The notes under the pieces are model-generated. The model did no database searches. It was given only the letters and a program-made list of their open reading frames with translations, and was not told the origin of the DNA. A DNA stretch of 46,301 nucleotides from Frankia tisae (GTDB lineage Bacteria; Actinomycetota; Actinomycetes; Frankiales; Frankiaceae): assembly GCF_025403405.1 (NCBI RefSeq), contig NZ_JANEZT010000003.1, positions 1 to 46,301 of the forward strand, read 5' to 3'. The first letter of the stretch is position 1. Each line of letters starts with the position of its first letter. Shown here in pieces: positions 1-46,301 of this stretch. The position numbers and the translations under genes were made by a program.

Positions 1-49
1 TGCCGGATCCAAGGTCCGGTGGTCTCCCCCGCTCCCGGAGGTTGCGTCG

Positions 50-112
50 GCCATTGCTGGAGGTTGATGACGCTCACGGGCAGGCGAACCGGGACTAACC
101 TCCAGCAATGGC
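50..112. repeat. 16-bp perfect inverted repeat upstream of hypA
   Basis: The arms at 50-65 and 97-112 are exact reverse complements (left arm GCCATTGCTGGAGGTT) around a 31-nt spacer. The motif GGAGGTTG also occurs as direct copies near 38 and 131. The arms could form a hairpin in a leader transcript, bind a dimeric regulator, or be relic transposon ends; the sequence does not decide between these. Confidence 0.7.
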
Positions 113-236
113 TGGTCGCACTGTGGCCGGGACTCGCACGGAGGTTGACGCGATCTGCGGCCCGAGGGCGGCATTCATGCCTCGCCCCCGTCCCCAGCGG
201 CGCGTCTGCGTCTGGGCATCGCCCTCGCGGGGTAGG

Positions 237-300
237 GGCTCCTCGATGCACGCCGGGCGCCACCGCCGCGTGCCTGGCGCGCCGACGCCGTCGAGGAGCC
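237..300 (+). promoter_or_regulatory. hypA leader hairpin overlapping its ribosome-binding site
   Basis: GGCTCCTCGA (237-246) pairs perfectly with TCGAGGAGCC (291-300). The right arm contains GAGGAG, the evident Shine-Dalgarno of hypA, whose ATG follows at 304. A nested GCACG/CGTGC pair (248-252 with 269-273) lengthens the structure. If it folds in the mRNA, translation of the first gene of the hydrogenase operon would be restrained. The pairing is seen directly; the regulatory role is inferred. Confidence 0.5.
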
Positions 301-303
301 TCC

Positions 304-651
304 ATGCACGAACTCGCCATCACGCAGAGTGTGGTCGACGCGATCGTGGAGCGGACCGGCCCGGCCCGGGTGAACGCGGTGCGGCTGGTCATCGGGCGGC
401 TGTCGGGCGTCGTGCCGGACTCCATCCGGTTCTGCTTCGACCTGGTGACCGCTGATACACCGCTGGCGGATGCCGTCCTGACCATCGACGAGCCCGCGGG
501 CCGGGCCCGGTGCCGGCGGTGCGGCGCCGAGTTCGTGGCGGACGACGTCCTCGTTCTCTGCGGCTGCGGCTGCGCGGACGTGGCCGTGGACGGCGGCGAC
601 GACCTGCGGATCGCCTCCGTGCGCCTGACGCCCGCAGCGAAAGCCAGCTGA
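304..651 (+). CDS. hypA: Hydrogenase nickel-insertion protein HypA
   Basis: A 115-aa protein starting MHELAITQ, the HypA signature whose His2 binds nickel. HypA works with HypB to load Ni into the hydrogenase large subunit after the Fe(CN)2CO group is in place. The zinc domain has C70-x2-C73, then a tight cluster C86, C88 and C90 instead of the usual second CxxC pair, so the exact zinc ligands are uncertain. The ATG at 304 is preceded by GAGGAG; a longer in-frame extension to position 19 has no HypA similarity and is not used. First gene of the hydrogenase operon, 24 nt before hypB. Confidence 0.93.
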   Translation: MHELAITQSVVDAIVERTGPARVNAVRLVIGRLSGVVPDSIRFCFDLVTADTPLADAVLTIDEPAGRARCRRCGAEFVADDVLVLCGCGCADVAVDGGDDLRIASVRLTPAAKAS

Positions 652-675
652 CGCCCACGGGGAGGGGACCGACCG

Positions 676-1569
676 ATGTGCGAGACCTGCGGTTGCGACG
701 ATCCGACGGCTGCGCCCCGACTGACCTCGTTCCCGGCCGACGCCGGAGAGGCTGGCCGCTCGGGGCATGAGCACCCCCACGAGCACCCTCTCGCCGATGC
801 CGATGCCGATGACCGGACGCTGCACTTGGAGCAGCGGGTGCTGGCGAAGAACGATGACCTTGCTCGGCGGACCCGGGCGTGGCTGGCTGCGCGCAACGTG
901 CTCGCGGTCAACCTTATGAGCTCGCCCGGCTCCGGCAAGACCACCCTGCTGGAGCGGACCGTTCGGGATCTCGCCGAGGGGTGGCCGCTCGCGGTGGTGG
1001 AGGGCGATCAGGAGAGCGCGCGGGACGCCGAGCGGATTCGGGCCGGTGGCATCCCGGTCGTGCAGATCAATACCGGGCGTGGCTGCCACCTCGATGCGGA
1101 CATGGTCGACCGCGCGCTGCGGGTCCTGGAGCCGCCCGTGGATGCGGTCGTGTTCGTCGAGAACGTCGGCAACCTGGTCTGCCCGGCGCTGTTCGATCTG
1201 GGAGAGGGCGCCCGGGTGGTCCTCACCTCGGTAACGGAAGGTGAAGACAAGCCGTTGAAGTATCCGCACATGTTCGCGCAGGCCGACCTGGTCCTGCTCA
1301 CGAAGTGTGACCTGGTGCCGTTCCTGGCCGTGGACGTCGATCGCAACATCAGGTTGATTCGTCGGGTCAACCCCGCGGCTGATGTCCTGACGCTGTCCGC
1401 GCTTCACCTGCCAGCCGACTCTGCCGGCGCAGACGCGGAGCCCGGCCTCTCCGCCTGGTACGCCTGGCTGCGTGCGCGTCGTGCGCGGGTGGATCCCCGG
1501 CCGCGGACCGGTGCGGGTGGGCGGGGTTTGGCGAGACCGGCCCCGGGCAGCCCGTCCACAGGCAACTAA
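676..1569 (+). CDS. hypB: Hydrogenase maturation GTPase HypB
   Basis: A 297-aa SIMIBI-class GTPase that drives nickel delivery to the hydrogenase large subunit. The N-terminus MCETCGC matches the high-affinity metal site of HypB, followed by a His/Asp-rich stretch (HEHPHEHP) that can store metal. The P-loop is SSPGSGKTT, and VENVGNLVCP is the family signature beside the switch and metal site. The last 40 or so residues are Arg/Gly/Pro-rich and probably disordered. Follows hypA by 24 nt with a GGGGAGGGG ribosome-binding site. Confidence 0.95.
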   Translation: MCETCGCDDPTAAPRLTSFPADAGEAGRSGHEHPHEHPLADADADDRTLHLEQRVLAKNDDLARRTRAWLAARNVLAVNLMSSPGSGKTTLLERTVRDLAEGWPLAVVEGDQESARDAERIRAGGIPVVQINTGRGCHLDADMVDRALRVLEPPVDAVVFVENVGNLVCPALFDLGEGARVVLTSVTEGEDKPLKYPHMFAQADLVLLTKCDLVPFLAVDVDRNIRLIRRVNPAADVLTLSALHLPADSAGADAEPGLSAWYAWLRARRARVDPRPRTGAGGRGLARPAPGSPSTGN

Positions 1570-1695
1570 AAGTGCTTTCACGGGCACGTCGAGTTATTCA
1601 TGGTGGGGGTGTGCAGCTCGGTCGCGTCGCGGCCCCGCCGGAAGGGACACCGTCGTGGGCAGCCTCGAGCAGGCCCGTTGTGGGCAACGGTCGCG

Positions 1696-3219
1696 ATGAC
1701 AGCGGCCGGCGCGACGACCGAAGTACCCGCCGGGTTCGACGCGGCGCGCGCGGTCGCCGACGCGGTGCTCTACGAGGGCTACCTGCTCTACCCCTACCGC
1801 CGGTCCTCGGGCAAGAACCGGATGCGCTGGCAGTTCGGGGTGCTGGCACCGCCGGGATGGACCGCAGAGCAGCCCGCGGCGGGGGCGCCGGGCGTCTCGG
1901 GCTCGGCCGACGGGTCGTTCCAGCAGGCCGACTGCCTGCTGGAAGCGCCCGGGTCGGCGACGGTCTTCCTGCGGCTGAGGTTCCTGCAGGTGATCCGGCG
2001 CCGCGTCGAGCAGCGGGATGCCAGCGGGCGTTTCGTGCCGGTCGACGAGCTCGACGTGGATGGCACCCGCGAGCTGAGCTTCGACGAGGGGCGCCCCTGC
2101 GAGGTTGACCTCACCGTGGCGTTGTCCGACCTGATCGACCCGGAACACGGACCGCTGTCGATTCCGGTGCTCGTCCCAGGCGGCGTCGACGCCGAACCGC
2201 TGGGTCGGCGGCCGGGCGAGGCGCGGGTGGTGCGCCGCCGGTGGCCGGTGACGGCCGCCGTGCACCTGTCCGCGACCCGGGCCGAGGCGCCGTTCCGGCT
2301 CCACCGCCTGCGGGTGGTGGTCGAGAACACGGTCGCGGATCTGGCCGCGGGCCGGCCGCGCGCCGAGGCGCTGCACCGCTCGCTGGTCGCGGCGCACAGT
2401 CTGCTCGGCGTGCGCGGCGGGCGGTTCCTGTCGCTGCTCGACCCGCCCGCCTGGGCGGCGACCGCGGCCCGTGCGTGCGAGAACCTGAGGGTGTTCCCCG
2501 TCCTCGCCGGCGGCGCCAGGGACGTCATGTTGTGTTCGCCGATCATCCTCTACGACGATCCCCGGACGGCCCCGGAAAGCCCCGGGGATCTGTTCGACGC
2601 CACCGAGATCGACGAGATCCTCTCGCTGCGCACCGCTGCGTTGACCGAGGAGGAGAAGCGTGAGGCGCGGGCGACGGACCGCCGTGCCGCCGAGATCCTC
2701 GACCGGGTCGACGGCATCCCGCGCGCCATGCTCGACCGCCTGCACGGCGCCGTGCGCTCGCTGCGGCCGGTCGAGCCGCCCCCCGCCCCGCCGCCGGCGG
2801 ACGCCGGGGCGCGCGGAGACGCCGGGGCGCGCGCAGACGCACAGCCACAGCCGGCGGCGGCCGGGCACCCGGATCCTGATCCGCATCCGGTGTGGTGGGA
2901 ACCGGAGGCCGACCGGTCGGTCCACCCCGACCGGGACAGTGTGCTGGTCGCCGGCGTCACCGTCGCGCGTGGCAGCCGGGTCCGGCTGCGCCCCCGCCCA
3001 CGGGGCTCCGACGCCCACGACATGTTCCTCGCCGGCCGTGTCGCCTGGGTGGAGGCGATCTTCCTCGACGTCGACGGCACCCGGCACGCCGCGGTGACGC
3101 TCGACGGCGACGGGGCTGGTGATCTTCATCGGGCCGCCGGCCGTTACTTCTACTTCGCCCCCGACGAGCTTGACCCGCTCGACGTCCCGACGGACGCGGA
3201 TCGGACGAGTGCGCCATGA
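1696..3219 (+). CDS. Conserved-looking hydrogenase-cluster protein of unknown function
   Basis: A 507-aa soluble protein with no signal peptide or membrane segment. Its N-terminal part has the motif YEGYLLYPYRRSSGKNRMRW, then a mixed alpha/beta region to about residue 360. A Pro/Ala-rich linker follows (about 365-410), then a compact C-terminal module (about 425-495) containing GSRVRLRPRPR and GRYFYFAPDELDPLD, which looks like a small beta-barrel. I recall similar proteins in actinobacterial group 1h hydrogenase loci but know no function. Its place between hypB and the protease, and its 4-nt ATGA overlap with the protease gene, argue for a role in assembly of this enzyme. The ATG at 1696 is preferred over an upstream in-frame ATG at 1600 because the intervening residues are low-complexity. 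Confidence 0.8.
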   Translation: MTAAGATTEVPAGFDAARAVADAVLYEGYLLYPYRRSSGKNRMRWQFGVLAPPGWTAEQPAAGAPGVSGSADGSFQQADCLLEAPGSATVFLRLRFLQVIRRRVEQRDASGRFVPVDELDVDGTRELSFDEGRPCEVDLTVALSDLIDPEHGPLSIPVLVPGGVDAEPLGRRPGEARVVRRRWPVTAAVHLSATRAEAPFRLHRLRVVVENTVADLAAGRPRAEALHRSLVAAHSLLGVRGGRFLSLLDPPAWAATAARACENLRVFPVLAGGARDVMLCSPIILYDDPRTAPESPGDLFDATEIDEILSLRTAALTEEEKREARATDRRAAEILDRVDGIPRAMLDRLHGAVRSLRPVEPPPAPPPADAGARGDAGARADAQPQPAAAGHPDPDPHPVWWEPEADRSVHPDRDSVLVAGVTVARGSRVRLRPRPRGSDAHDMFLAGRVAWVEAIFLDVDGTRHAAVTLDGDGAGDLHRAAGRYFYFAPDELDPLDVPTDADRTSAP

Positions 3220-3782
3220 CCGTCGCCTGTCCTGACTCGGGGACATCACGGACGCTCGTCGCCGGTGTCGGGAACATCTTCCTCGGCGACGACGGATTCG
3301 GCGTCGAGGTTGTCCGCCGGCTCGATCCGGCGACCCTGCCCGACGGGGTCGACGTCGCCGACTACGGCATCCGGGGCCTGCACCTCGCCTTCGCGCTGCT
3401 CGACGGCCGCTATGACACGGTGATCATCGTCGATGCGCTGCCGACCGGCGAACCACCCGGGACCCTCACGGTCCTGCGGCCCGACGTCGGCACGGCTCCG
3501 GCGGTGGACGCCCAGGCAGCCGACGCCCCGGCGATGGGTGCCTCGGCGATGGGTGCCCCGGTGGTCGACGCGCATGGCATGTCCCCGGACGTGGTGCTGC
3601 GGCTGGTGCGTGATCTCGGTGGAGAGATCGGTCGGGTCATCGTCGTCGGCTGCCGTCCCGCCGTCGTGGCGGAGCGGATGGAGCTGTCCGGCGCGGTGCG
3701 CGCGGCCGTCGATGACGCGGTCGACCTCATCGGCGCCATTCTCCGGGACCCCCGACTGGTGGGAGCCGGGCACGGTACGTGA
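3216..3782 (+). CDS. Hydrogenase maturation protease (HupD/HyaD family)
   Basis: A 188-aa endopeptidase of the family that removes the C-terminal extension of the [NiFe] large subunit once nickel is inserted. It opens with GVGNIFLGDDGFGVEV, the family N-terminal motif with the acidic metal ligand, has VIIVDALPTGEPPG in the middle, and a DAHGMSP segment supplying the conserved His. An Ala/Met/Val-rich insertion before that His (APAMGASAMGAPVVDA) comes from an 18-nt direct repeat and is probably a recent expansion. The start overlaps the preceding stop (ATGA). The likely substrate is HhyL, two genes downstream. Confidence 0.9.
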   Translation: MTVACPDSGTSRTLVAGVGNIFLGDDGFGVEVVRRLDPATLPDGVDVADYGIRGLHLAFALLDGRYDTVIIVDALPTGEPPGTLTVLRPDVGTAPAVDAQAADAPAMGASAMGAPVVDAHGMSPDVVLRLVRDLGGEIGRVIVVGCRPAVVAERMELSGAVRAAVDDAVDLIGAILRDPRLVGAGHGT

Positions 3783-3800
3783 CGCAAGGGAGGGGTCGAG

Positions 3801-4871
3801 ATGACGGCCACGGACGAGCGGCCGGCCACGCAGGCACGGCCGGGGGGCGGCGTCGACGAGGTCCACATCCTCTGGATCTCCGAGGGGATGAGCTGCGACG
3901 GGGACACGGTCTCGGTGACCGCAGCCTCGCAGCCTGCCATCGAGGATGTGGTCACCGGTGTCATACCGGGTCTGCCGACGGTCCACCTGCACAACAAGGT
4001 GCTTTCGCCGACGATGGGCGGTGAGGAGTTCCTGGCCCCCTTCCGCGCCGCGGCCCGCGACGAGCTGGGGCCGTTCGTCCTCGTCATCGAGGGGTCCATT
4101 CCCAACGAGAAGATCAACGGCGATGGCTACTGGACGTCGTTCGGCAACGACCCGGACACTGGTCAGCCGCTGACCATCAACTGGTGGATCGACCGGCTCG
4201 CGCCGCGGGCCTGGGCGGTCATCGCCATCGGCACCTGCGCCGCCTACGGCGGTATCCACGCCATGGCGGGCAACCCGACCGGCTCGATGGGCCTGCTCGA
4301 CTATCTGGGGCGCGACTTCACCTCGGCCGGCAACCTGCCGATCGTCAACGTTCCGGGCTGCCCGGTGCAGCCGGACGACTTCATGGAGACCCTGACCTGG
4401 TTGCTGTACCACGCGGCCGGGGCCGCCCCGCCGCCGCCGCTGGACGACCAGCTCCGGCCACAGTGGATCTTCGGGCGGACCGTGCACGAGGGCTGCGACC
4501 GTGCGGGCTACTACGAGCAGGGCGATTTCGCGACGGACTACAACTCGCCGAAATGCCAGGTGAAGATCGGCTGCTGGGGTCCGGTGGTGAACTGCAACGT
4601 CCCCAAGCGGGGTTGGATGGGCGGCGTGGGCGGTTGCCCGAACGTCGGGGGCATCTGCATTGCCTGCACGATGCCCGGGTTCCCCGACAAGTTCATGCCG
4701 TTCATGGACATGCCGCCGGGGGCGAGCCTGTCCTCGCTCGCGGTGAAACCGTACGGGTCGATCATCCGGCGCCTTCGAGGCATCACCAACTCGACGGTGA
4801 ACCGGGAGCCGAGATGGCGGCACAACCGGGACCTGCTGACCACCGGCTATAACCCGAGTTACCGGCCATGA
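3801..4871 (+). CDS. hhyS: [NiFe]-hydrogenase small subunit, actinobacterial group 1h
   Basis: A 356-aa iron-sulfur subunit that carries electrons from the H2-splitting site through three FeS clusters. Cluster ligands are visible in GTCAAYGGIHA, VPGCPVQPDD, HEGCDRAGYY, the Cys-rich segment after KCQVKIGCWGPVV, and GGICIACTMPGFPDKF. The first site reads SCDGD (C32 to D35), where ordinary hydrogenases have CxxC, so Asp replaces a Cys at the proximal cluster. This is the known hallmark of actinobacterial-type, oxygen-tolerant, high-affinity enzymes. There is no twin-arginine signal peptide, so the enzyme is probably cytoplasmic-facing or associates through a partner. ATG at 3801 follows a GGGAGGGG-type site; hhyL follows after 21 nt. 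Confidence 0.95.
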   Translation: MTATDERPATQARPGGGVDEVHILWISEGMSCDGDTVSVTAASQPAIEDVVTGVIPGLPTVHLHNKVLSPTMGGEEFLAPFRAAARDELGPFVLVIEGSIPNEKINGDGYWTSFGNDPDTGQPLTINWWIDRLAPRAWAVIAIGTCAAYGGIHAMAGNPTGSMGLLDYLGRDFTSAGNLPIVNVPGCPVQPDDFMETLTWLLYHAAGAAPPPPLDDQLRPQWIFGRTVHEGCDRAGYYEQGDFATDYNSPKCQVKIGCWGPVVNCNVPKRGWMGGVGGCPNVGGICIACTMPGFPDKFMPFMDMPPGASLSSLAVKPYGSIIRRLRGITNSTVNREPRWRHNRDLLTTGYNPSYRP

Positions 4872-4892
4872 TTCACTGAAGGGACGTGTGCG

Positions 4893-6686
4893 ATGACGGC
4901 CACCGAGCAGATGAGGGCCGCGGAGAAGCCCGGCCAGATCGTCGAGATGGCGTGGGACCCCATCACGCGCATCATCGGTAATCTCGGGATCTACACGAAA
5001 ATCGATTTCGCCAACCGGCGGGTAACCGAATGCCACAGCACCTCCTCGCTGTTCCGTGGATATTCGGTTTTCATGAAGGGAAAGGATCCGCGGGACGCCG
5101 GCTTCATCACCAGCCGGATCTGCGGCATCTGCGGTGACAACCACACCACCTGCTCGGTCTACGCCCAGAACATGGCGTACGGGATCGCCAACCCGCCGAT
5201 GGCAGAGTGGATCATCAATCTGGGTGAGGCCGCCGAGTACCTGTTCGACCACACAATCTTCCAGGACAACCTGGTGTTCGTGGACTTCTGCGAGGCGATG
5301 GTCAAGGAGACCAACCCCGGCGTGCTGGCGCGGGCCGAGGCGACCGCGTCGCCGCGCGCCGGGGTGCACGGCCTGCGCACGATCGCCGACATCATGCGGG
5401 CGCTCAACCCGTTCGAGGGCCAGGTGTACAACGAGGCGCTGCGGGTCAGCCGCATCACCCGGGAAATGTTCTGTCTGATGGAGGGCAGGCACGTCCACCC
5501 CTCGACGCTGTATCCGGGCGGGGTCGGCACGATGCCCGAACCGTCCGTCTTCACCGACTACCTCACCCGGCTGATGGAGATCCTCGACTTCATCAAGAAG
5601 GCCGTGGCGCTGAACGACGACCTGTTCGACTTCTGGTACGACGCGCTGCCGGGATACGAGGAGGTCGGCCGCCGGCGCGTCCTGCTGGGTTGCTGGGGGG
5701 CCTTCCAGGATCCGAGTGTGGTCGACTACCGGTACGAGCACATGACGGACTGGGGGCGCGCGATGTTCGTGACTCCCGGCATCGTCGTCGACGGAAAACT
5801 GCTGACCACCGATCTGGTGAAGATAAATCTGGGTATCCGCATTCTGCTCGGCAGTTCCTTCTACCGGGACTGGGTGAACGAGGAGCCCTTCGTCGAGCGG
5901 GATCCGCTGGGTAACCCTGTCGACATGCGTCACCCGTGGAACCAGACGACCTTCCCGGATCCCCAGAAGCGGGACTTCGGCGAGAAGTACAGCTGGGTGA
6001 TGAGCCCGCGCTGGTTCGACGAGGGCAGCGGCGACCATCTGGCGCTCGACACCGGCGGCGGCCCGTTCGCCCGCCTCTACGTCACGGCGCTCGCGGGCCT
6101 GGTCGACACGCCGTACGTGACCGCGCGCGACGGCGCGGTGAAGATCTCGCTGCCCCGCAGCCGCACCCTGCCCGCCATGGACCTGAAGTGGTCCCCGCCC
6201 GCCTGGTCGAACGCGATCGAACGGGACCGGGCCCGGGTGTACTTCGTCGCCTACGCCGCGGGAATGGCACTGCACTTCCTGGAGCGGGCGATGACGCGGG
6301 TGCGCTCCGGCGACACCCGGACCTTCACCGACTTCGAGGTGCCGGACGAGACGATCGGCTGCGGCTTCCACGAGGCGGTGCGCGGGGTCCTGTCCCATCA
6401 CATGGTCGTGCGGGACGGGAAGATCGCCAACTATCATCCGTACCCGCCGACGCCGTGGAACGGCAGCCCACGGGACTCGTTCGGCACGCCGGGCCCCTAC
6501 GAGGACGCGGTCCAGAACATGCCGATCTTCGAGGAGAACGGCCCGGAGTCGTTCAAGGGCGTCGACGTGATGCGCGCGGTGCGCAGCTTCGATCCCTGCC
6601 TGCCCTGCGGGGTCCACATGTACCTGGGCGGGGGCCGCACGCTGCGCACCGTGCACTCGCCGATGTTCGGGGCGAGTCATGGCTGA
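4893..6686 (+). CDS. hhyL: [NiFe]-hydrogenase large subunit, actinobacterial group 1h
   Basis: A 597-aa catalytic subunit holding the NiFe(CN)2CO centre. The L1 motif is RICGICGDNH (C77, C80) and the L2 motif is DPCLPCGVH (C569, C572, H575). Both are intact, so all four nickel thiolates are present. A 22-residue tail beyond H575 is the expected substrate for the protease encoded at 3216. Sequence throughout (for example MEGRHVHPSTLYPGGVGT and HPWNQTTFPDPQKRDF) matches what I know of HhyL from mycobacteria and Streptomyces. These enzymes scavenge trace or atmospheric H2 during starvation; in Frankia-like hosts they may also recycle nitrogenase-derived H2. It overlaps the next gene by 8 nt. Confidence 0.96.
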   Translation: MTATEQMRAAEKPGQIVEMAWDPITRIIGNLGIYTKIDFANRRVTECHSTSSLFRGYSVFMKGKDPRDAGFITSRICGICGDNHTTCSVYAQNMAYGIANPPMAEWIINLGEAAEYLFDHTIFQDNLVFVDFCEAMVKETNPGVLARAEATASPRAGVHGLRTIADIMRALNPFEGQVYNEALRVSRITREMFCLMEGRHVHPSTLYPGGVGTMPEPSVFTDYLTRLMEILDFIKKAVALNDDLFDFWYDALPGYEEVGRRRVLLGCWGAFQDPSVVDYRYEHMTDWGRAMFVTPGIVVDGKLLTTDLVKINLGIRILLGSSFYRDWVNEEPFVERDPLGNPVDMRHPWNQTTFPDPQKRDFGEKYSWVMSPRWFDEGSGDHLALDTGGGPFARLYVTALAGLVDTPYVTARDGAVKISLPRSRTLPAMDLKWSPPAWSNAIERDRARVYFVAYAAGMALHFLERAMTRVRSGDTRTFTDFEVPDETIGCGFHEAVRGVLSHHMVVRDGKIANYHPYPPTPWNGSPRDSFGTPGPYEDAVQNMPIFEENGPESFKGVDVMRAVRSFDPCLPCGVHMYLGGGRTLRTVHSPMFGASHG

Positions 6687-7254
6687 TCCGGTCGTCGAGG
6701 GCGGCCATCGCCTCGACGACCGGGCGGTGCGGGAGCGGCTGACCCACCTCGACGAGGCGCTTGCCCAGGTGGAGCGGATCCCGGGGCCGAGCGGCGAACT
6801 GGCTCTGGACGCGGTGGCCACGCTCGCGTCGGTGTACGGCGAGGCACTCGCGCGGGTGGCCGGATACGCCGCCGGCGCCGCCGACATGACCGCCGCGCTG
6901 ACCGCCGACGAGCTGATCGGACATCTGCTCGTCCTGCACGACGCGCACCCCGAGTCGGTGGGCCAGCGGGTGACCCGGGCGATCGAGCGGCTGCGACCGG
7001 CGGTCCGCGACCGGGGCGGCGAGCTCGAGCTGGTCGGCATCGAGCGGGGCGTGGCGGAGGTCAGCCTGACCCTGGGGGGATGCGGCTCGGCGGCGGGGGA
7101 GGTCCTGGACGCGGTGCGCGAGGCCGTGCTGGCGGTCGCGCCCGAGCTGTCGGACGTCCGGCGCCAGGCCGTCTCGGGTGGCGCCCACCGGACCGCCTTC
7201 GTCCCCCTCGAGGCGGTGCTCACCCCGCCGCTGGCCGGGAGCGTGCGGCCGTGA
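6679..7254 (+). CDS. NifU C-terminal-like protein of the hydrogenase operon
   Basis: A 191-aa protein. Residues about 95-165 resemble the NifU C-terminal scaffold domain (RLRPAVRDRGGELELVGIE, then SLTLGGCGSAAGEVLDAV). The canonical CxxC that holds a transient FeS cluster is reduced to a single Cys in GGCGSA, so cluster transfer, if it occurs, would need a second ligand or a dimer. The N-terminal 90 residues are helical and unrecognised. It sits directly after hhyL with an 8-nt overlap, which suggests a role in FeS assembly or as an electron-transfer partner of this hydrogenase. Confidence 0.75.
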   Translation: MADPVVEGGHRLDDRAVRERLTHLDEALAQVERIPGPSGELALDAVATLASVYGEALARVAGYAAGAADMTAALTADELIGHLLVLHDAHPESVGQRVTRAIERLRPAVRDRGGELELVGIERGVAEVSLTLGGCGSAAGEVLDAVREAVLAVAPELSDVRRQAVSGGAHRTAFVPLEAVLTPPLAGSVRP

Positions 7255-7952
7255 CGACCGAGTTGCGTCCCGCGACCGCCCCCGGCGGTGCCTTGGACCG
7301 GGTGGTGCGGGCCGGTGTCGTCCGGGCCGGGCAGGACGGTGAGCGGTGCGATCTGTGCGCCGCCCCCGTGCCGAACGATCACCGGCATCTGCTCGACGAG
7401 TCGCGCGATTCGGTGCTGTGCCTGTGCCGGGCCTGCGCGCTGCTGTTCGACCGGGACGCCGCCGCGCGCGGCCATTACCGGCTCATCCCGCAACGGCGAC
7501 TGCGCGTGGTCGACCTGGACCGGGACGGGTCCGATCCCCGAGCACTGGGTATCCCGGTCGGGTTGGCGTTCGTCGTCCCTGGCGACGACGGCGAGGTACG
7601 CGCCCGCTACCCGAGCCCGATGGGCGCGACCCACTGGGACCTGGAACCCGTCGCCTGGCGGCGGCTCGTCGCCAGGGCTCCGGTGCTGGCCGGCCTGACC
7701 CCCCGGGTCGAGGCGCTGTTGGCGAACACCGTACGCAACCGCCGGGAGTTCTGGATCGTCCCGATCGACGACTGTTACCGACTTGTCGCGATCGTCCGAC
7801 GCGAGTGGACGGGGTTGTCGGGGGGCAGCCACGTCTGGCCCGCGGTCGACGACTTCTTCGCCGCGCTGCCCGCCCGTTCCCGCCGCGGCTCCCCGCTGGG
7901 CCGCGGCTCCCCGCTGGGCCGCAGCACCACGCCCGGCGACGCGGGCGACTGA
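7251..7952 (+). CDS. DUF5947-like cysteine-motif protein
   Basis: A 233-aa protein read from a GTG at 7251 that overlaps the preceding stop (GTGA). Near residue 30 it has CDLCAAPVPNDHRHL and then CLCRACALLFDR, a CxxC plus CxCxxC pattern with two His between, suited to zinc or an FeS cluster. The rest is an alpha/beta domain with EFWIVPIDDCYRLV. The tail GSPLGRGSPLGR comes from a short nucleotide duplication. I recall proteins of this type being annotated as DUF5947 in hydrogenase loci; the name is from memory and the role (accessory redox or assembly factor) is inferred from context. Confidence 0.75.
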   Translation: MTTELRPATAPGGALDRVVRAGVVRAGQDGERCDLCAAPVPNDHRHLLDESRDSVLCLCRACALLFDRDAAARGHYRLIPQRRLRVVDLDRDGSDPRALGIPVGLAFVVPGDDGEVRARYPSPMGATHWDLEPVAWRRLVARAPVLAGLTPRVEALLANTVRNRREFWIVPIDDCYRLVAIVRREWTGLSGGSHVWPAVDDFFAALPARSRRGSPLGRGSPLGRSTTPGDAGD

Positions 7953-7970
7953 CCAGGGAGGGAAAACACC

Positions 7971-8180
7971 ATGACACCGATCCGAGTCGGCGAGCCCGAC
8001 GTCCATCCGGACGCGACCTCGCACGTCAGGGGGGTCCGGGAGGGCAACGCCCTCGGTTCCTACGAGATGGAGCCGGGTCACCACCTCGACGGCACCGCCG
8101 ATGCCCGCCGATCGACCGGCATCCGGCCGCATGACCGCAATCCGATCTTGCCGAGCATGCCCAACCTGCCACCGGGCTAG
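7971..8180 (+). CDS. Small hydrogenase-cluster protein (69 aa)
   Basis: A 69-aa polar protein beginning MTPIRVGEPD and ending ILPSMPNLPPG. A strong AGGGAGGG site precedes the ATG, and the gene lies 18 nt after its neighbour. No Cys and no hydrophobic stretch; three His (GHHLDG, RPHDRN) are the only obvious metal-capable residues. I believe similar short proteins recur in actinobacterial group 1h loci. That, the spacing and the ribosome-binding site support a real gene; the function is unknown. Confidence 0.7.
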   Translation: MTPIRVGEPDVHPDATSHVRGVREGNALGSYEMEPGHHLDGTADARRSTGIRPHDRNPILPSMPNLPPG

Positions 8181-8235
8181 CCGGCGCGCGGCGCACCGCT
8201 GCGCACACCAGAGGGTCGTTCCGAGGAGGGAATCG

Positions 8236-8343
8236 ATGAGCAGCCGTAAGAAGCTCCTGGTCGCCGCCGGCGCCGGCCTGGCCGGCATGGTGTGGCGGGA
8301 GTACCCGTCCATGGTCCGGTACCTGCGCATCAAGCGGATGTGA
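8236..8343 (+). CDS. Very small hydrogenase-cluster membrane-type protein (35 aa)
   Basis: A 35-aa protein: MSSRKK, a short hydrophobic stretch LLVAAGAGLAGMVW, then REYPSMVRYLRIKRM. The layout is a basic N-terminus, one short membrane-inserting helix and a basic amphipathic tail. The start has a GAGGAGGG site 6 nt upstream, and the stop overlaps the hypF ATG (TGATG), implying translational coupling. It resembles proteins I recall as the DUF6893 small family. It could tether the otherwise soluble hydrogenase or an accessory protein to the membrane, but that is inference. Confidence 0.7.
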   Translation: MSSRKKLLVAAGAGLAGMVWREYPSMVRYLRIKRM

Positions 8344-10769
8344 TGGTGGCCGGCCCCACCCGGTCCGCACCCGCGCCGGCCAGGCCCGCCGGGCGCAGCC
8401 CCGGGCAGCCCGGCGGCCGGCGGCGATGCCGCATCACCGTCCGCGGCCTTGTGCAGGGTGTCGGGTTCCGTCCCTTTGTCCACGCGGCCGCGACCGACCT
8501 GGCCCTCGCCGGCTGGGTCTGCAACGACAGCGACGGCGTGATCGTGGAGGTCGAGGGCGCCCCCGGCGCGGTGGAGGAGTTCGGCCGGCGGCTGACCGCT
8601 GACGCCCCACCGCTGGCCGTGATCGAGCAGGTCACGGCGACGGACCTGGCACCCCGCGGTGATTCGGCGTTCACGATCGCCCGCTCCCACGCGGGGAACA
8701 CCCCGCGCACGATGGTGTCCCCGGACGTCGCGACCTGCCCGGACTGCCTGCGTGAACTCGCCGACCCGGCCGACCGCCGCTACCGCCATCCGTTCATCAC
8801 CTGCACCAACTGTGGACCGCGATTCACGATCATCACCGGGCTGCCGTATGACCGGCCGGCCACGACGATGGCCGGATTCCCCATGTGCGCCGCGTGCGAG
8901 CGGGAGTACCGCGACCCGCGGGACCGCCGTTTCCACGCGCAGCCGATTGCCTGCCCGGACTGCGGGCCCCGCCTGGAGTTCATCCCGGCGACGGGACCGG
9001 CGGTTCCCGGCGACGACGCCCTGGCTGCGGCGGCCCGGCTGCTGACCTGCGGAGATGTCCTCGCGGTGAAGGGCATCGGCGGCTACCACCTGGCCTGCCT
9101 CGCCACGGACCAGGCGGCTGTGACGACGTTGCGGCGTCGCAAGCGGCGCGGGGACAAACCGTTCGCCGTCATGGTCGCCGACCTCACCGCCGCGCGGCGC
9201 CTCGCCCGCCTCGGCCCGCGGGAGGCGATGGTGCTGGCCGGCCCCGCCCGCCCGATCGTTCTGGTCGACCGGCGGGACGACGGCCGACCCACGTTGGCGG
9301 CCGCGGTCGCGCCGAACAGTCCCGACCTCGGCCTGTTCCTGCCCTACACCCCGGTGCACCATCTGCTGCTCGCCGCGGTGGCAGCGGCCGGTGCATCGCC
9401 GGGGCCGTTGGTGATGACGTCGGGCAACCTCGGCGGCGAACCCATCGCCGTCGACGACGCCGACGCCCGCCGCCGGCTCGAACCTCTCGCCGACGGCTGG
9501 CTGCGTCACGACCGACCGATCCACGTGCCCTGCGACGACTCGGTCGTCCGGGTCGTCGACGGTGACGTGCTGCCGGTCCGCCGCTCCCGGGGATTCGCCC
9601 CCCTGCCGGTGCCGTTGCCGTTCGCCGTGACGCCGACCCTGGCGGTGGGCGCCGACCTGAAGAACACCTGCGCGCTGGGCGCCGATCGCTCCGCCTGGCT
9701 CAGCGGTCACATCGGGGACATGGACGACGCCGACACGCTGCGGACCTTCACCGCCGCCGAACATCATCTCGAACGGCTCACGGGCATCCGCCCGGCCACG
9801 CTCGTCACCGACGCGCACCCGGGTTACCGATCCCGGCAGTGGGCTTGGCGGCACGCGGCCGGGCGACCCGTGCGTACGGTGCAGCATCACCACGCGCACG
9901 TGGTGGCGGTGATGGCGGAGCACGGTCTGGCCGGGGACCGTCCCGTCGTGGGCTTCGCCTTCGACGGCACGGGTTACGGCACCGACGGGGCGGTGTGGGG
10001 CGGCGAGGCGTTGATCGCCGACTATCGCGGCTTCGAGCGTTTCGCCCACCTCGCCTACGTGCCGCTGCCCGGCGGGGACGCGGCCGTGCGCCGCCCGTAC
10101 CGGATGGCCCTCGCGCACCTGTGGGCCGCCGGCGTCGGCTGGGACGGGGACCTGCCTCCCGTGGCGGCCTGCCCCCCGGCGGAGCGGCGCGTCCTGGCCC
10201 ACCAGCTCGCCACCGGGCTGGCCTGCGTGCCCACCACCAGCATGGGACGGCTGTTCGATGCGGTGAGCTCCCTGCTCGGCGTCCGCCACCGCGCCGACTT
10301 CGAGGCCCAGGCGGCGATCGAGCTGGAGGCCCGCGCCCGCCGTGACCCTGACGCCTTGCACGCCTTGCACGCCTGGCGCAACCGGTACGCCTTCGCGATC
10401 GGCCGACCGGTGCCGGATGGTCCGCTGATCGCCGATGCGGCGCCCGTCATCTGTGGGCTCGTGCGCGACACCCGGCGTGGGCTCGCCGTCGAGGCGATGA
10501 GCGCCGGCCTGCACGGCGCAGTGGTGGCCCTGGTCGTCGATCTGGCGCGGCGAGCCCGGTCCGACCGGGGACTCGATGTCATGGCGCTGACCGGGGGGGT
10601 GTTCCAGAACGTGCTGCTCGCGACGGCGGCCGCGCGGGCGCTGCGTGCAGACGGCTTCACAGTGCTGAGGCACCGGCGGGTGCCGCCGAACGACGGCGGC
10701 CTCGCGCTGGGCCAGCTCGCGGTCGGCGCGGCCGCTGCGGCTGAGGCGCACGTGCAGGGAAGTGGTTGA
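8343..10769 (+). CDS. hypF: Carbamoyltransferase HypF
   Basis: An 808-aa enzyme that turns carbamoyl phosphate and ATP into a carbamoyl group passed to the HypE C-terminal Cys, the source of the cyanide ligands. Domains in order: acylphosphatase (RGLVQGVGFRPFVHAAA, about 35-120), a double CxxC zinc region (CPDCLREL, CTNCGPRF, CAACEREY, CPDCGPR, about 135-215), a YrdC-like nucleotide domain (KGIGGYHLACLATD, about 230-420) and a Kae1-like C-terminal domain (HHHAHVVAVM, AFDGTGYGTDG, LTGGVFQNVL). The ATG at 8343 overlaps the previous stop, and residues before RCRITVRGLV are Pro/Ala-rich. Length is slightly above the usual 750-780. Confidence 0.95.
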   Translation: MVAGPTRSAPAPARPAGRSPGQPGGRRRCRITVRGLVQGVGFRPFVHAAATDLALAGWVCNDSDGVIVEVEGAPGAVEEFGRRLTADAPPLAVIEQVTATDLAPRGDSAFTIARSHAGNTPRTMVSPDVATCPDCLRELADPADRRYRHPFITCTNCGPRFTIITGLPYDRPATTMAGFPMCAACEREYRDPRDRRFHAQPIACPDCGPRLEFIPATGPAVPGDDALAAAARLLTCGDVLAVKGIGGYHLACLATDQAAVTTLRRRKRRGDKPFAVMVADLTAARRLARLGPREAMVLAGPARPIVLVDRRDDGRPTLAAAVAPNSPDLGLFLPYTPVHHLLLAAVAAAGASPGPLVMTSGNLGGEPIAVDDADARRRLEPLADGWLRHDRPIHVPCDDSVVRVVDGDVLPVRRSRGFAPLPVPLPFAVTPTLAVGADLKNTCALGADRSAWLSGHIGDMDDADTLRTFTAAEHHLERLTGIRPATLVTDAHPGYRSRQWAWRHAAGRPVRTVQHHHAHVVAVMAEHGLAGDRPVVGFAFDGTGYGTDGAVWGGEALIADYRGFERFAHLAYVPLPGGDAAVRRPYRMALAHLWAAGVGWDGDLPPVAACPPAERRVLAHQLATGLACVPTTSMGRLFDAVSSLLGVRHRADFEAQAAIELEARARRDPDALHALHAWRNRYAFAIGRPVPDGPLIADAAPVICGLVRDTRRGLAVEAMSAGLHGAVVALVVDLARRARSDRGLDVMALTGGVFQNVLLATAAARALRADGFTVLRHRRVPPNDGGLALGQLAVGAAAAAEAHVQGSG

Positions 10770-10833
10770 AATGTCGAATCCGATCCGGCGGCGGGGCTGC
10801 CCGCTGCGCCGGCGAGCGAGGGGGTGAGCAGCG

Positions 10834-11127
10834 GTGTGTCTCGCGGTTCCGGGACGGGTCGTCGCCATCGGGGAACGGGACGGCATCCCGATGGCCGAGG
10901 TGGATTTCGGGGGAGTGCGCAAGGACGTCTGCCTGCAGTACCTGCCGGACACCAGGATCGGCGAGTACGTGATCGTCCACGTCGGGTTCGCGCTCCAGCG
11001 GCTCGACGAGCAGTCCGCACTGGAGACGCTGGCCACCATCGCCCGGATGGGGCTGCTCGCCGAGGAATTCGGCGGTGGGTCGGGCCCGTCGGCCCGTGCC
11101 GCCCAGACGGAGGGGGTGAATCGGTGA
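10834..11127 (+). CDS. hypC: Hydrogenase assembly chaperone HypC
   Basis: A 97-aa protein starting [10 protein letters not shown]. Cys2 is the residue that carries the iron centre between HypD and the large subunit. The start codon is GTG at 10834, downstream of GAGGGGGTGAGCA. The C-terminal 20 residues are Gly/Ser-rich and probably flexible. Its stop overlaps the GTG of hypD by 4 nt, keeping the HypC and HypD partners coupled. A 64-nt gap from hypF is the largest spacing in the maturation half of the operon. Confidence 0.94.
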
Positions 11128-12269
11128 AATACCTCGAGGAGTTCAGCGACCCGGAGCTGGCCGGTCGGCTGTTGGAACAGATTCATGCGGTGACGACCAG
11201 GCCATGGTCGATCATGGAGGTCTGCGGCGGGCAGACCCATTCGCTGATCCGGCACGGGATCGACCAGTTGCTGCCCGCGGGCGTCGAGATGATCCACGGC
11301 CCCGGCTGCCCCGTCTGCGTCACCCCGCTGGAGATCATCGATCGTGCTCTGGAGATCGCCTCCCGACCAGGGGTCATTTTCTGCTCGTTCGGCGACATGC
11401 TGCGGGTGCCTGGCAGCGGCCGGGACCTGTTCCGGGTGAAGAGCACGGGCGCCGACGTGCGGGTGGTGTACTCGCCGCTGGACGCCCTGACGATCGCCCG
11501 GCAGAAGCCGGACCGGCAGGTGGTGTTCTTCGGGATCGGGTTCGAGACCACGGCGCCGGCCAATGCGATGACCGTCTACCAGGCGCGGCGGTGCGGGGTG
11601 CGCAACTTCTCGCTGCTCGTCTCGCACGTCCTGGTCCCGCCGGCGATTGCCGCGATCATGGAATCGCCCAGCTGCCGTGTCCAGGCCTTCCTCGCCGCCG
11701 GACATGTGTGCAGCGTGATGGGCACCGGGCAGTACCCGGACCTCGCCCGCCGGTACCGGGTGCCGATCGTCGTCACCGGATTCGAGCCACTCGACCTCCT
11801 CGAGGGCATCCGGCGGACCGTGATGCAACTGGAGGCGGGCCGCCACGAGCTGGACAACGCCTACCCACGGGCCGTGCCGGCGGCCGGGAACCCGGCCGCC
11901 ATCGCGATGCTGCGGGACGTCTTCACGGTGACCGACCGGGCCTGGCGCGGCATCGGGGTGATACCGAACAGCGGCTGGCGGCTGTCGGAGGCCTACCGGG
12001 AGTTCGACGCTGAGACGCGCTTCGCCGTCGGCGACATCCACACGGCGGAGTCCTCGGTGTGCCGCTCGGGCGAGGTACTGCAGGGCCTGATCAAGCCGCA
12101 TGAGTGCGCCGCCTTCGGGCACCGGTGCACGCCACGGACGCCGCTCGGTGCCACGATGGTGTCCGCCGAGGGGGCGTGCGCGGCCTACTATCTCTACCGG
12201 CGGCTCGACCAGCCGAACGCGACGGCCCGGGCCGGCGCCCCACCCGCGCGTGAGGTGGCCCGTGCCTGA
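11124..12269 (+). CDS. hypD: Hydrogenase formation protein HypD
   Basis: A 381-aa FeS protein on which the Fe(CN)2CO unit is assembled together with HypC. Conserved blocks are [50 protein letters not shown] and [11 protein letters not shown]. The C-terminal Cys for the [4Fe-4S] cluster lie in [24 protein letters not shown] and EGACAAYY. The GTG start at 11124 overlaps the hypC stop. Longer upstream reading in this frame is antisense to nothing known and lacks HypD similarity. It overlaps hypE by 8 nt. Confidence 0.95.
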
Positions 12270-13314
12270 CCTCGCCGCCTGGACCTGTCCCGCCCCGCTG
12301 GCGGATTCCCCCACCATCGTCATGGGACATGGCGGCGGCGGCGCGATGTCCGCCGAGCTCGTCGAGCACCTGTTCCTGCCGGCGTTCCGGGACCCGGCCG
12401 CCGCGACCGAGCTGGGGGACGCCGCCGTTGTCGCGCTCGGCGGCGCGCGGGTGGCCTTCACCACCGACTCCTTCGTCGTGCGCCCCCTGTTCTTCCCCGG
12501 CGGCTGTATCGGTGACCTCGCGGTCAACGGAACTGTGAACGACCTGGCCATGGTGGGTGCGACACCGTGCTACCTGGCAACCGCCTTCATCCTGGAGGAG
12601 GGCACCGAGCTCGCCGAGCTCGGCAGGGTCGCCGAGGCTCTGGGCGCGGCGGCTCGGGTGGCCGGGGTCCGGCTCGTCACCGGGGACACGAAGGTCGTCG
12701 ACGCCGGCCACGGTGACCGGGTCTACATCAACACGACCGGCCTCGGGCTGGTTCCCGACGGCGTTGACATCAGACCGGGACGAGCCCGCCCGGGAGACGC
12801 CGTCCTCGTGAGCGGCGAGATCGGGGCGCATGGGATCGCCGTCCTCAGCTGCCGCGAGGGACTGGAGTTCTCGACGGAGGTCCACAGTGACACCGCGCCG
12901 CTGAATGGTCTCGTCGCCGCCATGCTCGACACCGGCGCGGACATCCACACGCTGCGCGACCCCACCCGTGGCGGCCTGGCCGCGACCCTCAACGAGATCG
13001 CGCGGGGTGCGCGGGTGGGGATCGCCGTCACCGAGCGGGCCGTCCCCGTGGCGCCTGCGGTCGCGGACGCCTGCAGCATCCTCGGGCTCGACCCGTTCGC
13101 CATCGCCAACGAGGGGAGACTCGTGGCCGTGGTGCCGGCGGCGGACGCCGATCGGGTGCTGGCGGTGATGCGGGCGCATCCGGACGGCCGGGACGCCACC
13201 GCGATCGGCACCGTCACCGAGGACAATGCGGGAATGGTGGTCGCCAGGACCGGGCTCGGTGGAACCCGCGTGATCGACCTGCCGATCGGCTCGGAGCTCC
13301 CGCGTATCTGCTGA
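12262..13314 (+). CDS. hypE: Hydrogenase expression/formation protein HypE
   Basis: A 350-aa AIR-synthase-fold enzyme that dehydrates its own carbamoylated C-terminal Cys to a thiocyanate, giving the cyanide ligands. The Gly-rich [10 protein letters not shown] motif, [24 protein letters not shown] and [16 protein letters not shown] are family signatures. The protein ends in PRIC, the diagnostic catalytic tail. The start is taken as GTG 12262 (VPDLAAW), giving an 8-nt overlap with hypD; a GTG further upstream would add only Arg/Pro-rich sequence. Last gene of the operon; no clear intrinsic terminator follows immediately. Confidence 0.95.
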
Positions 13315-13762
13315 GGCGACACCGCCACTCCGGTTCCACACCGCGAGGCACGCCAACCAGGAAATGACCCGGAGGAGCGAGACGGGGAAACGCATGCACT
13401 GACCACCTCTCGATAACGGATCTGGCGTGCCCGCGGCATGGTGATAGCGACAAGCATAACCGGACCGGTCGGCGGTGTCGAACACTAGTTCGCATCATTC
13501 TTGGCCCTGTGGTTGTTTCTTGAGGAAGTGGTCGTGACAGCGAGGAATACGCCGCCGGACCGGCGAGGAACCCCGTGCCGTGTCACTCGCATCGGCGGCC
13601 GCTATGCGCAGGCCGGTGGGATGGGCTCGGTGGGTCGGGGTCCGCATGGTGCCGAAGCGGGTATGATTGGCGGCCTGGTACCCAGGTCCGCCGCGTGGCG
13701 GTTGGGCGGACGGGGGCGTCATGGTCGAGATGATGGTCTTTCTGGTGCTGTTGAGGTGAGTC
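13315..13762. other. Intergenic region: hydrogenase operon end and cold-shock gene leader
   Basis: No convincing gene here. Toward the right end there is a -10-like TATGAT at 13662-13667 with no good -35. Just downstream come two competing hairpins, about 13669-13692 (GGCGGCCTGG against CCAGGTCCGCC, one bulge) and 13688-13701 (CCGCC-GCGT-GGCGG). They would fall in a roughly 90-nt untranslated leader of the cold-shock-domain gene. Cold-shock mRNAs often have structured leaders; the promoter call itself is weak. Confidence 0.35.
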
Positions 13763-14176
13763 GTGAGTACAGGTAAGGTCCTTCGGTTCGATCACGTGCG
13801 GGGTTACGGCTTCATAGCCCCCAGTGACGGCGGCGACGATATTTTTCTGCACGCAAACGATCTTCTGGTGGAGAAGAATCTCATCGTTCCCGGAACCTTC
13901 ATGGAGTTCGACGTCGAGGAGGGCGAGCGTGGCCTAAAGGCCAGCGCGGCGCGTATCGTCAGCTCCGGTCCCTCGGCTCCTCCCGCCGCGCCGCGGGTAG
14001 CTGCGCATGCCGACGATTCCGACGGTCTTTGTGACGTCCTCCCGGTCGGTGAACTCACGCAGGAGGTGACCGAGACGCTGCTGCGTGTCGAGCCCACCCT
14101 CACCGGGACGCAGATCGTCAGGATCAGGAGCGAGCTGATCCGGATCGCCGAGAAGTACGGCTGGGTCGAGAACTGA
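13763..14176 (+). CDS. Cold-shock-domain protein with C-terminal extension
   Basis: A 137-aa nucleic-acid-binding protein. Residues 1-66 form a cold-shock domain with RNP1-like GYGFI and RNP2-like DIFLH, although the usual KGFGFI is changed to VRGYGFI. An Ala/Pro linker leads to a 55-residue C-terminal domain (LTQEVTETLLRVEPTLTGTQ to EKYGWVEN) that I recognise from a longer actinobacterial class of cold-shock proteins. It probably binds single-stranded RNA or DNA as a chaperone. The GTG at 13763 is the likely start (MSTGKVLRFD). Confidence 0.9.
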   Translation: MSTGKVLRFDHVRGYGFIAPSDGGDDIFLHANDLLVEKNLIVPGTFMEFDVEEGERGLKASAARIVSSGPSAPPAAPRVAAHADDSDGLCDVLPVGELTQEVTETLLRVEPTLTGTQIVRIRSELIRIAEKYGWVEN

Positions 14177-14211
14177 CCGGCGCGCGTGCGACGGCGGGCG
14201 AGCCGCGGCCT

Positions 14212-14233
14212 GCGGGGCCGGCGATCACCCCGC
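14212..14233. terminator. Hairpin between convergent genes
   Basis: GCGGGG (14212-14217) pairs with CCCCGC (14228-14233) across a 10-nt loop between the convergent cold-shock and PhzF-like genes. There is no T-tract, as is common in high-GC actinobacteria, so it is a plausible but unproven bidirectional terminator. Confidence 0.4.
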
Positions 14234-14238
14234 GGTGG

Positions 14239-15069
14239 TTACAGCTCGGTGGTGCCTGACAAGCAGGTAACCGTTCCGCCTGCGACCCAGACTGTGCCGT
14301 CGGCGTCCGTCGAGATATGGATCCGGCCGGCCCGATGCAGCACCGAGCCCTGGCTGGCCGTGTAGGGCGCGCTCGCGCGGCCGGTGCGCAGTAGCCACTG
14401 CGCGAGCGATGCGTTCAGGCTGCCCGTCACCGGATCCTCCACCGTGGCGTCGCCCGCCGGTACGAATGCCCGTACCTCGAACGCCGTCGTCGAGCCGGGC
14501 GGCCACGGCCCGACGACACCGAGCGGCAGATCGACGCCGCGCGGTCGCAGCGCCAGGACCGACTCGGCGTGCTCAAGCAGGACGGCGATCCAGCCAGGGC
14601 CGTTGTCCACCCATTCCGCCGCGACGACGTCGTCGGCGGCGATGCCGAGCATGGCGCTGATCCGCGCGACGAGTGTCCCCTCGACCGGCCCGGAGCGCCG
14701 CAACGGCGGCGCCGCGAAGGCGAGGCCGTCCGCCGTCCGCCGCAGGGGCACGAGCCCCACCCCGCACTCCTGGACGATCCGGGCCGGTCGAGCCGACGCC
14801 GGCCGCTCGCTGAGCCAGGCATGGCAGGTGCCGAGCGTGGGATGCCCGGCGAACGGCAGCTCGGTCGACGGGGTGAAGATCCGGACCCGGTAGTCGGCCG
14901 CCGGTGACGTCGGCGGCAGGACAAAGGTGGTCTCCGACAGGTTCGTCCAGCGGGCGAACCGCCGCATCGCGTCGTCGTCGAGTCCCGTTCCGTCCAGGAC
15001 CACCGCCACGGGATTGCCCTGGTAGGGCGTGGTGGTGAAGACGTCGACCTGACGGAACGGGCGACTCAT
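14239..15069 (-). CDS. PhzF-family isomerase/epimerase
   Basis: A 276-aa protein of the diaminopimelate-epimerase fold. Family marks are QVDVFTTTPYQGNPVAVV, the catalytic Glu in NLSETTFVLPP, FAGHPTLGTCHAW, and DPVTGSLNASLAQWL near the C-terminus. PhzF itself isomerises a phenazine precursor, but most members are of unknown substrate, and no other phenazine gene is present here. The start at 15069 overlaps the stop of the upstream DUF1707 gene by 4 nt, so the two are translationally coupled. Confidence 0.92.
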   Translation of the reverse strand: MSRPFRQVDVFTTTPYQGNPVAVVLDGTGLDDDAMRRFARWTNLSETTFVLPPTSPAADYRVRIFTPSTELPFAGHPTLGTCHAWLSERPASARPARIVQECGVGLVPLRRTADGLAFAAPPLRRSGPVEGTLVARISAMLGIAADDVVAAEWVDNGPGWIAVLLEHAESVLALRPRGVDLPLGVVGPWPPGSTTAFEVRAFVPAGDATVEDPVTGSLNASLAQWLLRTGRASAPYTASQGSVLHRAGRIHISTDADGTVWVAGGTVTCLSGTTEL

Positions 15070-15845
15070 TCGGGCGCGCCGGGTCGGTCGCGGCCGAGCT
15101 GCCCGTCGCCCCGACCCGGGTCGAGGCTCTTGTGTGCCGATCCCGTGGCCGCCCGCGGCGGCTTGCTGCGAACCTCCACGCCGCCCATCACCGCTACCGC
15201 CCGGATGCGCACGACGGGCGCTCCCGATCGGCGTGGCGTGTCGGCCACCTTGACGGTGCGGCCGCCCATGACCGATACGCCGGTCACCTCGACCTCCACC
15301 CCCTCCGGAACGATGATCTCGATGCCGCCCATCACCGCGACCGCCGTGATCATCAGCGTCTCCGTGGGGAAGGCGACCTCCCGCAGGTCCAGCTCGATGC
15401 CGCCCATCACCGCGACGGCACGGGTGTGCCGGCTCGGGCGCCACCGCCCGCCGCGCTCGTTGCCGCTCATCACGGCGACCGTCCAGTCCACCTCGGCCGG
15501 TCCCCGCCGGGTCGGGTCCAGCGCGTGGTCGGGTCCGACCGAGCTGGTCGCGGCGTCGCCGGAAGGGGCCAGCCCGGCGGGCTGAGTCGGCTGAGCCGGC
15601 CGGGGCGGCTCAGCCGACTCAGCCACTGCGGCGAACAGGCTCGGCTGGTTCGGCAGATCGATCGTCAGGGGGGCGAAGTCCGCGCGGGTCCGGGCGGCGT
15701 AGGCGGCACCGACCCGCTCGTCGTACTCCGCGAAGGTCAGTCGCCCCTCGGCGAGCGCCTGGCGCAGGAGCTGTGCAATCTCCTCCCGCTCCGCGTCGGA
15801 GACGCGCAGGCCCGGCGTCGGCGGGGGGTCGGGAATCTCGGCCAT
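15066..15845 (-). CDS. DUF1707 / LiaF-like C-terminal domain protein
   Basis: A 259-aa soluble protein. Residues about 13-67 are a DUF1707 domain (LRVSDAEREEIAQLLRQAL, EGRLTFAEYDERV), common in actinobacteria. After a Pro/Ala linker comes a cell-wall-stress (LiaF/DUF2154-like) beta-helix segment in which the motif AVMGG recurs (VAVMGGIELDL, VAVMGGIEIIV, VSVMGGRTV, VAVMGGVEV). Unlike LiaF it lacks membrane helices. Family context suggests envelope-stress sensing. It is translated just before the PhzF-like gene with an ATGA overlap; the coupling of these two activities has no obvious explanation. Confidence 0.9.
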   Translation of the reverse strand: MAEIPDPPPTPGLRVSDAEREEIAQLLRQALAEGRLTFAEYDERVGAAYAARTRADFAPLTIDLPNQPSLFAAVAESAEPPRPAQPTQPAGLAPSGDAATSSVGPDHALDPTRRGPAEVDWTVAVMSGNERGGRWRPSRHTRAVAVMGGIELDLREVAFPTETLMITAVAVMGGIEIIVPEGVEVEVTGVSVMGGRTVKVADTPRRSGAPVVRIRAVAVMGGVEVRSKPPRAATGSAHKSLDPGRGDGQLGRDRPGAPE

Positions 15846-16225
15846 GCGGAGCAGACTAGCCAGTGGTCGGACGAGCCGGCGGCCCTCGGTCGATCCCGGT
15901 GACCGTGGTTTTTGCCCGCCGTCATGGTCCGCCTCCGGTGCCAGGTCGGCGGCTCGCTCATCCCGGGTGCGCCGGCCCGGATGAACATCACCTGGCTGCT
16001 CACCGACGGCTACCTCGCCCGCATGCGCCGACCGCCGTCCACGGCAGCCGACCGCCGTCCACGGCGGCCTTTCCTATCCGAACATTCGGCAAACGTGCTA
16101 AATTTCATCCGCAGCTGCGGGTTATTCGTCTCAGAGTCTCCGCAGATGCTGATTACTGATGCAGTCGGAGGACGGGGCGAGTCATCGAAGGTGGACATGG
16201 AGACGGCGTCGCGAACGCCCCGCGG
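15846..16225. other. Intergenic region with direct repeat and palindrome
   Basis: No gene is convincing in this divergent spacer. It contains a 19-bp direct repeat GCCGACCGCCGTCCACGGC at 16027-16045 and 16047-16065, then a locally AT-richer stretch, and a perfect 12-bp palindrome CCGCAGCTGCGG at 16109-16120. The palindrome lies about 105 nt before the transporter start and could be an operator. Confidence 0.4.
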
Positions 16226-17524
16226 TTGCAGCGCCGTCGTTCCGTCCGCGGCGAGCAGGCGGTGCTCTGGCTGCTGCTGACCTGCGTTCTGCTGGCGTCA
16301 TCGGCCTACGGGGTGCTGCTGCTGCTCGGACCGTTCGTGAAGACGGTCGGCGGCAGCGAGGCGACCTACGGCGCGTTGTCCGCCGCGGCGGCGGTGCCGA
16401 CCGCCGCCGCGCTTGCGCTGCTGCTGCGGTTTCCGCGTGCAGTGCCTCCGCAACTGCTGCTGGCCGGGTCCTGCCTGGTGTACGCGGGCGCCGCGGCGCT
16501 GATGGCCGGGGTGCATTCCCGTAATGGCGTGCTCGTGGTCGCGGCGATCGTGATGGGCACGGCCTGGGCGGTGACGTACACGGCGGCGCCGATGATCGCC
16601 TCCGAGCTCGCCACGGACCGCAGTCGGGCCACGCTCATCGGCTACGCGACCGGGACCATCCAGGCCGGGTTCGGGATCGGTCCCGTCCTCGGCAATGCCC
16701 TGCGTGACGCCGGAATGTCCTACCAGCAGGTGTTCGCCGTCGGGGCGGCACTCGCGCTCGCCGCGGCCGTGCTGGTCGTCCCGCTCACCATCGAGCTGCG
16801 CCGCCTGGCCGCCGGGCCGGCGGCCGGTGGACAGCGCGACGCCGCCGATGAGAAGCCCCTGTCCCAGCCCGTGCGGGAGCCGGGGCACCCGGGTCGCGCG
16901 GCGGGGACCGGGTGGCGTGGCGCGCTGCGGTCGCCCAGCGTGGTTCCACTTGCGATGGTGCTGCTCAGCGCGTGCGTGTTCACCACCATGAACAGCTTCC
17001 AGACCACCTTCGCGGACAGCCGGCAGCTCGACTTCGACATCTTCTACGTGACCTACACGGTGGCGGTCATCGCCGTGCGGCTGGGTCTTGCCCGGATGCT
17101 GCCCGACAGTGCATCCGACCGGGTGGTCGCCGTGACGACCGTGGGGATGACCGCGGCGGCGGTGGCCTTCGTGTTCGTCGGGACGAGCCCGGTGCTGTAC
17201 TGCCTCGCCTCGCTGCTGCTCGGCTGCACCTACGGCCTGGGCCTGCCCGCCTTCCAGGCCCGCGCGGTGAACCTCGCCGGCCCCGAGGAACGCGTGCGGA
17301 TGCTGCCGATGGCGGGCCTGCTGTTCGAGGTCGCGATCCTCGTCTTTCCGCTCATCGCCGGGGCGGTCGTCCACTCCTCCGGCTACCGGGGGCTGTTCGT
17401 GCTGCTCATCGCGATCACAGGCGTCGTCATGGCGCTCGGCCAGATTCGCGGTCGGCCTCGGCTCGACGCGCAGCCGACGGGGGCGGCGCCGGCGCGGGCG
17501 CGGGCGGCGTCGAGGCGGCCGTAG
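16226..17524 (+). CDS. Major facilitator superfamily transporter
   Basis: A 432-aa polytopic membrane protein with about 12 hydrophobic segments in two halves separated by a hydrophilic loop (about residues 195-230). The N-terminal half starts AVLWLLLTCVLLASSAYGVL; the second half opens with VVPLAMVLLSACVFTTMNSF. It probably acts as a drug or metabolite exporter, substrate unknown. In frame the only usable start near the first helix is TTG at 16226; a stop at 16157-16159 limits extension, and the ATG at 16197 is out of frame. Confidence 0.85.
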   Translation: MQRRRSVRGEQAVLWLLLTCVLLASSAYGVLLLLGPFVKTVGGSEATYGALSAAAAVPTAAALALLLRFPRAVPPQLLLAGSCLVYAGAAALMAGVHSRNGVLVVAAIVMGTAWAVTYTAAPMIASELATDRSRATLIGYATGTIQAGFGIGPVLGNALRDAGMSYQQVFAVGAALALAAAVLVVPLTIELRRLAAGPAAGGQRDAADEKPLSQPVREPGHPGRAAGTGWRGALRSPSVVPLAMVLLSACVFTTMNSFQTTFADSRQLDFDIFYVTYTVAVIAVRLGLARMLPDSASDRVVAVTTVGMTAAAVAFVFVGTSPVLYCLASLLLGCTYGLGLPAFQARAVNLAGPEERVRMLPMAGLLFEVAILVFPLIAGAVVHSSGYRGLFVLLIAITGVVMALGQIRGRPRLDAQPTGAAPARARAASRRP

Positions 17525-17549
17525 TCTCGGCCGCGGGTCCATCGAACGA

Positions 17550-17581
17550 CTGAACCAGCCACGGCCTGAACCAGCCACGGC
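17550..17581. repeat. 16-bp tandem duplication
   Basis: The 16-mer CTGAACCAGCCACGGC occurs twice back to back at 17550-17565 and 17566-17581, directly before the ribosome-binding site of the peptidase gene. Probably a slippage duplication. Confidence 0.85.
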
Positions 17582-17592
17582 CAGGGGGGCAG

Positions 17593-18672
17593 ATGTACTT
17601 CTCCGCGAACTACGGTGAGGCACGAGAGCGTTTTCTCGCTGCGGCCCGCGATCGTGGCGCGCACCTCGAGTCGTTCCCCCTCGGGGAGCTGCGGGGGGCT
17701 CGGGACGAGCTGCTGAGCACGGACGTGGCCCGGATCGGCGCGAGCCGCGGGCCCTCCGTGCTCGTCCTGGTCAGCGGCACCCATGGCGCGGAGGGATTCG
17801 CCGGGTCGGCCTGTCAGCTTCGGGCCTTGCACGAGGCCGCGTGGACGGGCCTGCCGGTCGTCCTGGTGCACGCGCTCAACCCGTTCGGCTTCTCCCATCG
17901 TCGCCGGGTGAACGAGGACAACATCGACGTCAACCGCAACTTCGTCGACCACGCCGCCGTGCCGCCCGACGGCGGCTACGGCATGCTGCACTCCGCGTTG
18001 CTGCCCACAGACTGGGACGGTCCCGGGCACGCCGAGGCCGACGCCCTGCTCCTCGCGCATGCCGGCCGGCTCGGGGTGCGCGAGGTGCAGCAGATCGTCA
18101 CCTCCGGCCAGTACACCCATCCGGACGGGTTGTTCTACGGCGGTTCGGCGCCGAGCTGGTCCCACGAGACCTGGCACACGATCATCCGCGAGTACCTGAC
18201 GGGATACGAGCGGGTCGCATATGTCGACCTGCATACGGGGCTCGGCGAGCGGGCCGCTGCCGAGCCGATCTTCCGCGGTGGCCTGGACCCGGGCGCGCCG
18301 CGGCGGGCCCGAGCCTGGTACGGGGACGCGTTGACGAACTCCGAGGAGGGCACGTCGAGCTCGACGCCGATCGGCGGCAACTCCGCCCGAGCCCTGCTCC
18401 AGGACCTCGGTAAGGCGGAGATCACGGCCATCACCTGCGAGTTCGGCACCCAGGACGGGCTGACCGTGCTGCGCGCGCTGCAGGCGGACAACTGGCTCTG
18501 GCAGCAGCGTGAGCCGGTGGACGCCGAGCGGGTCGCCCGGATCGGGCAGCTCATGCGGGAGGCCTTCGACCCGCCGGACGAGCAGTGGCGCGCCGACGTG
18601 CTCGATCGAGGGACCGCCGTGATCGGCCAGGCCGCCGCCGGGGTGCTCGCCGAGTCGATCGGGACGGGCTGA
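17593..18672 (+). CDS. DUF2817 / M14-type zinc carboxypeptidase-like protein
   Basis: A 359-aa cytoplasmic protein of the DUF2817 family, related in fold to M14 carboxypeptidases and succinylglutamate-desuccinylase-type amidohydrolases. The zinc site is seen in SGTHGAEGFAG (HxxE) and in YVDLHTGLG (His). NEDNIDVNRNF is the conserved substrate-binding block, and CEFGTQDG carries a likely catalytic Glu. It probably removes an acyl or amino acid group from a small peptide or conjugate; the substrate is unknown. ATG 17593 follows AGGGGGGCAG. It is convergent with the aspartate-kinase-like gene. Confidence 0.88.
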   Translation: MYFSANYGEARERFLAAARDRGAHLESFPLGELRGARDELLSTDVARIGASRGPSVLVLVSGTHGAEGFAGSACQLRALHEAAWTGLPVVLVHALNPFGFSHRRRVNEDNIDVNRNFVDHAAVPPDGGYGMLHSALLPTDWDGPGHAEADALLLAHAGRLGVREVQQIVTSGQYTHPDGLFYGGSAPSWSHETWHTIIREYLTGYERVAYVDLHTGLGERAAAEPIFRGGLDPGAPRRARAWYGDALTNSEEGTSSSTPIGGNSARALLQDLGKAEITAITCEFGTQDGLTVLRALQADNWLWQQREPVDAERVARIGQLMREAFDPPDEQWRADVLDRGTAVIGQAAAGVLAESIGTG

Positions 18673-18711
18673 GGTAAAGACCGGCCCCCGCCCTGGTTCG
18701 GCTTACTTGCC

Positions 18712-19893
18712 TTAAGCGGGTACGACCAGGTCGTGTTCGGCACGGGCCACGGCGGGTGCCTCGGCGGCGGGAACGAGGCGATGATGGAGCCGCCCGTCCG
18801 GGAACAGTGTGGTGACCAGGCGGAGGTCCGCCCGGTGCCGCAGTCCCCGGGGGCGCAGATCGCGCGCCGCGTCGGCGAGCACCAGATAGGCGACGGGGCC
18901 GCCGGCCGACTCCATGACGGCGCCGGTTGCCGCGATGTCGCCGGTTTCCGGGACGGCGGCAGTGTCCGGGACGGCGCCGGTTTCCGGGACGGCGACGGCG
19001 TCCGAGCCGAGCTCGGCCAACTCCGCCTGCGTCGCCTGAACAAGGTTCGGCTCGCCGGCCCAGACCGTGCCCGTGCCGTGCACCAGGACCGCGGCGGCGC
19101 TGGTCTGGGCGGCGCGGACGACCGAGTAGAGCCGACCGTCGGGCAGCAGGGAGCGGCAGCGGATCTCCACGCCGTGCCGGCGGGCCCAGTCGACGGCCGA
19201 GTGGTGGAGAACCTTCGCGCCGTGCCGCGACATCGTCATCATCGTGTCGTAGTCGATGGTGGCCAGCGTGCGCGCACTCGGCACGAGACGCGGATCGGCG
19301 GTGCAGATTCCCGGCGAGTCGGAGAAGATCTCGCAGGCGGGAGCGCCGATGGCGATCGCGGCCGCGATCGCGGACAGGTCCGAGCTGTTGCGGCCCATCA
19401 TGACCGGCCGCCCGTCGTCGCCGACGGCCTGCCCGCCGGGGACGACGAGCACCGTCCCGGCGGGGTCGATGCGGCTGGCGAGCGCGGTGGGGTCGAGCGA
19501 ACGCAGCTCGGCGTGGTGGGGATCGCCGGCACCGAGGAAGCCGGTGTCGGCCGCGGTCAACGGGACCGCGGCGAGCCCGGCGTCGCGCAGGGCGGAGGTC
19601 ATCAGTGCCACGTTGACGGTCTCGCCGGTCATGAGCGCGGCGGCGAGCAGGTCCCGGTCGGGCTCGGGGCTGACCGCGCGCAGCGCCCGGCCGAGCCGGT
19701 CGGTCTCGCCGGCCACCGCGCTGACCACGACGACGGCCCGGCCCGGGGCGTCCGCCGCACCGGTCGAGGGCTCGGAGCTGTCGGCGTGCAGACGGGCGGC
19801 GACGTGGCGGGCGATGAGGTGATGGGCGCCCGGCGCGGCGAACGCCGCCCCGCCGAACTTCAGGACGACGACGTCCCCCGGGCCGGTCACCAC
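18712..19893 (-). CDS. Aspartate-kinase-like protein lacking ACT domains
   Basis: A 393-aa amino acid kinase. The kinase fold is clear: VVLKFGGAAF at the start (KFGG motif), VSAVAGETDRLGR, MTGETVNVALM, GGQAVGDDGRPVMMGRNSSD, FSDSPGICTADPRLVP and RHGAKVLHHSAVDWA. GRNSSD and KFGGAA differ slightly from the usual GRGGSD and KFGGTS. After about residue 265 the paired ACT domains that bind lysine or threonine are absent. A low-complexity repeat (VAVPETGAVPDTAAVPETG) and an unrelated tail replace them. It may be a feedback-free enzyme supplying aspartyl phosphate to the neighbouring dehydrogenase. The start is one of two adjacent GTG codons at 19893/19890; it follows asd by 28 nt. Confidence 0.85.
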   Translation of the reverse strand: MVTGPGDVVVLKFGGAAFAAPGAHHLIARHVAARLHADSSEPSTGAADAPGRAVVVVSAVAGETDRLGRALRAVSPEPDRDLLAAALMTGETVNVALMTSALRDAGLAAVPLTAADTGFLGAGDPHHAELRSLDPTALASRIDPAGTVLVVPGGQAVGDDGRPVMMGRNSSDLSAIAAAIAIGAPACEIFSDSPGICTADPRLVPSARTLATIDYDTMMTMSRHGAKVLHHSAVDWARRHGVEIRCRSLLPDGRLYSVVRAAQTSAAAVLVHGTGTVWAGEPNLVQATQAELAELGSDAVAVPETGAVPDTAAVPETGDIAATGAVMESAGGPVAYLVLADAARDLRPRGLRHRADLRLVTTLFPDGRLHHRLVPAAEAPAVARAEHDLVVPA

Positions 19894-19921
19894 GATCTCG
19901 GCGTCGAGGGCGTCGAGGGCG

Positions 19922-20968
19922 TCACAGCCATGACATCTCGGCGGCCAGGCCCACGATCTGCAGGGCGTTGAGGGCCGCACCGACGGTGAGATTGTCGGCG
20001 ACGACCCACAGCCACAGGGCGCACGGGTCGTCGACGTCGGCCCGCACCCGCCCGACGTGGACGAGCCGGCGCTCGGTCGGCGACGAGCAGACCGGCTGCG
20101 GCATCGGGTAGCCATCCGCCGGGTCGTTGCCGTAGACCCGCAGGTCCGGGGCGGCTCGCAGCGCGGCGAGGGCGTCGTCGGGGGTGACGGGGGCGGTGAA
20201 GCTGACGTGCACCGCCTCCGAGTGGCCGTTGACCACGGGAACCCGCACCGCGGTCGCCGCGACCCGCAGCCCCGGCATGTCCATGATCTTGCGGGGTTCG
20301 CGACGTAGCTTGCGTTCCTCGTGGGAGTGCCCGTCGGCGTCGCGCAGGCCGATCTCGGGGATCAGGTTGAACGCCAGCGGCTGGCCGAACTTCCCGGGCC
20401 GGGCGTCGGCGGGATCGGCGCCGTCGAGCAGTGCCCGGGTGGTGCCGGCGAGCTCCTCCAGTCCCCGCAGGCCGCCGCCGGAGGCCGACTGGTAGCTGGA
20501 CACGATCACTCGGTCGAGCTCGCCGAGGGCGCGCAGGGGATGCAGGGCCCGCACGAGCTGGATCGTCGAGCAGTTCGGGTTGGCCACGATGCCGCGGGCC
20601 GGGCGCGAGCGCAGCGTCTGCGGGTTGACCTGGGGGACGACGAGCGGGACGTCGTCGTCCATCCGGAACGCGGAGCTGTTGTCGACGACGAGCGCGCCCG
20701 CGGCGGCGACCACCGGCGCCCACTGCGTGCTGATCGGGGCGCCCGCGCTGAACACCGCGACGTCCACCCCCGCGGGATCGAAGTCCGCCAGCGCGACGAC
20801 CGGCTCGACCTTCAGTTCCAGTCCCAGCTCGGCACCGAGATCGCGGCCCGCCGAGCCCCCCGACGCGACGGGAACGACCCGGCCCACGTCGGGCAGCAGT
20901 CCCGCCTCGAGCAGGGCCAGGCATTCCCGGCCGACGACCCCGGTCGCGCCGATGACGGCGATGTCCAC
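19922..20968 (-). CDS. asd: Aspartate-semialdehyde dehydrogenase
   Basis: A 348-aa NADPH-dependent enzyme reducing aspartyl-4-phosphate to aspartate-4-semialdehyde. The Rossmann motif IGATGVVGRECLALL opens the protein, the catalytic Cys is in NPNCSTIQL, and the substrate region VPVVNGHSEAVHVSF and C-terminal DNLTVGAALNALQ are family features. The start is GTG 20968 with a GGAAGGGG site. It sits at the end of a one-strand run with an oxidase, an SDR and the peptide gene, so this copy may serve a dedicated product rather than lysine and threonine supply. Whether the genome has another asd cannot be seen here. Confidence 0.94.
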   Translation of the reverse strand: MDIAVIGATGVVGRECLALLEAGLLPDVGRVVPVASGGSAGRDLGAELGLELKVEPVVALADFDPAGVDVAVFSAGAPISTQWAPVVAAAGALVVDNSSAFRMDDDVPLVVPQVNPQTLRSRPARGIVANPNCSTIQLVRALHPLRALGELDRVIVSSYQSASGGGLRGLEELAGTTRALLDGADPADARPGKFGQPLAFNLIPEIGLRDADGHSHEERKLRREPRKIMDMPGLRVAATAVRVPVVNGHSEAVHVSFTAPVTPDDALAALRAAPDLRVYGNDPADGYPMPQPVCSSPTERRLVHVGRVRADVDDPCALWLWVVADNLTVGAALNALQIVGLAAEMSWL

Positions 20969-21040
20969 TGCGCTTGTCCCCTTCCACCATGTTCCTGGTC
21001 CGCTGACCTGCTGGTCCGTCGACCTGCTGTCGTCGCGGGG

Positions 21041-21832
21041 TCAGCTGGAGCTGACGGTGTTCTCGTCCGCGAACTGCGCGTCGAGGTCCACCCAGCCGCC
21101 GTCGACGAACAGGACCTCGCCGTTGACGTAGGTGGCGGCGTCGGAGGCGAGGAAGACCGCGGGACCGGCGATTTCGGCGGGTCGGGCCCAGCGGCCGAGG
21201 GCGACCTTGTCGGCGTAGGCGCCGGCCCAGGCGGCGCTGGCGCGGATCGGCACCGTCAGCGCGGTCTCGACGGGGCCGGGGGCGATCGCGTTGACGCGGA
21301 CCCCGAACGGCCCGAGCTCGGCGGCCAGCACCCGGACCATCTGCGCCAGTGCCGCCTTCGTGCCCGCGTAGATCACCTGGCCGGGTTCGACCGCGCGGCT
21401 GCTGATCGACGAGATGACGATGATGCTTCCGCCGCCCTGCTTCGCCATGATCCGGCCGGCGCCGCGCAGGACGTGGAAGCTGCCGCGCAGGTTGACGTCG
21501 GTGACCGCGGTGTAGTCGTCGTCGGTGTAGTCGACCAGCGGCTTGCGGATGTTGATGCCGGGGGTGCCGACGGCGATGTCGAGGCGGCCCCGGTCCGCGA
21601 CCACGCGGGCGAACAGGTCGTCCACCTCGGCGGAGACGCGCACGTCGACGGTGGACGCCTTCGCGGTGCCACCGGCGGCGACGATGGTCGCCACCGTCTC
21701 CTCGACGCCGGTGGTGTCGACGTCAGCACATTCGACGACGGCGCCCTGTTCGGCCAGGGCGATCGCGATGGCCTGTCCGATGCCCGACGCCGCGCCGACG
21801 ACCGCCGCGACCCTGTCTGTCAGTTCCAGCAT
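21041..21832 (-). CDS. Short-chain dehydrogenase/reductase
   Basis: A 263-aa classical SDR. The cofactor motif is VGAASGIGQ (TGxxxGxG type), Asp in ADVDTTG suggests NAD(H) preference, and the catalytic residues are Ser in VISSISS with Y-x3-K in VIYAGTKAALAQ. The C-terminus has FLASDAATYVNGEVLFVDGGW. It likely oxidises or reduces a hydroxyl or carbonyl in the product of the surrounding locus; the substrate is unknown. Spaced 72 nt before asd and 66 nt after its upstream neighbour. Confidence 0.93.
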   Translation of the reverse strand: MLELTDRVAAVVGAASGIGQAIAIALAEQGAVVECADVDTTGVEETVATIVAAGGTAKASTVDVRVSAEVDDLFARVVADRGRLDIAVGTPGINIRKPLVDYTDDDYTAVTDVNLRGSFHVLRGAGRIMAKQGGGSIIVISSISSRAVEPGQVIYAGTKAALAQMVRVLAAELGPFGVRVNAIAPGPVETALTVPIRASAAWAGAYADKVALGRWARPAEIAGPAVFLASDAATYVNGEVLFVDGGWVDLDAQFADENTVSSS

Positions 21833-21898
21833 CTCCAGCTCCCGAAGCCTCGGTCTACGTGGTGGGTCCGCCGTGATCGGCGGGTGGGGGGTCGCCCG

Positions 21899-22705
21899 TC
21901 AGGGGGACGGCGTGGCTGCTGCCGGCGCCGACCCCGCCGCGCGGCGCAGGAAGTTCTCGACGATCGCGTCCACCGTCGCGGTCTCACGGATGTGCACGGC
22001 GCAGAGGATGCGGTCGCCGGGAACGGTGTGCCGCTCGAAGTGCTCGTTGACCGCCGCGTCGTCGCAGCGCGGACGGCTGAGGTAGAGCCCGCGCGGGACG
22101 CCGATCCCGGCGAGGCGGCCGCTGTCGGGATCGAACGGTGCCGCCGGGGCGAGCGTCGCCGCGATCTCGCCGGCCAACCGGGTCACGTCGGGGTCCTGGC
22201 CGCCCGGCCCGACCTCCGGGTACATCACGGCGCCGGGCAGCCGGCCGTAGGCCCGCATGGCGCAGTACGCGACCGGGTTGTAGGTGCGCAGCGCGGACAG
22301 TACCGGGAAGCCGCCGGTGACGACGGCGTCCTCGAGCAGCGCCAGCCAGCTCGTGCTGAACACCGGTCCGCGACGCAGCCGGGCGCTGACGAACTGCACG
22401 CCGATGTGGAGGAACCGCCGGCCGGCCGCGGTCGCCATCCAGCTCGCCCCCAGCACGGACACCGGCTGCCCGCTGGCCCGGTCGACGTTGACGACGAGAT
22501 GTTCGGCCTCGCGCAGCAGGCCGGGACGGGCGGCGAACAGCTCCGCCATCCGCAGGTCGGGCAGGGCCGCGACGAGCCCCTCCTGCAGCCAGCGGTCCTC
22601 CGCCGAGCCGAGCTCGCAGTCCTGGGAGAATCGGACGACTGCGTAGGGCTGCGAGGCCTCGGCTGCGGCGGCCGACGCGGCCGGCGGCGACGACATGGAC
22701 ATCAT
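21899..22705 (-). CDS. Unknown protein, possibly GNAT-like
   Basis: A 268-aa protein I do not recognise. There is no signal peptide or membrane helix. The central part (HLVVNVDRASGQPVSVLGAS, GRRFLHIGVQFV, then FPVLSALRTYNPVAYCAMR) has the rhythm of a GNAT-type acyltransferase: strands flanking a helix and an RT-x-NP-x-x-Y segment. No clear acetyl-CoA loop is visible. The C-terminal 25 residues are Ala/Pro-rich. Lying 40 nt after the diiron-oxidase gene and 66 nt before the SDR, it is probably part of the same pathway, perhaps as an acyl- or aminoacyl-transferase. Confidence 0.75.
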   Translation of the reverse strand: MMSMSSPPAASAAAAEASQPYAVVRFSQDCELGSAEDRWLQEGLVAALPDLRMAELFAARPGLLREAEHLVVNVDRASGQPVSVLGASWMATAAGRRFLHIGVQFVSARLRRGPVFSTSWLALLEDAVVTGGFPVLSALRTYNPVAYCAMRAYGRLPGAVMYPEVGPGGQDPDVTRLAGEIAATLAPAAPFDPDSGRLAGIGVPRGLYLSRPRCDDAAVNEHFERHTVPGDRILCAVHIRETATVDAIVENFLRRAAGSAPAAATPSP

Positions 22706-22745
22706 CTCCCCGTTCTGATGACCGTCGGTGCGGTGCCGGGATCGT

Positions 22746-23537
22746 TCAGGCGAACTTGGCCGCGACGCTGCCCGCGGCCTCGAACGCGCTGGTCGCCGGG
22801 GCCACCACCGCCTGGTAAAGCTCGATGAAGTAGGCCACCCACAGGTTCGCGACGGTCCGGATGTGCGCGAGCACCTTGGCCTCGTCGGCGGGCGAGGCCA
22901 CCAGCGAGGTGAGCACCCCCCAGACGAAGTCGGCGTGCTCGTCTTCGATGTCGGTGCCGACGTGGCGCCGGGCGCCGGCGAGTTTCTCCCGGCCGAGCTG
23001 CTCCTCCAGGTTCTTCACCCAGGACGGCTGGGTCTTCGTCGTCGTGTACTCGACGAAGTAGACGCTGCACAGCAGGGCCAGCGGGGTGCCCTCGAACTCC
23101 ATGCCGTACTGCAGGTAGCCGGTGAGCAGCTTGGTGGCCTGGAACGGCTCGGTGGCGTAGATCTCCGCCTTGGTCACGCCGACCTTCGCGAGGTCGCCGG
23201 CGAACCACTCGTCGTGGAGCATCTCGTCCTCGACGTAGTGGGCCCACGCCGCGCCGCGCACCGGGTCGCGCTTGGTGAAGTAGCCGATGGCCAGGGCGTC
23301 GATCGTGCGCTTGCGGCGCAGCCGGAGGATGGTCTCGACGTTGTGGCGCTTGTAGTACTCCAGGTTGATCTCTTCGCCGCGGGCCTGGTGGTCCGCGTAC
23401 GGGATCTCGTCGTAGAACTTCTTGATCATCGTGTCGAGCATGGTGTCGACCTGCGTGCGCAGGTCCGTCAGGTCAGCGGTGCGGGCGGCGGCGGCCGCCC
23501 TCGGGTCCCCGTACCAGGTGCGCGGGTCGTCGGTCAT
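22746..23537 (-). CDS. Haem-oxygenase-like diiron oxidase candidate
   Basis: A 263-aa all-helical protein of the TenA/PqqC/haem-oxygenase-like fold. Candidate metal ligands are the Glu and His in HYVEDEMLHDEW and the Asp/Glu and His in DIEDEHADFVW, plus an early Glu in QARGEEINLEYY. Members of this superfamily catalyse unusual N-oxygenation, desaturation or C-C cleavage of amino acid derivatives, often with diiron, while PqqC is cofactorless. Next to a short peptide gene and an aspartate-semialdehyde source, such chemistry on an amino acid or peptide is plausible. ATG 23537 has a GAAGGAG site. Confidence 0.82.
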   Translation of the reverse strand: MTDDPRTWYGDPRAAAAARTADLTDLRTQVDTMLDTMIKKFYDEIPYADHQARGEEINLEYYKRHNVETILRLRRKRTIDALAIGYFTKRDPVRGAAWAHYVEDEMLHDEWFAGDLAKVGVTKAEIYATEPFQATKLLTGYLQYGMEFEGTPLALLCSVYFVEYTTTKTQPSWVKNLEEQLGREKLAGARRHVGTDIEDEHADFVWGVLTSLVASPADEAKVLAHIRTVANLWVAYFIELYQAVVAPATSAFEAAGSVAAKFA

Positions 23538-23636
23538 CGGTGGGCTCCTTCGGCGGTGGGCGGTGTGCGGCCGGCTCGCCGAGGAATCGACGTGCCCGCG
23601 GCGGGCCGAGCCGTGGTGCTGCGCTGCCGCGGCCGG

Positions 23637-24710
23637 TCAGCAGCCGCAGGTCGGAGTGCGGCGCCGGCGCATCCGGCGCGGGGCGGGGCCGGCGAGCCGG
23701 GTCCCCGCCGGGTCGGACATGACCGTGTCGGCGCAGGTGAAGGTGAGCGCGTACCGGGTCGTCGGGGTCAACCCGAACCCGAGGTGGACGATCCCGTCGG
23801 CCGCGCCGTACATCTCGTTCATCCCGCAGTTCCCCGGCTGCTGGTCGAGCACGGGGTTGAGCCCGATGCCGAACTCCCACACGACCCGGTAGGCCTCGTC
23901 GGTGGCGAACAGCTCGTCCAGTGCGTCGACCGCGCGTTTGCCCGCGGCGTCCACCGCATGGCAGCCGGTGACCATGCCGTCGGCGAGGTCGAGCACCACC
24001 GTGGCGGTGCGCAGCACGTCCAGGTCGTCGAAGAGCCGGGCCTGCTCGGCGAGCACCGCGGGGTTGTCACCACGGTGCACGATGGGGGCGCCGCGCAGAG
24101 CGATCTGCCCGTCCAGCGCCAGCCGGCGGCTGGTGTCGAACCGGTAGAGGTCCGTGGGGACGGCGCTGGCCTCGCCGGACGGCGCGATCTGCTGTTCGCC
24201 GGCCGCGAGCGCGCCGGCCTGCTGGTTCCACTCGTAGTCGCCGGAGATGACGAAGCGGGCGGAGGCGTGCCCGGCGAGGTCCGCCAGCGTGACGTGGTCG
24301 GCCTCGCCGAGCGCGTCGAACAGCCGGTCCGCGCGGGACTCCAGCGCCACCGAGTCGGTCTGCTCCACCACCGTGAGGAAGTAGGCGACCTGGGAGTCGG
24401 TGACGGGCGTCGAGCCGCAGGGCATCACCGCGATCCGCCGGCCCGGCCCGACCGTCGTGGGGTCGGGGGAGACGAGGAAGCGGTCCGGGCAGACGACGAA
24501 CACGTCGGCGTCGGCGGGGATTCGCTGCGCGAGCAGGGCGTCGGTGAGGCTTTCCTCGGCGTCGAGGGTGCGGTGCACGACGCTGCGGTAGCGGCTGCTG
24601 GGCGCGAGGGTGAAGTCCGCGGCCCGGTCGGCCTGGGTCAGCAGGCAGAACGTGGAGTTCGGGCCGGCGAACTCCCGATGCAGGTCGGGACGCACGAGGA
24701 ACTGTGCCAT
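23637..24710 (-). CDS. M29-aminopeptidase-like protein A, ligand-depleted
   Basis: A 357-aa paralogue of protein B encoded at 25005-26096. Shared blocks are WNQQAG, GEQQIAPSGEASAVP (compare the M29 NxPxGE-x-x-x-xP motif) and VWEFGIGLNP. Aligned with B without gaps over the last 80 residues, it keeps Glu279, Glu299 and His309, but the H-x-D pair of B is A321/T323 (RYALTF). It has therefore probably lost part of the M29 dimetal site. The C-terminus is RRMRRRRTPTCGC, a basic tail with a CxC that could bind metal or a partner. It may be a non-hydrolytic partner or a repurposed enzyme. Start MAQFLVRP at 24710. Confidence 0.8.
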   Translation of the reverse strand: MAQFLVRPDLHREFAGPNSTFCLLTQADRAADFTLAPSSRYRSVVHRTLDAEESLTDALLAQRIPADADVFVVCPDRFLVSPDPTTVGPGRRIAVMPCGSTPVTDSQVAYFLTVVEQTDSVALESRADRLFDALGEADHVTLADLAGHASARFVISGDYEWNQQAGALAAGEQQIAPSGEASAVPTDLYRFDTSRRLALDGQIALRGAPIVHRGDNPAVLAEQARLFDDLDVLRTATVVLDLADGMVTGCHAVDAAGKRAVDALDELFATDEAYRVVWEFGIGLNPVLDQQPGNCGMNEMYGAADGIVHLGFGLTPTTRYALTFTCADTVMSDPAGTRLAGPAPRRMRRRRTPTCGC

Positions 24711-24816
24711 GGGGACCACCAGGGGGCGCGGCGCGAGAGGCTGGTTGGCGGGAGGACCGGGAGGACCGGGGCGGACCGGTGGCGGTGCGAACGCGGGCCG
24801 GGCGAGCGGCCCAGTC

Positions 24817-24850
24817 GGGGTGGGTCGGCCCGGTCCGGCCGACCCACCCC
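24817..24850 (-). terminator. 14-bp perfect hairpin after the peptide gene
   Basis: GGGGTGGGTCGGCC (24817-24830) and GGCCGACCCACCCC (24837-24850) form a perfect stem with a 6-nt loop. It begins 12 nt after the stop of the 23-residue peptide gene and lies before protein A. There is no T-tract on the - strand. Such hairpins can partially terminate or protect the 3' end of an abundant precursor mRNA relative to enzyme genes downstream. Confidence 0.7.
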
Positions 24851-24862
24851 TTCTCAACGGCA

Positions 24863-24934
24863 TTAGCCGAGGAGGGTGCCCAGGTAGCGGTCGTTCTTCT
24901 TCACCTGGATCTTCTTCTGCGCGACCTTCTCCAC
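24863..24934 (-). CDS. 23-residue peptide, candidate precursor or carrier
   Basis: A tiny gene read from GTG 24934 to TAA 24863. The peptide begins MEKVAQKKIQ, has a Lys-rich first half (six Lys in all) and ends RYLGTLLG. Upstream is AAGGAGGTGATC, a near-complete match to the 16S anti-Shine-Dalgarno, at 7-8 nt spacing; such a long match is rare and marks a strongly translated gene. It is flanked by two M29-like peptidase paralogues and followed by a strong hairpin. In size it is like PqqA and other minimal RiPP precursors, but no sequence match is claimed. It could be a modified precursor, a carrier peptide or a regulatory leader. A GTG nine bases earlier is in frame but sits inside the Shine-Dalgarno. 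Confidence 0.65.
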   Translation of the reverse strand: MEKVAQKKIQVKKNDRYLGTLLG

Positions 24935-25004
24935 AGTGATCACCTCCTTCCGTCAATCCGTTGGAATGCGGTGGACAGACGAGGGAGACCCTCGCCCGGA
25001 CCGA

Positions 25005-26096
25005 TCAGTTGGCCAAACCGACCGGACTCTTGAGGGGCATCGCGGACGTTACCGTCGGCGTGCCGAGCAGGACGTCGCCCAGATCGTTCGTGACGACTGT
25101 TCCCGGGGAAATGATGTCGAGATGGTACTGGGTGTAGGGCGTGAGCCCGATTCCCCAATGTAGACAGCCCTCGGAGGATCCGTAGACCTCGTTCATGGCG
25201 TGATTACCAGGAAGCAGATCGAGGGTGGTGTTCAGCGCGTGCCCGATTTCCCAGACTATGCGATAGCGGGAGTCGACTTGGAAGAGCGCCTCGAACATCT
25301 CCAGGATACCATGACCGGCGGGGTCGGGGGAAGTCATTTCGGTGATGAGACCGTTTTCGACCCGGGCCACGACCGCGTTCTCGTGCAGCGGCCAGAGTTC
25401 ACCGTGAATACGCTCCTGGTCGCGCCGGGAGAAGGACGGCGTGCCGGAATGCAGGATCGGGTATCCCTGGATCACGATCTCGCCGTCCAGGGGGAGCCGG
25501 AGATAGTCCCCGAACTCTCTGATCTCGATGGGAAGCACACTGATCTCGCCCGCGGGCACGATCTGCTGTTCGCCCCAGTCGACGAGACCGGCCTGCTGGT
25601 TCCACACCAGCTCGCGGTCGAACAGGCGCAGGGTCGCGGCCGTGCCGTGGCGCGCGTCGCGGTACTCCAGCGCCTCGCCGCGCTCGGCGAGCTCGAAGAA
25701 GCGGTCGGAGAAATCCTCCTGGGCCTGCGGATCGGTGGCCTCGACGCAGCGCAGGAAGTGCCGCAGCGTCGCGCGGTCGGTCGGGGTCGAGTTGCAGGCC
25801 ATCCCGAGCAGTTTGCGGCGGGGACCGAGGACGTCCACGGGCGGCGACTGAAAGAAGCAGTCGGGCGACATGACCAGCACATGGGCCTGTTCCGGCACTT
25901 CCTCACGCATGAGCCGGGCGAACTCATCCTCGCCACCGCGGAACTCCAGGATGCGGTAGTCCAGGTACTGGGCAGTCCGGACGAGCCGGATGTCGTCCAG
26001 CAGGGAGGCATTCGTGACGAGACAGAAGACGGTGTCGGTCGGATCCCCGAACTGTCGAATCCTGGCGGGATCGACGACGAGCTCGGACTCGGGCAT
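25005..26096 (-). CDS. M29-aminopeptidase-like protein B
   Basis: A 363-aa protein resembling M29 (AmpS/AmpT-type) metallo-aminopeptidases. The motif QQIVPAGEISVLP fits the M29 substrate-side NxPxGE block, and the dimetal ligands can be assigned: Glu283 (VWEIG), Glu303 (NEVYG), His313 (LHWGIG), a Tyr at about 321-324, and His325/Asp327 (YHLDI). All appear present, unlike in paralogue A. The likely role is trimming residues from the N-terminus of the adjacent 23-residue peptide or releasing a product from it. Start ATG 26096 has an AGGAGGAG site at good spacing; an in-frame ATG 24 nt upstream has none. Confidence 0.82.
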   Translation of the reverse strand: MPESELVVDPARIRQFGDPTDTVFCLVTNASLLDDIRLVRTAQYLDYRILEFRGGEDEFARLMREEVPEQAHVLVMSPDCFFQSPPVDVLGPRRKLLGMACNSTPTDRATLRHFLRCVEATDPQAQEDFSDRFFELAERGEALEYRDARHGTAATLRLFDRELVWNQQAGLVDWGEQQIVPAGEISVLPIEIREFGDYLRLPLDGEIVIQGYPILHSGTPSFSRRDQERIHGELWPLHENAVVARVENGLITEMTSPDPAGHGILEMFEALFQVDSRYRIVWEIGHALNTTLDLLPGNHAMNEVYGSSEGCLHWGIGLTPYTQYHLDIISPGTVVTNDLGDVLLGTPTVTSAMPLKSPVGLAN

Positions 26097-26188
26097 CTTT
26101 GTACTCCTCCTGACGCGCACGGGCCTGGGCTATGGATGCCGCGGGGCCGGTGGAATGTCGGACGAGGCCGGGCCGGATCGAGCGCCGG

Positions 26189-26209
26189 AAAAAGGTCCCA
26201 AAAGGGCCC
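26189..26209 (-). terminator. T-tract terminator or attenuator in the leader of gene B
   Basis: On the - strand GGGCCC-TTTT-GGGACC (one mismatch) is followed directly by TTTTT. Oligo-T after a GC stem is unusual in this GC-rich DNA, so an intrinsic terminator is likely. It lies 93 nt before the gene B start and downstream of the putative promoter, so it could end readthrough from the transporter genes or act as an attenuator. Confidence 0.55.
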
Positions 26210-26264
26210 AGAGAAGCCTCGTGAGGACGGCGCGCTGGTGCGTTGAGTTCCATGCCAGCGGGGT

Positions 26265-26281
26265 TTCGCGGTGACCGCGAA
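26265..26281. promoter_or_regulatory. 17-bp palindrome in the leader of gene B
   Basis: TTCGCGGT-G-ACCGCGAA is a perfect palindrome with a single central base, typical of a dimeric repressor operator, or of a hairpin in the leader RNA. Confidence 0.5.
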
Positions 26282-26309
26282 TGCCTTGGGAGGCGGCGCC
26301 CGACGCAAG

Positions 26310-26383
26310 CCGTGGACCGGACGGACTGCGGCGCCTGCCGATTTGGTCCGTGGACCGGAACGGACCGACAATGTGAAACTATA
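26310..26383 (-). promoter_or_regulatory. Putative promoter and direct repeats for the peptide operon
   Basis: A -10-like TATAGT reads on the - strand at 26383-26378; the matching -35 is poor (CTCACA at 18 nt), so an activator may be needed. Two near-identical copies of CCGTGGACCGG-ACGGAC lie just downstream at 26310-26326 and 26348-26365, the second with one extra A. The repeats could bind a regulator. The whole gap 26097-26438 holds no gene. Confidence 0.4.
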
Positions 26384-26438
26384 ACGTGCTCGGGGGTGGG
26401 CTGTGAGGTCTTTCGGAAAGATTCCCCGGGCGGCCGGA

Positions 26439-27314
26439 TTACTCCGGTCGTGGGATTGTCCTTGGACGGGCTCGGGGTTCAGGCTGCGGGTCAGACCAAG
26501 GCGCGGGGATCGGGACGCAGGTCCGCATCTCGCGCCGGTCGTAGCCGGGCGGCAGGGTCACGCCGGTGACGTGGACGGGCACGCCGTAGAGGTCACTGAG
26601 GCTCTCGCCGGTGACGACGTCGTCGGGATGACCGTCGGCGATCACCACCCCGTCGCGCATGAGCACCGCCCGGTTGGAGTAGGTGAGCGCATGCGACGGT
26701 TGGTGGGTGGTCATGATGACGGCATGCCCCTCCCGGGCGAGCTCGGCGACGACGTGCAGGGTGCGCACCTCGTTGCCGTAGTCCAGCGCGGCGGTCGGCT
26801 CGTCCAGGATGAGGATCGCCGCCTGTTGGACGAGCGCGCGGGCGAGCAGCACGAGCTGGCGCTCGCCACCCGACAGCGCAGCGAAGGACCGGTCGGCCAG
26901 GCGGGCGATCCCGAGCCGGTCGAGCTGGGCCAGGGCGCTGCGGCGATCGGCGGCGCCGGGCGCCTCGAGCAGGCCGAGATGGGGCGTGCGGCCCATGACG
27001 GCGATGTCGAGCGCGGTGAACGGGAACGGCGAGGAGGTGCTCTGCGGAACGTAGGCCACGCTGCGGGCGAGTTCCCGCGGCGCCAGTGTGCCGATGTCCC
27101 GCCCGGTGATGCGCACCGTGCCGCTTTCCGGCTTGAGTAGGCCGAGCAGGCAGCGCAGCAGAGTCGTCTTGCCGGCGCCGTTGGGCCCGAGCAGGCAGCA
27201 GACCTCGGTCGCGCGCACACTCAGCGAGACGTCGGTGATCCGGTGGCCGTGCCGGCCGTAGCCGAACGACAGCCCACTGACCTCGACGTCCGGCGTCTCG
27301 GTTGTCACAGCCAT
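26439..27314 (-). CDS. Iron-complex-type ABC transporter ATPase
   Basis: A 291-aa FecE/BtuD-type nucleotide-binding protein. Walker A is GPNGAGKTT, the Q-loop is in YVPQSTSSPF, the signature is LSGGERQLV, Walker B is ILILDEPTAALD, and the switch His is in TTHQPSHAL. It powers import of a metal chelate or corrinoid with the permease and binding protein encoded upstream on the same strand. The tail after about residue 270 is Pro/Arg-rich. It overlaps the permease gene by 10 nt, so the two are coupled. Confidence 0.95.
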   Translation of the reverse strand: MAVTTETPDVEVSGLSFGYGRHGHRITDVSLSVRATEVCCLLGPNGAGKTTLLRCLLGLLKPESGTVRITGRDIGTLAPRELARSVAYVPQSTSSPFPFTALDIAVMGRTPHLGLLEAPGAADRRSALAQLDRLGIARLADRSFAALSGGERQLVLLARALVQQAAILILDEPTAALDYGNEVRTLHVVAELAREGHAVIMTTHQPSHALTYSNRAVLMRDGVVIADGHPDDVVTGESLSDLYGVPVHVTGVTLPPGYDRREMRTCVPIPAPWSDPQPEPRARPRTIPRPE

Positions 27315-28522
27315 TGCCGGCCTGCCTTCGCGAGCAGGGCGACGAAGAACGGCGCGCCGATGAGTGCGGTGAGGATGCCCAGGGGGAGGTCGAGGGAGGA
27401 GGCGGTGCGGGCGACGTCGTCGACGGCGAGCAGGTAGCCGGCCCCGATGAGGGCGGTGACCGGCAGCAGCCGGTTGAACGACGGCCCGACGGCGAACCGG
27501 GCCAGGTGCGGGACGACGAGCCCCACCCAGCCGATGATGCCGGCGACGCTGACCGCGGTCGCCGTCATGAGCGTCGAGGCGCCGATCGTCAGTGCCCAGA
27601 TCCGCGTACGGTTGACGCCCAGCGACCGGGCTTCGTCGTCGCCGGTGGCGAGGACCGTCAGCTGCCAGCGCACCGCGTACAGGATCACCAGGCAGACCGC
27701 GACGATGATCGCGGGCACGATCAGCCCGTGCATGCTCGCCCGGGCCAGGCTGCCGAACAGCCAGAAGGTGATCTCCGGCAGGGTCGTCTCCGGGTTGGCG
27801 AAGTACTGCACGCTGGAGATGAGTGCGTTGAACATCGCGCCGATGATGATGCCGCCGAGCACCAGGATGATCAGCGATCCCTTCCCGACCACCCGGGAGA
27901 TGGTCAGCGACAGCACCGCGGCGAGCAACCCGCTGCCGAACGCGATGATCTGCAGCAGCGTCGTGTCCAGGCCGATGAGGATCGACACGGAGGCGCCGAA
28001 GCCGGCCCCCGCCGCCACCCCGAGGATCTCGGGGGAGACCAGCGGGTTGCGGAACATCGTCTGGTAGGCGGCGCCGGAGGAGGCCAGCGCCGCCCCGACG
28101 AGCAGCGCGGCGAGGATCCGGGGCATCCGGATGTCCATCACCACGGCCCGGTTCTGCCCGGGGACGTCGCCCCCGAGGCCGAACAGCTCGTGGGCGAGGA
28201 CGCGCACGACGCTCACCGGGCCCAGCGTGTACCGGCCCAGCCCGAAGGAGACCACGATCAGGACCAGCAGGCCCACGGCGAGCAGCACGACGCGCAGGTG
28301 ATCGCCGAGTGTCGCGCGGATCCGTGCGCTCGCGGCCGCCCGGGCACCGGGCCTGCGGTCCTGAACCGCCGGGTCACCGCCCTCGCCGACGCTCTCGACG
28401 ACACCTTGGTCGACGCGCTGGCCGATGACCCCGCCGGCATCCTGGTCGACGACCTCGCCGGCACCGTCCTGCTCGGTCGCCGGGACCGGGTCCGTGCCGG
28501 TCGGGACAGCGGGCCGGGTCAA
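27305..28522 (-). CDS. FecCD-family ABC transporter permease
   Basis: A 405-aa permease with about 9-10 membrane helices after a long hydrophilic N-terminus of about 75 residues (Asp/Glu/Gly-rich, unusual for the family and perhaps partly an over-long start). FecCD marks are RMPRILAALLVGAALASSGA, QTMFRNPLVSPEILGVAAGA, and GFVG-like GIIGWVGLVVPHLAR. Only one permease gene is present, so it would work as a homodimer like BtuC. It overlaps the LLM gene by 4 nt and the ATPase gene by 10 nt. Confidence 0.94.
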   Translation of the reverse strand: MTRPAVPTGTDPVPATEQDGAGEVVDQDAGGVIGQRVDQGVVESVGEGGDPAVQDRRPGARAAASARIRATLGDHLRVVLLAVGLLVLIVVSFGLGRYTLGPVSVVRVLAHELFGLGGDVPGQNRAVVMDIRMPRILAALLVGAALASSGAAYQTMFRNPLVSPEILGVAAGAGFGASVSILIGLDTTLLQIIAFGSGLLAAVLSLTISRVVGKGSLIILVLGGIIIGAMFNALISSVQYFANPETTLPEITFWLFGSLARASMHGLIVPAIIVAVCLVILYAVRWQLTVLATGDDEARSLGVNRTRIWALTIGASTLMTATAVSVAGIIGWVGLVVPHLARFAVGPSFNRLLPVTALIGAGYLLAVDDVARTASSLDLPLGILTALIGAPFFVALLAKAGRQWL

Positions 28523-29538
28523 GAGTTCACCCGCCGGATGGCGGGCTGCGCGAGCAGCGGCGCCACCTTCGCGGCGAACATCCGCACGGTGCTCTGCTGC
28601 AGGGCCAGCGATGCGGTTCCGCTGAACGACGGGCGCAGGTTCACCCGCTGCACGCCGAGCTCGTCGCGTAGTTCCGCGAATCTGCGGGCGACTGTTGCCG
28701 GTCCACCGATCACCGCTGTCTCCTCGTGAAACCGGAATGGGTCGAGGTCGGCCGTCCCGACGGCCTCGTGGCCGTGCTCGTCGCCGCCGAGTGCGGCCAG
28801 CCGCCGGGTCAGGCGCACGATGATCGGGGTGGCACGTTCCCGGGCGGCGGCATCGGACTCGGCGACGAGGCAGAACCTCTCCACCCGGACATCACCGGCC
28901 GTCCCGCCGTGGGAGGTGTAGAGCTCTATGCAGGTGGCGAGTGAGGCGACGGTCTGCACGGCCGACAGCAGCAGCCCGTAGCCGCGGCTGGCCGCCCAGA
29001 CGATGGTCTCGTCGCTGCTGGCGGCCACCTCGATCGGCGGGTGGGGATGCTGGGCGGGGGTCGGCTCGACCCGGAACTGCGCGCCGTCGGCCAGGCGGGT
29101 CCGGCCCCGCCAGTAGCCGACGATCGTGTCGAGGGCGTCGGGCAGGTCGACCCGGACCGGATCGGCGCCCTGGTAGGCCCTGGTGTAGGGGGCGATGGGC
29201 CAGCCGACCCCGAGGGTGACCCGGCCGCCGGAAAGCCGGTCGAGCGTCGCGAGGTCCGCCGCCAGCCGGATGGGGTCGTGCAGCGTCAGGTGCAGGGCGG
29301 TGAACCCGATCCGGATCCGGCTGGTCGACGCGGCGACGGCGGCCGCCAGCGGGATCGGTGAGGAGCGGGCTTTCATCGTCCGGGAACCGACGGAACTGAG
29401 GTGGCCGTCGGTGAACCACAGGCTGTCGTAGCCGAGAGCCTCGGCGACGCGGGCGAGTTCCACTGTCGAGGTGGAACTCGCCCCGTCGAGGTCGCCGCGC
29501 CCTCCGGGCAGGCCGAATCGCATGGAGATGGTCATCAC
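28519..29538 (-). CDS. LLM-class flavin-dependent oxidoreductase
   Basis: A 339-aa luciferase-like TIM-barrel enzyme using FMN or F420. Landmarks are MRFGLPGG, ARVAEALGYDSLWFTDGH, RIRIGFTALHLTLHDPIRLA, DRLSGGRVTLGVGWP and an ADL/FRFHEETAVIGGPATVA region near the C-terminus. It lies inside the transporter operon, overlapping the permease by 4 nt and 58 nt after the binding-protein gene. This suggests it acts on the imported ligand, for example by reducing or cleaving a metal chelate, or in making it. Family members span monooxygenases and F420 reductases, so the reaction is open. Confidence 0.9.
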   Translation of the reverse strand: MMTISMRFGLPGGRGDLDGASSTSTVELARVAEALGYDSLWFTDGHLSSVGSRTMKARSSPIPLAAAVAASTSRIRIGFTALHLTLHDPIRLAADLATLDRLSGGRVTLGVGWPIAPYTRAYQGADPVRVDLPDALDTIVGYWRGRTRLADGAQFRVEPTPAQHPHPPIEVAASSDETIVWAASRGYGLLLSAVQTVASLATCIELYTSHGGTAGDVRVERFCLVAESDAAARERATPIIVRLTRRLAALGGDEHGHEAVGTADLDPFRFHEETAVIGGPATVARRFAELRDELGVQRVNLRPSFSGTASLALQQSTVRMFAAKVAPLLAQPAIRRVNS

Positions 29539-29596
29539 TGCGCCGGGGCGCGGTCCTTTCCGAACCGAAAGAGGTGCCGATACCGGGATGAGGTAC

Positions 29597-30730
29597 TTAC
29601 TTGGAGCTGACCTGCAGGATCTGATCGAGATCCGCTTCAGTGGTGTGGTAGTTGAAAAACTTCGAGTAGAAGTTCTTGGTCTCGGATCGGATGTCGAGGT
29701 CGGTGAACAGATCAGGGTGCAGCACCTTCGCCGCCCACTGGATCTGCAGGGCCTCCTCCGGACCGAACCGGTCCCACGGGTAGAGACCCTGCGGGTTGAG
29801 ATAGACGCGACCGGCCTTGACCGCCTTCAGATCGGCCCACCCCGGCGACTTCGCCAGGTTGTCGATGACGGACTGGGCGGAGTTGGCCGCCAGGCCCTGG
29901 TCACCACCCGGTGTTTCGACGATCAGCACGTCCGGATTCCACTGCAGGAGCTGCTCCATCGACACCGTGACGTGGGTACCCTTGACGCCGCTCGCGGAGT
30001 CGGTGCCACCGGCGATCTTGATCCAGCCGTCGATGAGGGACTTCCCGCCGTCGACGACCACAGGCGGATAGCTGGCGATGTGCACCACGCTGGGCTGCTC
30101 GGTCGCTGGCAGCTTCGCCAGCCGGGACTGGACCATCGCCAGCTTGGCGGTCACGTAGTCGTTGTATGCCTTGGCCTTGGCGGCAGCGGCGCCGCCATAC
30201 ACCTTTCCGGCGAGCTGAATGGACGGGACCAGCTGCGGGAAGGTGTTGAAATCCATGTTGACCGCGGGCAGGCCGGCCTGCTGGAACGGCGTGAGGGTAT
30301 CGCCGCCGCTGATGGTGGAGACGACGTCCGGCTTGAGCTTGAGAAGCTCCTCCATGTTTACCTTGCCGCCGTTGCGGAAAAGTTCCGGAAGGCCGTTGAC
30401 GCCCGGGTAGACCTTCCGGAGGAACGGGATCGTCTTGACATTCTGGGGGATGGCCACCAGCTTGTCGCCGACGCCGAGCATGATGTCGGTGACAGTGTGG
30501 GCGGGGAACTGCTCCGCGATCCGGTTGATCTTCAGGGGGACCGTCACCTTCTCCCCGGAAAGGCTGGTCACCACCTGGGTGGTGGGCGCCGGCGGGCTGG
30601 CGTCCGAGGAGGAACTGCCGCAGCCGGCGGCCAGTGCCGCCACCGCGGCGGCCATCCCCAGGGTCAGCCACCGCCGCGACGCAGTGGGCCGGGCCAACCC
30701 GCGGGAACGCATTGTCACCGGTCCGGGCAT
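29597..30730 (-). CDS. Iron-complex-type substrate-binding lipoprotein
   Basis: A 377-aa periplasmic-binding protein of the Fe3+-siderophore/B12 class. With the start at 30730 (MPGPVTMRSRG) it has an SRRWLTLG n-region, a hydrophobic stretch and the lipobox LAAGC with lipid-modified Cys37, then a Ser-rich linker. The fold is suggested by DKLVAIPQNV, LKPDVVSTISGGD, WNPDVLIVETPGG and GPEEALQIQWAAKVLHPDLF. It captures the ligand for the permease/ATPase pair. Starts at 30712 or further upstream remain possible; a TTG at 30886 adds an Arg/Ser-rich extension and is unlikely. Confidence 0.92.
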   Translation of the reverse strand: MPGPVTMRSRGLARPTASRRWLTLGMAAAVAALAAGCGSSSSDASPPAPTTQVVTSLSGEKVTVPLKINRIAEQFPAHTVTDIMLGVGDKLVAIPQNVKTIPFLRKVYPGVNGLPELFRNGGKVNMEELLKLKPDVVSTISGGDTLTPFQQAGLPAVNMDFNTFPQLVPSIQLAGKVYGGAAAAKAKAYNDYVTAKLAMVQSRLAKLPATEQPSVVHIASYPPVVVDGGKSLIDGWIKIAGGTDSASGVKGTHVTVSMEQLLQWNPDVLIVETPGGDQGLAANSAQSVIDNLAKSPGWADLKAVKAGRVYLNPQGLYPWDRFGPEEALQIQWAAKVLHPDLFTDLDIRSETKNFYSKFFNYHTTEADLDQILQVSSK

Positions 30731-30995
30731 GCTCGTGCGCCCGCTTCCCGAGTGGCGTTCGACGGACGGGAGATGGGACGAGCTGTGAGGACCGTCCCGA
30801 TGGGTCGGCAAACCCACGAGGATGCGTCGCGAAAACAGTGCCGAGCGTGATGCCACGTTCTTCCCCCGCCGGGCGAATAGAGTCAAGGAAACAAATGGTG
30901 ATTAGCTGCGCACGGACGGTGTGCGCTGGGTGCTAACTGCGAGCGAGCGCGCGATGCTTCGGCGCATCTGAGACCCGCGGAAGCGGATGGAATGC

Positions 30996-31024
30996 ACCAT
31001 AGCCTCCGCATCTGCGTCTGTCAC
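30996..31024 (-). promoter_or_regulatory. Housekeeping-type promoter for the transporter operon
   Basis: On the - strand GTGACA (31024-31019) and TATGGT (31001-30996) are separated by exactly 17 nt, a good primary-sigma promoter. The imperfect palindrome ATGG-N6-CCAT (30987-31000) overlaps the -10, a natural position for a repressor. The predicted transcript has a leader of about 260 nt. Confidence 0.5.
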
Positions 31025-31479
31025 GCGGACAGGGGCCCTGATCTGCGGAAGTAGTCAGACTGCCGCCCGACGGAGGGTCGGCTCGGGTGGCCGCATCGCC
31101 GACCGGAACCTGCCTCGGCGGTGGAGGTCGGCGGGGCGGATCGTGCGAAATTTTTGCTGAAATCAGGGCGATGTGGCGATTATCTACGGATGTTTCCCCT
31201 TCGAGCCGGAAGATTTCGCGCGGGATGGCCGGCTGGTGGCCGTTGTCTCGGCGTTACGACCGGATGACGCGTAACAGGTTCGTTCTTTTTGGGTGCGCTG
31301 AACGTAACGCGCGTGGAGGGATGGTCCGGGATGTGTTCGATCCCGTTCCCGTCCACCAGGGACAAGACGGTCGCCGATGACGCGGCACCCGGCCGGCCGC
31401 GCGCACCGGCCGGGACCGGGCGCATCCGCATCTGCGGCACGACCGGTCCAGCGCCGCCGTATCCACCCGACCGCCCGCA

Positions 31480-31547
31480 GTGGGTTCGGTGCCGCAGTGG
31501 GTTCGATGCCGGAGCGGGTGTGGTGCCGGAGTGGGTTCGGTGCCCGG
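31480..31547. repeat. Four 17-bp tandem repeats
   Basis: Four consecutive 17-mers follow the form GTGGGTTCGGTGCCGCA with small changes, at 31480, 31497, 31514 and 31531, ending 3 nt before the stop of the epimerase gene. Seventeen is not a multiple of three, so a non-coding minisatellite is likely. Confidence 0.85.
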
Positions 31548-31550
31548 GGG

Positions 31551-32510
31551 TCAGGCGCGGGTGGGGTGGATGCCCCAGGTACCGCCGACGCTGGCGGCGG
31601 GCTCGAGGACGCGTAGGCCGTCCCCGCTGTTGAAGGCGTTCGCCGGGCAGGTCAGCGGCTCGACGGCGATGCTGCGCCGCCGCTCCTGCGGGCCCAGCGT
31701 GTCCCCCGTGAAGACCTGCACGTAGCGCCAGGTCTCGTCCATCCAGACCGTCACCGATCCACCGCCCGGCGCCCCGAGCCGCACGCGTGCGCGCCCGTCC
31801 GGATCGCGGTCGAGGTCGGTATAGCAGGTGTCCAGGGCGAGGGAACCGACCGGGCGTGGCCGGCGGAAGTCGAATGGCTCGCCGGCGACGGCCCGTGCGC
31901 CGGTCGGGATCGAACGGTCGTCGGTCTCCAGCCTCGTCGCCGCCGGCACGGTGAGTTCGACGTCGTCCGCGCGCACCGTCGCACCGTCCGCCCCGACCGC
32001 CGTCAGGTAGGGGTGTGCGCCCATCCCGACGGGAGCCGGCTGGCCACCCAGGTTGGTGGCCGTCATGGTGACGGTCAACCCGTCGTCGGCGAGGCGGTAC
32101 TCCGCGGCGAAGCCGACGGTGAAGGGGTAGCCGCTCTGGGCGCGCAGGATGAACGAGGCGCGGACCGCGGCCGGGCCGAGGCGTTCGAGCTCCCAGGCTG
32201 ACCAGCGGGTCAGACCGTGGCTGGCGTTGCCGAGCGCCACCTCGTTCACCGGGAGTTGGTGGGTGGTGCCGCCGAACGGGTAGCGGCCGTCCGCGATCCG
32301 GTTGGGCCATGGCAGCAGCAGCTGCCCACGCCCGCGGCTGGCCATCGTGGCGACGTCGTAGCCGTCGAGAACCGGCGCGCCGCCGATGGTGTACTCGCGC
32401 AGCCCACCCCCGACCTCGGTGATGGTCACGCTGCTGTCCGCGTGCACGAGCTCCACCTGCCGCCCGGACGGCGCCAACGCCTCCACCACGTCCTCCTTCA
32501 CCCGTCCCAT
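31551..32510 (-). CDS. Aldose 1-epimerase
   Basis: A 319-aa galactose-mutarotase-fold enzyme interconverting sugar anomers. Active-site residues fit: Arg in PWPNRIADG, His in GNASHGLTRW, His in GAHPYLTA and Glu in IAVEPLTCPANAFNSG. The start MGRVKEDVV at 32510 is chosen because upstream codons are Arg/Ser-rich and overlap the promoter region of the divergent nitroreductase gene. It appears monocistronic. Confidence 0.92.
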   Translation of the reverse strand: MGRVKEDVVEALAPSGRQVELVHADSSVTITEVGGGLREYTIGGAPVLDGYDVATMASRGRGQLLLPWPNRIADGRYPFGGTTHQLPVNEVALGNASHGLTRWSAWELERLGPAAVRASFILRAQSGYPFTVGFAAEYRLADDGLTVTMTATNLGGQPAPVGMGAHPYLTAVGADGATVRADDVELTVPAATRLETDDRSIPTGARAVAGEPFDFRRPRPVGSLALDTCYTDLDRDPDGRARVRLGAPGGGSVTVWMDETWRYVQVFTGDTLGPQERRRSIAVEPLTCPANAFNSGDGLRVLEPAASVGGTWGIHPTRA

Positions 32511-32688
32511 CCGTCCGCCCGCGCTCCTGGCCGCTGGCGCTGGCCGCATCGACAGGGCGTGCTGCGTCTCCCAGTATCCCAAGTCGCCGTCGAGACCGGA
32601 CCAGCACCGCCGCCCCACCATCGGCGAGCAGATCCCCTGGCGACCGCTGACGCTGGACTCACTGGTCGACGGGTCTAGGGTCGAGGGC

Positions 32689-33204
32689 GTGCAGACCTGG
32701 GACGCGATCCGTGCTCGTCGCAATGTCCGCAGCTACCAGGACCGGCCTGTGCCGGCCGAGGACCTGGAGCGGATCCTGGAGGCCGGGTGGCGTTCGCCCT
32801 CGGCGTCGAACCGGCAGCGGTGGGACTTCGTGCTCGTCACCGACCGGGCGGTTCTCGGTGAACTGGCGACGATCTGGCGCGGTGCCGGTCACATCGCGAG
32901 CTCGGCGGCGACGATCGTGCTGGTCCTGCCCGAGCCGGAGACGGAGCGCTACCGGCTCATGGACGAGTACGACCTCGGCCAGGCGACGATGCTGATGCTG
33001 CTCACGGCGACCGACCTCGGCGTCGGCGGCGGGCACTCGGCTGTCGGCGACCAGGAGGAGGCCCGCCGGATCCTCGGCGTGCCGGAGACCCACCGCGTCG
33101 CCTACATGATCGGCCTGGGCTATCCCGCCGACGGGCCGCTGCGGCCGGTGGAGCGCCTCGACCGCCGCCCCTTCGACGAGGTCGTCCACCGCGGCCGCTG
33201 GTAG
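32689..33204 (+). CDS. Nitroreductase-family protein
   Basis: A 171-aa FMN-binding nitroreductase-fold protein, near the short end of the family. The FMN phosphate site is in RRNVRSYQDRPVP, the SASNRQRWDFVLVTD block is the classic SPSxxNxQPW region, and GVGGGHSAVGDQEEARRILG with AYMIGLGYPAD is the C-terminal signature. It reduces an unknown nitro, quinone or flavin-type substrate. The start is GTG 32689 (VQTWDAI), because upstream residues in this frame lie antisense to the epimerase gene. Confidence 0.92.
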   Translation: MQTWDAIRARRNVRSYQDRPVPAEDLERILEAGWRSPSASNRQRWDFVLVTDRAVLGELATIWRGAGHIASSAATIVLVLPEPETERYRLMDEYDLGQATMLMLLTATDLGVGGGHSAVGDQEEARRILGVPETHRVAYMIGLGYPADGPLRPVERLDRRPFDEVVHRGRW

Positions 33205-33214
33205 TCGACGAGTC

Positions 33215-33241
33215 GCCGCGGGGCGCCGGGCGCAGCGCGGC
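33215..33241. terminator. Hairpin between convergent genes
   Basis: GCCGCG (33215-33220) pairs with CGCGGC (33236-33241), with an inner GCGCC/GGCGC pairing, in the gap between the convergent nitroreductase and amidohydrolase genes. A plausible T-less bidirectional terminator. Confidence 0.45.
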
Positions 33242-33245
33242 CCGG

Positions 33246-34403
33246 TCAGGTGTGGCCGGTGGCGAGGCGGGCGGCGATCGTCGGGAACAGGGCGAGCGCG
33301 TTGCCCCGGGCGATCCGGTGGCGGGCCGACGGGGTCAGCGCCGGATCGGCGAGGAAAGCGTCGCGGCCCGTAAACACGGCGTCGGCGGGCACGGCGTTGT
33401 AGTCCGAGCCGTACAGGATCCGGTCGGCGCCGATGGCGGCCAGCAGCGTCGGCGTGCTGTAGGGGGACATGGGCCCGGCGGTGTCGACGAAGAAGCGGCG
33501 CAGGGCCCGGTCGACGGTGGCGGGGTCGGTGCCGTAGCCGAGGCCGCGGGCCAGGGCGAGTCGGGCGGCCTGGTACGGGAAGTAGCCGCCGCCGTGGGCG
33601 AGGATCCACCGAATCCGTGGATAGGAATCCAGCACGCCGTTGACGACGAGCTGCACCGCCGCGCGGGTCGTGTCCGCCAGAAAGTCGGCGACGAACGCCG
33701 GAACGGCGATGCCGGTCGCGCCGGGCAGAGCGAACGGGTGCACCAGGGCCACCGCGTCGCGTGCGTTCAGCTCGGCCATCACTGGATCCAGCGCCGGATC
33801 GCCGAGGTAGGTGAGGCCGTCGTGCGCCATGAGTAGGACGCCGTCGGCATGCAGGTCGTCGTAGGCGTGGCGAATCTCCGCGACGGCGATCTGCGGGGTG
33901 GCCCGGGGAATGCAGGCGAGCAGGCCGAACCGGCTGGGATGCTCGCGGACCACGGCGGCGATCGAGTCGTTGGCGAGCCGAGCGAGCTGCGCGGCGAGTG
34001 CGGGGGTCGACGTGAACTCGCTCGGAATGGCCGCGGACAGCACGGCCGTCGCAATCCCGCCGCGGTCCATCGTGTCGAGCGCGGCCGTCAGGGACCAGTT
34101 CGCGAACGGCGGGCCGCCCACGGGTGGCAGCTGGCCGTGGGCGACCAGCCAGGCGCGTACCTCGGCCGGCATCGCGTGATGGTGCACGTCGATGCGGCCC
34201 GTCGCCCCGGTTCGGGCCTGGTCGGCCGTGCTGTCCGAGACGGCCGTGCTGTCCGAGACGGCCGCCGCGGCCGCGCCCGGCGCCGCCGTGGTGGCCCCGG
34301 CGACGGCCGCGGCCACGAGGCCGACGGCAGCCCGCCGGTTCGGACCGTGCCGCGGGCGCTCGCCCGGCCGGCTCCCGTCGGGTCCCCCGATGTCAGTGGA
34401 CAT
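33246..34403 (-). CDS. Tat-exported amidohydrolase (ACMSD-like)
   Basis: A 385-aa metal-dependent hydrolase or decarboxylase of the amidohydrolase-2 class. The N-terminus has a twin-arginine signal (NRRAAVGLVAAAVAGATTAA) and an Ala-rich cleavage region, then a short repeat VSDSTAVSDSTA. The metal site is DVHHHAMP (HxH), His in LVHPFALPG, His in ILAHGGGYFPY and Asp in LYGSDYNAVP. ACMSD relatives act on aromatic carboxylic acids. Export is unusual for this group, although secreted members with Tat signals exist in actinobacteria. Confidence 0.9.
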   Translation of the reverse strand: MSTDIGGPDGSRPGERPRHGPNRRAAVGLVAAAVAGATTAAPGAAAAAVSDSTAVSDSTADQARTGATGRIDVHHHAMPAEVRAWLVAHGQLPPVGGPPFANWSLTAALDTMDRGGIATAVLSAAIPSEFTSTPALAAQLARLANDSIAAVVREHPSRFGLLACIPRATPQIAVAEIRHAYDDLHADGVLLMAHDGLTYLGDPALDPVMAELNARDAVALVHPFALPGATGIAVPAFVADFLADTTRAAVQLVVNGVLDSYPRIRWILAHGGGYFPYQAARLALARGLGYGTDPATVDRALRRFFVDTAGPMSPYSTPTLLAAIGADRILYGSDYNAVPADAVFTGRDAFLADPALTPSARHRIARGNALALFPTIAARLATGHT

Positions 34404-35117
34404 TCTGCTCCTTTTCTGCGTGATCTGGACGCGCGTTCTCGCGCGTCCTCCGGCGGTCTTTGCATTGTGGCGTCCGACTTGGCCTTTCGAGGCGTCAATA
34501 GGGCTACTGATCTTTAATTCACCGGGTCGGACTGGAGTGGATTCCGCCCGGTTCCGGTTCCGCGGAACACCTTGATCACCGGTCGGGGGCGGGTCGGTGG
34601 ACCCTGCATGCCCGACGCGCTGCCGACCGCGATCATGGTGTCCCCGGACGCCGCCACCCCGACGAGGTCGGCTCCACCCACCGCGCCGGGCGCGGAGCCG
34701 GTGAGGCCGCCCTCGCCGGCGTCGCGGGACGGAGGGCGTGCCGGTGATGGTGTCTTGCAGGCGGTGCGCACGCGAGACGTGATTGTCGCGGTCGGCCTGG
34801 AGTACCGCGAGCTTGGCCGTCTCTGCCTCGCCGACGAGTTCGGCCCCTACCTGCCCCTGCTCCCCGCTGACCGCGTGGGCCCAGGCACCGTCGGCCGTCC
34901 TGCCGCCATGACGGCGTGCGCTGGTCCCGATCCGACCGGCCCATCCGCCTTCCGGCCCTGAACCCTCGTAACCAACGTGATCTCAATCGTGAACGCCTCG
35001 GTTCGCTTCCGTGGTTCTGCCGCACGGAGAGCGCGACCGGGTCCTCCTGCCTCGGCGTCTCTGTCCGATGTGGAGAGATACATCCATCTTCGTCAGTGGA
35101 TGGCAGGCTGCATCCCC
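34404..35117. other. Spacer with apparently decayed coding sequence
   Basis: No intact gene. On the - strand, 34514-34771 reads LVGVAASGDTMIAVGSASG and ends KVFRGTGTGRNPLQSDPVN, reminiscent of a beta-propeller repeat end. Another - strand frame over about 34760-34890 reads ELVGEAETAKLAVLQADRDN, helical and protein-like. Neither has a convincing start and ribosome-binding site. They are best viewed as remnants of one or two decayed genes. Confidence 0.35.
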
Positions 35118-35668
35118 ATGGGCACAGGAGCCATCCCGACAGACGGCACCGCGGGTTCGGCGAAAGCGGTGATTTTCTTCGTTTCCTACACCAAGGAGGA
35201 TGAGAAGTGGGCCGCCTGGGTCGCCTGGGTGCTGGAAGAGGCGGGCGTGGAGGTGCGGCTACAGGCATGGGATTCCCCGGCGGGAACGAACTTCGTGGTC
35301 TGGATCGGCGAGCAGATGACCGTTGCCGCGCGGACGATCGCGATCTGCTCACCGGCGTACTTCGCCGCGCACTGGCGCACGCAGGAATGGACCGATGCCC
35401 CGGGCGGACGCAAGCCGACCCCGCTGCGGGTCGCAGACTGCACCCTGCCGGGGATGCTGAGCACGGTCTCCTACTGCGACCTGTACGGCATCGACGAATT
35501 TACCGCACAGCGCCGAATTCTCAAAGCAGTAGGCCTCGCCAAACCCGCCGGACCCCCGACGCCTTCCCGGTGGTCTGGCAGCGCCGGCGGCTGTCGGGTC
35601 GGTGGAATCTCCCCTTCTCTCGATACCGCTTCTGTTGCGGCGAAGATCCAGGGAAGCTGGAAATGTAG
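35118..35668 (+). pseudogene. TIR-domain protein, broken after the TIR domain
   Basis: From ATG 35118 the first 150 or so residues form a TIR domain of the bacterial TIR_2 type: KAVIFFVSYTKEDEKWAAWV, VRLQAWDSPAGTNFV, TIAICSPAYFAAHW and the likely catalytic Glu in HWRTQEW. In Frankia and Streptomyces this domain usually continues into a WNLP-RNPxFTGRE linker and an NTPase/TPR module. That linker is visible here only in another frame (RWNLPFSRYRFCCGEDPGKL, about 35603-35665) and runs into a stop at 35666. The TIR frame itself continues with unrelated residues to 35885. A frameshift near 35560-35600 plus loss of the effector-side module explains this. TIR domains of this kind are NADases in defence systems. 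Confidence 0.75.
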
Positions 35669-35695
35669 TTACGGAAAACTTGTCGACAAAGTTGA

Positions 35696-35905
35696 CAGGC
35701 TGCCCTGTGGCGTCTCGGTGGGATTTACTCCTGGGGAATCATCTCCACGATCATTGATGGACATGAGTACAAAGGCCAGTACGAGATTTTATCGGAGTTC
35801 AAGGAAATCGATCGAAGCGGTGAGGAATTGTATAGCATATATATCATTAATTCCGACAGAATGGAGTGCGGAGTTTCTAGCTTGAAGGGAATGAACTTTG
35901 TATAG
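35696..35905 (+). pseudogene. AT-rich remnant of an unidentified gene
   Basis: A frame of 69 codons without a usable start, ending TAG 35903-35905. It reads IYSWGIISTIIDGHEYKGQ, then EILSEFKEIDRSGEELYSIY and SSLKGMNFV, which is clearly protein-like (alternating strands, DGHEYKGQYEI). The codons are AT-rich, unlike all neighbours, suggesting foreign origin. Just upstream another frame reads IQGSWKCSYGKLVDKVDRLP, which may be the N-terminal part of the same gene before a frameshift. Confidence 0.55.
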
Positions 35906-36224
35906 AGGGCGACTTTGTGCAGAACGCGGTAGCGCATATGATTCGAAATTGACGATCAGGCGCTCCGGCGATATCGCGGGCTGTGGCTGGCAGCCCGAGC
36001 TCGCCCGGCTCGGCGCTGAGTAGCGGCTCGCGCTGTGACGGCGGATGCTCGCCGCGCGGGGTACCGCCGGCCGGCCATCGGCGTGGCCAGCGCGGAACCG
36101 GGCCCCGCGGCCGGCCGCCGCGAGCCCGGCCGCCAGGCTTCAGTTTGCGAAGCCCGGCGGCCGGACGCCGGCTACCAGCGACCCGCCCAACCCGACGTAC
36201 TGAAGATCGGCACTCGCCTGTGGT
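35906..36224. other. Spacer with strong hairpin
   Basis: Nothing gene-like. Base composition returns from AT-richer to very GC-rich at about 35960. The only clear structure is the hairpin at 36127-36163. Confidence 0.5.
36127..36163. terminator. Strong stem-loop downstream of the 86-aa gene
   Basis: CGGCCGCCAGGCTTC (36127-36141) pairs with GAAGCCCGGCGGCCG (36149-36163) with one A-C mismatch and a 7-nt loop AGTTTGC. It lies about 60 nt after the stop of the - strand 86-aa gene, without a T-tract; a likely terminator. Confidence 0.55.
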
Positions 36225-36485
36225 CTAGCCCTCCGGGTACGTATCTTCGCTGGCGGGCCGTTCCAGATCCTCGAGGTAAGGCTCCAGCGCCCTGGAGGAT
36301 TTGCTTCTCGGCGCGCGGCCTCGGCGTGGCGCATCGAGCAGCGATCGCAACTCGAGAAGATCGTCGATCAGCTGGACTGTTCTCGCGTCGCGGAAAAGTG
36401 GTCGCAGCTCGTTTAGCATCGCGTCGGTTTCCTCGACGGTAGGAATCTCGTCGATCGAGGCGACTATCGTGACAATATCGGTCAT
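36225..36485 (-). CDS. Small hypothetical protein (86 aa)
   Basis: An acidic, helical 86-aa protein beginning MTDIVTIVASIDEIPTVEET, with LNELRPLFRDARTVQLIDDL and a basic patch RRGRAPRSKSSR before an acidic end. No signal peptide, no Cys. A GAAGGTGG site precedes ATG 36485. I do not recognise the family; size and charge pattern would suit an antitoxin or small regulator, but no toxin partner is evident. The start overlaps the stop of a possible 26-codon ORF (TGATG). Confidence 0.55.
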   Translation of the reverse strand: MTDIVTIVASIDEIPTVEETDAMLNELRPLFRDARTVQLIDDLLELRSLLDAPRRGRAPRSKSSRALEPYLEDLERPASEDTYPEG

Positions 36486-36565
36486 CAGTACCCGCCACCT
36501 TCATGATCCGTTGAATAGATCATTCCCGGCACGCCGTTGAGCGGGACGCCAAACAACATGACCAT
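36485..36565 (-). CDS. Possible 26-residue ORF coupled to the 86-aa gene
   Basis: Reads MVMLFGVPLNGVPGM and ends STDHEGGGY, stopping in TGATG so that its stop overlaps the ATG of the 86-aa gene. The first two-thirds are hydrophobic. There is no ribosome-binding site before either Met, and an in-frame stop lies just upstream. It could be the coupled 5' member of a small operon, the tail of a decayed gene, or chance. Confidence 0.2.
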   Translation of the reverse strand: MVMLFGVPLNGVPGMIYSTDHEGGGY

Positions 36566-36811
36566 ACACCGGTACGGAAAAGTTCACAATCTTGCGCCAC
36601 TCCTTCTGCCGGCTCGCTATCGGGCTTGCAGGTGCACGGCAGGTGATGGTCTTCGCGAGCGGTGTCCGCTTCCTCCCACAGGGGGATCGCGGTGGGCGCC
36701 GTCCGTGCGAGCGGACGATCGGGCGCGGCGCGAAGCTCGTCCGCCGGTTCGACCACCCGGTCCGCACGTCCAGCAGGTCGAAGACGCCCTCCATGCGCGC
36801 GGCGATGCGCG
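36566..36811. other. Spacer before the nitroreductase gene
   Basis: I see no gene, repeat or regulatory site I can support here. Confidence 0.4.
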
Positions 36812-37501
36812 TCAGACCGAGCCGAACGCGGGCCCGTCGAAGGTGTCGACGCGGGTGAAGGTTTCGACCGGGTGGCGGGTCAGCCGGGCTGCGCGCCGCG
36901 CGGGATACCCGAGGGCGACCACGGCGGCGATGCCGTGGTCGGGCGGGATGTGCAGCAGGGCCGCCGCCGCGGGCTCGCGCCGGGCGGCGAAGGTGGTCAG
37001 CGTCCCGCCGAGGCCGGCGTCCCGGGCCGCCAGCAGGACGTTCTGCGCAAACGGATAGATCGACGCGCCGCCGACGACGCTCTGCCGGTCCAGGTCGACG
37101 TCGGTCACTGCGAGCGCGGTGAGCCGCACGGCGAGGACCAGCAGGACGGGCACCTGGTCGAAGGCGTCGACGAAGGCGCTCGGCGCCGGGGTGCGGGCCG
37201 CGGCGTCGAGGTCGATCGCGGGCCCGTGCCAGCGCCCGTCCGGCCCGGGGGCAAACGGGCGAACCCCGGCACGGCGCTGCGCCACGTACTCCCGCCAGCC
37301 CTCGCGGACGAGGTCCCGCAGCCGCCGGCGCAACTCGGGGTCGCGCACGACAAGCACGACCCATGGCTGCTGGTTGCCTCCGCTCGGGGCGAACCGGGCG
37401 GCGTCGAGGACCTGCTCGAGCACCTCGTCCGGCACCGGTTCGGCGGTGAACTCCCGCACGGCGCCGGCGGTGCGCATCACCTCACGCAGTTCCACGCCCA
37501 C
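36812..37501 (-). CDS. Nitroreductase-family oxidoreductase
   Basis: A 229-aa FMN-dependent nitroreductase. RTAGAVREFTAEPVPDEVLE and DAARFAPSGGNQQPWVVLVV form the N-terminal FMN/dimer region, ASIYPFAQNVLLAARDAGLG is the active-site helix, and HGIAAVVALGYPA the C-terminal flavin-phosphate strand. Substrate unknown; the family reduces nitroaromatics, quinones and enones. Start GTG 37501 (VGVELREV); GTG 37495 is equally possible. It is not closely related to the shorter member at 32689. Confidence 0.91.
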   Translation of the reverse strand: MGVELREVMRTAGAVREFTAEPVPDEVLEQVLDAARFAPSGGNQQPWVVLVVRDPELRRRLRDLVREGWREYVAQRRAGVRPFAPGPDGRWHGPAIDLDAAARTPAPSAFVDAFDQVPVLLVLAVRLTALAVTDVDLDRQSVVGGASIYPFAQNVLLAARDAGLGGTLTTFAARREPAAAALLHIPPDHGIAAVVALGYPARRAARLTRHPVETFTRVDTFDGPAFGSV

Positions 37502-37547
37502 GAGCCTAGCCGGGTCGGCGGACCGCCGGTGGTCCCGCGGTCGACGG

Positions 37548-39278
37548 TCAGTCGGAGCGGCGGCGGCGCAGGGTGAAGCGTTCCAGCAGGGTGTAGGCGG
37601 GCGGCGGGTCGCCAGCCTGGACGCGGGGTGCGTGGTGGTACTCGACGGTGATGGTGGTGGGGCCACCGGGGCGGCTGCCGGGGTCGAGGTCGAACACGGC
37701 AATGCCATAGGGGTGGCCGGTCGCGTCCGGGCGGGCCGACCATACGGCCTCCTCGACGGCGTCGGCGGGCGACTTGGCGTAGGCGCCGGTCGACGGGTTG
37801 CGGCTGATCTCCGTCCGCCTCGTGATGACCTTGCCCTGCCGGGCGCCGGCCGGAGTGGTGCCGTAGCTGTCGGTGGGCCCGCTGGTCCCGCCGCCGCCGA
37901 GGACCAGGTAGACGGTGCCGGCGTCGGTGTCGAAGGTGTCCGCGGAAGGGTCGGTGACCACGGGGCGGGGCCGCAGCGTGTCCACGGTCGCGCCGCCGAC
38001 GACCTCGGTCCCGCGGTCGCGGTCGAAACCGCGGACCGGGAACGTCCGCTCGTAGTCGTGGTCGTGCCCGGAGACGACGAGGTCGACGCGGTAGCGGTCG
38101 AACAGCGGCAGCCAGGCCTGGCGCAGGCCAAGATCCGAACCGTTGCCGGTGGCGGAGCTCGACAGCGGGCACTGGTGCGTCTGGACAATGATCCAGTCGA
38201 TGGTCCGGTCGGCTCGCGCGGCGGCGAGGGTGTGCTCCAGCCAGCGGGTCTGCAGGTTGCCGCCGGGAGCGAGCGTGCCGTTCGGGCCGGCGGCGAGCGG
38301 GCCGGTGTAGAGCCGGTTGTACTGGCTGTGACCGGCGGGGATCGTCGCCGCGCCGTTCGGCGGGACGACGTCGGTCGCCGCGAAGGCGCCGCCGTCCTGG
38401 TAGATGACGTCGTCGGCGTCGAGGGAGACGAACAGCGCCGAGCCGACCCGGTAGCTGTAGAAGGTGCCGGCGAGGCCGCGGATCCCGTTCGACGGCAGGC
38501 TGAACCGGGTCAGGTAGGAGTCGTAGCCGTGCGGGCCGTTGCCGAACTCGATCTCGTGGTTGCCCAGCGCCGGCATCCACGGCCGGTTCGCCGCGGAGCG
38601 GGCCACGTTGACGCCGAAGTCGCGCCACACCGCCGGCTGCTGGGCAAAAGCCAGGTTCGCGTAGCACAGGTCGCCGTTGAGCAGGTGGAACAGTGGCGCG
38701 AAGCGTTCGACCGCGTCCACGGCGTGAAACGCGTTGGGAGACGAGATCGTCCACGCCTTGTCGGTGGCCAGATCCCCGTAGCTGGTGAAGCGGAACGGGA
38801 ACCGGCCGCGGCGCGCGGTGGTGAACGTCCCACCAGGGGCTCCCGGCCCACCGGGGCTGGTATCGGTGCCGGCAGGACCATCGGCGGTGTCGACCCGGTA
38901 GACGTAGGCGGTGCCCGGGACGAGGCCGCGCAGCTTCGCGTGGTAGGTCACGACGCGCTGGCCGTTCAGCCCGTCGACGTAGGTCCGCTCCTCGGCGTCG
39001 ACGAACCGGCCGAACCCGCCGGCCGCGGTGCCGAGCCGCACCCGCGGCCGGCGCACGGCGGCCGGTGACACCCAGGACACCGTCACCGCCGTCGCCGGGT
39101 CGTCGCCCCACCCCAGATGCACCTGCTCGGGGACGGTGGCCGGGCCGGTACCGGCGAACGCCGGCTGCCGCCACAGGGTGGGGCCGGCGGCGACGGTCAG
39201 CCCGCCGCCGATCGCAGCCGTGCGCAGCAGGGTGCGCCGGGACGGACTGGCCGACCCGGCCGTGGGATTCGCGTCCAT
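37548..39278 (-). CDS. Tat-exported purple acid phosphatase
   Basis: A 576-aa secreted metallophosphoesterase. A twin-arginine signal (PSRRTLLRTAAIGGGLTVAAG) is followed by an N-terminal fibronectin-like domain (about 45-150, VHLGWGDDPATAVTVSWVSP) and the catalytic domain. Metal ligands are visible in SYGDLATD, LLNGDLCYAN, ALGNHEIEF, IVQTHQCPL and VVSGHDHDYERT. It releases phosphate from organic esters outside the cell. The start at 39278 has a GGAGG site 7 nt upstream; a more distal in-frame ATG (39377) adds non-signal sequence. Confidence 0.94.
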   Translation of the reverse strand: MDANPTAGSASPSRRTLLRTAAIGGGLTVAAGPTLWRQPAFAGTGPATVPEQVHLGWGDDPATAVTVSWVSPAAVRRPRVRLGTAAGGFGRFVDAEERTYVDGLNGQRVVTYHAKLRGLVPGTAYVYRVDTADGPAGTDTSPGGPGAPGGTFTTARRGRFPFRFTSYGDLATDKAWTISSPNAFHAVDAVERFAPLFHLLNGDLCYANLAFAQQPAVWRDFGVNVARSAANRPWMPALGNHEIEFGNGPHGYDSYLTRFSLPSNGIRGLAGTFYSYRVGSALFVSLDADDVIYQDGGAFAATDVVPPNGAATIPAGHSQYNRLYTGPLAAGPNGTLAPGGNLQTRWLEHTLAAARADRTIDWIIVQTHQCPLSSSATGNGSDLGLRQAWLPLFDRYRVDLVVSGHDHDYERTFPVRGFDRDRGTEVVGGATVDTLRPRPVVTDPSADTFDTDAGTVYLVLGGGGTSGPTDSYGTTPAGARQGKVITRRTEISRNPSTGAYAKSPADAVEEAVWSARPDATGHPYGIAVFDLDPGSRPGGPTTITVEYHHAPRVQAGDPPPAYTLLERFTLRRRRSD

Positions 39279-39375
39279 CAAAGACCTCCGGAGGGGACTG
39301 TCGCCTTCAGGCGTCAGGGAAATCCGGTACGGACTCGTACCGGTTGGACCGGCAACGCTGGTGTAGTTCAGATGC

Positions 39376-39811
39376 ATGTGCTGTCGGGTGACGGTCGGCG
39401 TGGGTGGCGCCTACGACCTCGGCTATCACGCCGTGTGGTGCTCGAAGTACCGCCCGTCCCGTCCGGACTGGTCCGGGGCCGCCTTGACGTGCTCATCCGG
39501 GAGCGGCGCGCCGAGTGCGGCTGGCCGGTTGTCGCGTCGGGGATCGAACTGGACCCTGTTCATCTGTTCGTCGAGGGGGCTCACCCGACGCATTCCCCGT
39601 CGTAGATCGCCAACCAGGTGATGGGTTTCACGTCCCACGTCCCACGTGCTGCGCCGAGTTCGCGCATCTGCGGTCCGGGATGCTCGTCTGGTGGTCCTGG
39701 TCCTGGTCCTGGTCCTGGTCCTGGTCCTGGTCGTGCTTCGTTGCCGCTGTCGGTGCCGTGTCTGCTGGGGCTGTGCGACGGTGGATCGACGCGCGGAACG
39801 GGCGGCCGTGA
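39376..39811 (+). pseudogene. tnpA: Decayed IS200/IS605 transposase tnpA
   Basis: Three frames together restore a Y1 transposase. VGGAYDLGYHAVWCSKYR is in the first frame from 39376. RLDVLIRERRAECGWPVVAS with DPVHLFVE follows in the second (the HUH-type His-x-His is altered to PVH), to a stop at 39603-39605. FAHLRSGMLVWW, a WS repeat and AAVGAVSAGAVRRWIDARNG form the third. The helix that normally carries the nucleophilic Tyr (RRYID in relatives I know) reads RRWID. The protein is therefore dead twice over: frameshifts and loss of catalytic residues. Confidence 0.8.
39693..39732. repeat. GGTCCT hexanucleotide expansion inside tnpA
   Basis: Six perfect GGTCCT units (39693-39728) plus a partial seventh. 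In the tnpA frame they encode a Trp-Ser repeat exactly where relatives have LWSRSYF, so the element expanded by slippage. In another frame the repeat encodes Val-Leu. Confidence 0.9.
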
Positions 39812-40020
39812 CAGGAGCCGGGCGGGTCGTCGTCGAGGTCAACGCCCGCCGCACCTCCCCACGCTGCGCGACCTGCGGCCACGTCGCCAGAGAGAACCGG
39901 CCCACCCGGGCCGAGTTCGCCTGCGTGCGGTGCGGGCATACCGCGGATGCGGACGAGAACGCGGCTGTCAACATTCTTCGGGCAGGGCTTGTCCTTCGGG
40001 CTGGCGCGCAGGCGGCCTGA
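39812..40020 (+). pseudogene. tnpB: C-terminal remnant of tnpB
   Basis: Only the last 65 or so codons of an RNA-guided TnpB nuclease remain. They hold the zinc finger (RCATCGHVARENR, then CVRCGHTADADENAAVNIL, with the RuvC-III Asp in ADENAA-like context) and the stop at 40020. The RuvC-I/II part and the recognition lobe are missing; the remnant follows the tnpA stop directly. The frame stays open upstream to 39646 through the hexanucleotide repeat, so a 124-aa (VL)n-zinc-finger chimera could in theory be made, but no ribosome-binding site supports it. Confidence 0.82.
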
Positions 40021-40035
40021 GAAGCTGACGGCTTC
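40021..40035 (+). repeat. Candidate right-end hairpin of the IS200/IS605 relic
   Basis: GAAGC-TGACG-GCTTC is a perfect 5-bp stem immediately after the tnpB stop. Subterminal hairpins at the right end are the recognition sites of Y1 transposases. A second weaker TGAC/GTCA pairing spans 40026-40052. Confidence 0.4.
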
Positions 40036-40424
40036 AACCGCCAGAGGAGTCACGGGCGGTCATGCTGTCGCGCCCGGCGGACGGTGAGCGGTCGGGCGCA
40101 TGGCGATAACGGGACCATTAGGTGAACTCGGCAGATCCTCCAGGACGACGCCGTGAGCGCCGTGATGCTGGGCGGCGCGGACCCGGCCGCGACGGCGGCA
40201 TCGGTCGAGGTATCGGCTGGTGAAGCTGCCCGGCGTCGCGTAAAGCGTCTGCTTCGGGCCGGATTGCTGGCGTAAAGTTGGCGCTGCGTCGGCCGCGGTC
40301 ACGCGGTCGGATTCCGCGGCGGGGGCGGGAACGCCTGGGCCGCCGCGGCCTGCGCCGCCGCGGCCTGCGCCGCCGCGGCCTGCGCCGCGCACCCGTGCCC
40401 GCCGCCCGCGAGCAGGGAGTGCGC
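40036..40424. other. Spacer with 15-bp tandem repeat before the azoreductase gene
   Basis: No gene recognised. At 40336-40380 the unit TGCGCCGCCGCGGCC is present three times (the first copy with one change), with a partial fourth to about 40389. The repeat ends about 35 nt before the azoreductase start. Confidence 0.6.
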
Positions 40425-41087
40425 ATGCCCGGACTGCTGCACCTGGACTCCTCCGCCGATCTCACCGGTTCGACGACGCGGGCGCTGACCCGGACCTTCG
40501 CCGACGCCTGGCGAGGGCTCGGCCCGCAGCACACGGTGACCTACCGCGACCTGCACGCCGACCCGCCGCCGCATCTGAGCGACGCCGCGCTGCACTGGGC
40601 GCCGCGGCTGCGCCGCCCGGGGGAGACGCCCGATCCCGCCGCCGCGGCGACGCAGGAGCTCCTGCTCGCCGAGCTGTTTGCCGCCGACGTGCTGGTCATC
40701 GGCGCGCCGATGTACAACTGGTCGATCCCGTCGACGCTCAAGGCGTGGATCGACCAGGTGCACGTCCTCGGCGTCACCGCACCATTCGACACCCGGGAGC
40801 AGCCGTTGGCCGGCCGCCCGGCCGTCGTCGTCTCCGCCCGCGGCGCGCAGTACGGCCCCGGCAGCCCGACGGCGGGCTGGGACCACGCGGTCCCGCCCGT
40901 CGAGCTGGTCCTCGGCCGCTCCCTCGGGATGGCGGTGACGGTCGTGGCGACCGATGCGACGCTGGCCTTCCGGGTGCCGGCGATGGCCGAGCTGCGCGCC
41001 ACGGCGAAGGCGGAGTTCGATGCTGCCCAGCGCTCCGTCGTCGAGCTCGCCGCCCGACTCGGCCACCAGGCAGCCGTCGCCCGCTAG
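40425..41087 (+). CDS. FMN-dependent NADH-azoreductase
   Basis: A 220-aa flavodoxin-fold reductase of the AcpD/AzoR class. [18 protein letters not shown] is the FMN-phosphate loop, [20 protein letters not shown] the active-site block, and [11 protein letters not shown] the third flavin loop. It reduces azo bonds and quinones with NADH. ATG 40425 has an AGGGAG site; upstream sequence in frame is the Arg/Gly-rich translation of a 15-bp repeat. A diverged copy of its 3' end occurs at 44704-44785. Confidence 0.92.
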
Positions 41088-41516
41088 GCTGCGGTTGGCG
41101 TAGGGCCTCAGGAGCCGAAAAGCCCTGCGGAGCGTGGAGCGTGGCCTGCATGATCGGTTTGGGCTATCTCGACGGACCGACAGGCCTTTCATGATCGGCG
41201 CGCCGGCGGGCGAGACCCCGCGCTGCCTGTCGCCCCCCGCCGCGAATCGTCAAGCGGAGCGAGACGCACACTACCCTGAAATTCCACCAAACAGAGGCGC
41301 GAAGGCGGATGGGTGACGGGCTGGCTGTGCCTCGCGTTCCGCAGGAAACGTCCTTGCCACTCTCTCTCGGAGTCATACATAAATTGGCCACCGAGCGGAA
41401 GCGCAACCGAGCGGAAGATTCCGTTCGGTGCTCGAGGCGGGTGTTGTAAGGAGCGAGTGGACTGTTGATGCGATCTATACCGAAATTCGGGAGGAACATG
41501 ATCGCCAGACGGGCGG
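41088..41516. other. Spacer between azoreductase gene and ISL3 relic
   Basis: No supportable gene. The right half (from about 41330) is less GC-rich than its surroundings. I looked for a left inverted repeat or target duplication of the ISL3 element and found none that matches the right side. Confidence 0.4.
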
Positions 41517-42737
41517 ATGCGTGTGTCAGGGGTTAGCGGTTCTGTGGTGGCCGGGTTGCCGGGTCTGGCTGGGGTCGAGGTCACGGTGGTGGAACGCGAG
41601 GCGGACGGCTCGTGGTCCGCGCATGTGGTGACCGCGGCGGGCGCGGTGGTGTGCGGCCCTGGCTGCGGGACGGCCTCGGGCCGGGTCACGGAGCTCGGCG
41701 GGTAGCGGCTGGTGCACCTGGTGGTGGCGCCGGTGGCGCTGACCTGCACAAGACCCGGTTCTCCTGTGGGAACCCCGTCTGCGGGCGGGCGAGTTTCACC
41801 GAGGACGGGCCGGTGGCGGCGCACGGCGGGTTCGAGCGGGCCGTCCCGGCGGGCGCGCCCGCGCGCCGGTCGGTGTCCGGGCCGTTGCCGCTGGTCGGGG
41901 TGCTGGGGCCTGACGACCATCGCCGTGGCCGACCGGTGGCAGACCGTGTTCGTCGACTCGTCGGGCGGCCACGGCCTGCTCGGCCAGGTCGAGGGCCGGA
42001 CCGCGTCCGCGACGGCCGCCTGGATCACGGCCCAGCCGGCGCAGTGGCGGGCGAACGTGTGGGCGGTGACGACCGACATGTCCACCGTCTACACGTCGGC
42101 GGTGCGCACCGCGCTCCCGCACGCGATCGACCCGTTCCACATTGTCCAGTTGGCGAACAAGGCGGTCGGGGACGTCCGCCGCCGGGTCATCTTCGAGCGC
42201 TACGGCCGCCGCGGCCACGCCGACGACCCCGAATACAAGATCAGGGGTTTGCTGGTCCGTAACGTCGAGTCCCTGTCCCGGGCTGCCCGCGGTCGGATGC
42301 TGTGGGCCCTGGCCGACACCGGTGACGGCGGCCGCCGGCTCACCGCCGTCCACAAGGCCAGGGAACTGCTGCGCGCCGTGCTCGCGCCGGTCCCGGCCCA
42401 CACCGGCCGGCCGACCAGCCGCGCCGGGATCGGTAACGCCCTGACCAGGTTCTTCACCTCCTGCGCGACCGTCGGAGTGACCGTCCCCGAAGTCGTGACC
42501 TTCGCCGAGACGATCTCGGCTTGGCGACACGAGATCGCCAACGCGGTGCTTCGCGGCCTGTCCAACGCGACCGCGGAGGGAGTCAACCGGCTGATCAAAC
42601 TTGTCTACCGGGTGGCCTTCGGCCTGACCAACGTCACCAACCAGCAACGCCGCGCCCGCTACGCCGCGTCCCGACACACCCGTCCAATCTGGCTACACAT
42701 CGTAACAACAGGCCAGGCGCATCCCGTAATCGTCTGA
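41517..42737 (+). pseudogene. Frameshifted ISL3-family transposase
   Basis: The N-terminal part (VEVTVVEREADGSWSAHVVT, then the zinc-finger start VCGPGCGTASGRVTELGG) ends at TAG 41703. Continuation in other frames gives DLHKTRFSCGNPVCGRASF, then a gap where the helix-turn-helix region should be. From about 41920 the DDE domain is intact in a third frame (IAVADRWQTVFVDSSGG, VTTDMSTVYTSAVRTALPHA, DPFHIVQLANKAVGDVRRR, NATAEGVNRLIKLVYRVAFG). At least one nonsense mutation, two frame changes and a deletion near 41820-41920 make it inactive. Confidence 0.85.
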
Positions 42738-43051
42738 TCACAAGTTCTAGTCAAGCGCGAGGAACCACGAATGGCGCACTCGCTGCCACGGTGCCCGGCT
42801 GGCCCGATTCGATCAAAGTCGGGCCGGCGCCGTCGGCGCCGGGAATCACCTGCGCCGCAAACATCGCAATTTTCGTCAGGACCGCTGGCAACGGCTCTGT
42901 CAGGTCTACCCCGGAGAGATCGGCAAGGCTCCTACCTGCCAGCAGGATGGCTCGGCGTCGCTCCCGACGCGCGGCGAATCATCGACTCACCTGCTAGCGT
43001 CAATCGCCGTCCACTTGAAGTAGGTGCGCGGATACCTGAGGGTGGGGCGTG
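42738..43051. other. Spacer before the sensor kinase gene
   Basis: Moderately lower GC than the window. Short open frames are present but none resembles a known protein or has a ribosome-binding site. No right inverted repeat of the ISL3 element is obvious. Confidence 0.4.
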
Positions 43052-44680
43052 ATGGAGGATTCGCCGACTGACCTGGCAGGCGGCTTGTTGGAGGCGGCAC
43101 CGGATGCAATTATCGGGGTCCGGTCTGACGGGAAGATTGTTCTGGTCAACGCGCAGACTGAGCGTTTGTTCGGCTACGGCCGTAATGAGCTAATCGGTCA
43201 GTCGATCGATATCCTGGTTCCCGATGCCGCCCGCGCCGCGCATCCGGCTCACCGTCGTGCCTATCTGGATGATCCGCGGCCGCGGCCGATGGGGGCCGGC
43301 CTGGAGCTTGCTGCGCGTCGCCGTGACGGCAGTGAGTTCCCCGCGGAGATCTCGCTGTCCTCCATCGACACCCCCGACGGTGTCATTGTCGCCGCGGCCG
43401 TGCGGGATGTGACCGGACGGCTGGATGCCCGCATCGAAAAGGAACGGCTACGCGCCGAGGCGCAACGCGGCCGCCTTGAAGGCCAACTGCACCAGTCGCA
43501 GCGGCTCGAGAGCCTCGGACAGCTCGCGGGTGGCGTGGCGCACGACTTCAATAACCTGCTCGGCGTTGTCATCAACTACGCCACGTTCGTCGCCGAGGAG
43601 GTCGCCCAGGCCGCGGCGGCGGACGCAGGCACAGATCGGTGGAGCGATGTCCAACGCGATATCGACGAGATCCAACGAGCCGCCGGCCGGGCCACCACTC
43701 TGACCCACCAGTTGCTGGCCTTCGGCCGCCGCGAGATCATACAGCCCAGGGTAATCGACCTAAATCAGGTCGTCACTGATATGGAGCACCTGCTGCGCCG
43801 TACCCTGGGTGAACATATAATGCTGGAGACCAGTCTCCAGCCCGACCTGTGGCCCGTCATGGCCGACCCCGGCCAGATAGAGCAGGTCCTGACCAACCTC
43901 GCCGTCAACGCCCGCGATGCCATGTTCGGCGGCGGCGTCCTGACCATCGACACCACCAACATCGATGCGGATTACGAATACGCCGCCGAACGGCCAGACG
44001 TGAAAGTCGGCCGCTACACACAGTTCCGCGTATCCGACAGTGGAACCGGCATGTCACCGGAACTTGTCACCCGGGTCTTCGAGCCATTCTTCACCACCAA
44101 GCCGAAAGGCGAAGGATCTGGCCTCGGTCTGGCCACTGTCTATGGAATAATCAGCCAGGCTGGCGGACATTCTGCGATCTACTCCGAGCCCGGAGTCGGC
44201 ACCACTATCAGATGTCTCCTCCCTGCTGCCACCGCTATGGCGGTCACCGCCGAGGAGGAAGCCACCCCCAAAGCCTCCGCGTGCAACGGAGAAACGGTTC
44301 TCCTCGTCGAGGACCAATCCGCCCTCCTCGAGGTCACCCGTCGTCTGCTCACTCGCAACGGCTACCAGGTTCTCACCACAGCCTCCGCCCACGATGCCAT
44401 CCCCATCGCAGCCGGCCATCCCGGCGAGATACATCTGCTACTCACCGACGTCATCATGCCGCACATGCAGGGGAAGGAGCTTGCCGACCGCATCCGCACC
44501 ATCCGGCCGGGTATTAGAGTGCTCTACATGTCTGGCTATGCGCACCCCGTTCTCACCACCCAGGGAAAAATCGATCCCGGTGTCATCCTGTTGGAAAAGC
44601 CCTTCTCTGAACACCTTCTCCTCGCCAAGGCGCGGGAAGCCCTCGAACCTCGCTCCGGGGTGATTCCCGGCCGGCAGTAA
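43052..44680 (+). CDS. PAS hybrid sensor histidine kinase with receiver domain
   Basis: A 542-aa cytosolic hybrid kinase. PAS domain about 10-125 (LLEAAPDAIIGVRSDGKIVL, GYGRNELIGQSIDILVP), coiled linker 126-150, HisKA with His164 (GGVAHDFNNLL), HATPase 230-395 (NLAVNARDAM, SDSGTGMSPEL, GLGLATVYGI), and a C-terminal receiver from about 418 (VLLVEDQSALLEV) with phospho-acceptor Asp466 (LLLTDVIMPHMQG) and Lys in LEKPF. There are no membrane helices, so the signal is internal or a diffusible ligand at the PAS domain. No partner regulator is adjacent. The GTG at 43049 immediately before the ATG is an alternative start. Confidence 0.95.
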   Translation: MEDSPTDLAGGLLEAAPDAIIGVRSDGKIVLVNAQTERLFGYGRNELIGQSIDILVPDAARAAHPAHRRAYLDDPRPRPMGAGLELAARRRDGSEFPAEISLSSIDTPDGVIVAAAVRDVTGRLDARIEKERLRAEAQRGRLEGQLHQSQRLESLGQLAGGVAHDFNNLLGVVINYATFVAEEVAQAAAADAGTDRWSDVQRDIDEIQRAAGRATTLTHQLLAFGRREIIQPRVIDLNQVVTDMEHLLRRTLGEHIMLETSLQPDLWPVMADPGQIEQVLTNLAVNARDAMFGGGVLTIDTTNIDADYEYAAERPDVKVGRYTQFRVSDSGTGMSPELVTRVFEPFFTTKPKGEGSGLGLATVYGIISQAGGHSAIYSEPGVGTTIRCLLPAATAMAVTAEEEATPKASACNGETVLLVEDQSALLEVTRRLLTRNGYQVLTTASAHDAIPIAAGHPGEIHLLLTDVIMPHMQGKELADRIRTIRPGIRVLYMSGYAHPVLTTQGKIDPGVILLEKPFSEHLLLAKAREALEPRSGVIPGRQ

Positions 44681-44703
44681 AGGTACCGAGAAGCCCGGCA
44701 ACC

Positions 44704-44785
44704 TGCCGGCGATGGCCGAGCCGCGCGCCACGACGAAGGCGGAGTGCGACGCCGCCCACCGCTTTGTCGTCGAGCTCGCCGCCCG
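44704..44785 (+). pseudogene. Duplicate fragment of the azoreductase 3' end
   Basis: These 82 nt align without gaps to 40975-41056 in the azoreductase gene with eight differences (about 90% identity). They encode PAMAEPRATTKAECDAAHRF against [20 protein letters not shown], followed by a stop at 44802. No upstream azoreductase sequence is present. The sensor kinase and ISL3 relic thus lie between a full and a truncated copy, implying insertion or recombination. Confidence 0.8.
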
Positions 44786-44807
44786 CTACCGAAATGCGGG
44801 CTAGTGC

Positions 44808-44831
44808 TTCGGCCCCCAGACTGGGGGCGAA
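44808..44831. terminator. Stem-loop after the azoreductase fragment
   Basis: TTCGGCCCCC-AGACT-GGGGGCGAA forms a 9-bp stem with one bulged G. It lies between the + strand sensor kinase gene and the - strand PPOX gene and could terminate both. It may also be an IS-end hairpin. Confidence 0.5.
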
Positions 44832-44871
44832 GGCTCGTGAAGAAGGATGTCCCTTCAGGATGGAAAGGATG

Positions 44872-45324
44872 TCAAAGTTTGCGGAAGTCCCAACTGGTGA
44901 TCTTCTCGGGGGTGAGGCGGAGCCAGCCGTGGCGGCCGTCGGGCCCGGTCGTGCCGCCGCCGGCGTACTTGGCGGCGAACAGGCGCTCCGGGACCTCCAG
45001 TCCGGGGTTCGGCACGTCGGCGCGCGGCGCCTCGCCGACCGGGGCGAACCGGCCGCGCAGCTCCACCCCGCGCAGCTCGCCGTAGCCGATCCCGGCGTCG
45101 ACGAGCACGGCGGCCCGTGGGTCGCGGGTGAGGTCGGTCCATCGCTGGCTGCGCACGATCGACCACAACCACAGCGCCTGGCCATCCCAGACGAACCACA
45201 GCGGGGTCAGGTGTGGGCCGTCGGGGCCGGTCGTCGCCACCCGGCAGACCCGCTCCTCGGCGAGGAAGGCGTCGACCTCCGCTCGCTCCATGGCGATCTT
45301 TCGGCCGCGTCGCTGTTCCTGCAT
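44872..45324 (-). CDS. PPOX-class FMN/F420-binding protein
   Basis: A 150-aa split-barrel protein of the pyridoxamine-5'-phosphate-oxidase-like family. RVCRVATTGPDGPHLTPLWF is the family opening strand pair, SIVRSQRWTDLTRDPRAAVL the cofactor phosphate region, and LRGVELRGRFAPVGEA the dimer strand. In actinobacteria such proteins are often F420-dependent reductases; the cofactor cannot be told here. Start ATG 45324 (MQEQRRGRK) has GAGGAG upstream; Met 45291 is an alternative. Confidence 0.9.
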   Translation of the reverse strand: MQEQRRGRKIAMERAEVDAFLAEERVCRVATTGPDGPHLTPLWFVWDGQALWLWSIVRSQRWTDLTRDPRAAVLVDAGIGYGELRGVELRGRFAPVGEAPRADVPNPGLEVPERLFAAKYAGGGTTGPDGRHGWLRLTPEKITSWDFRKL

Positions 45325-45480
45325 GCACCCATCTCCTCGGGCGGAGCCGCGCTGCCGGCGGCCGGATCGGAAACATCGTTCCTGCCAGCCTGGAAGACTA
45401 TTCTGTGCCTCCAGCCGGCGCTGGTCATCCGGATCGCGGCCGGGCCGGGGAGCACGGCGGGACGGGGCGTGGAGCGGGCG

Positions 45481-46251
45481 ATGACGGACCGGGACGAGCA
45501 ACGGGTGGACCTCCGCCGCGAGGGCCATGTGCTGGTCGTGTCGATGCGCCGGGAGCGCCGGCGCAACGCGGTCGACCGCGCGATGGCCGACGCCCTCGAC
45601 GCCGCGCTGAACCTGCTCGACGACGATGACGACCTCTGGGTCGGCGTGCTCACCGGCACCCCGACCGTGTTCTGTGCCGGCAGCGACCTGACCGCCGGCG
45701 GCGACTACGTCACCGAGCGGGGCGGGGAGTACGGGGTGGTCCGCCGCCGGCGCCGCACGCCGCTCATCGCCGCGGTCGAGGGCCCCGCGCTCGGCGGCGG
45801 CCTGGAGATCGTGCTGGCCTGCGATCTCGTTGTGGCGGCCACCGACGCCCGCTTCGGCCTGCCGGAGGTGACGATCGGGGTCGTCCCTACCTGCGGCGCG
45901 CTGTTCCGTGGTCCGCGGGCCCTGCCGCTGAACCTGGCCCGGGAGCTCATCCTCGTCGGTGATCCCTTCGACGCCCGGCGCGCGTACGAGGCGGGCCTGG
46001 TCAACGTGCTCGCCGAACCCGGCGGAGCGCTTGACGCGGCCGTCGCCCTGGCCGAGCGGATCTGCCGCAACGCGCCGAGTGCCGTGCGGGCCTGCCTGGC
46101 GGCCGTCAACGCCGCCCTCGCCCCCGACGCCGACGCCGCCGGTTGGCAGGCCACCGCCGCCGCCCTCGACGCCATCCGCGACTCCGTCGACGCCGCCGAA
46201 GGCGTCCGTGCCTTCCTGGAGAAGCGCCCTGCGGCCTGGACCGGCCGGTAG
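45481..46251 (+). CDS. Enoyl-CoA hydratase/isomerase family protein
   Basis: A 256-aa crotonase. The oxyanion-hole strands are VFCAGSDLTAGG and AAVEGPALGGGLEIVLACD; the second catalytic region is FGLPEVTIGVVPTCGALFRG, where the usual GLIP/GG is partly changed, so hydratase versus other crotonase chemistry is open. Acts on acyl-CoA thioesters in the cytosol. ATG 45481 starts MTDRDEQRVDLRREG; the long upstream extension in frame is antisense to the PPOX gene. It is divergent from that gene with a 156-nt spacer. Confidence 0.92.
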   Translation: MTDRDEQRVDLRREGHVLVVSMRRERRRNAVDRAMADALDAALNLLDDDDDLWVGVLTGTPTVFCAGSDLTAGGDYVTERGGEYGVVRRRRRTPLIAAVEGPALGGGLEIVLACDLVVAATDARFGLPEVTIGVVPTCGALFRGPRALPLNLARELILVGDPFDARRAYEAGLVNVLAEPGGALDAAVALAERICRNAPSAVRACLAAVNAALAPDADAAGWQATAAALDAIRDSVDAAEGVRAFLEKRPAAWTGR

Positions 46252-46301
46252 GCCCCTGCGCGGGACCTCGCGGTCCAGCATGCCCACCGCCCACCGCCCA
46301 C

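Follow-up and report, generated by a model that had tools for sequence, protein, structure and literature searches.

A candidate peptide-dependent biosynthetic cluster of an undescribed class in Frankia tisae

What might a ribosomally made peptide of 23 codons be doing in a Frankia tisae gene run that also encodes a diiron oxidase, an aspartate branch and an iron-complex-type importer? An earlier note, made from the sequence alone, had described a twelve-gene single-strand locus and proposed an undescribed, peptide-based pathway with a metal-binding product. We analyzed the whole 46,301-nucleotide stretch carrying these genes (the window) together with related loci. On balance, we lean modestly toward reading the locus as a cluster of a kind not yet described, in which biosynthesis depends on the peptide and takes a RiPP-like course toward a small modified amino-acid product.

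Results

All twelve genes were found as first described, co-oriented on the minus strand from 18712 to about 30.9 kb. They are given below in locus order, with the stem-loop that follows the peptide gene and two plus-strand neighbors.

29597..30730, minus strand: substrate-binding lipoprotein, SBP (Peripla_BP_2; ATG at 30730 likely, by eye; longest ORF to 30886)
28519..29538, minus strand: LLM-class oxidoreductase (Bac_luciferase; Pfam/NCBIfam)
27305..28522, minus strand: FecCD-type permease (Pfam/NCBIfam)
26439..27314, minus strand: importer ATPase, corrinoid/haem/siderophore type (Pfam/NCBIfam)
25005..26096, minus strand: MA, the protein beside the peptide (no Pfam/NCBIfam family; conserved in relatives)
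24863..24934, minus strand: tiny peptide gene, 23 codons, GTG start, product MEKVAQKKIQVKKNDRYLGTLLG (sequence and conservation in relatives)
24817..24850, minus strand: long stem-loop directly 3' of the tiny peptide gene (sequence; similar stems in relatives)
23637..24710, minus strand: MB, degenerate MA homologue with the HxD pair lost and a C-terminal CGC tail (sequence comparison)
22746..23537, minus strand: haem-oxygenase-like diiron oxidase, HDO (MboA homologue, all six iron ligands)
21899..22705, minus strand: GNAT-like protein, conserved beside HDO (GNAT-type acyltransferase look by eye only; no family)
21041..21832, minus strand: short-chain dehydrogenase/reductase, SDR (Pfam)
19922..20968, minus strand: aspartate-semialdehyde dehydrogenase, asd (TIGR01296, 326.7 bits; cut-off 324.2)
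18712..19890, minus strand: aspartate-kinase-like protein, catalytic domain alone (no ACT domain reported by Pfam; GTG start chosen by eye)
17593..18672, plus strand: DUF2817 protein (weak AspA-like/M14 resemblance; part of the conserved module)
16226..17524, plus strand: MFS transporter (syntenic in most Frankiaceae loci)

Pfam matches in the locus comprise AA_kinase, Semialdhyde_dh, SDR families, Haem_oxygenas_2, ABC_tran, FecCD, Bac_luciferase, and Peripla_BP_2. The gene set is grouped beyond chance, since the identical order recurs in 11 further Frankiaceae loci (3 of them ending at a contig border). The DUF2817 and MFS genes lie just outside the twelve, which they adjoin in 8 of 12 Frankiaceae loci, window counted; one Frankiaceae locus (L041) stands without SBP, DUF2817, or MFS alongside.

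The tiny peptide gene carries an AAGGAGG ribosome site 8 nt upstream, and its product belongs to a family of 16 to 29 residues with an invariant C terminus and no visible variable core. Peptides ending in KN..YLGTLLG adjoin MA homologues in 46 of 48 loci across actinobacteria and proteobacteria and stand in tandem, in two to four copies, in 10 of the 48. They also accompany every locus (21/21) of strong MA matches drawn from genome samples. Pairwise comparison of the nine fixed codons among 24 DNA versions gave 90, 0, and 1130 differences at codon positions 1, 2, and 3, respectively; because every one of these changes is silent, leaving the amino acids unaltered, we conclude that the peptide is translated and selected. 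A stem-loop after the last peptide copy scored z ≤ −1.5 against mononucleotide shuffles in 22 of 24 loci tested. The good ribosome site, the stem-loop after the gene, and the tandem copies in relatives together suggest that the peptide is probably made in excess.

With a conserved gene under amino-acid selection and MA adjoining, the peptide may be a RiPP precursor, for which MA would be the putative modifying enzyme. As for the class-defining enzymes of known RiPPs, Pfam and NCBIfam returned general families only, with no lanthipeptide, YcaO, or radical-SAM domain. Neither collection matched MA, MB, or the GNAT-like protein at E 0.01, which, with selection on the peptide and its linkage to MA, upholds the proposal of an undescribed peptide-based pathway. 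Within open-licence PubMed Central, we found no paper on a KKNDRYLGT or YLGTLLG peptide motif, none joining a precursor peptide, HDO, and aspartate genes, and none placing DUF2817 with a biosynthetic gene cluster.

MA keeps E178, E277, H307, H319, and D321 (numbered on the 357-aa stretch 25005–26078). The degenerate partner is marked by its tail: CGC occurs near the MB C terminus in 35 of 35 oxidase-type loci (L093 included) and near the MC C terminus in all 9 loci, and in proteobacterial loci without MB a CxC tail sits on MA itself (5/5). Five such loci form a minimal cassette of peptide, MA, and AzlC(-AzlD). The earlier label of "M29-like" for MA and MB did not survive, there being no statistically significant sequence relation to M29. 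Peptidase_M29 matched 1 of 32 homologues in a Pfam scan (E 0.15), and six of 2000 shuffled sequences outscored the better of two M29-family proteins against a family profile; solved-structure searches and profile–profile comparison were likewise nonsignificant, and we rejected the M29 peptidase label. The motif order E, E, H, HxD agrees with M29 by eye alone. MA–MB would resemble the TldD/TldE protease pair, in which an active subunit and a homologue with a degenerate metal site work on ribosomal peptides; unlike MB, that pair is not known to carry a CxC tail.

HDO is a clear MboA homologue (E 2.2e-23; Haem_oxygenas_2 at 32.5 bits against a cut-off of 28.9). It keeps the MboA iron ligands E86, H89, E143, H172, D176, and H181, plus D90 and the Tyr82 base. 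The window protein and seven further homologues share the three histidines and three carboxylates of the iron site with MboA, at MboA spacing, and all six are invariant in 20 of 20 aligned sequences. Arginine side-chain recognition, assigned in MboA to Asn57, Asp61, and Asp139, is not retained: the window HDO keeps Asp61 only, with Lys and Val at the positions of Asn57 and Asp139. MboA itself, the diiron oxidase that desaturates a peptide in the mangotoxin pathway, works on the peptide's C-terminal residue (PMC13185094).

Among 393 genomes of the class, 18 held an oxidase match, four of these 18 being Frankiaceae with weaker, more distant copies only; the HDO profile matched nothing in a set of genomes or records holding peptide and MA, five of them proteobacterial and six of Streptomyces type. 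A 20.7-kb part of an Enterobacter plasmid carries HDO, GNAT-like, and DUF2817 genes without MA or peptide, which means that the peptide is not a necessary target of the oxidase module. We also considered that HDO might use a self-sacrificing tyrosine, as CADD presumably does. CADD is a protein treated in PMC13108848; for HDO, such chemistry seems less likely, judging from the resemblance of HDO to MboA and from the peptide–MA genomes or records just named, in which the HDO profile had no match.

The aspartate branch stands as gene content, and as a second, dedicated pair: elsewhere in the assembly, a further kinase match and a further asd are neighbors. In oxidase loci outside Frankiaceae, the kinase was present in only 7 of 23 and asd in only 8 of 23, within the flanks available. 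A LysW-like system, in which kinase and asd would presumably act on a peptide carboxylate, was considered and set aside because the asd passes the true-asd cut-off.

Discussion

The preferred reading draws on what was observed: linked genes, a peptide under selection, conserved oxidase ligands, and a minimal peptide–MA–exporter version. Weighing against it are the Enterobacter oxidase module that lacks MA and peptide, the low counts of kinase and asd outside Frankiaceae, and the incomplete neighborhood of L041. Two other roles for the peptide compete with it. It could be a regulatory leader—a ribosome-arrest or attenuation peptide sensing an amino acid or the product and controlling downstream genes—with the rest an ordinary amino-acid pathway containing a diiron oxidase. 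The C-terminal placement of the fixed residues would suit a leader, as would the hairpin 3' of the peptide, terminator-like in Acinetobacter, and the proteobacterial order in which short ORF and hairpin precede MA-AzlC, with its amino-acid exporter gene. We nevertheless think this unlikely. Tandem copies lack a comparable hairpin in 8 of 9 gaps, albeit short ones; the position of the peptide gene differs, between MA and MB in actinobacteria and ahead of MA in proteobacteria; distant MA relatives adjoin other short ORFs with a similar ending; and an Rfam scan of the window and four relatives returned nothing, leaders included, at gathering score. It also seems improbable that an MA–MB enzyme keeps the peptide as a permanent small subunit or activator instead of consuming it as substrate or scaffold: near-total C-terminal invariance across phyla without a visible variable core is what a binding element would show, whereas tandem copies and the stem-loop suggest that the peptide is either needed at high stoichiometry or consumed.

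The importer bears on the idea, put forward in the earlier note, of a metallophore or metal-cofactor pathway with its own importer. Conservation of the importer with the biosynthetic genes, expected of a metallophore cluster, was found on one side of the family boundary only. All 12 Frankiaceae loci with MA (window counted) have linked genes for FecCD-type permease, ATPase, and LLM, whereas permease, SBP, and LLM genes occur in 0 of 23 peptide-oxidase loci elsewhere, within available flanks of 0.5–10 kb. Free separation of importer and biosynthetic genes in related genomes had been named as grounds for abandoning the idea; they separate outside Frankiaceae and stay together within it. No ligand-specific model reaches its curated cut-off on SBP, and the presence of AzlC as exporter in the minimal version suggests a small product resembling an amino acid. 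The metal-binding product accordingly lost its footing, and with an importer found in Frankiaceae only, we dropped the metallophore as leading idea and regard it as very improbable.

Known systems share parts of the locus. Mangotoxin (mboABCDEF) offers the homologous oxidase, and an ATP-grasp gene lies nearby in 19 of 23 non-Frankia relatives; unlike that cluster, the window genes scanned contain no MboB- or MboE-type domain. According to PMC13185094, ATP-grasp ligases assemble mangotoxin from free amino acids, without a ribosomal peptide as its source. VarO, another such oxidase, does occur with a ribosomal precursor, in the thiovarsolin RiPP cluster (varA–varO), together with ATP-grasp and MFS genes (PMC6511847). 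The window genes, by contrast, lack YcaO and TfuA domains, and none of the var genes compared corresponds to MA or MB. Pearlins such as 3-thiaglutamate likewise yield a small amino-acid-like product on a ribosomal carrier peptide (PMC9303977 and PMC9016710), yet the LanB-like peptide aminoacyl-tRNA ligase domain is absent from the locus genes, DUF2817, and MFS, and the locus peptides, at 16–29 residues with an invariant C terminus, differ from TglA, at 50.

For the peptide-dependent cluster, we infer a route with the peptide as substrate or scaffold; the step order, accessory roles, and product are offered on the same conditional footing. The ribosome would make the tiny basic peptide, probably in excess. 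An MA–MB pair, MA with a putative metal site and degenerate MB with its dithiol (CGC) tail, would bind the invariant C terminus KN..YLGTLLG and carry out the defining step on the peptide. Which reaction MA performs is a guess, given that no known family is significantly related to it. In the larger version of the cluster, the MboA-type HDO may then desaturate a C-terminal or peptide-released amino-acid residue, which GNAT-like and DUF2817 proteins could protect and release through acylation and hydrolysis. Kinase, asd, and SDR would furnish an aspartate-semialdehyde-derived unit, the MFS transporter would export the product, and in Frankiaceae the FecCD-type importer might retrieve the product or a complex of it.

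A broader and more tentative proposal, which we hold as possible though somewhat doubtful, is that MA-type proteins form a widespread, unrecognized enzyme class. With the aid of a CxC dithiol tail, they would build small metabolites resembling amino acids, for which tiny ribosomal peptides with a fixed C terminus would serve as substrate or carrier. In proteobacteria, peptide, a single enzyme, and an amino-acid exporter would suffice; in actinobacteria, the system would be elaborated by an acetylenase-type diiron oxidase and an aspartate-derived unit (e.g., an unsaturated four-carbon amino acid).

Such a peptide system is easily overlooked, its gene spanning 16–29 codons and its enzymes matching no curated family searched. 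The proteobacterial cassette makes the proposal directly testable with one 16-residue peptide and one enzyme, and HDO adds a likely source of unsaturated amino acids. If the peptide is indeed substrate or scaffold, the locus would represent a class of ribosomal-peptide chemistry that is new, relies on an enzyme family of its own, and spans Actinobacteria and Proteobacteria.

Locus Content and Distribution

The window (71% G+C; contig 333 of a 7.07-Mb draft assembly) carries a 12-gene minus-strand locus running from ~30.9 kb down to 18.7 kb. The earlier note had described a twelve-gene single-strand locus, and all 12 genes were indeed found co-oriented on that strand. In order, they encode a substrate-binding lipoprotein (SBP), an LLM-class oxidoreductase, a FecCD permease, an ABC ATPase, MA, a tiny peptide, MB, a haem-oxygenase-like oxidase, a GNAT-like protein, an SDR, asd, and an aspartate-kinase-like protein. 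The features most used below are

25005..26096, minus strand, MA
24863..24934, minus strand, tiny peptide
23637..24710, minus strand, MB, a degenerate MA homologue
22746..23537, minus strand, haem-oxygenase-like diiron oxidase
21899..22705, minus strand, GNAT-like protein (resemblance by eye)
17593..18672, plus strand, DUF2817 protein
16226..17524, plus strand, MFS protein

Genes at 600–13300 on the plus strand, read by eye as an apparent [NiFe] hydrogenase with hyp maturation genes, are unrelated to the locus.

The same gene order recurs in 11 further Frankiaceae loci as far as contigs extend (comparison loci L032, L036, and L037 are shortened by contig ends); MA itself is 97% identical to its Frankia gtarii counterpart. 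Across these 12 loci, the window included and misses being mostly contig ends, the permease, ATPase, and LLM genes are present in 12/12, oxidase and GNAT-like in 11/12, SDR, asd, and kinase in 10/12, and DUF2817 and MFS in 8/12. The SBP is in place in 10/12, a count that leaves out L042, where a contig end truncates the locus SBP and another, unrelated SBP occurs; in L041, neither SBP, DUF2817, nor MFS adjoins the locus.

MA is rare. Of 35 Frankiaceae genomes, 16 have a match. A sample of 393 class genomes yields 17 with a match, 16 from Frankiaceae, and among 246 genomes from the same genus as comparison genome G129 there are 16, nine being strong. Three Frankiaceae genomes (L043, L044, L046) hold an incomplete locus, from which the peptide is always absent: the remnants are MB with an MA fragment, MB alone, and an MB piece with asd, kinase, DUF2817, and MFS.

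The kinase and asd genes are a second set: Apart from them, the assembly has a single kinase match (39%) and a single asd (49%), which lie adjacent on contig 80. The locus asd scores 326.7 bits against the asd_B cut-off of 324.2, and Pfam detects no more than the catalytic domain in the kinase.

A Selected Peptide Beside MA

Between MA and MB, a GTG-initiated gene preceded eight bases 5′ by the ribosome site AAGGAGG encodes MEKVAQKKIQVKKNDRYLGTLLG. The peptide is identical in Frankiaceae relatives, except for three genomes whose version reads MEQ(Q)KKI[QN]VKKNDRYLGTLLG. Using the MA alignment and two short motif patterns, we scanned 84,980 species genomes, an approach that detects close relatives only; 48 of the 141 stretches returned encode MA relatives. 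A peptide ending KN..YLGTLLG is present at 46 of these 48 loci, the exceptions being L058, whose contig ends right after MA, and L091, whose MA is degraded. The peptide also accompanies all 21 loci of the strongest MA matches in the samples of 393 class genomes and 246 genomes of G129's genus. Ten of the 48 loci carry two to four copies, and proteobacterial peptides have 16 residues (MKNRKKNAEYLGTLLG, MKQRKKNAQYLGTLLG, MKNRKKNDAYLGTLLG).

Pairwise comparison of the nine fixed codons across 24 distinct DNA versions gives 90, 0, and 1130 differences at positions 1, 2, and 3, the encoded amino acids being unchanged throughout. Because every difference is silent, the peptide is a translated sequence under selection.

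Three Layouts Share the Peptide–MA Pair

In non-Frankiaceae actinobacterial oxidase loci, MA, peptide, MB, oxidase, GNAT-like, and DUF2817 genes each occur in 23/23, the oxidase and GNAT-like proteins of Nocardia being divergent. ATP-grasp (19), Fe-dependent alcohol dehydrogenase (16), and aldehyde dehydrogenase (16) genes are frequent; asd (8), kinase (7), and SDR (1) are less so. The FecCD permease, SBP, and LLM genes occur in none of the 23 within flanks of ≤10 kb (<3 kb on one side in two loci). Nine Streptomyces-type loci without the oxidase comprise MA, two to four peptides, MC (a more distant MA partner), and an S9 peptidase; an oxidase-profile match lies elsewhere in three of the nine genomes and in none of the other six. 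Five proteobacterial loci comprise peptide, MA, and AzlC (by Pfam in one, by similarity in four), with an AzlD-like ORF in all three examined for it; no oxidase-profile match was found in the four genomes and one plasmid record concerned. Across these layouts, the peptide–MA pair is the smallest recurring core, joined in proteobacteria by an amino-acid exporter.

Conserved Residues and a CxC Tail

At the thresholds applied, no Pfam or NCBIfam model matched either MA or MB. The earlier label "M29-like" found no statistical support: Profile tests were negative, leaving motif order seen by eye as the sole basis for that relation, and we therefore use neutral names. E178, E277, H307, H319, and D321 of MA are kept in 32/32 aligned rows. 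Among eight MB proteins, the corresponding positions are kept in six (E178), eight (E277), and seven (H307), and the HxD pair in none; three MC proteins retain only H307 of MA's conserved positions. A CGC motif lies in the final 20 residues of MB in 35/35 oxidase-type loci (34 by automated count, plus L093, whose MB ends GCGCH) and of MC in 9/9. A CxC tail is absent from all 28 actinobacterial MA rows and present on 4/4 proteobacterial rows and on Paraburkholderia MA, in proteobacterial loci where MB was not found. Each system examined thus has one CxC tail, on MB or MC in actinobacteria and on MA in proteobacteria.

Distant MA relatives occur in Streptomyces (L174:8745-10038, L155, L156), the L174 plasmid copy at 24–31% identity. 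Short ORFs adjoining them end KYGKYDRL[EQ]G or RYGAYVNLQG, and a radical SAM protein, an adenylation-domain protein, and NRPS genes surround L174.

The Oxidase

The closest solved relative of the oxidase in a profile search is MboA, the mangotoxin acetylenase (PDB 9YPI, E 2.2e-23). MboA converts the arginine at the C terminus of its tripeptide substrate to an alkyne, with the carboxylate bound to iron (PMC13185094). The six MboA iron ligands, Asp90, and Tyr82 are all kept in the window oxidase and seven other homologues, so the enzyme may carry out desaturation. Of the arginine contacts, only Asp61 is kept (Asn57 is Lys and Asp139 is Val), as in three actinobacterial relatives; arginine is therefore not the substrate expected, and the gained Lys would fit a side chain that is neutral or acidic. 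VarO, from the thiovarsolin RiPP cluster (PMC6511847), offers a precedent for pairing an MboA-type oxidase with a ribosomal peptide.

Related oxidases also lie on plasmids. An Enterobacter chuandaensis cluster (L175:3978-16215) encodes the oxidase (56%), GNAT-like, DUF2817, MFS, and aminotransferase proteins, and an additional HDO-like protein. It also contains an ORF of 15 codons that has a ribosome site, and it adjoins an IS903-type transposase; MA and the YLGTLL motif were not found in 20.7 kb of this plasmid. On Paraburkholderia phymatum pBPHY02 (L178:7983-11233), the interval between nif and nod genes holds an MboA-like oxidase along with a pair of ATP-grasp genes; similar oxidase matches occur on P. 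sabiae and P. phenoliruptrix plasmids. Plasmids of Burkholderia stagnalis (L176) and Streptomyces cyaneofuscatus (L177) share an MboA-like oxidase accompanied by a 2Fe-2S protein, a pair of ATP-grasp proteins, and one protein that carries a biotin carboxylase annotation.

A Proposed Pathway

We propose that MA, with MB, would work on the peptide's invariant C terminus; the oxidase would desaturate a residue, either C-terminal or released; the GNAT-like and DUF2817 proteins would protect and release the oxidized residue; and MFS or AzlCD would export a small amino-acid-like product. Gene linkage, peptide selection, and residue conservation are the observed basis of this scheme, and we infer its remaining steps. 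The Enterobacter plasmid, with oxidase, GNAT-like, and DUF2817 genes and neither MA nor YLGTLL, counts against it.

So does the alternative reading as a leader peptide, favored by the C-terminal placement of the fixed residues and by a hairpin: In 24 loci picked for the test, a stem–loop 3′ of the last peptide copy reaches z ≤ −1.5 against mononucleotide shuffles in 22 (L060 and L084 fail). A stem–loop appears in one of nine gaps separating tandem copies, gaps of only 22–50 bases.

Searches of open-licence PubMed Central returned no publication matching the peptide words or gene combinations. We place the locus as a candidate RiPP-like pathway whose class-defining enzyme has no family assignment; on a bold reading, MA would be a categorically new enzyme class.
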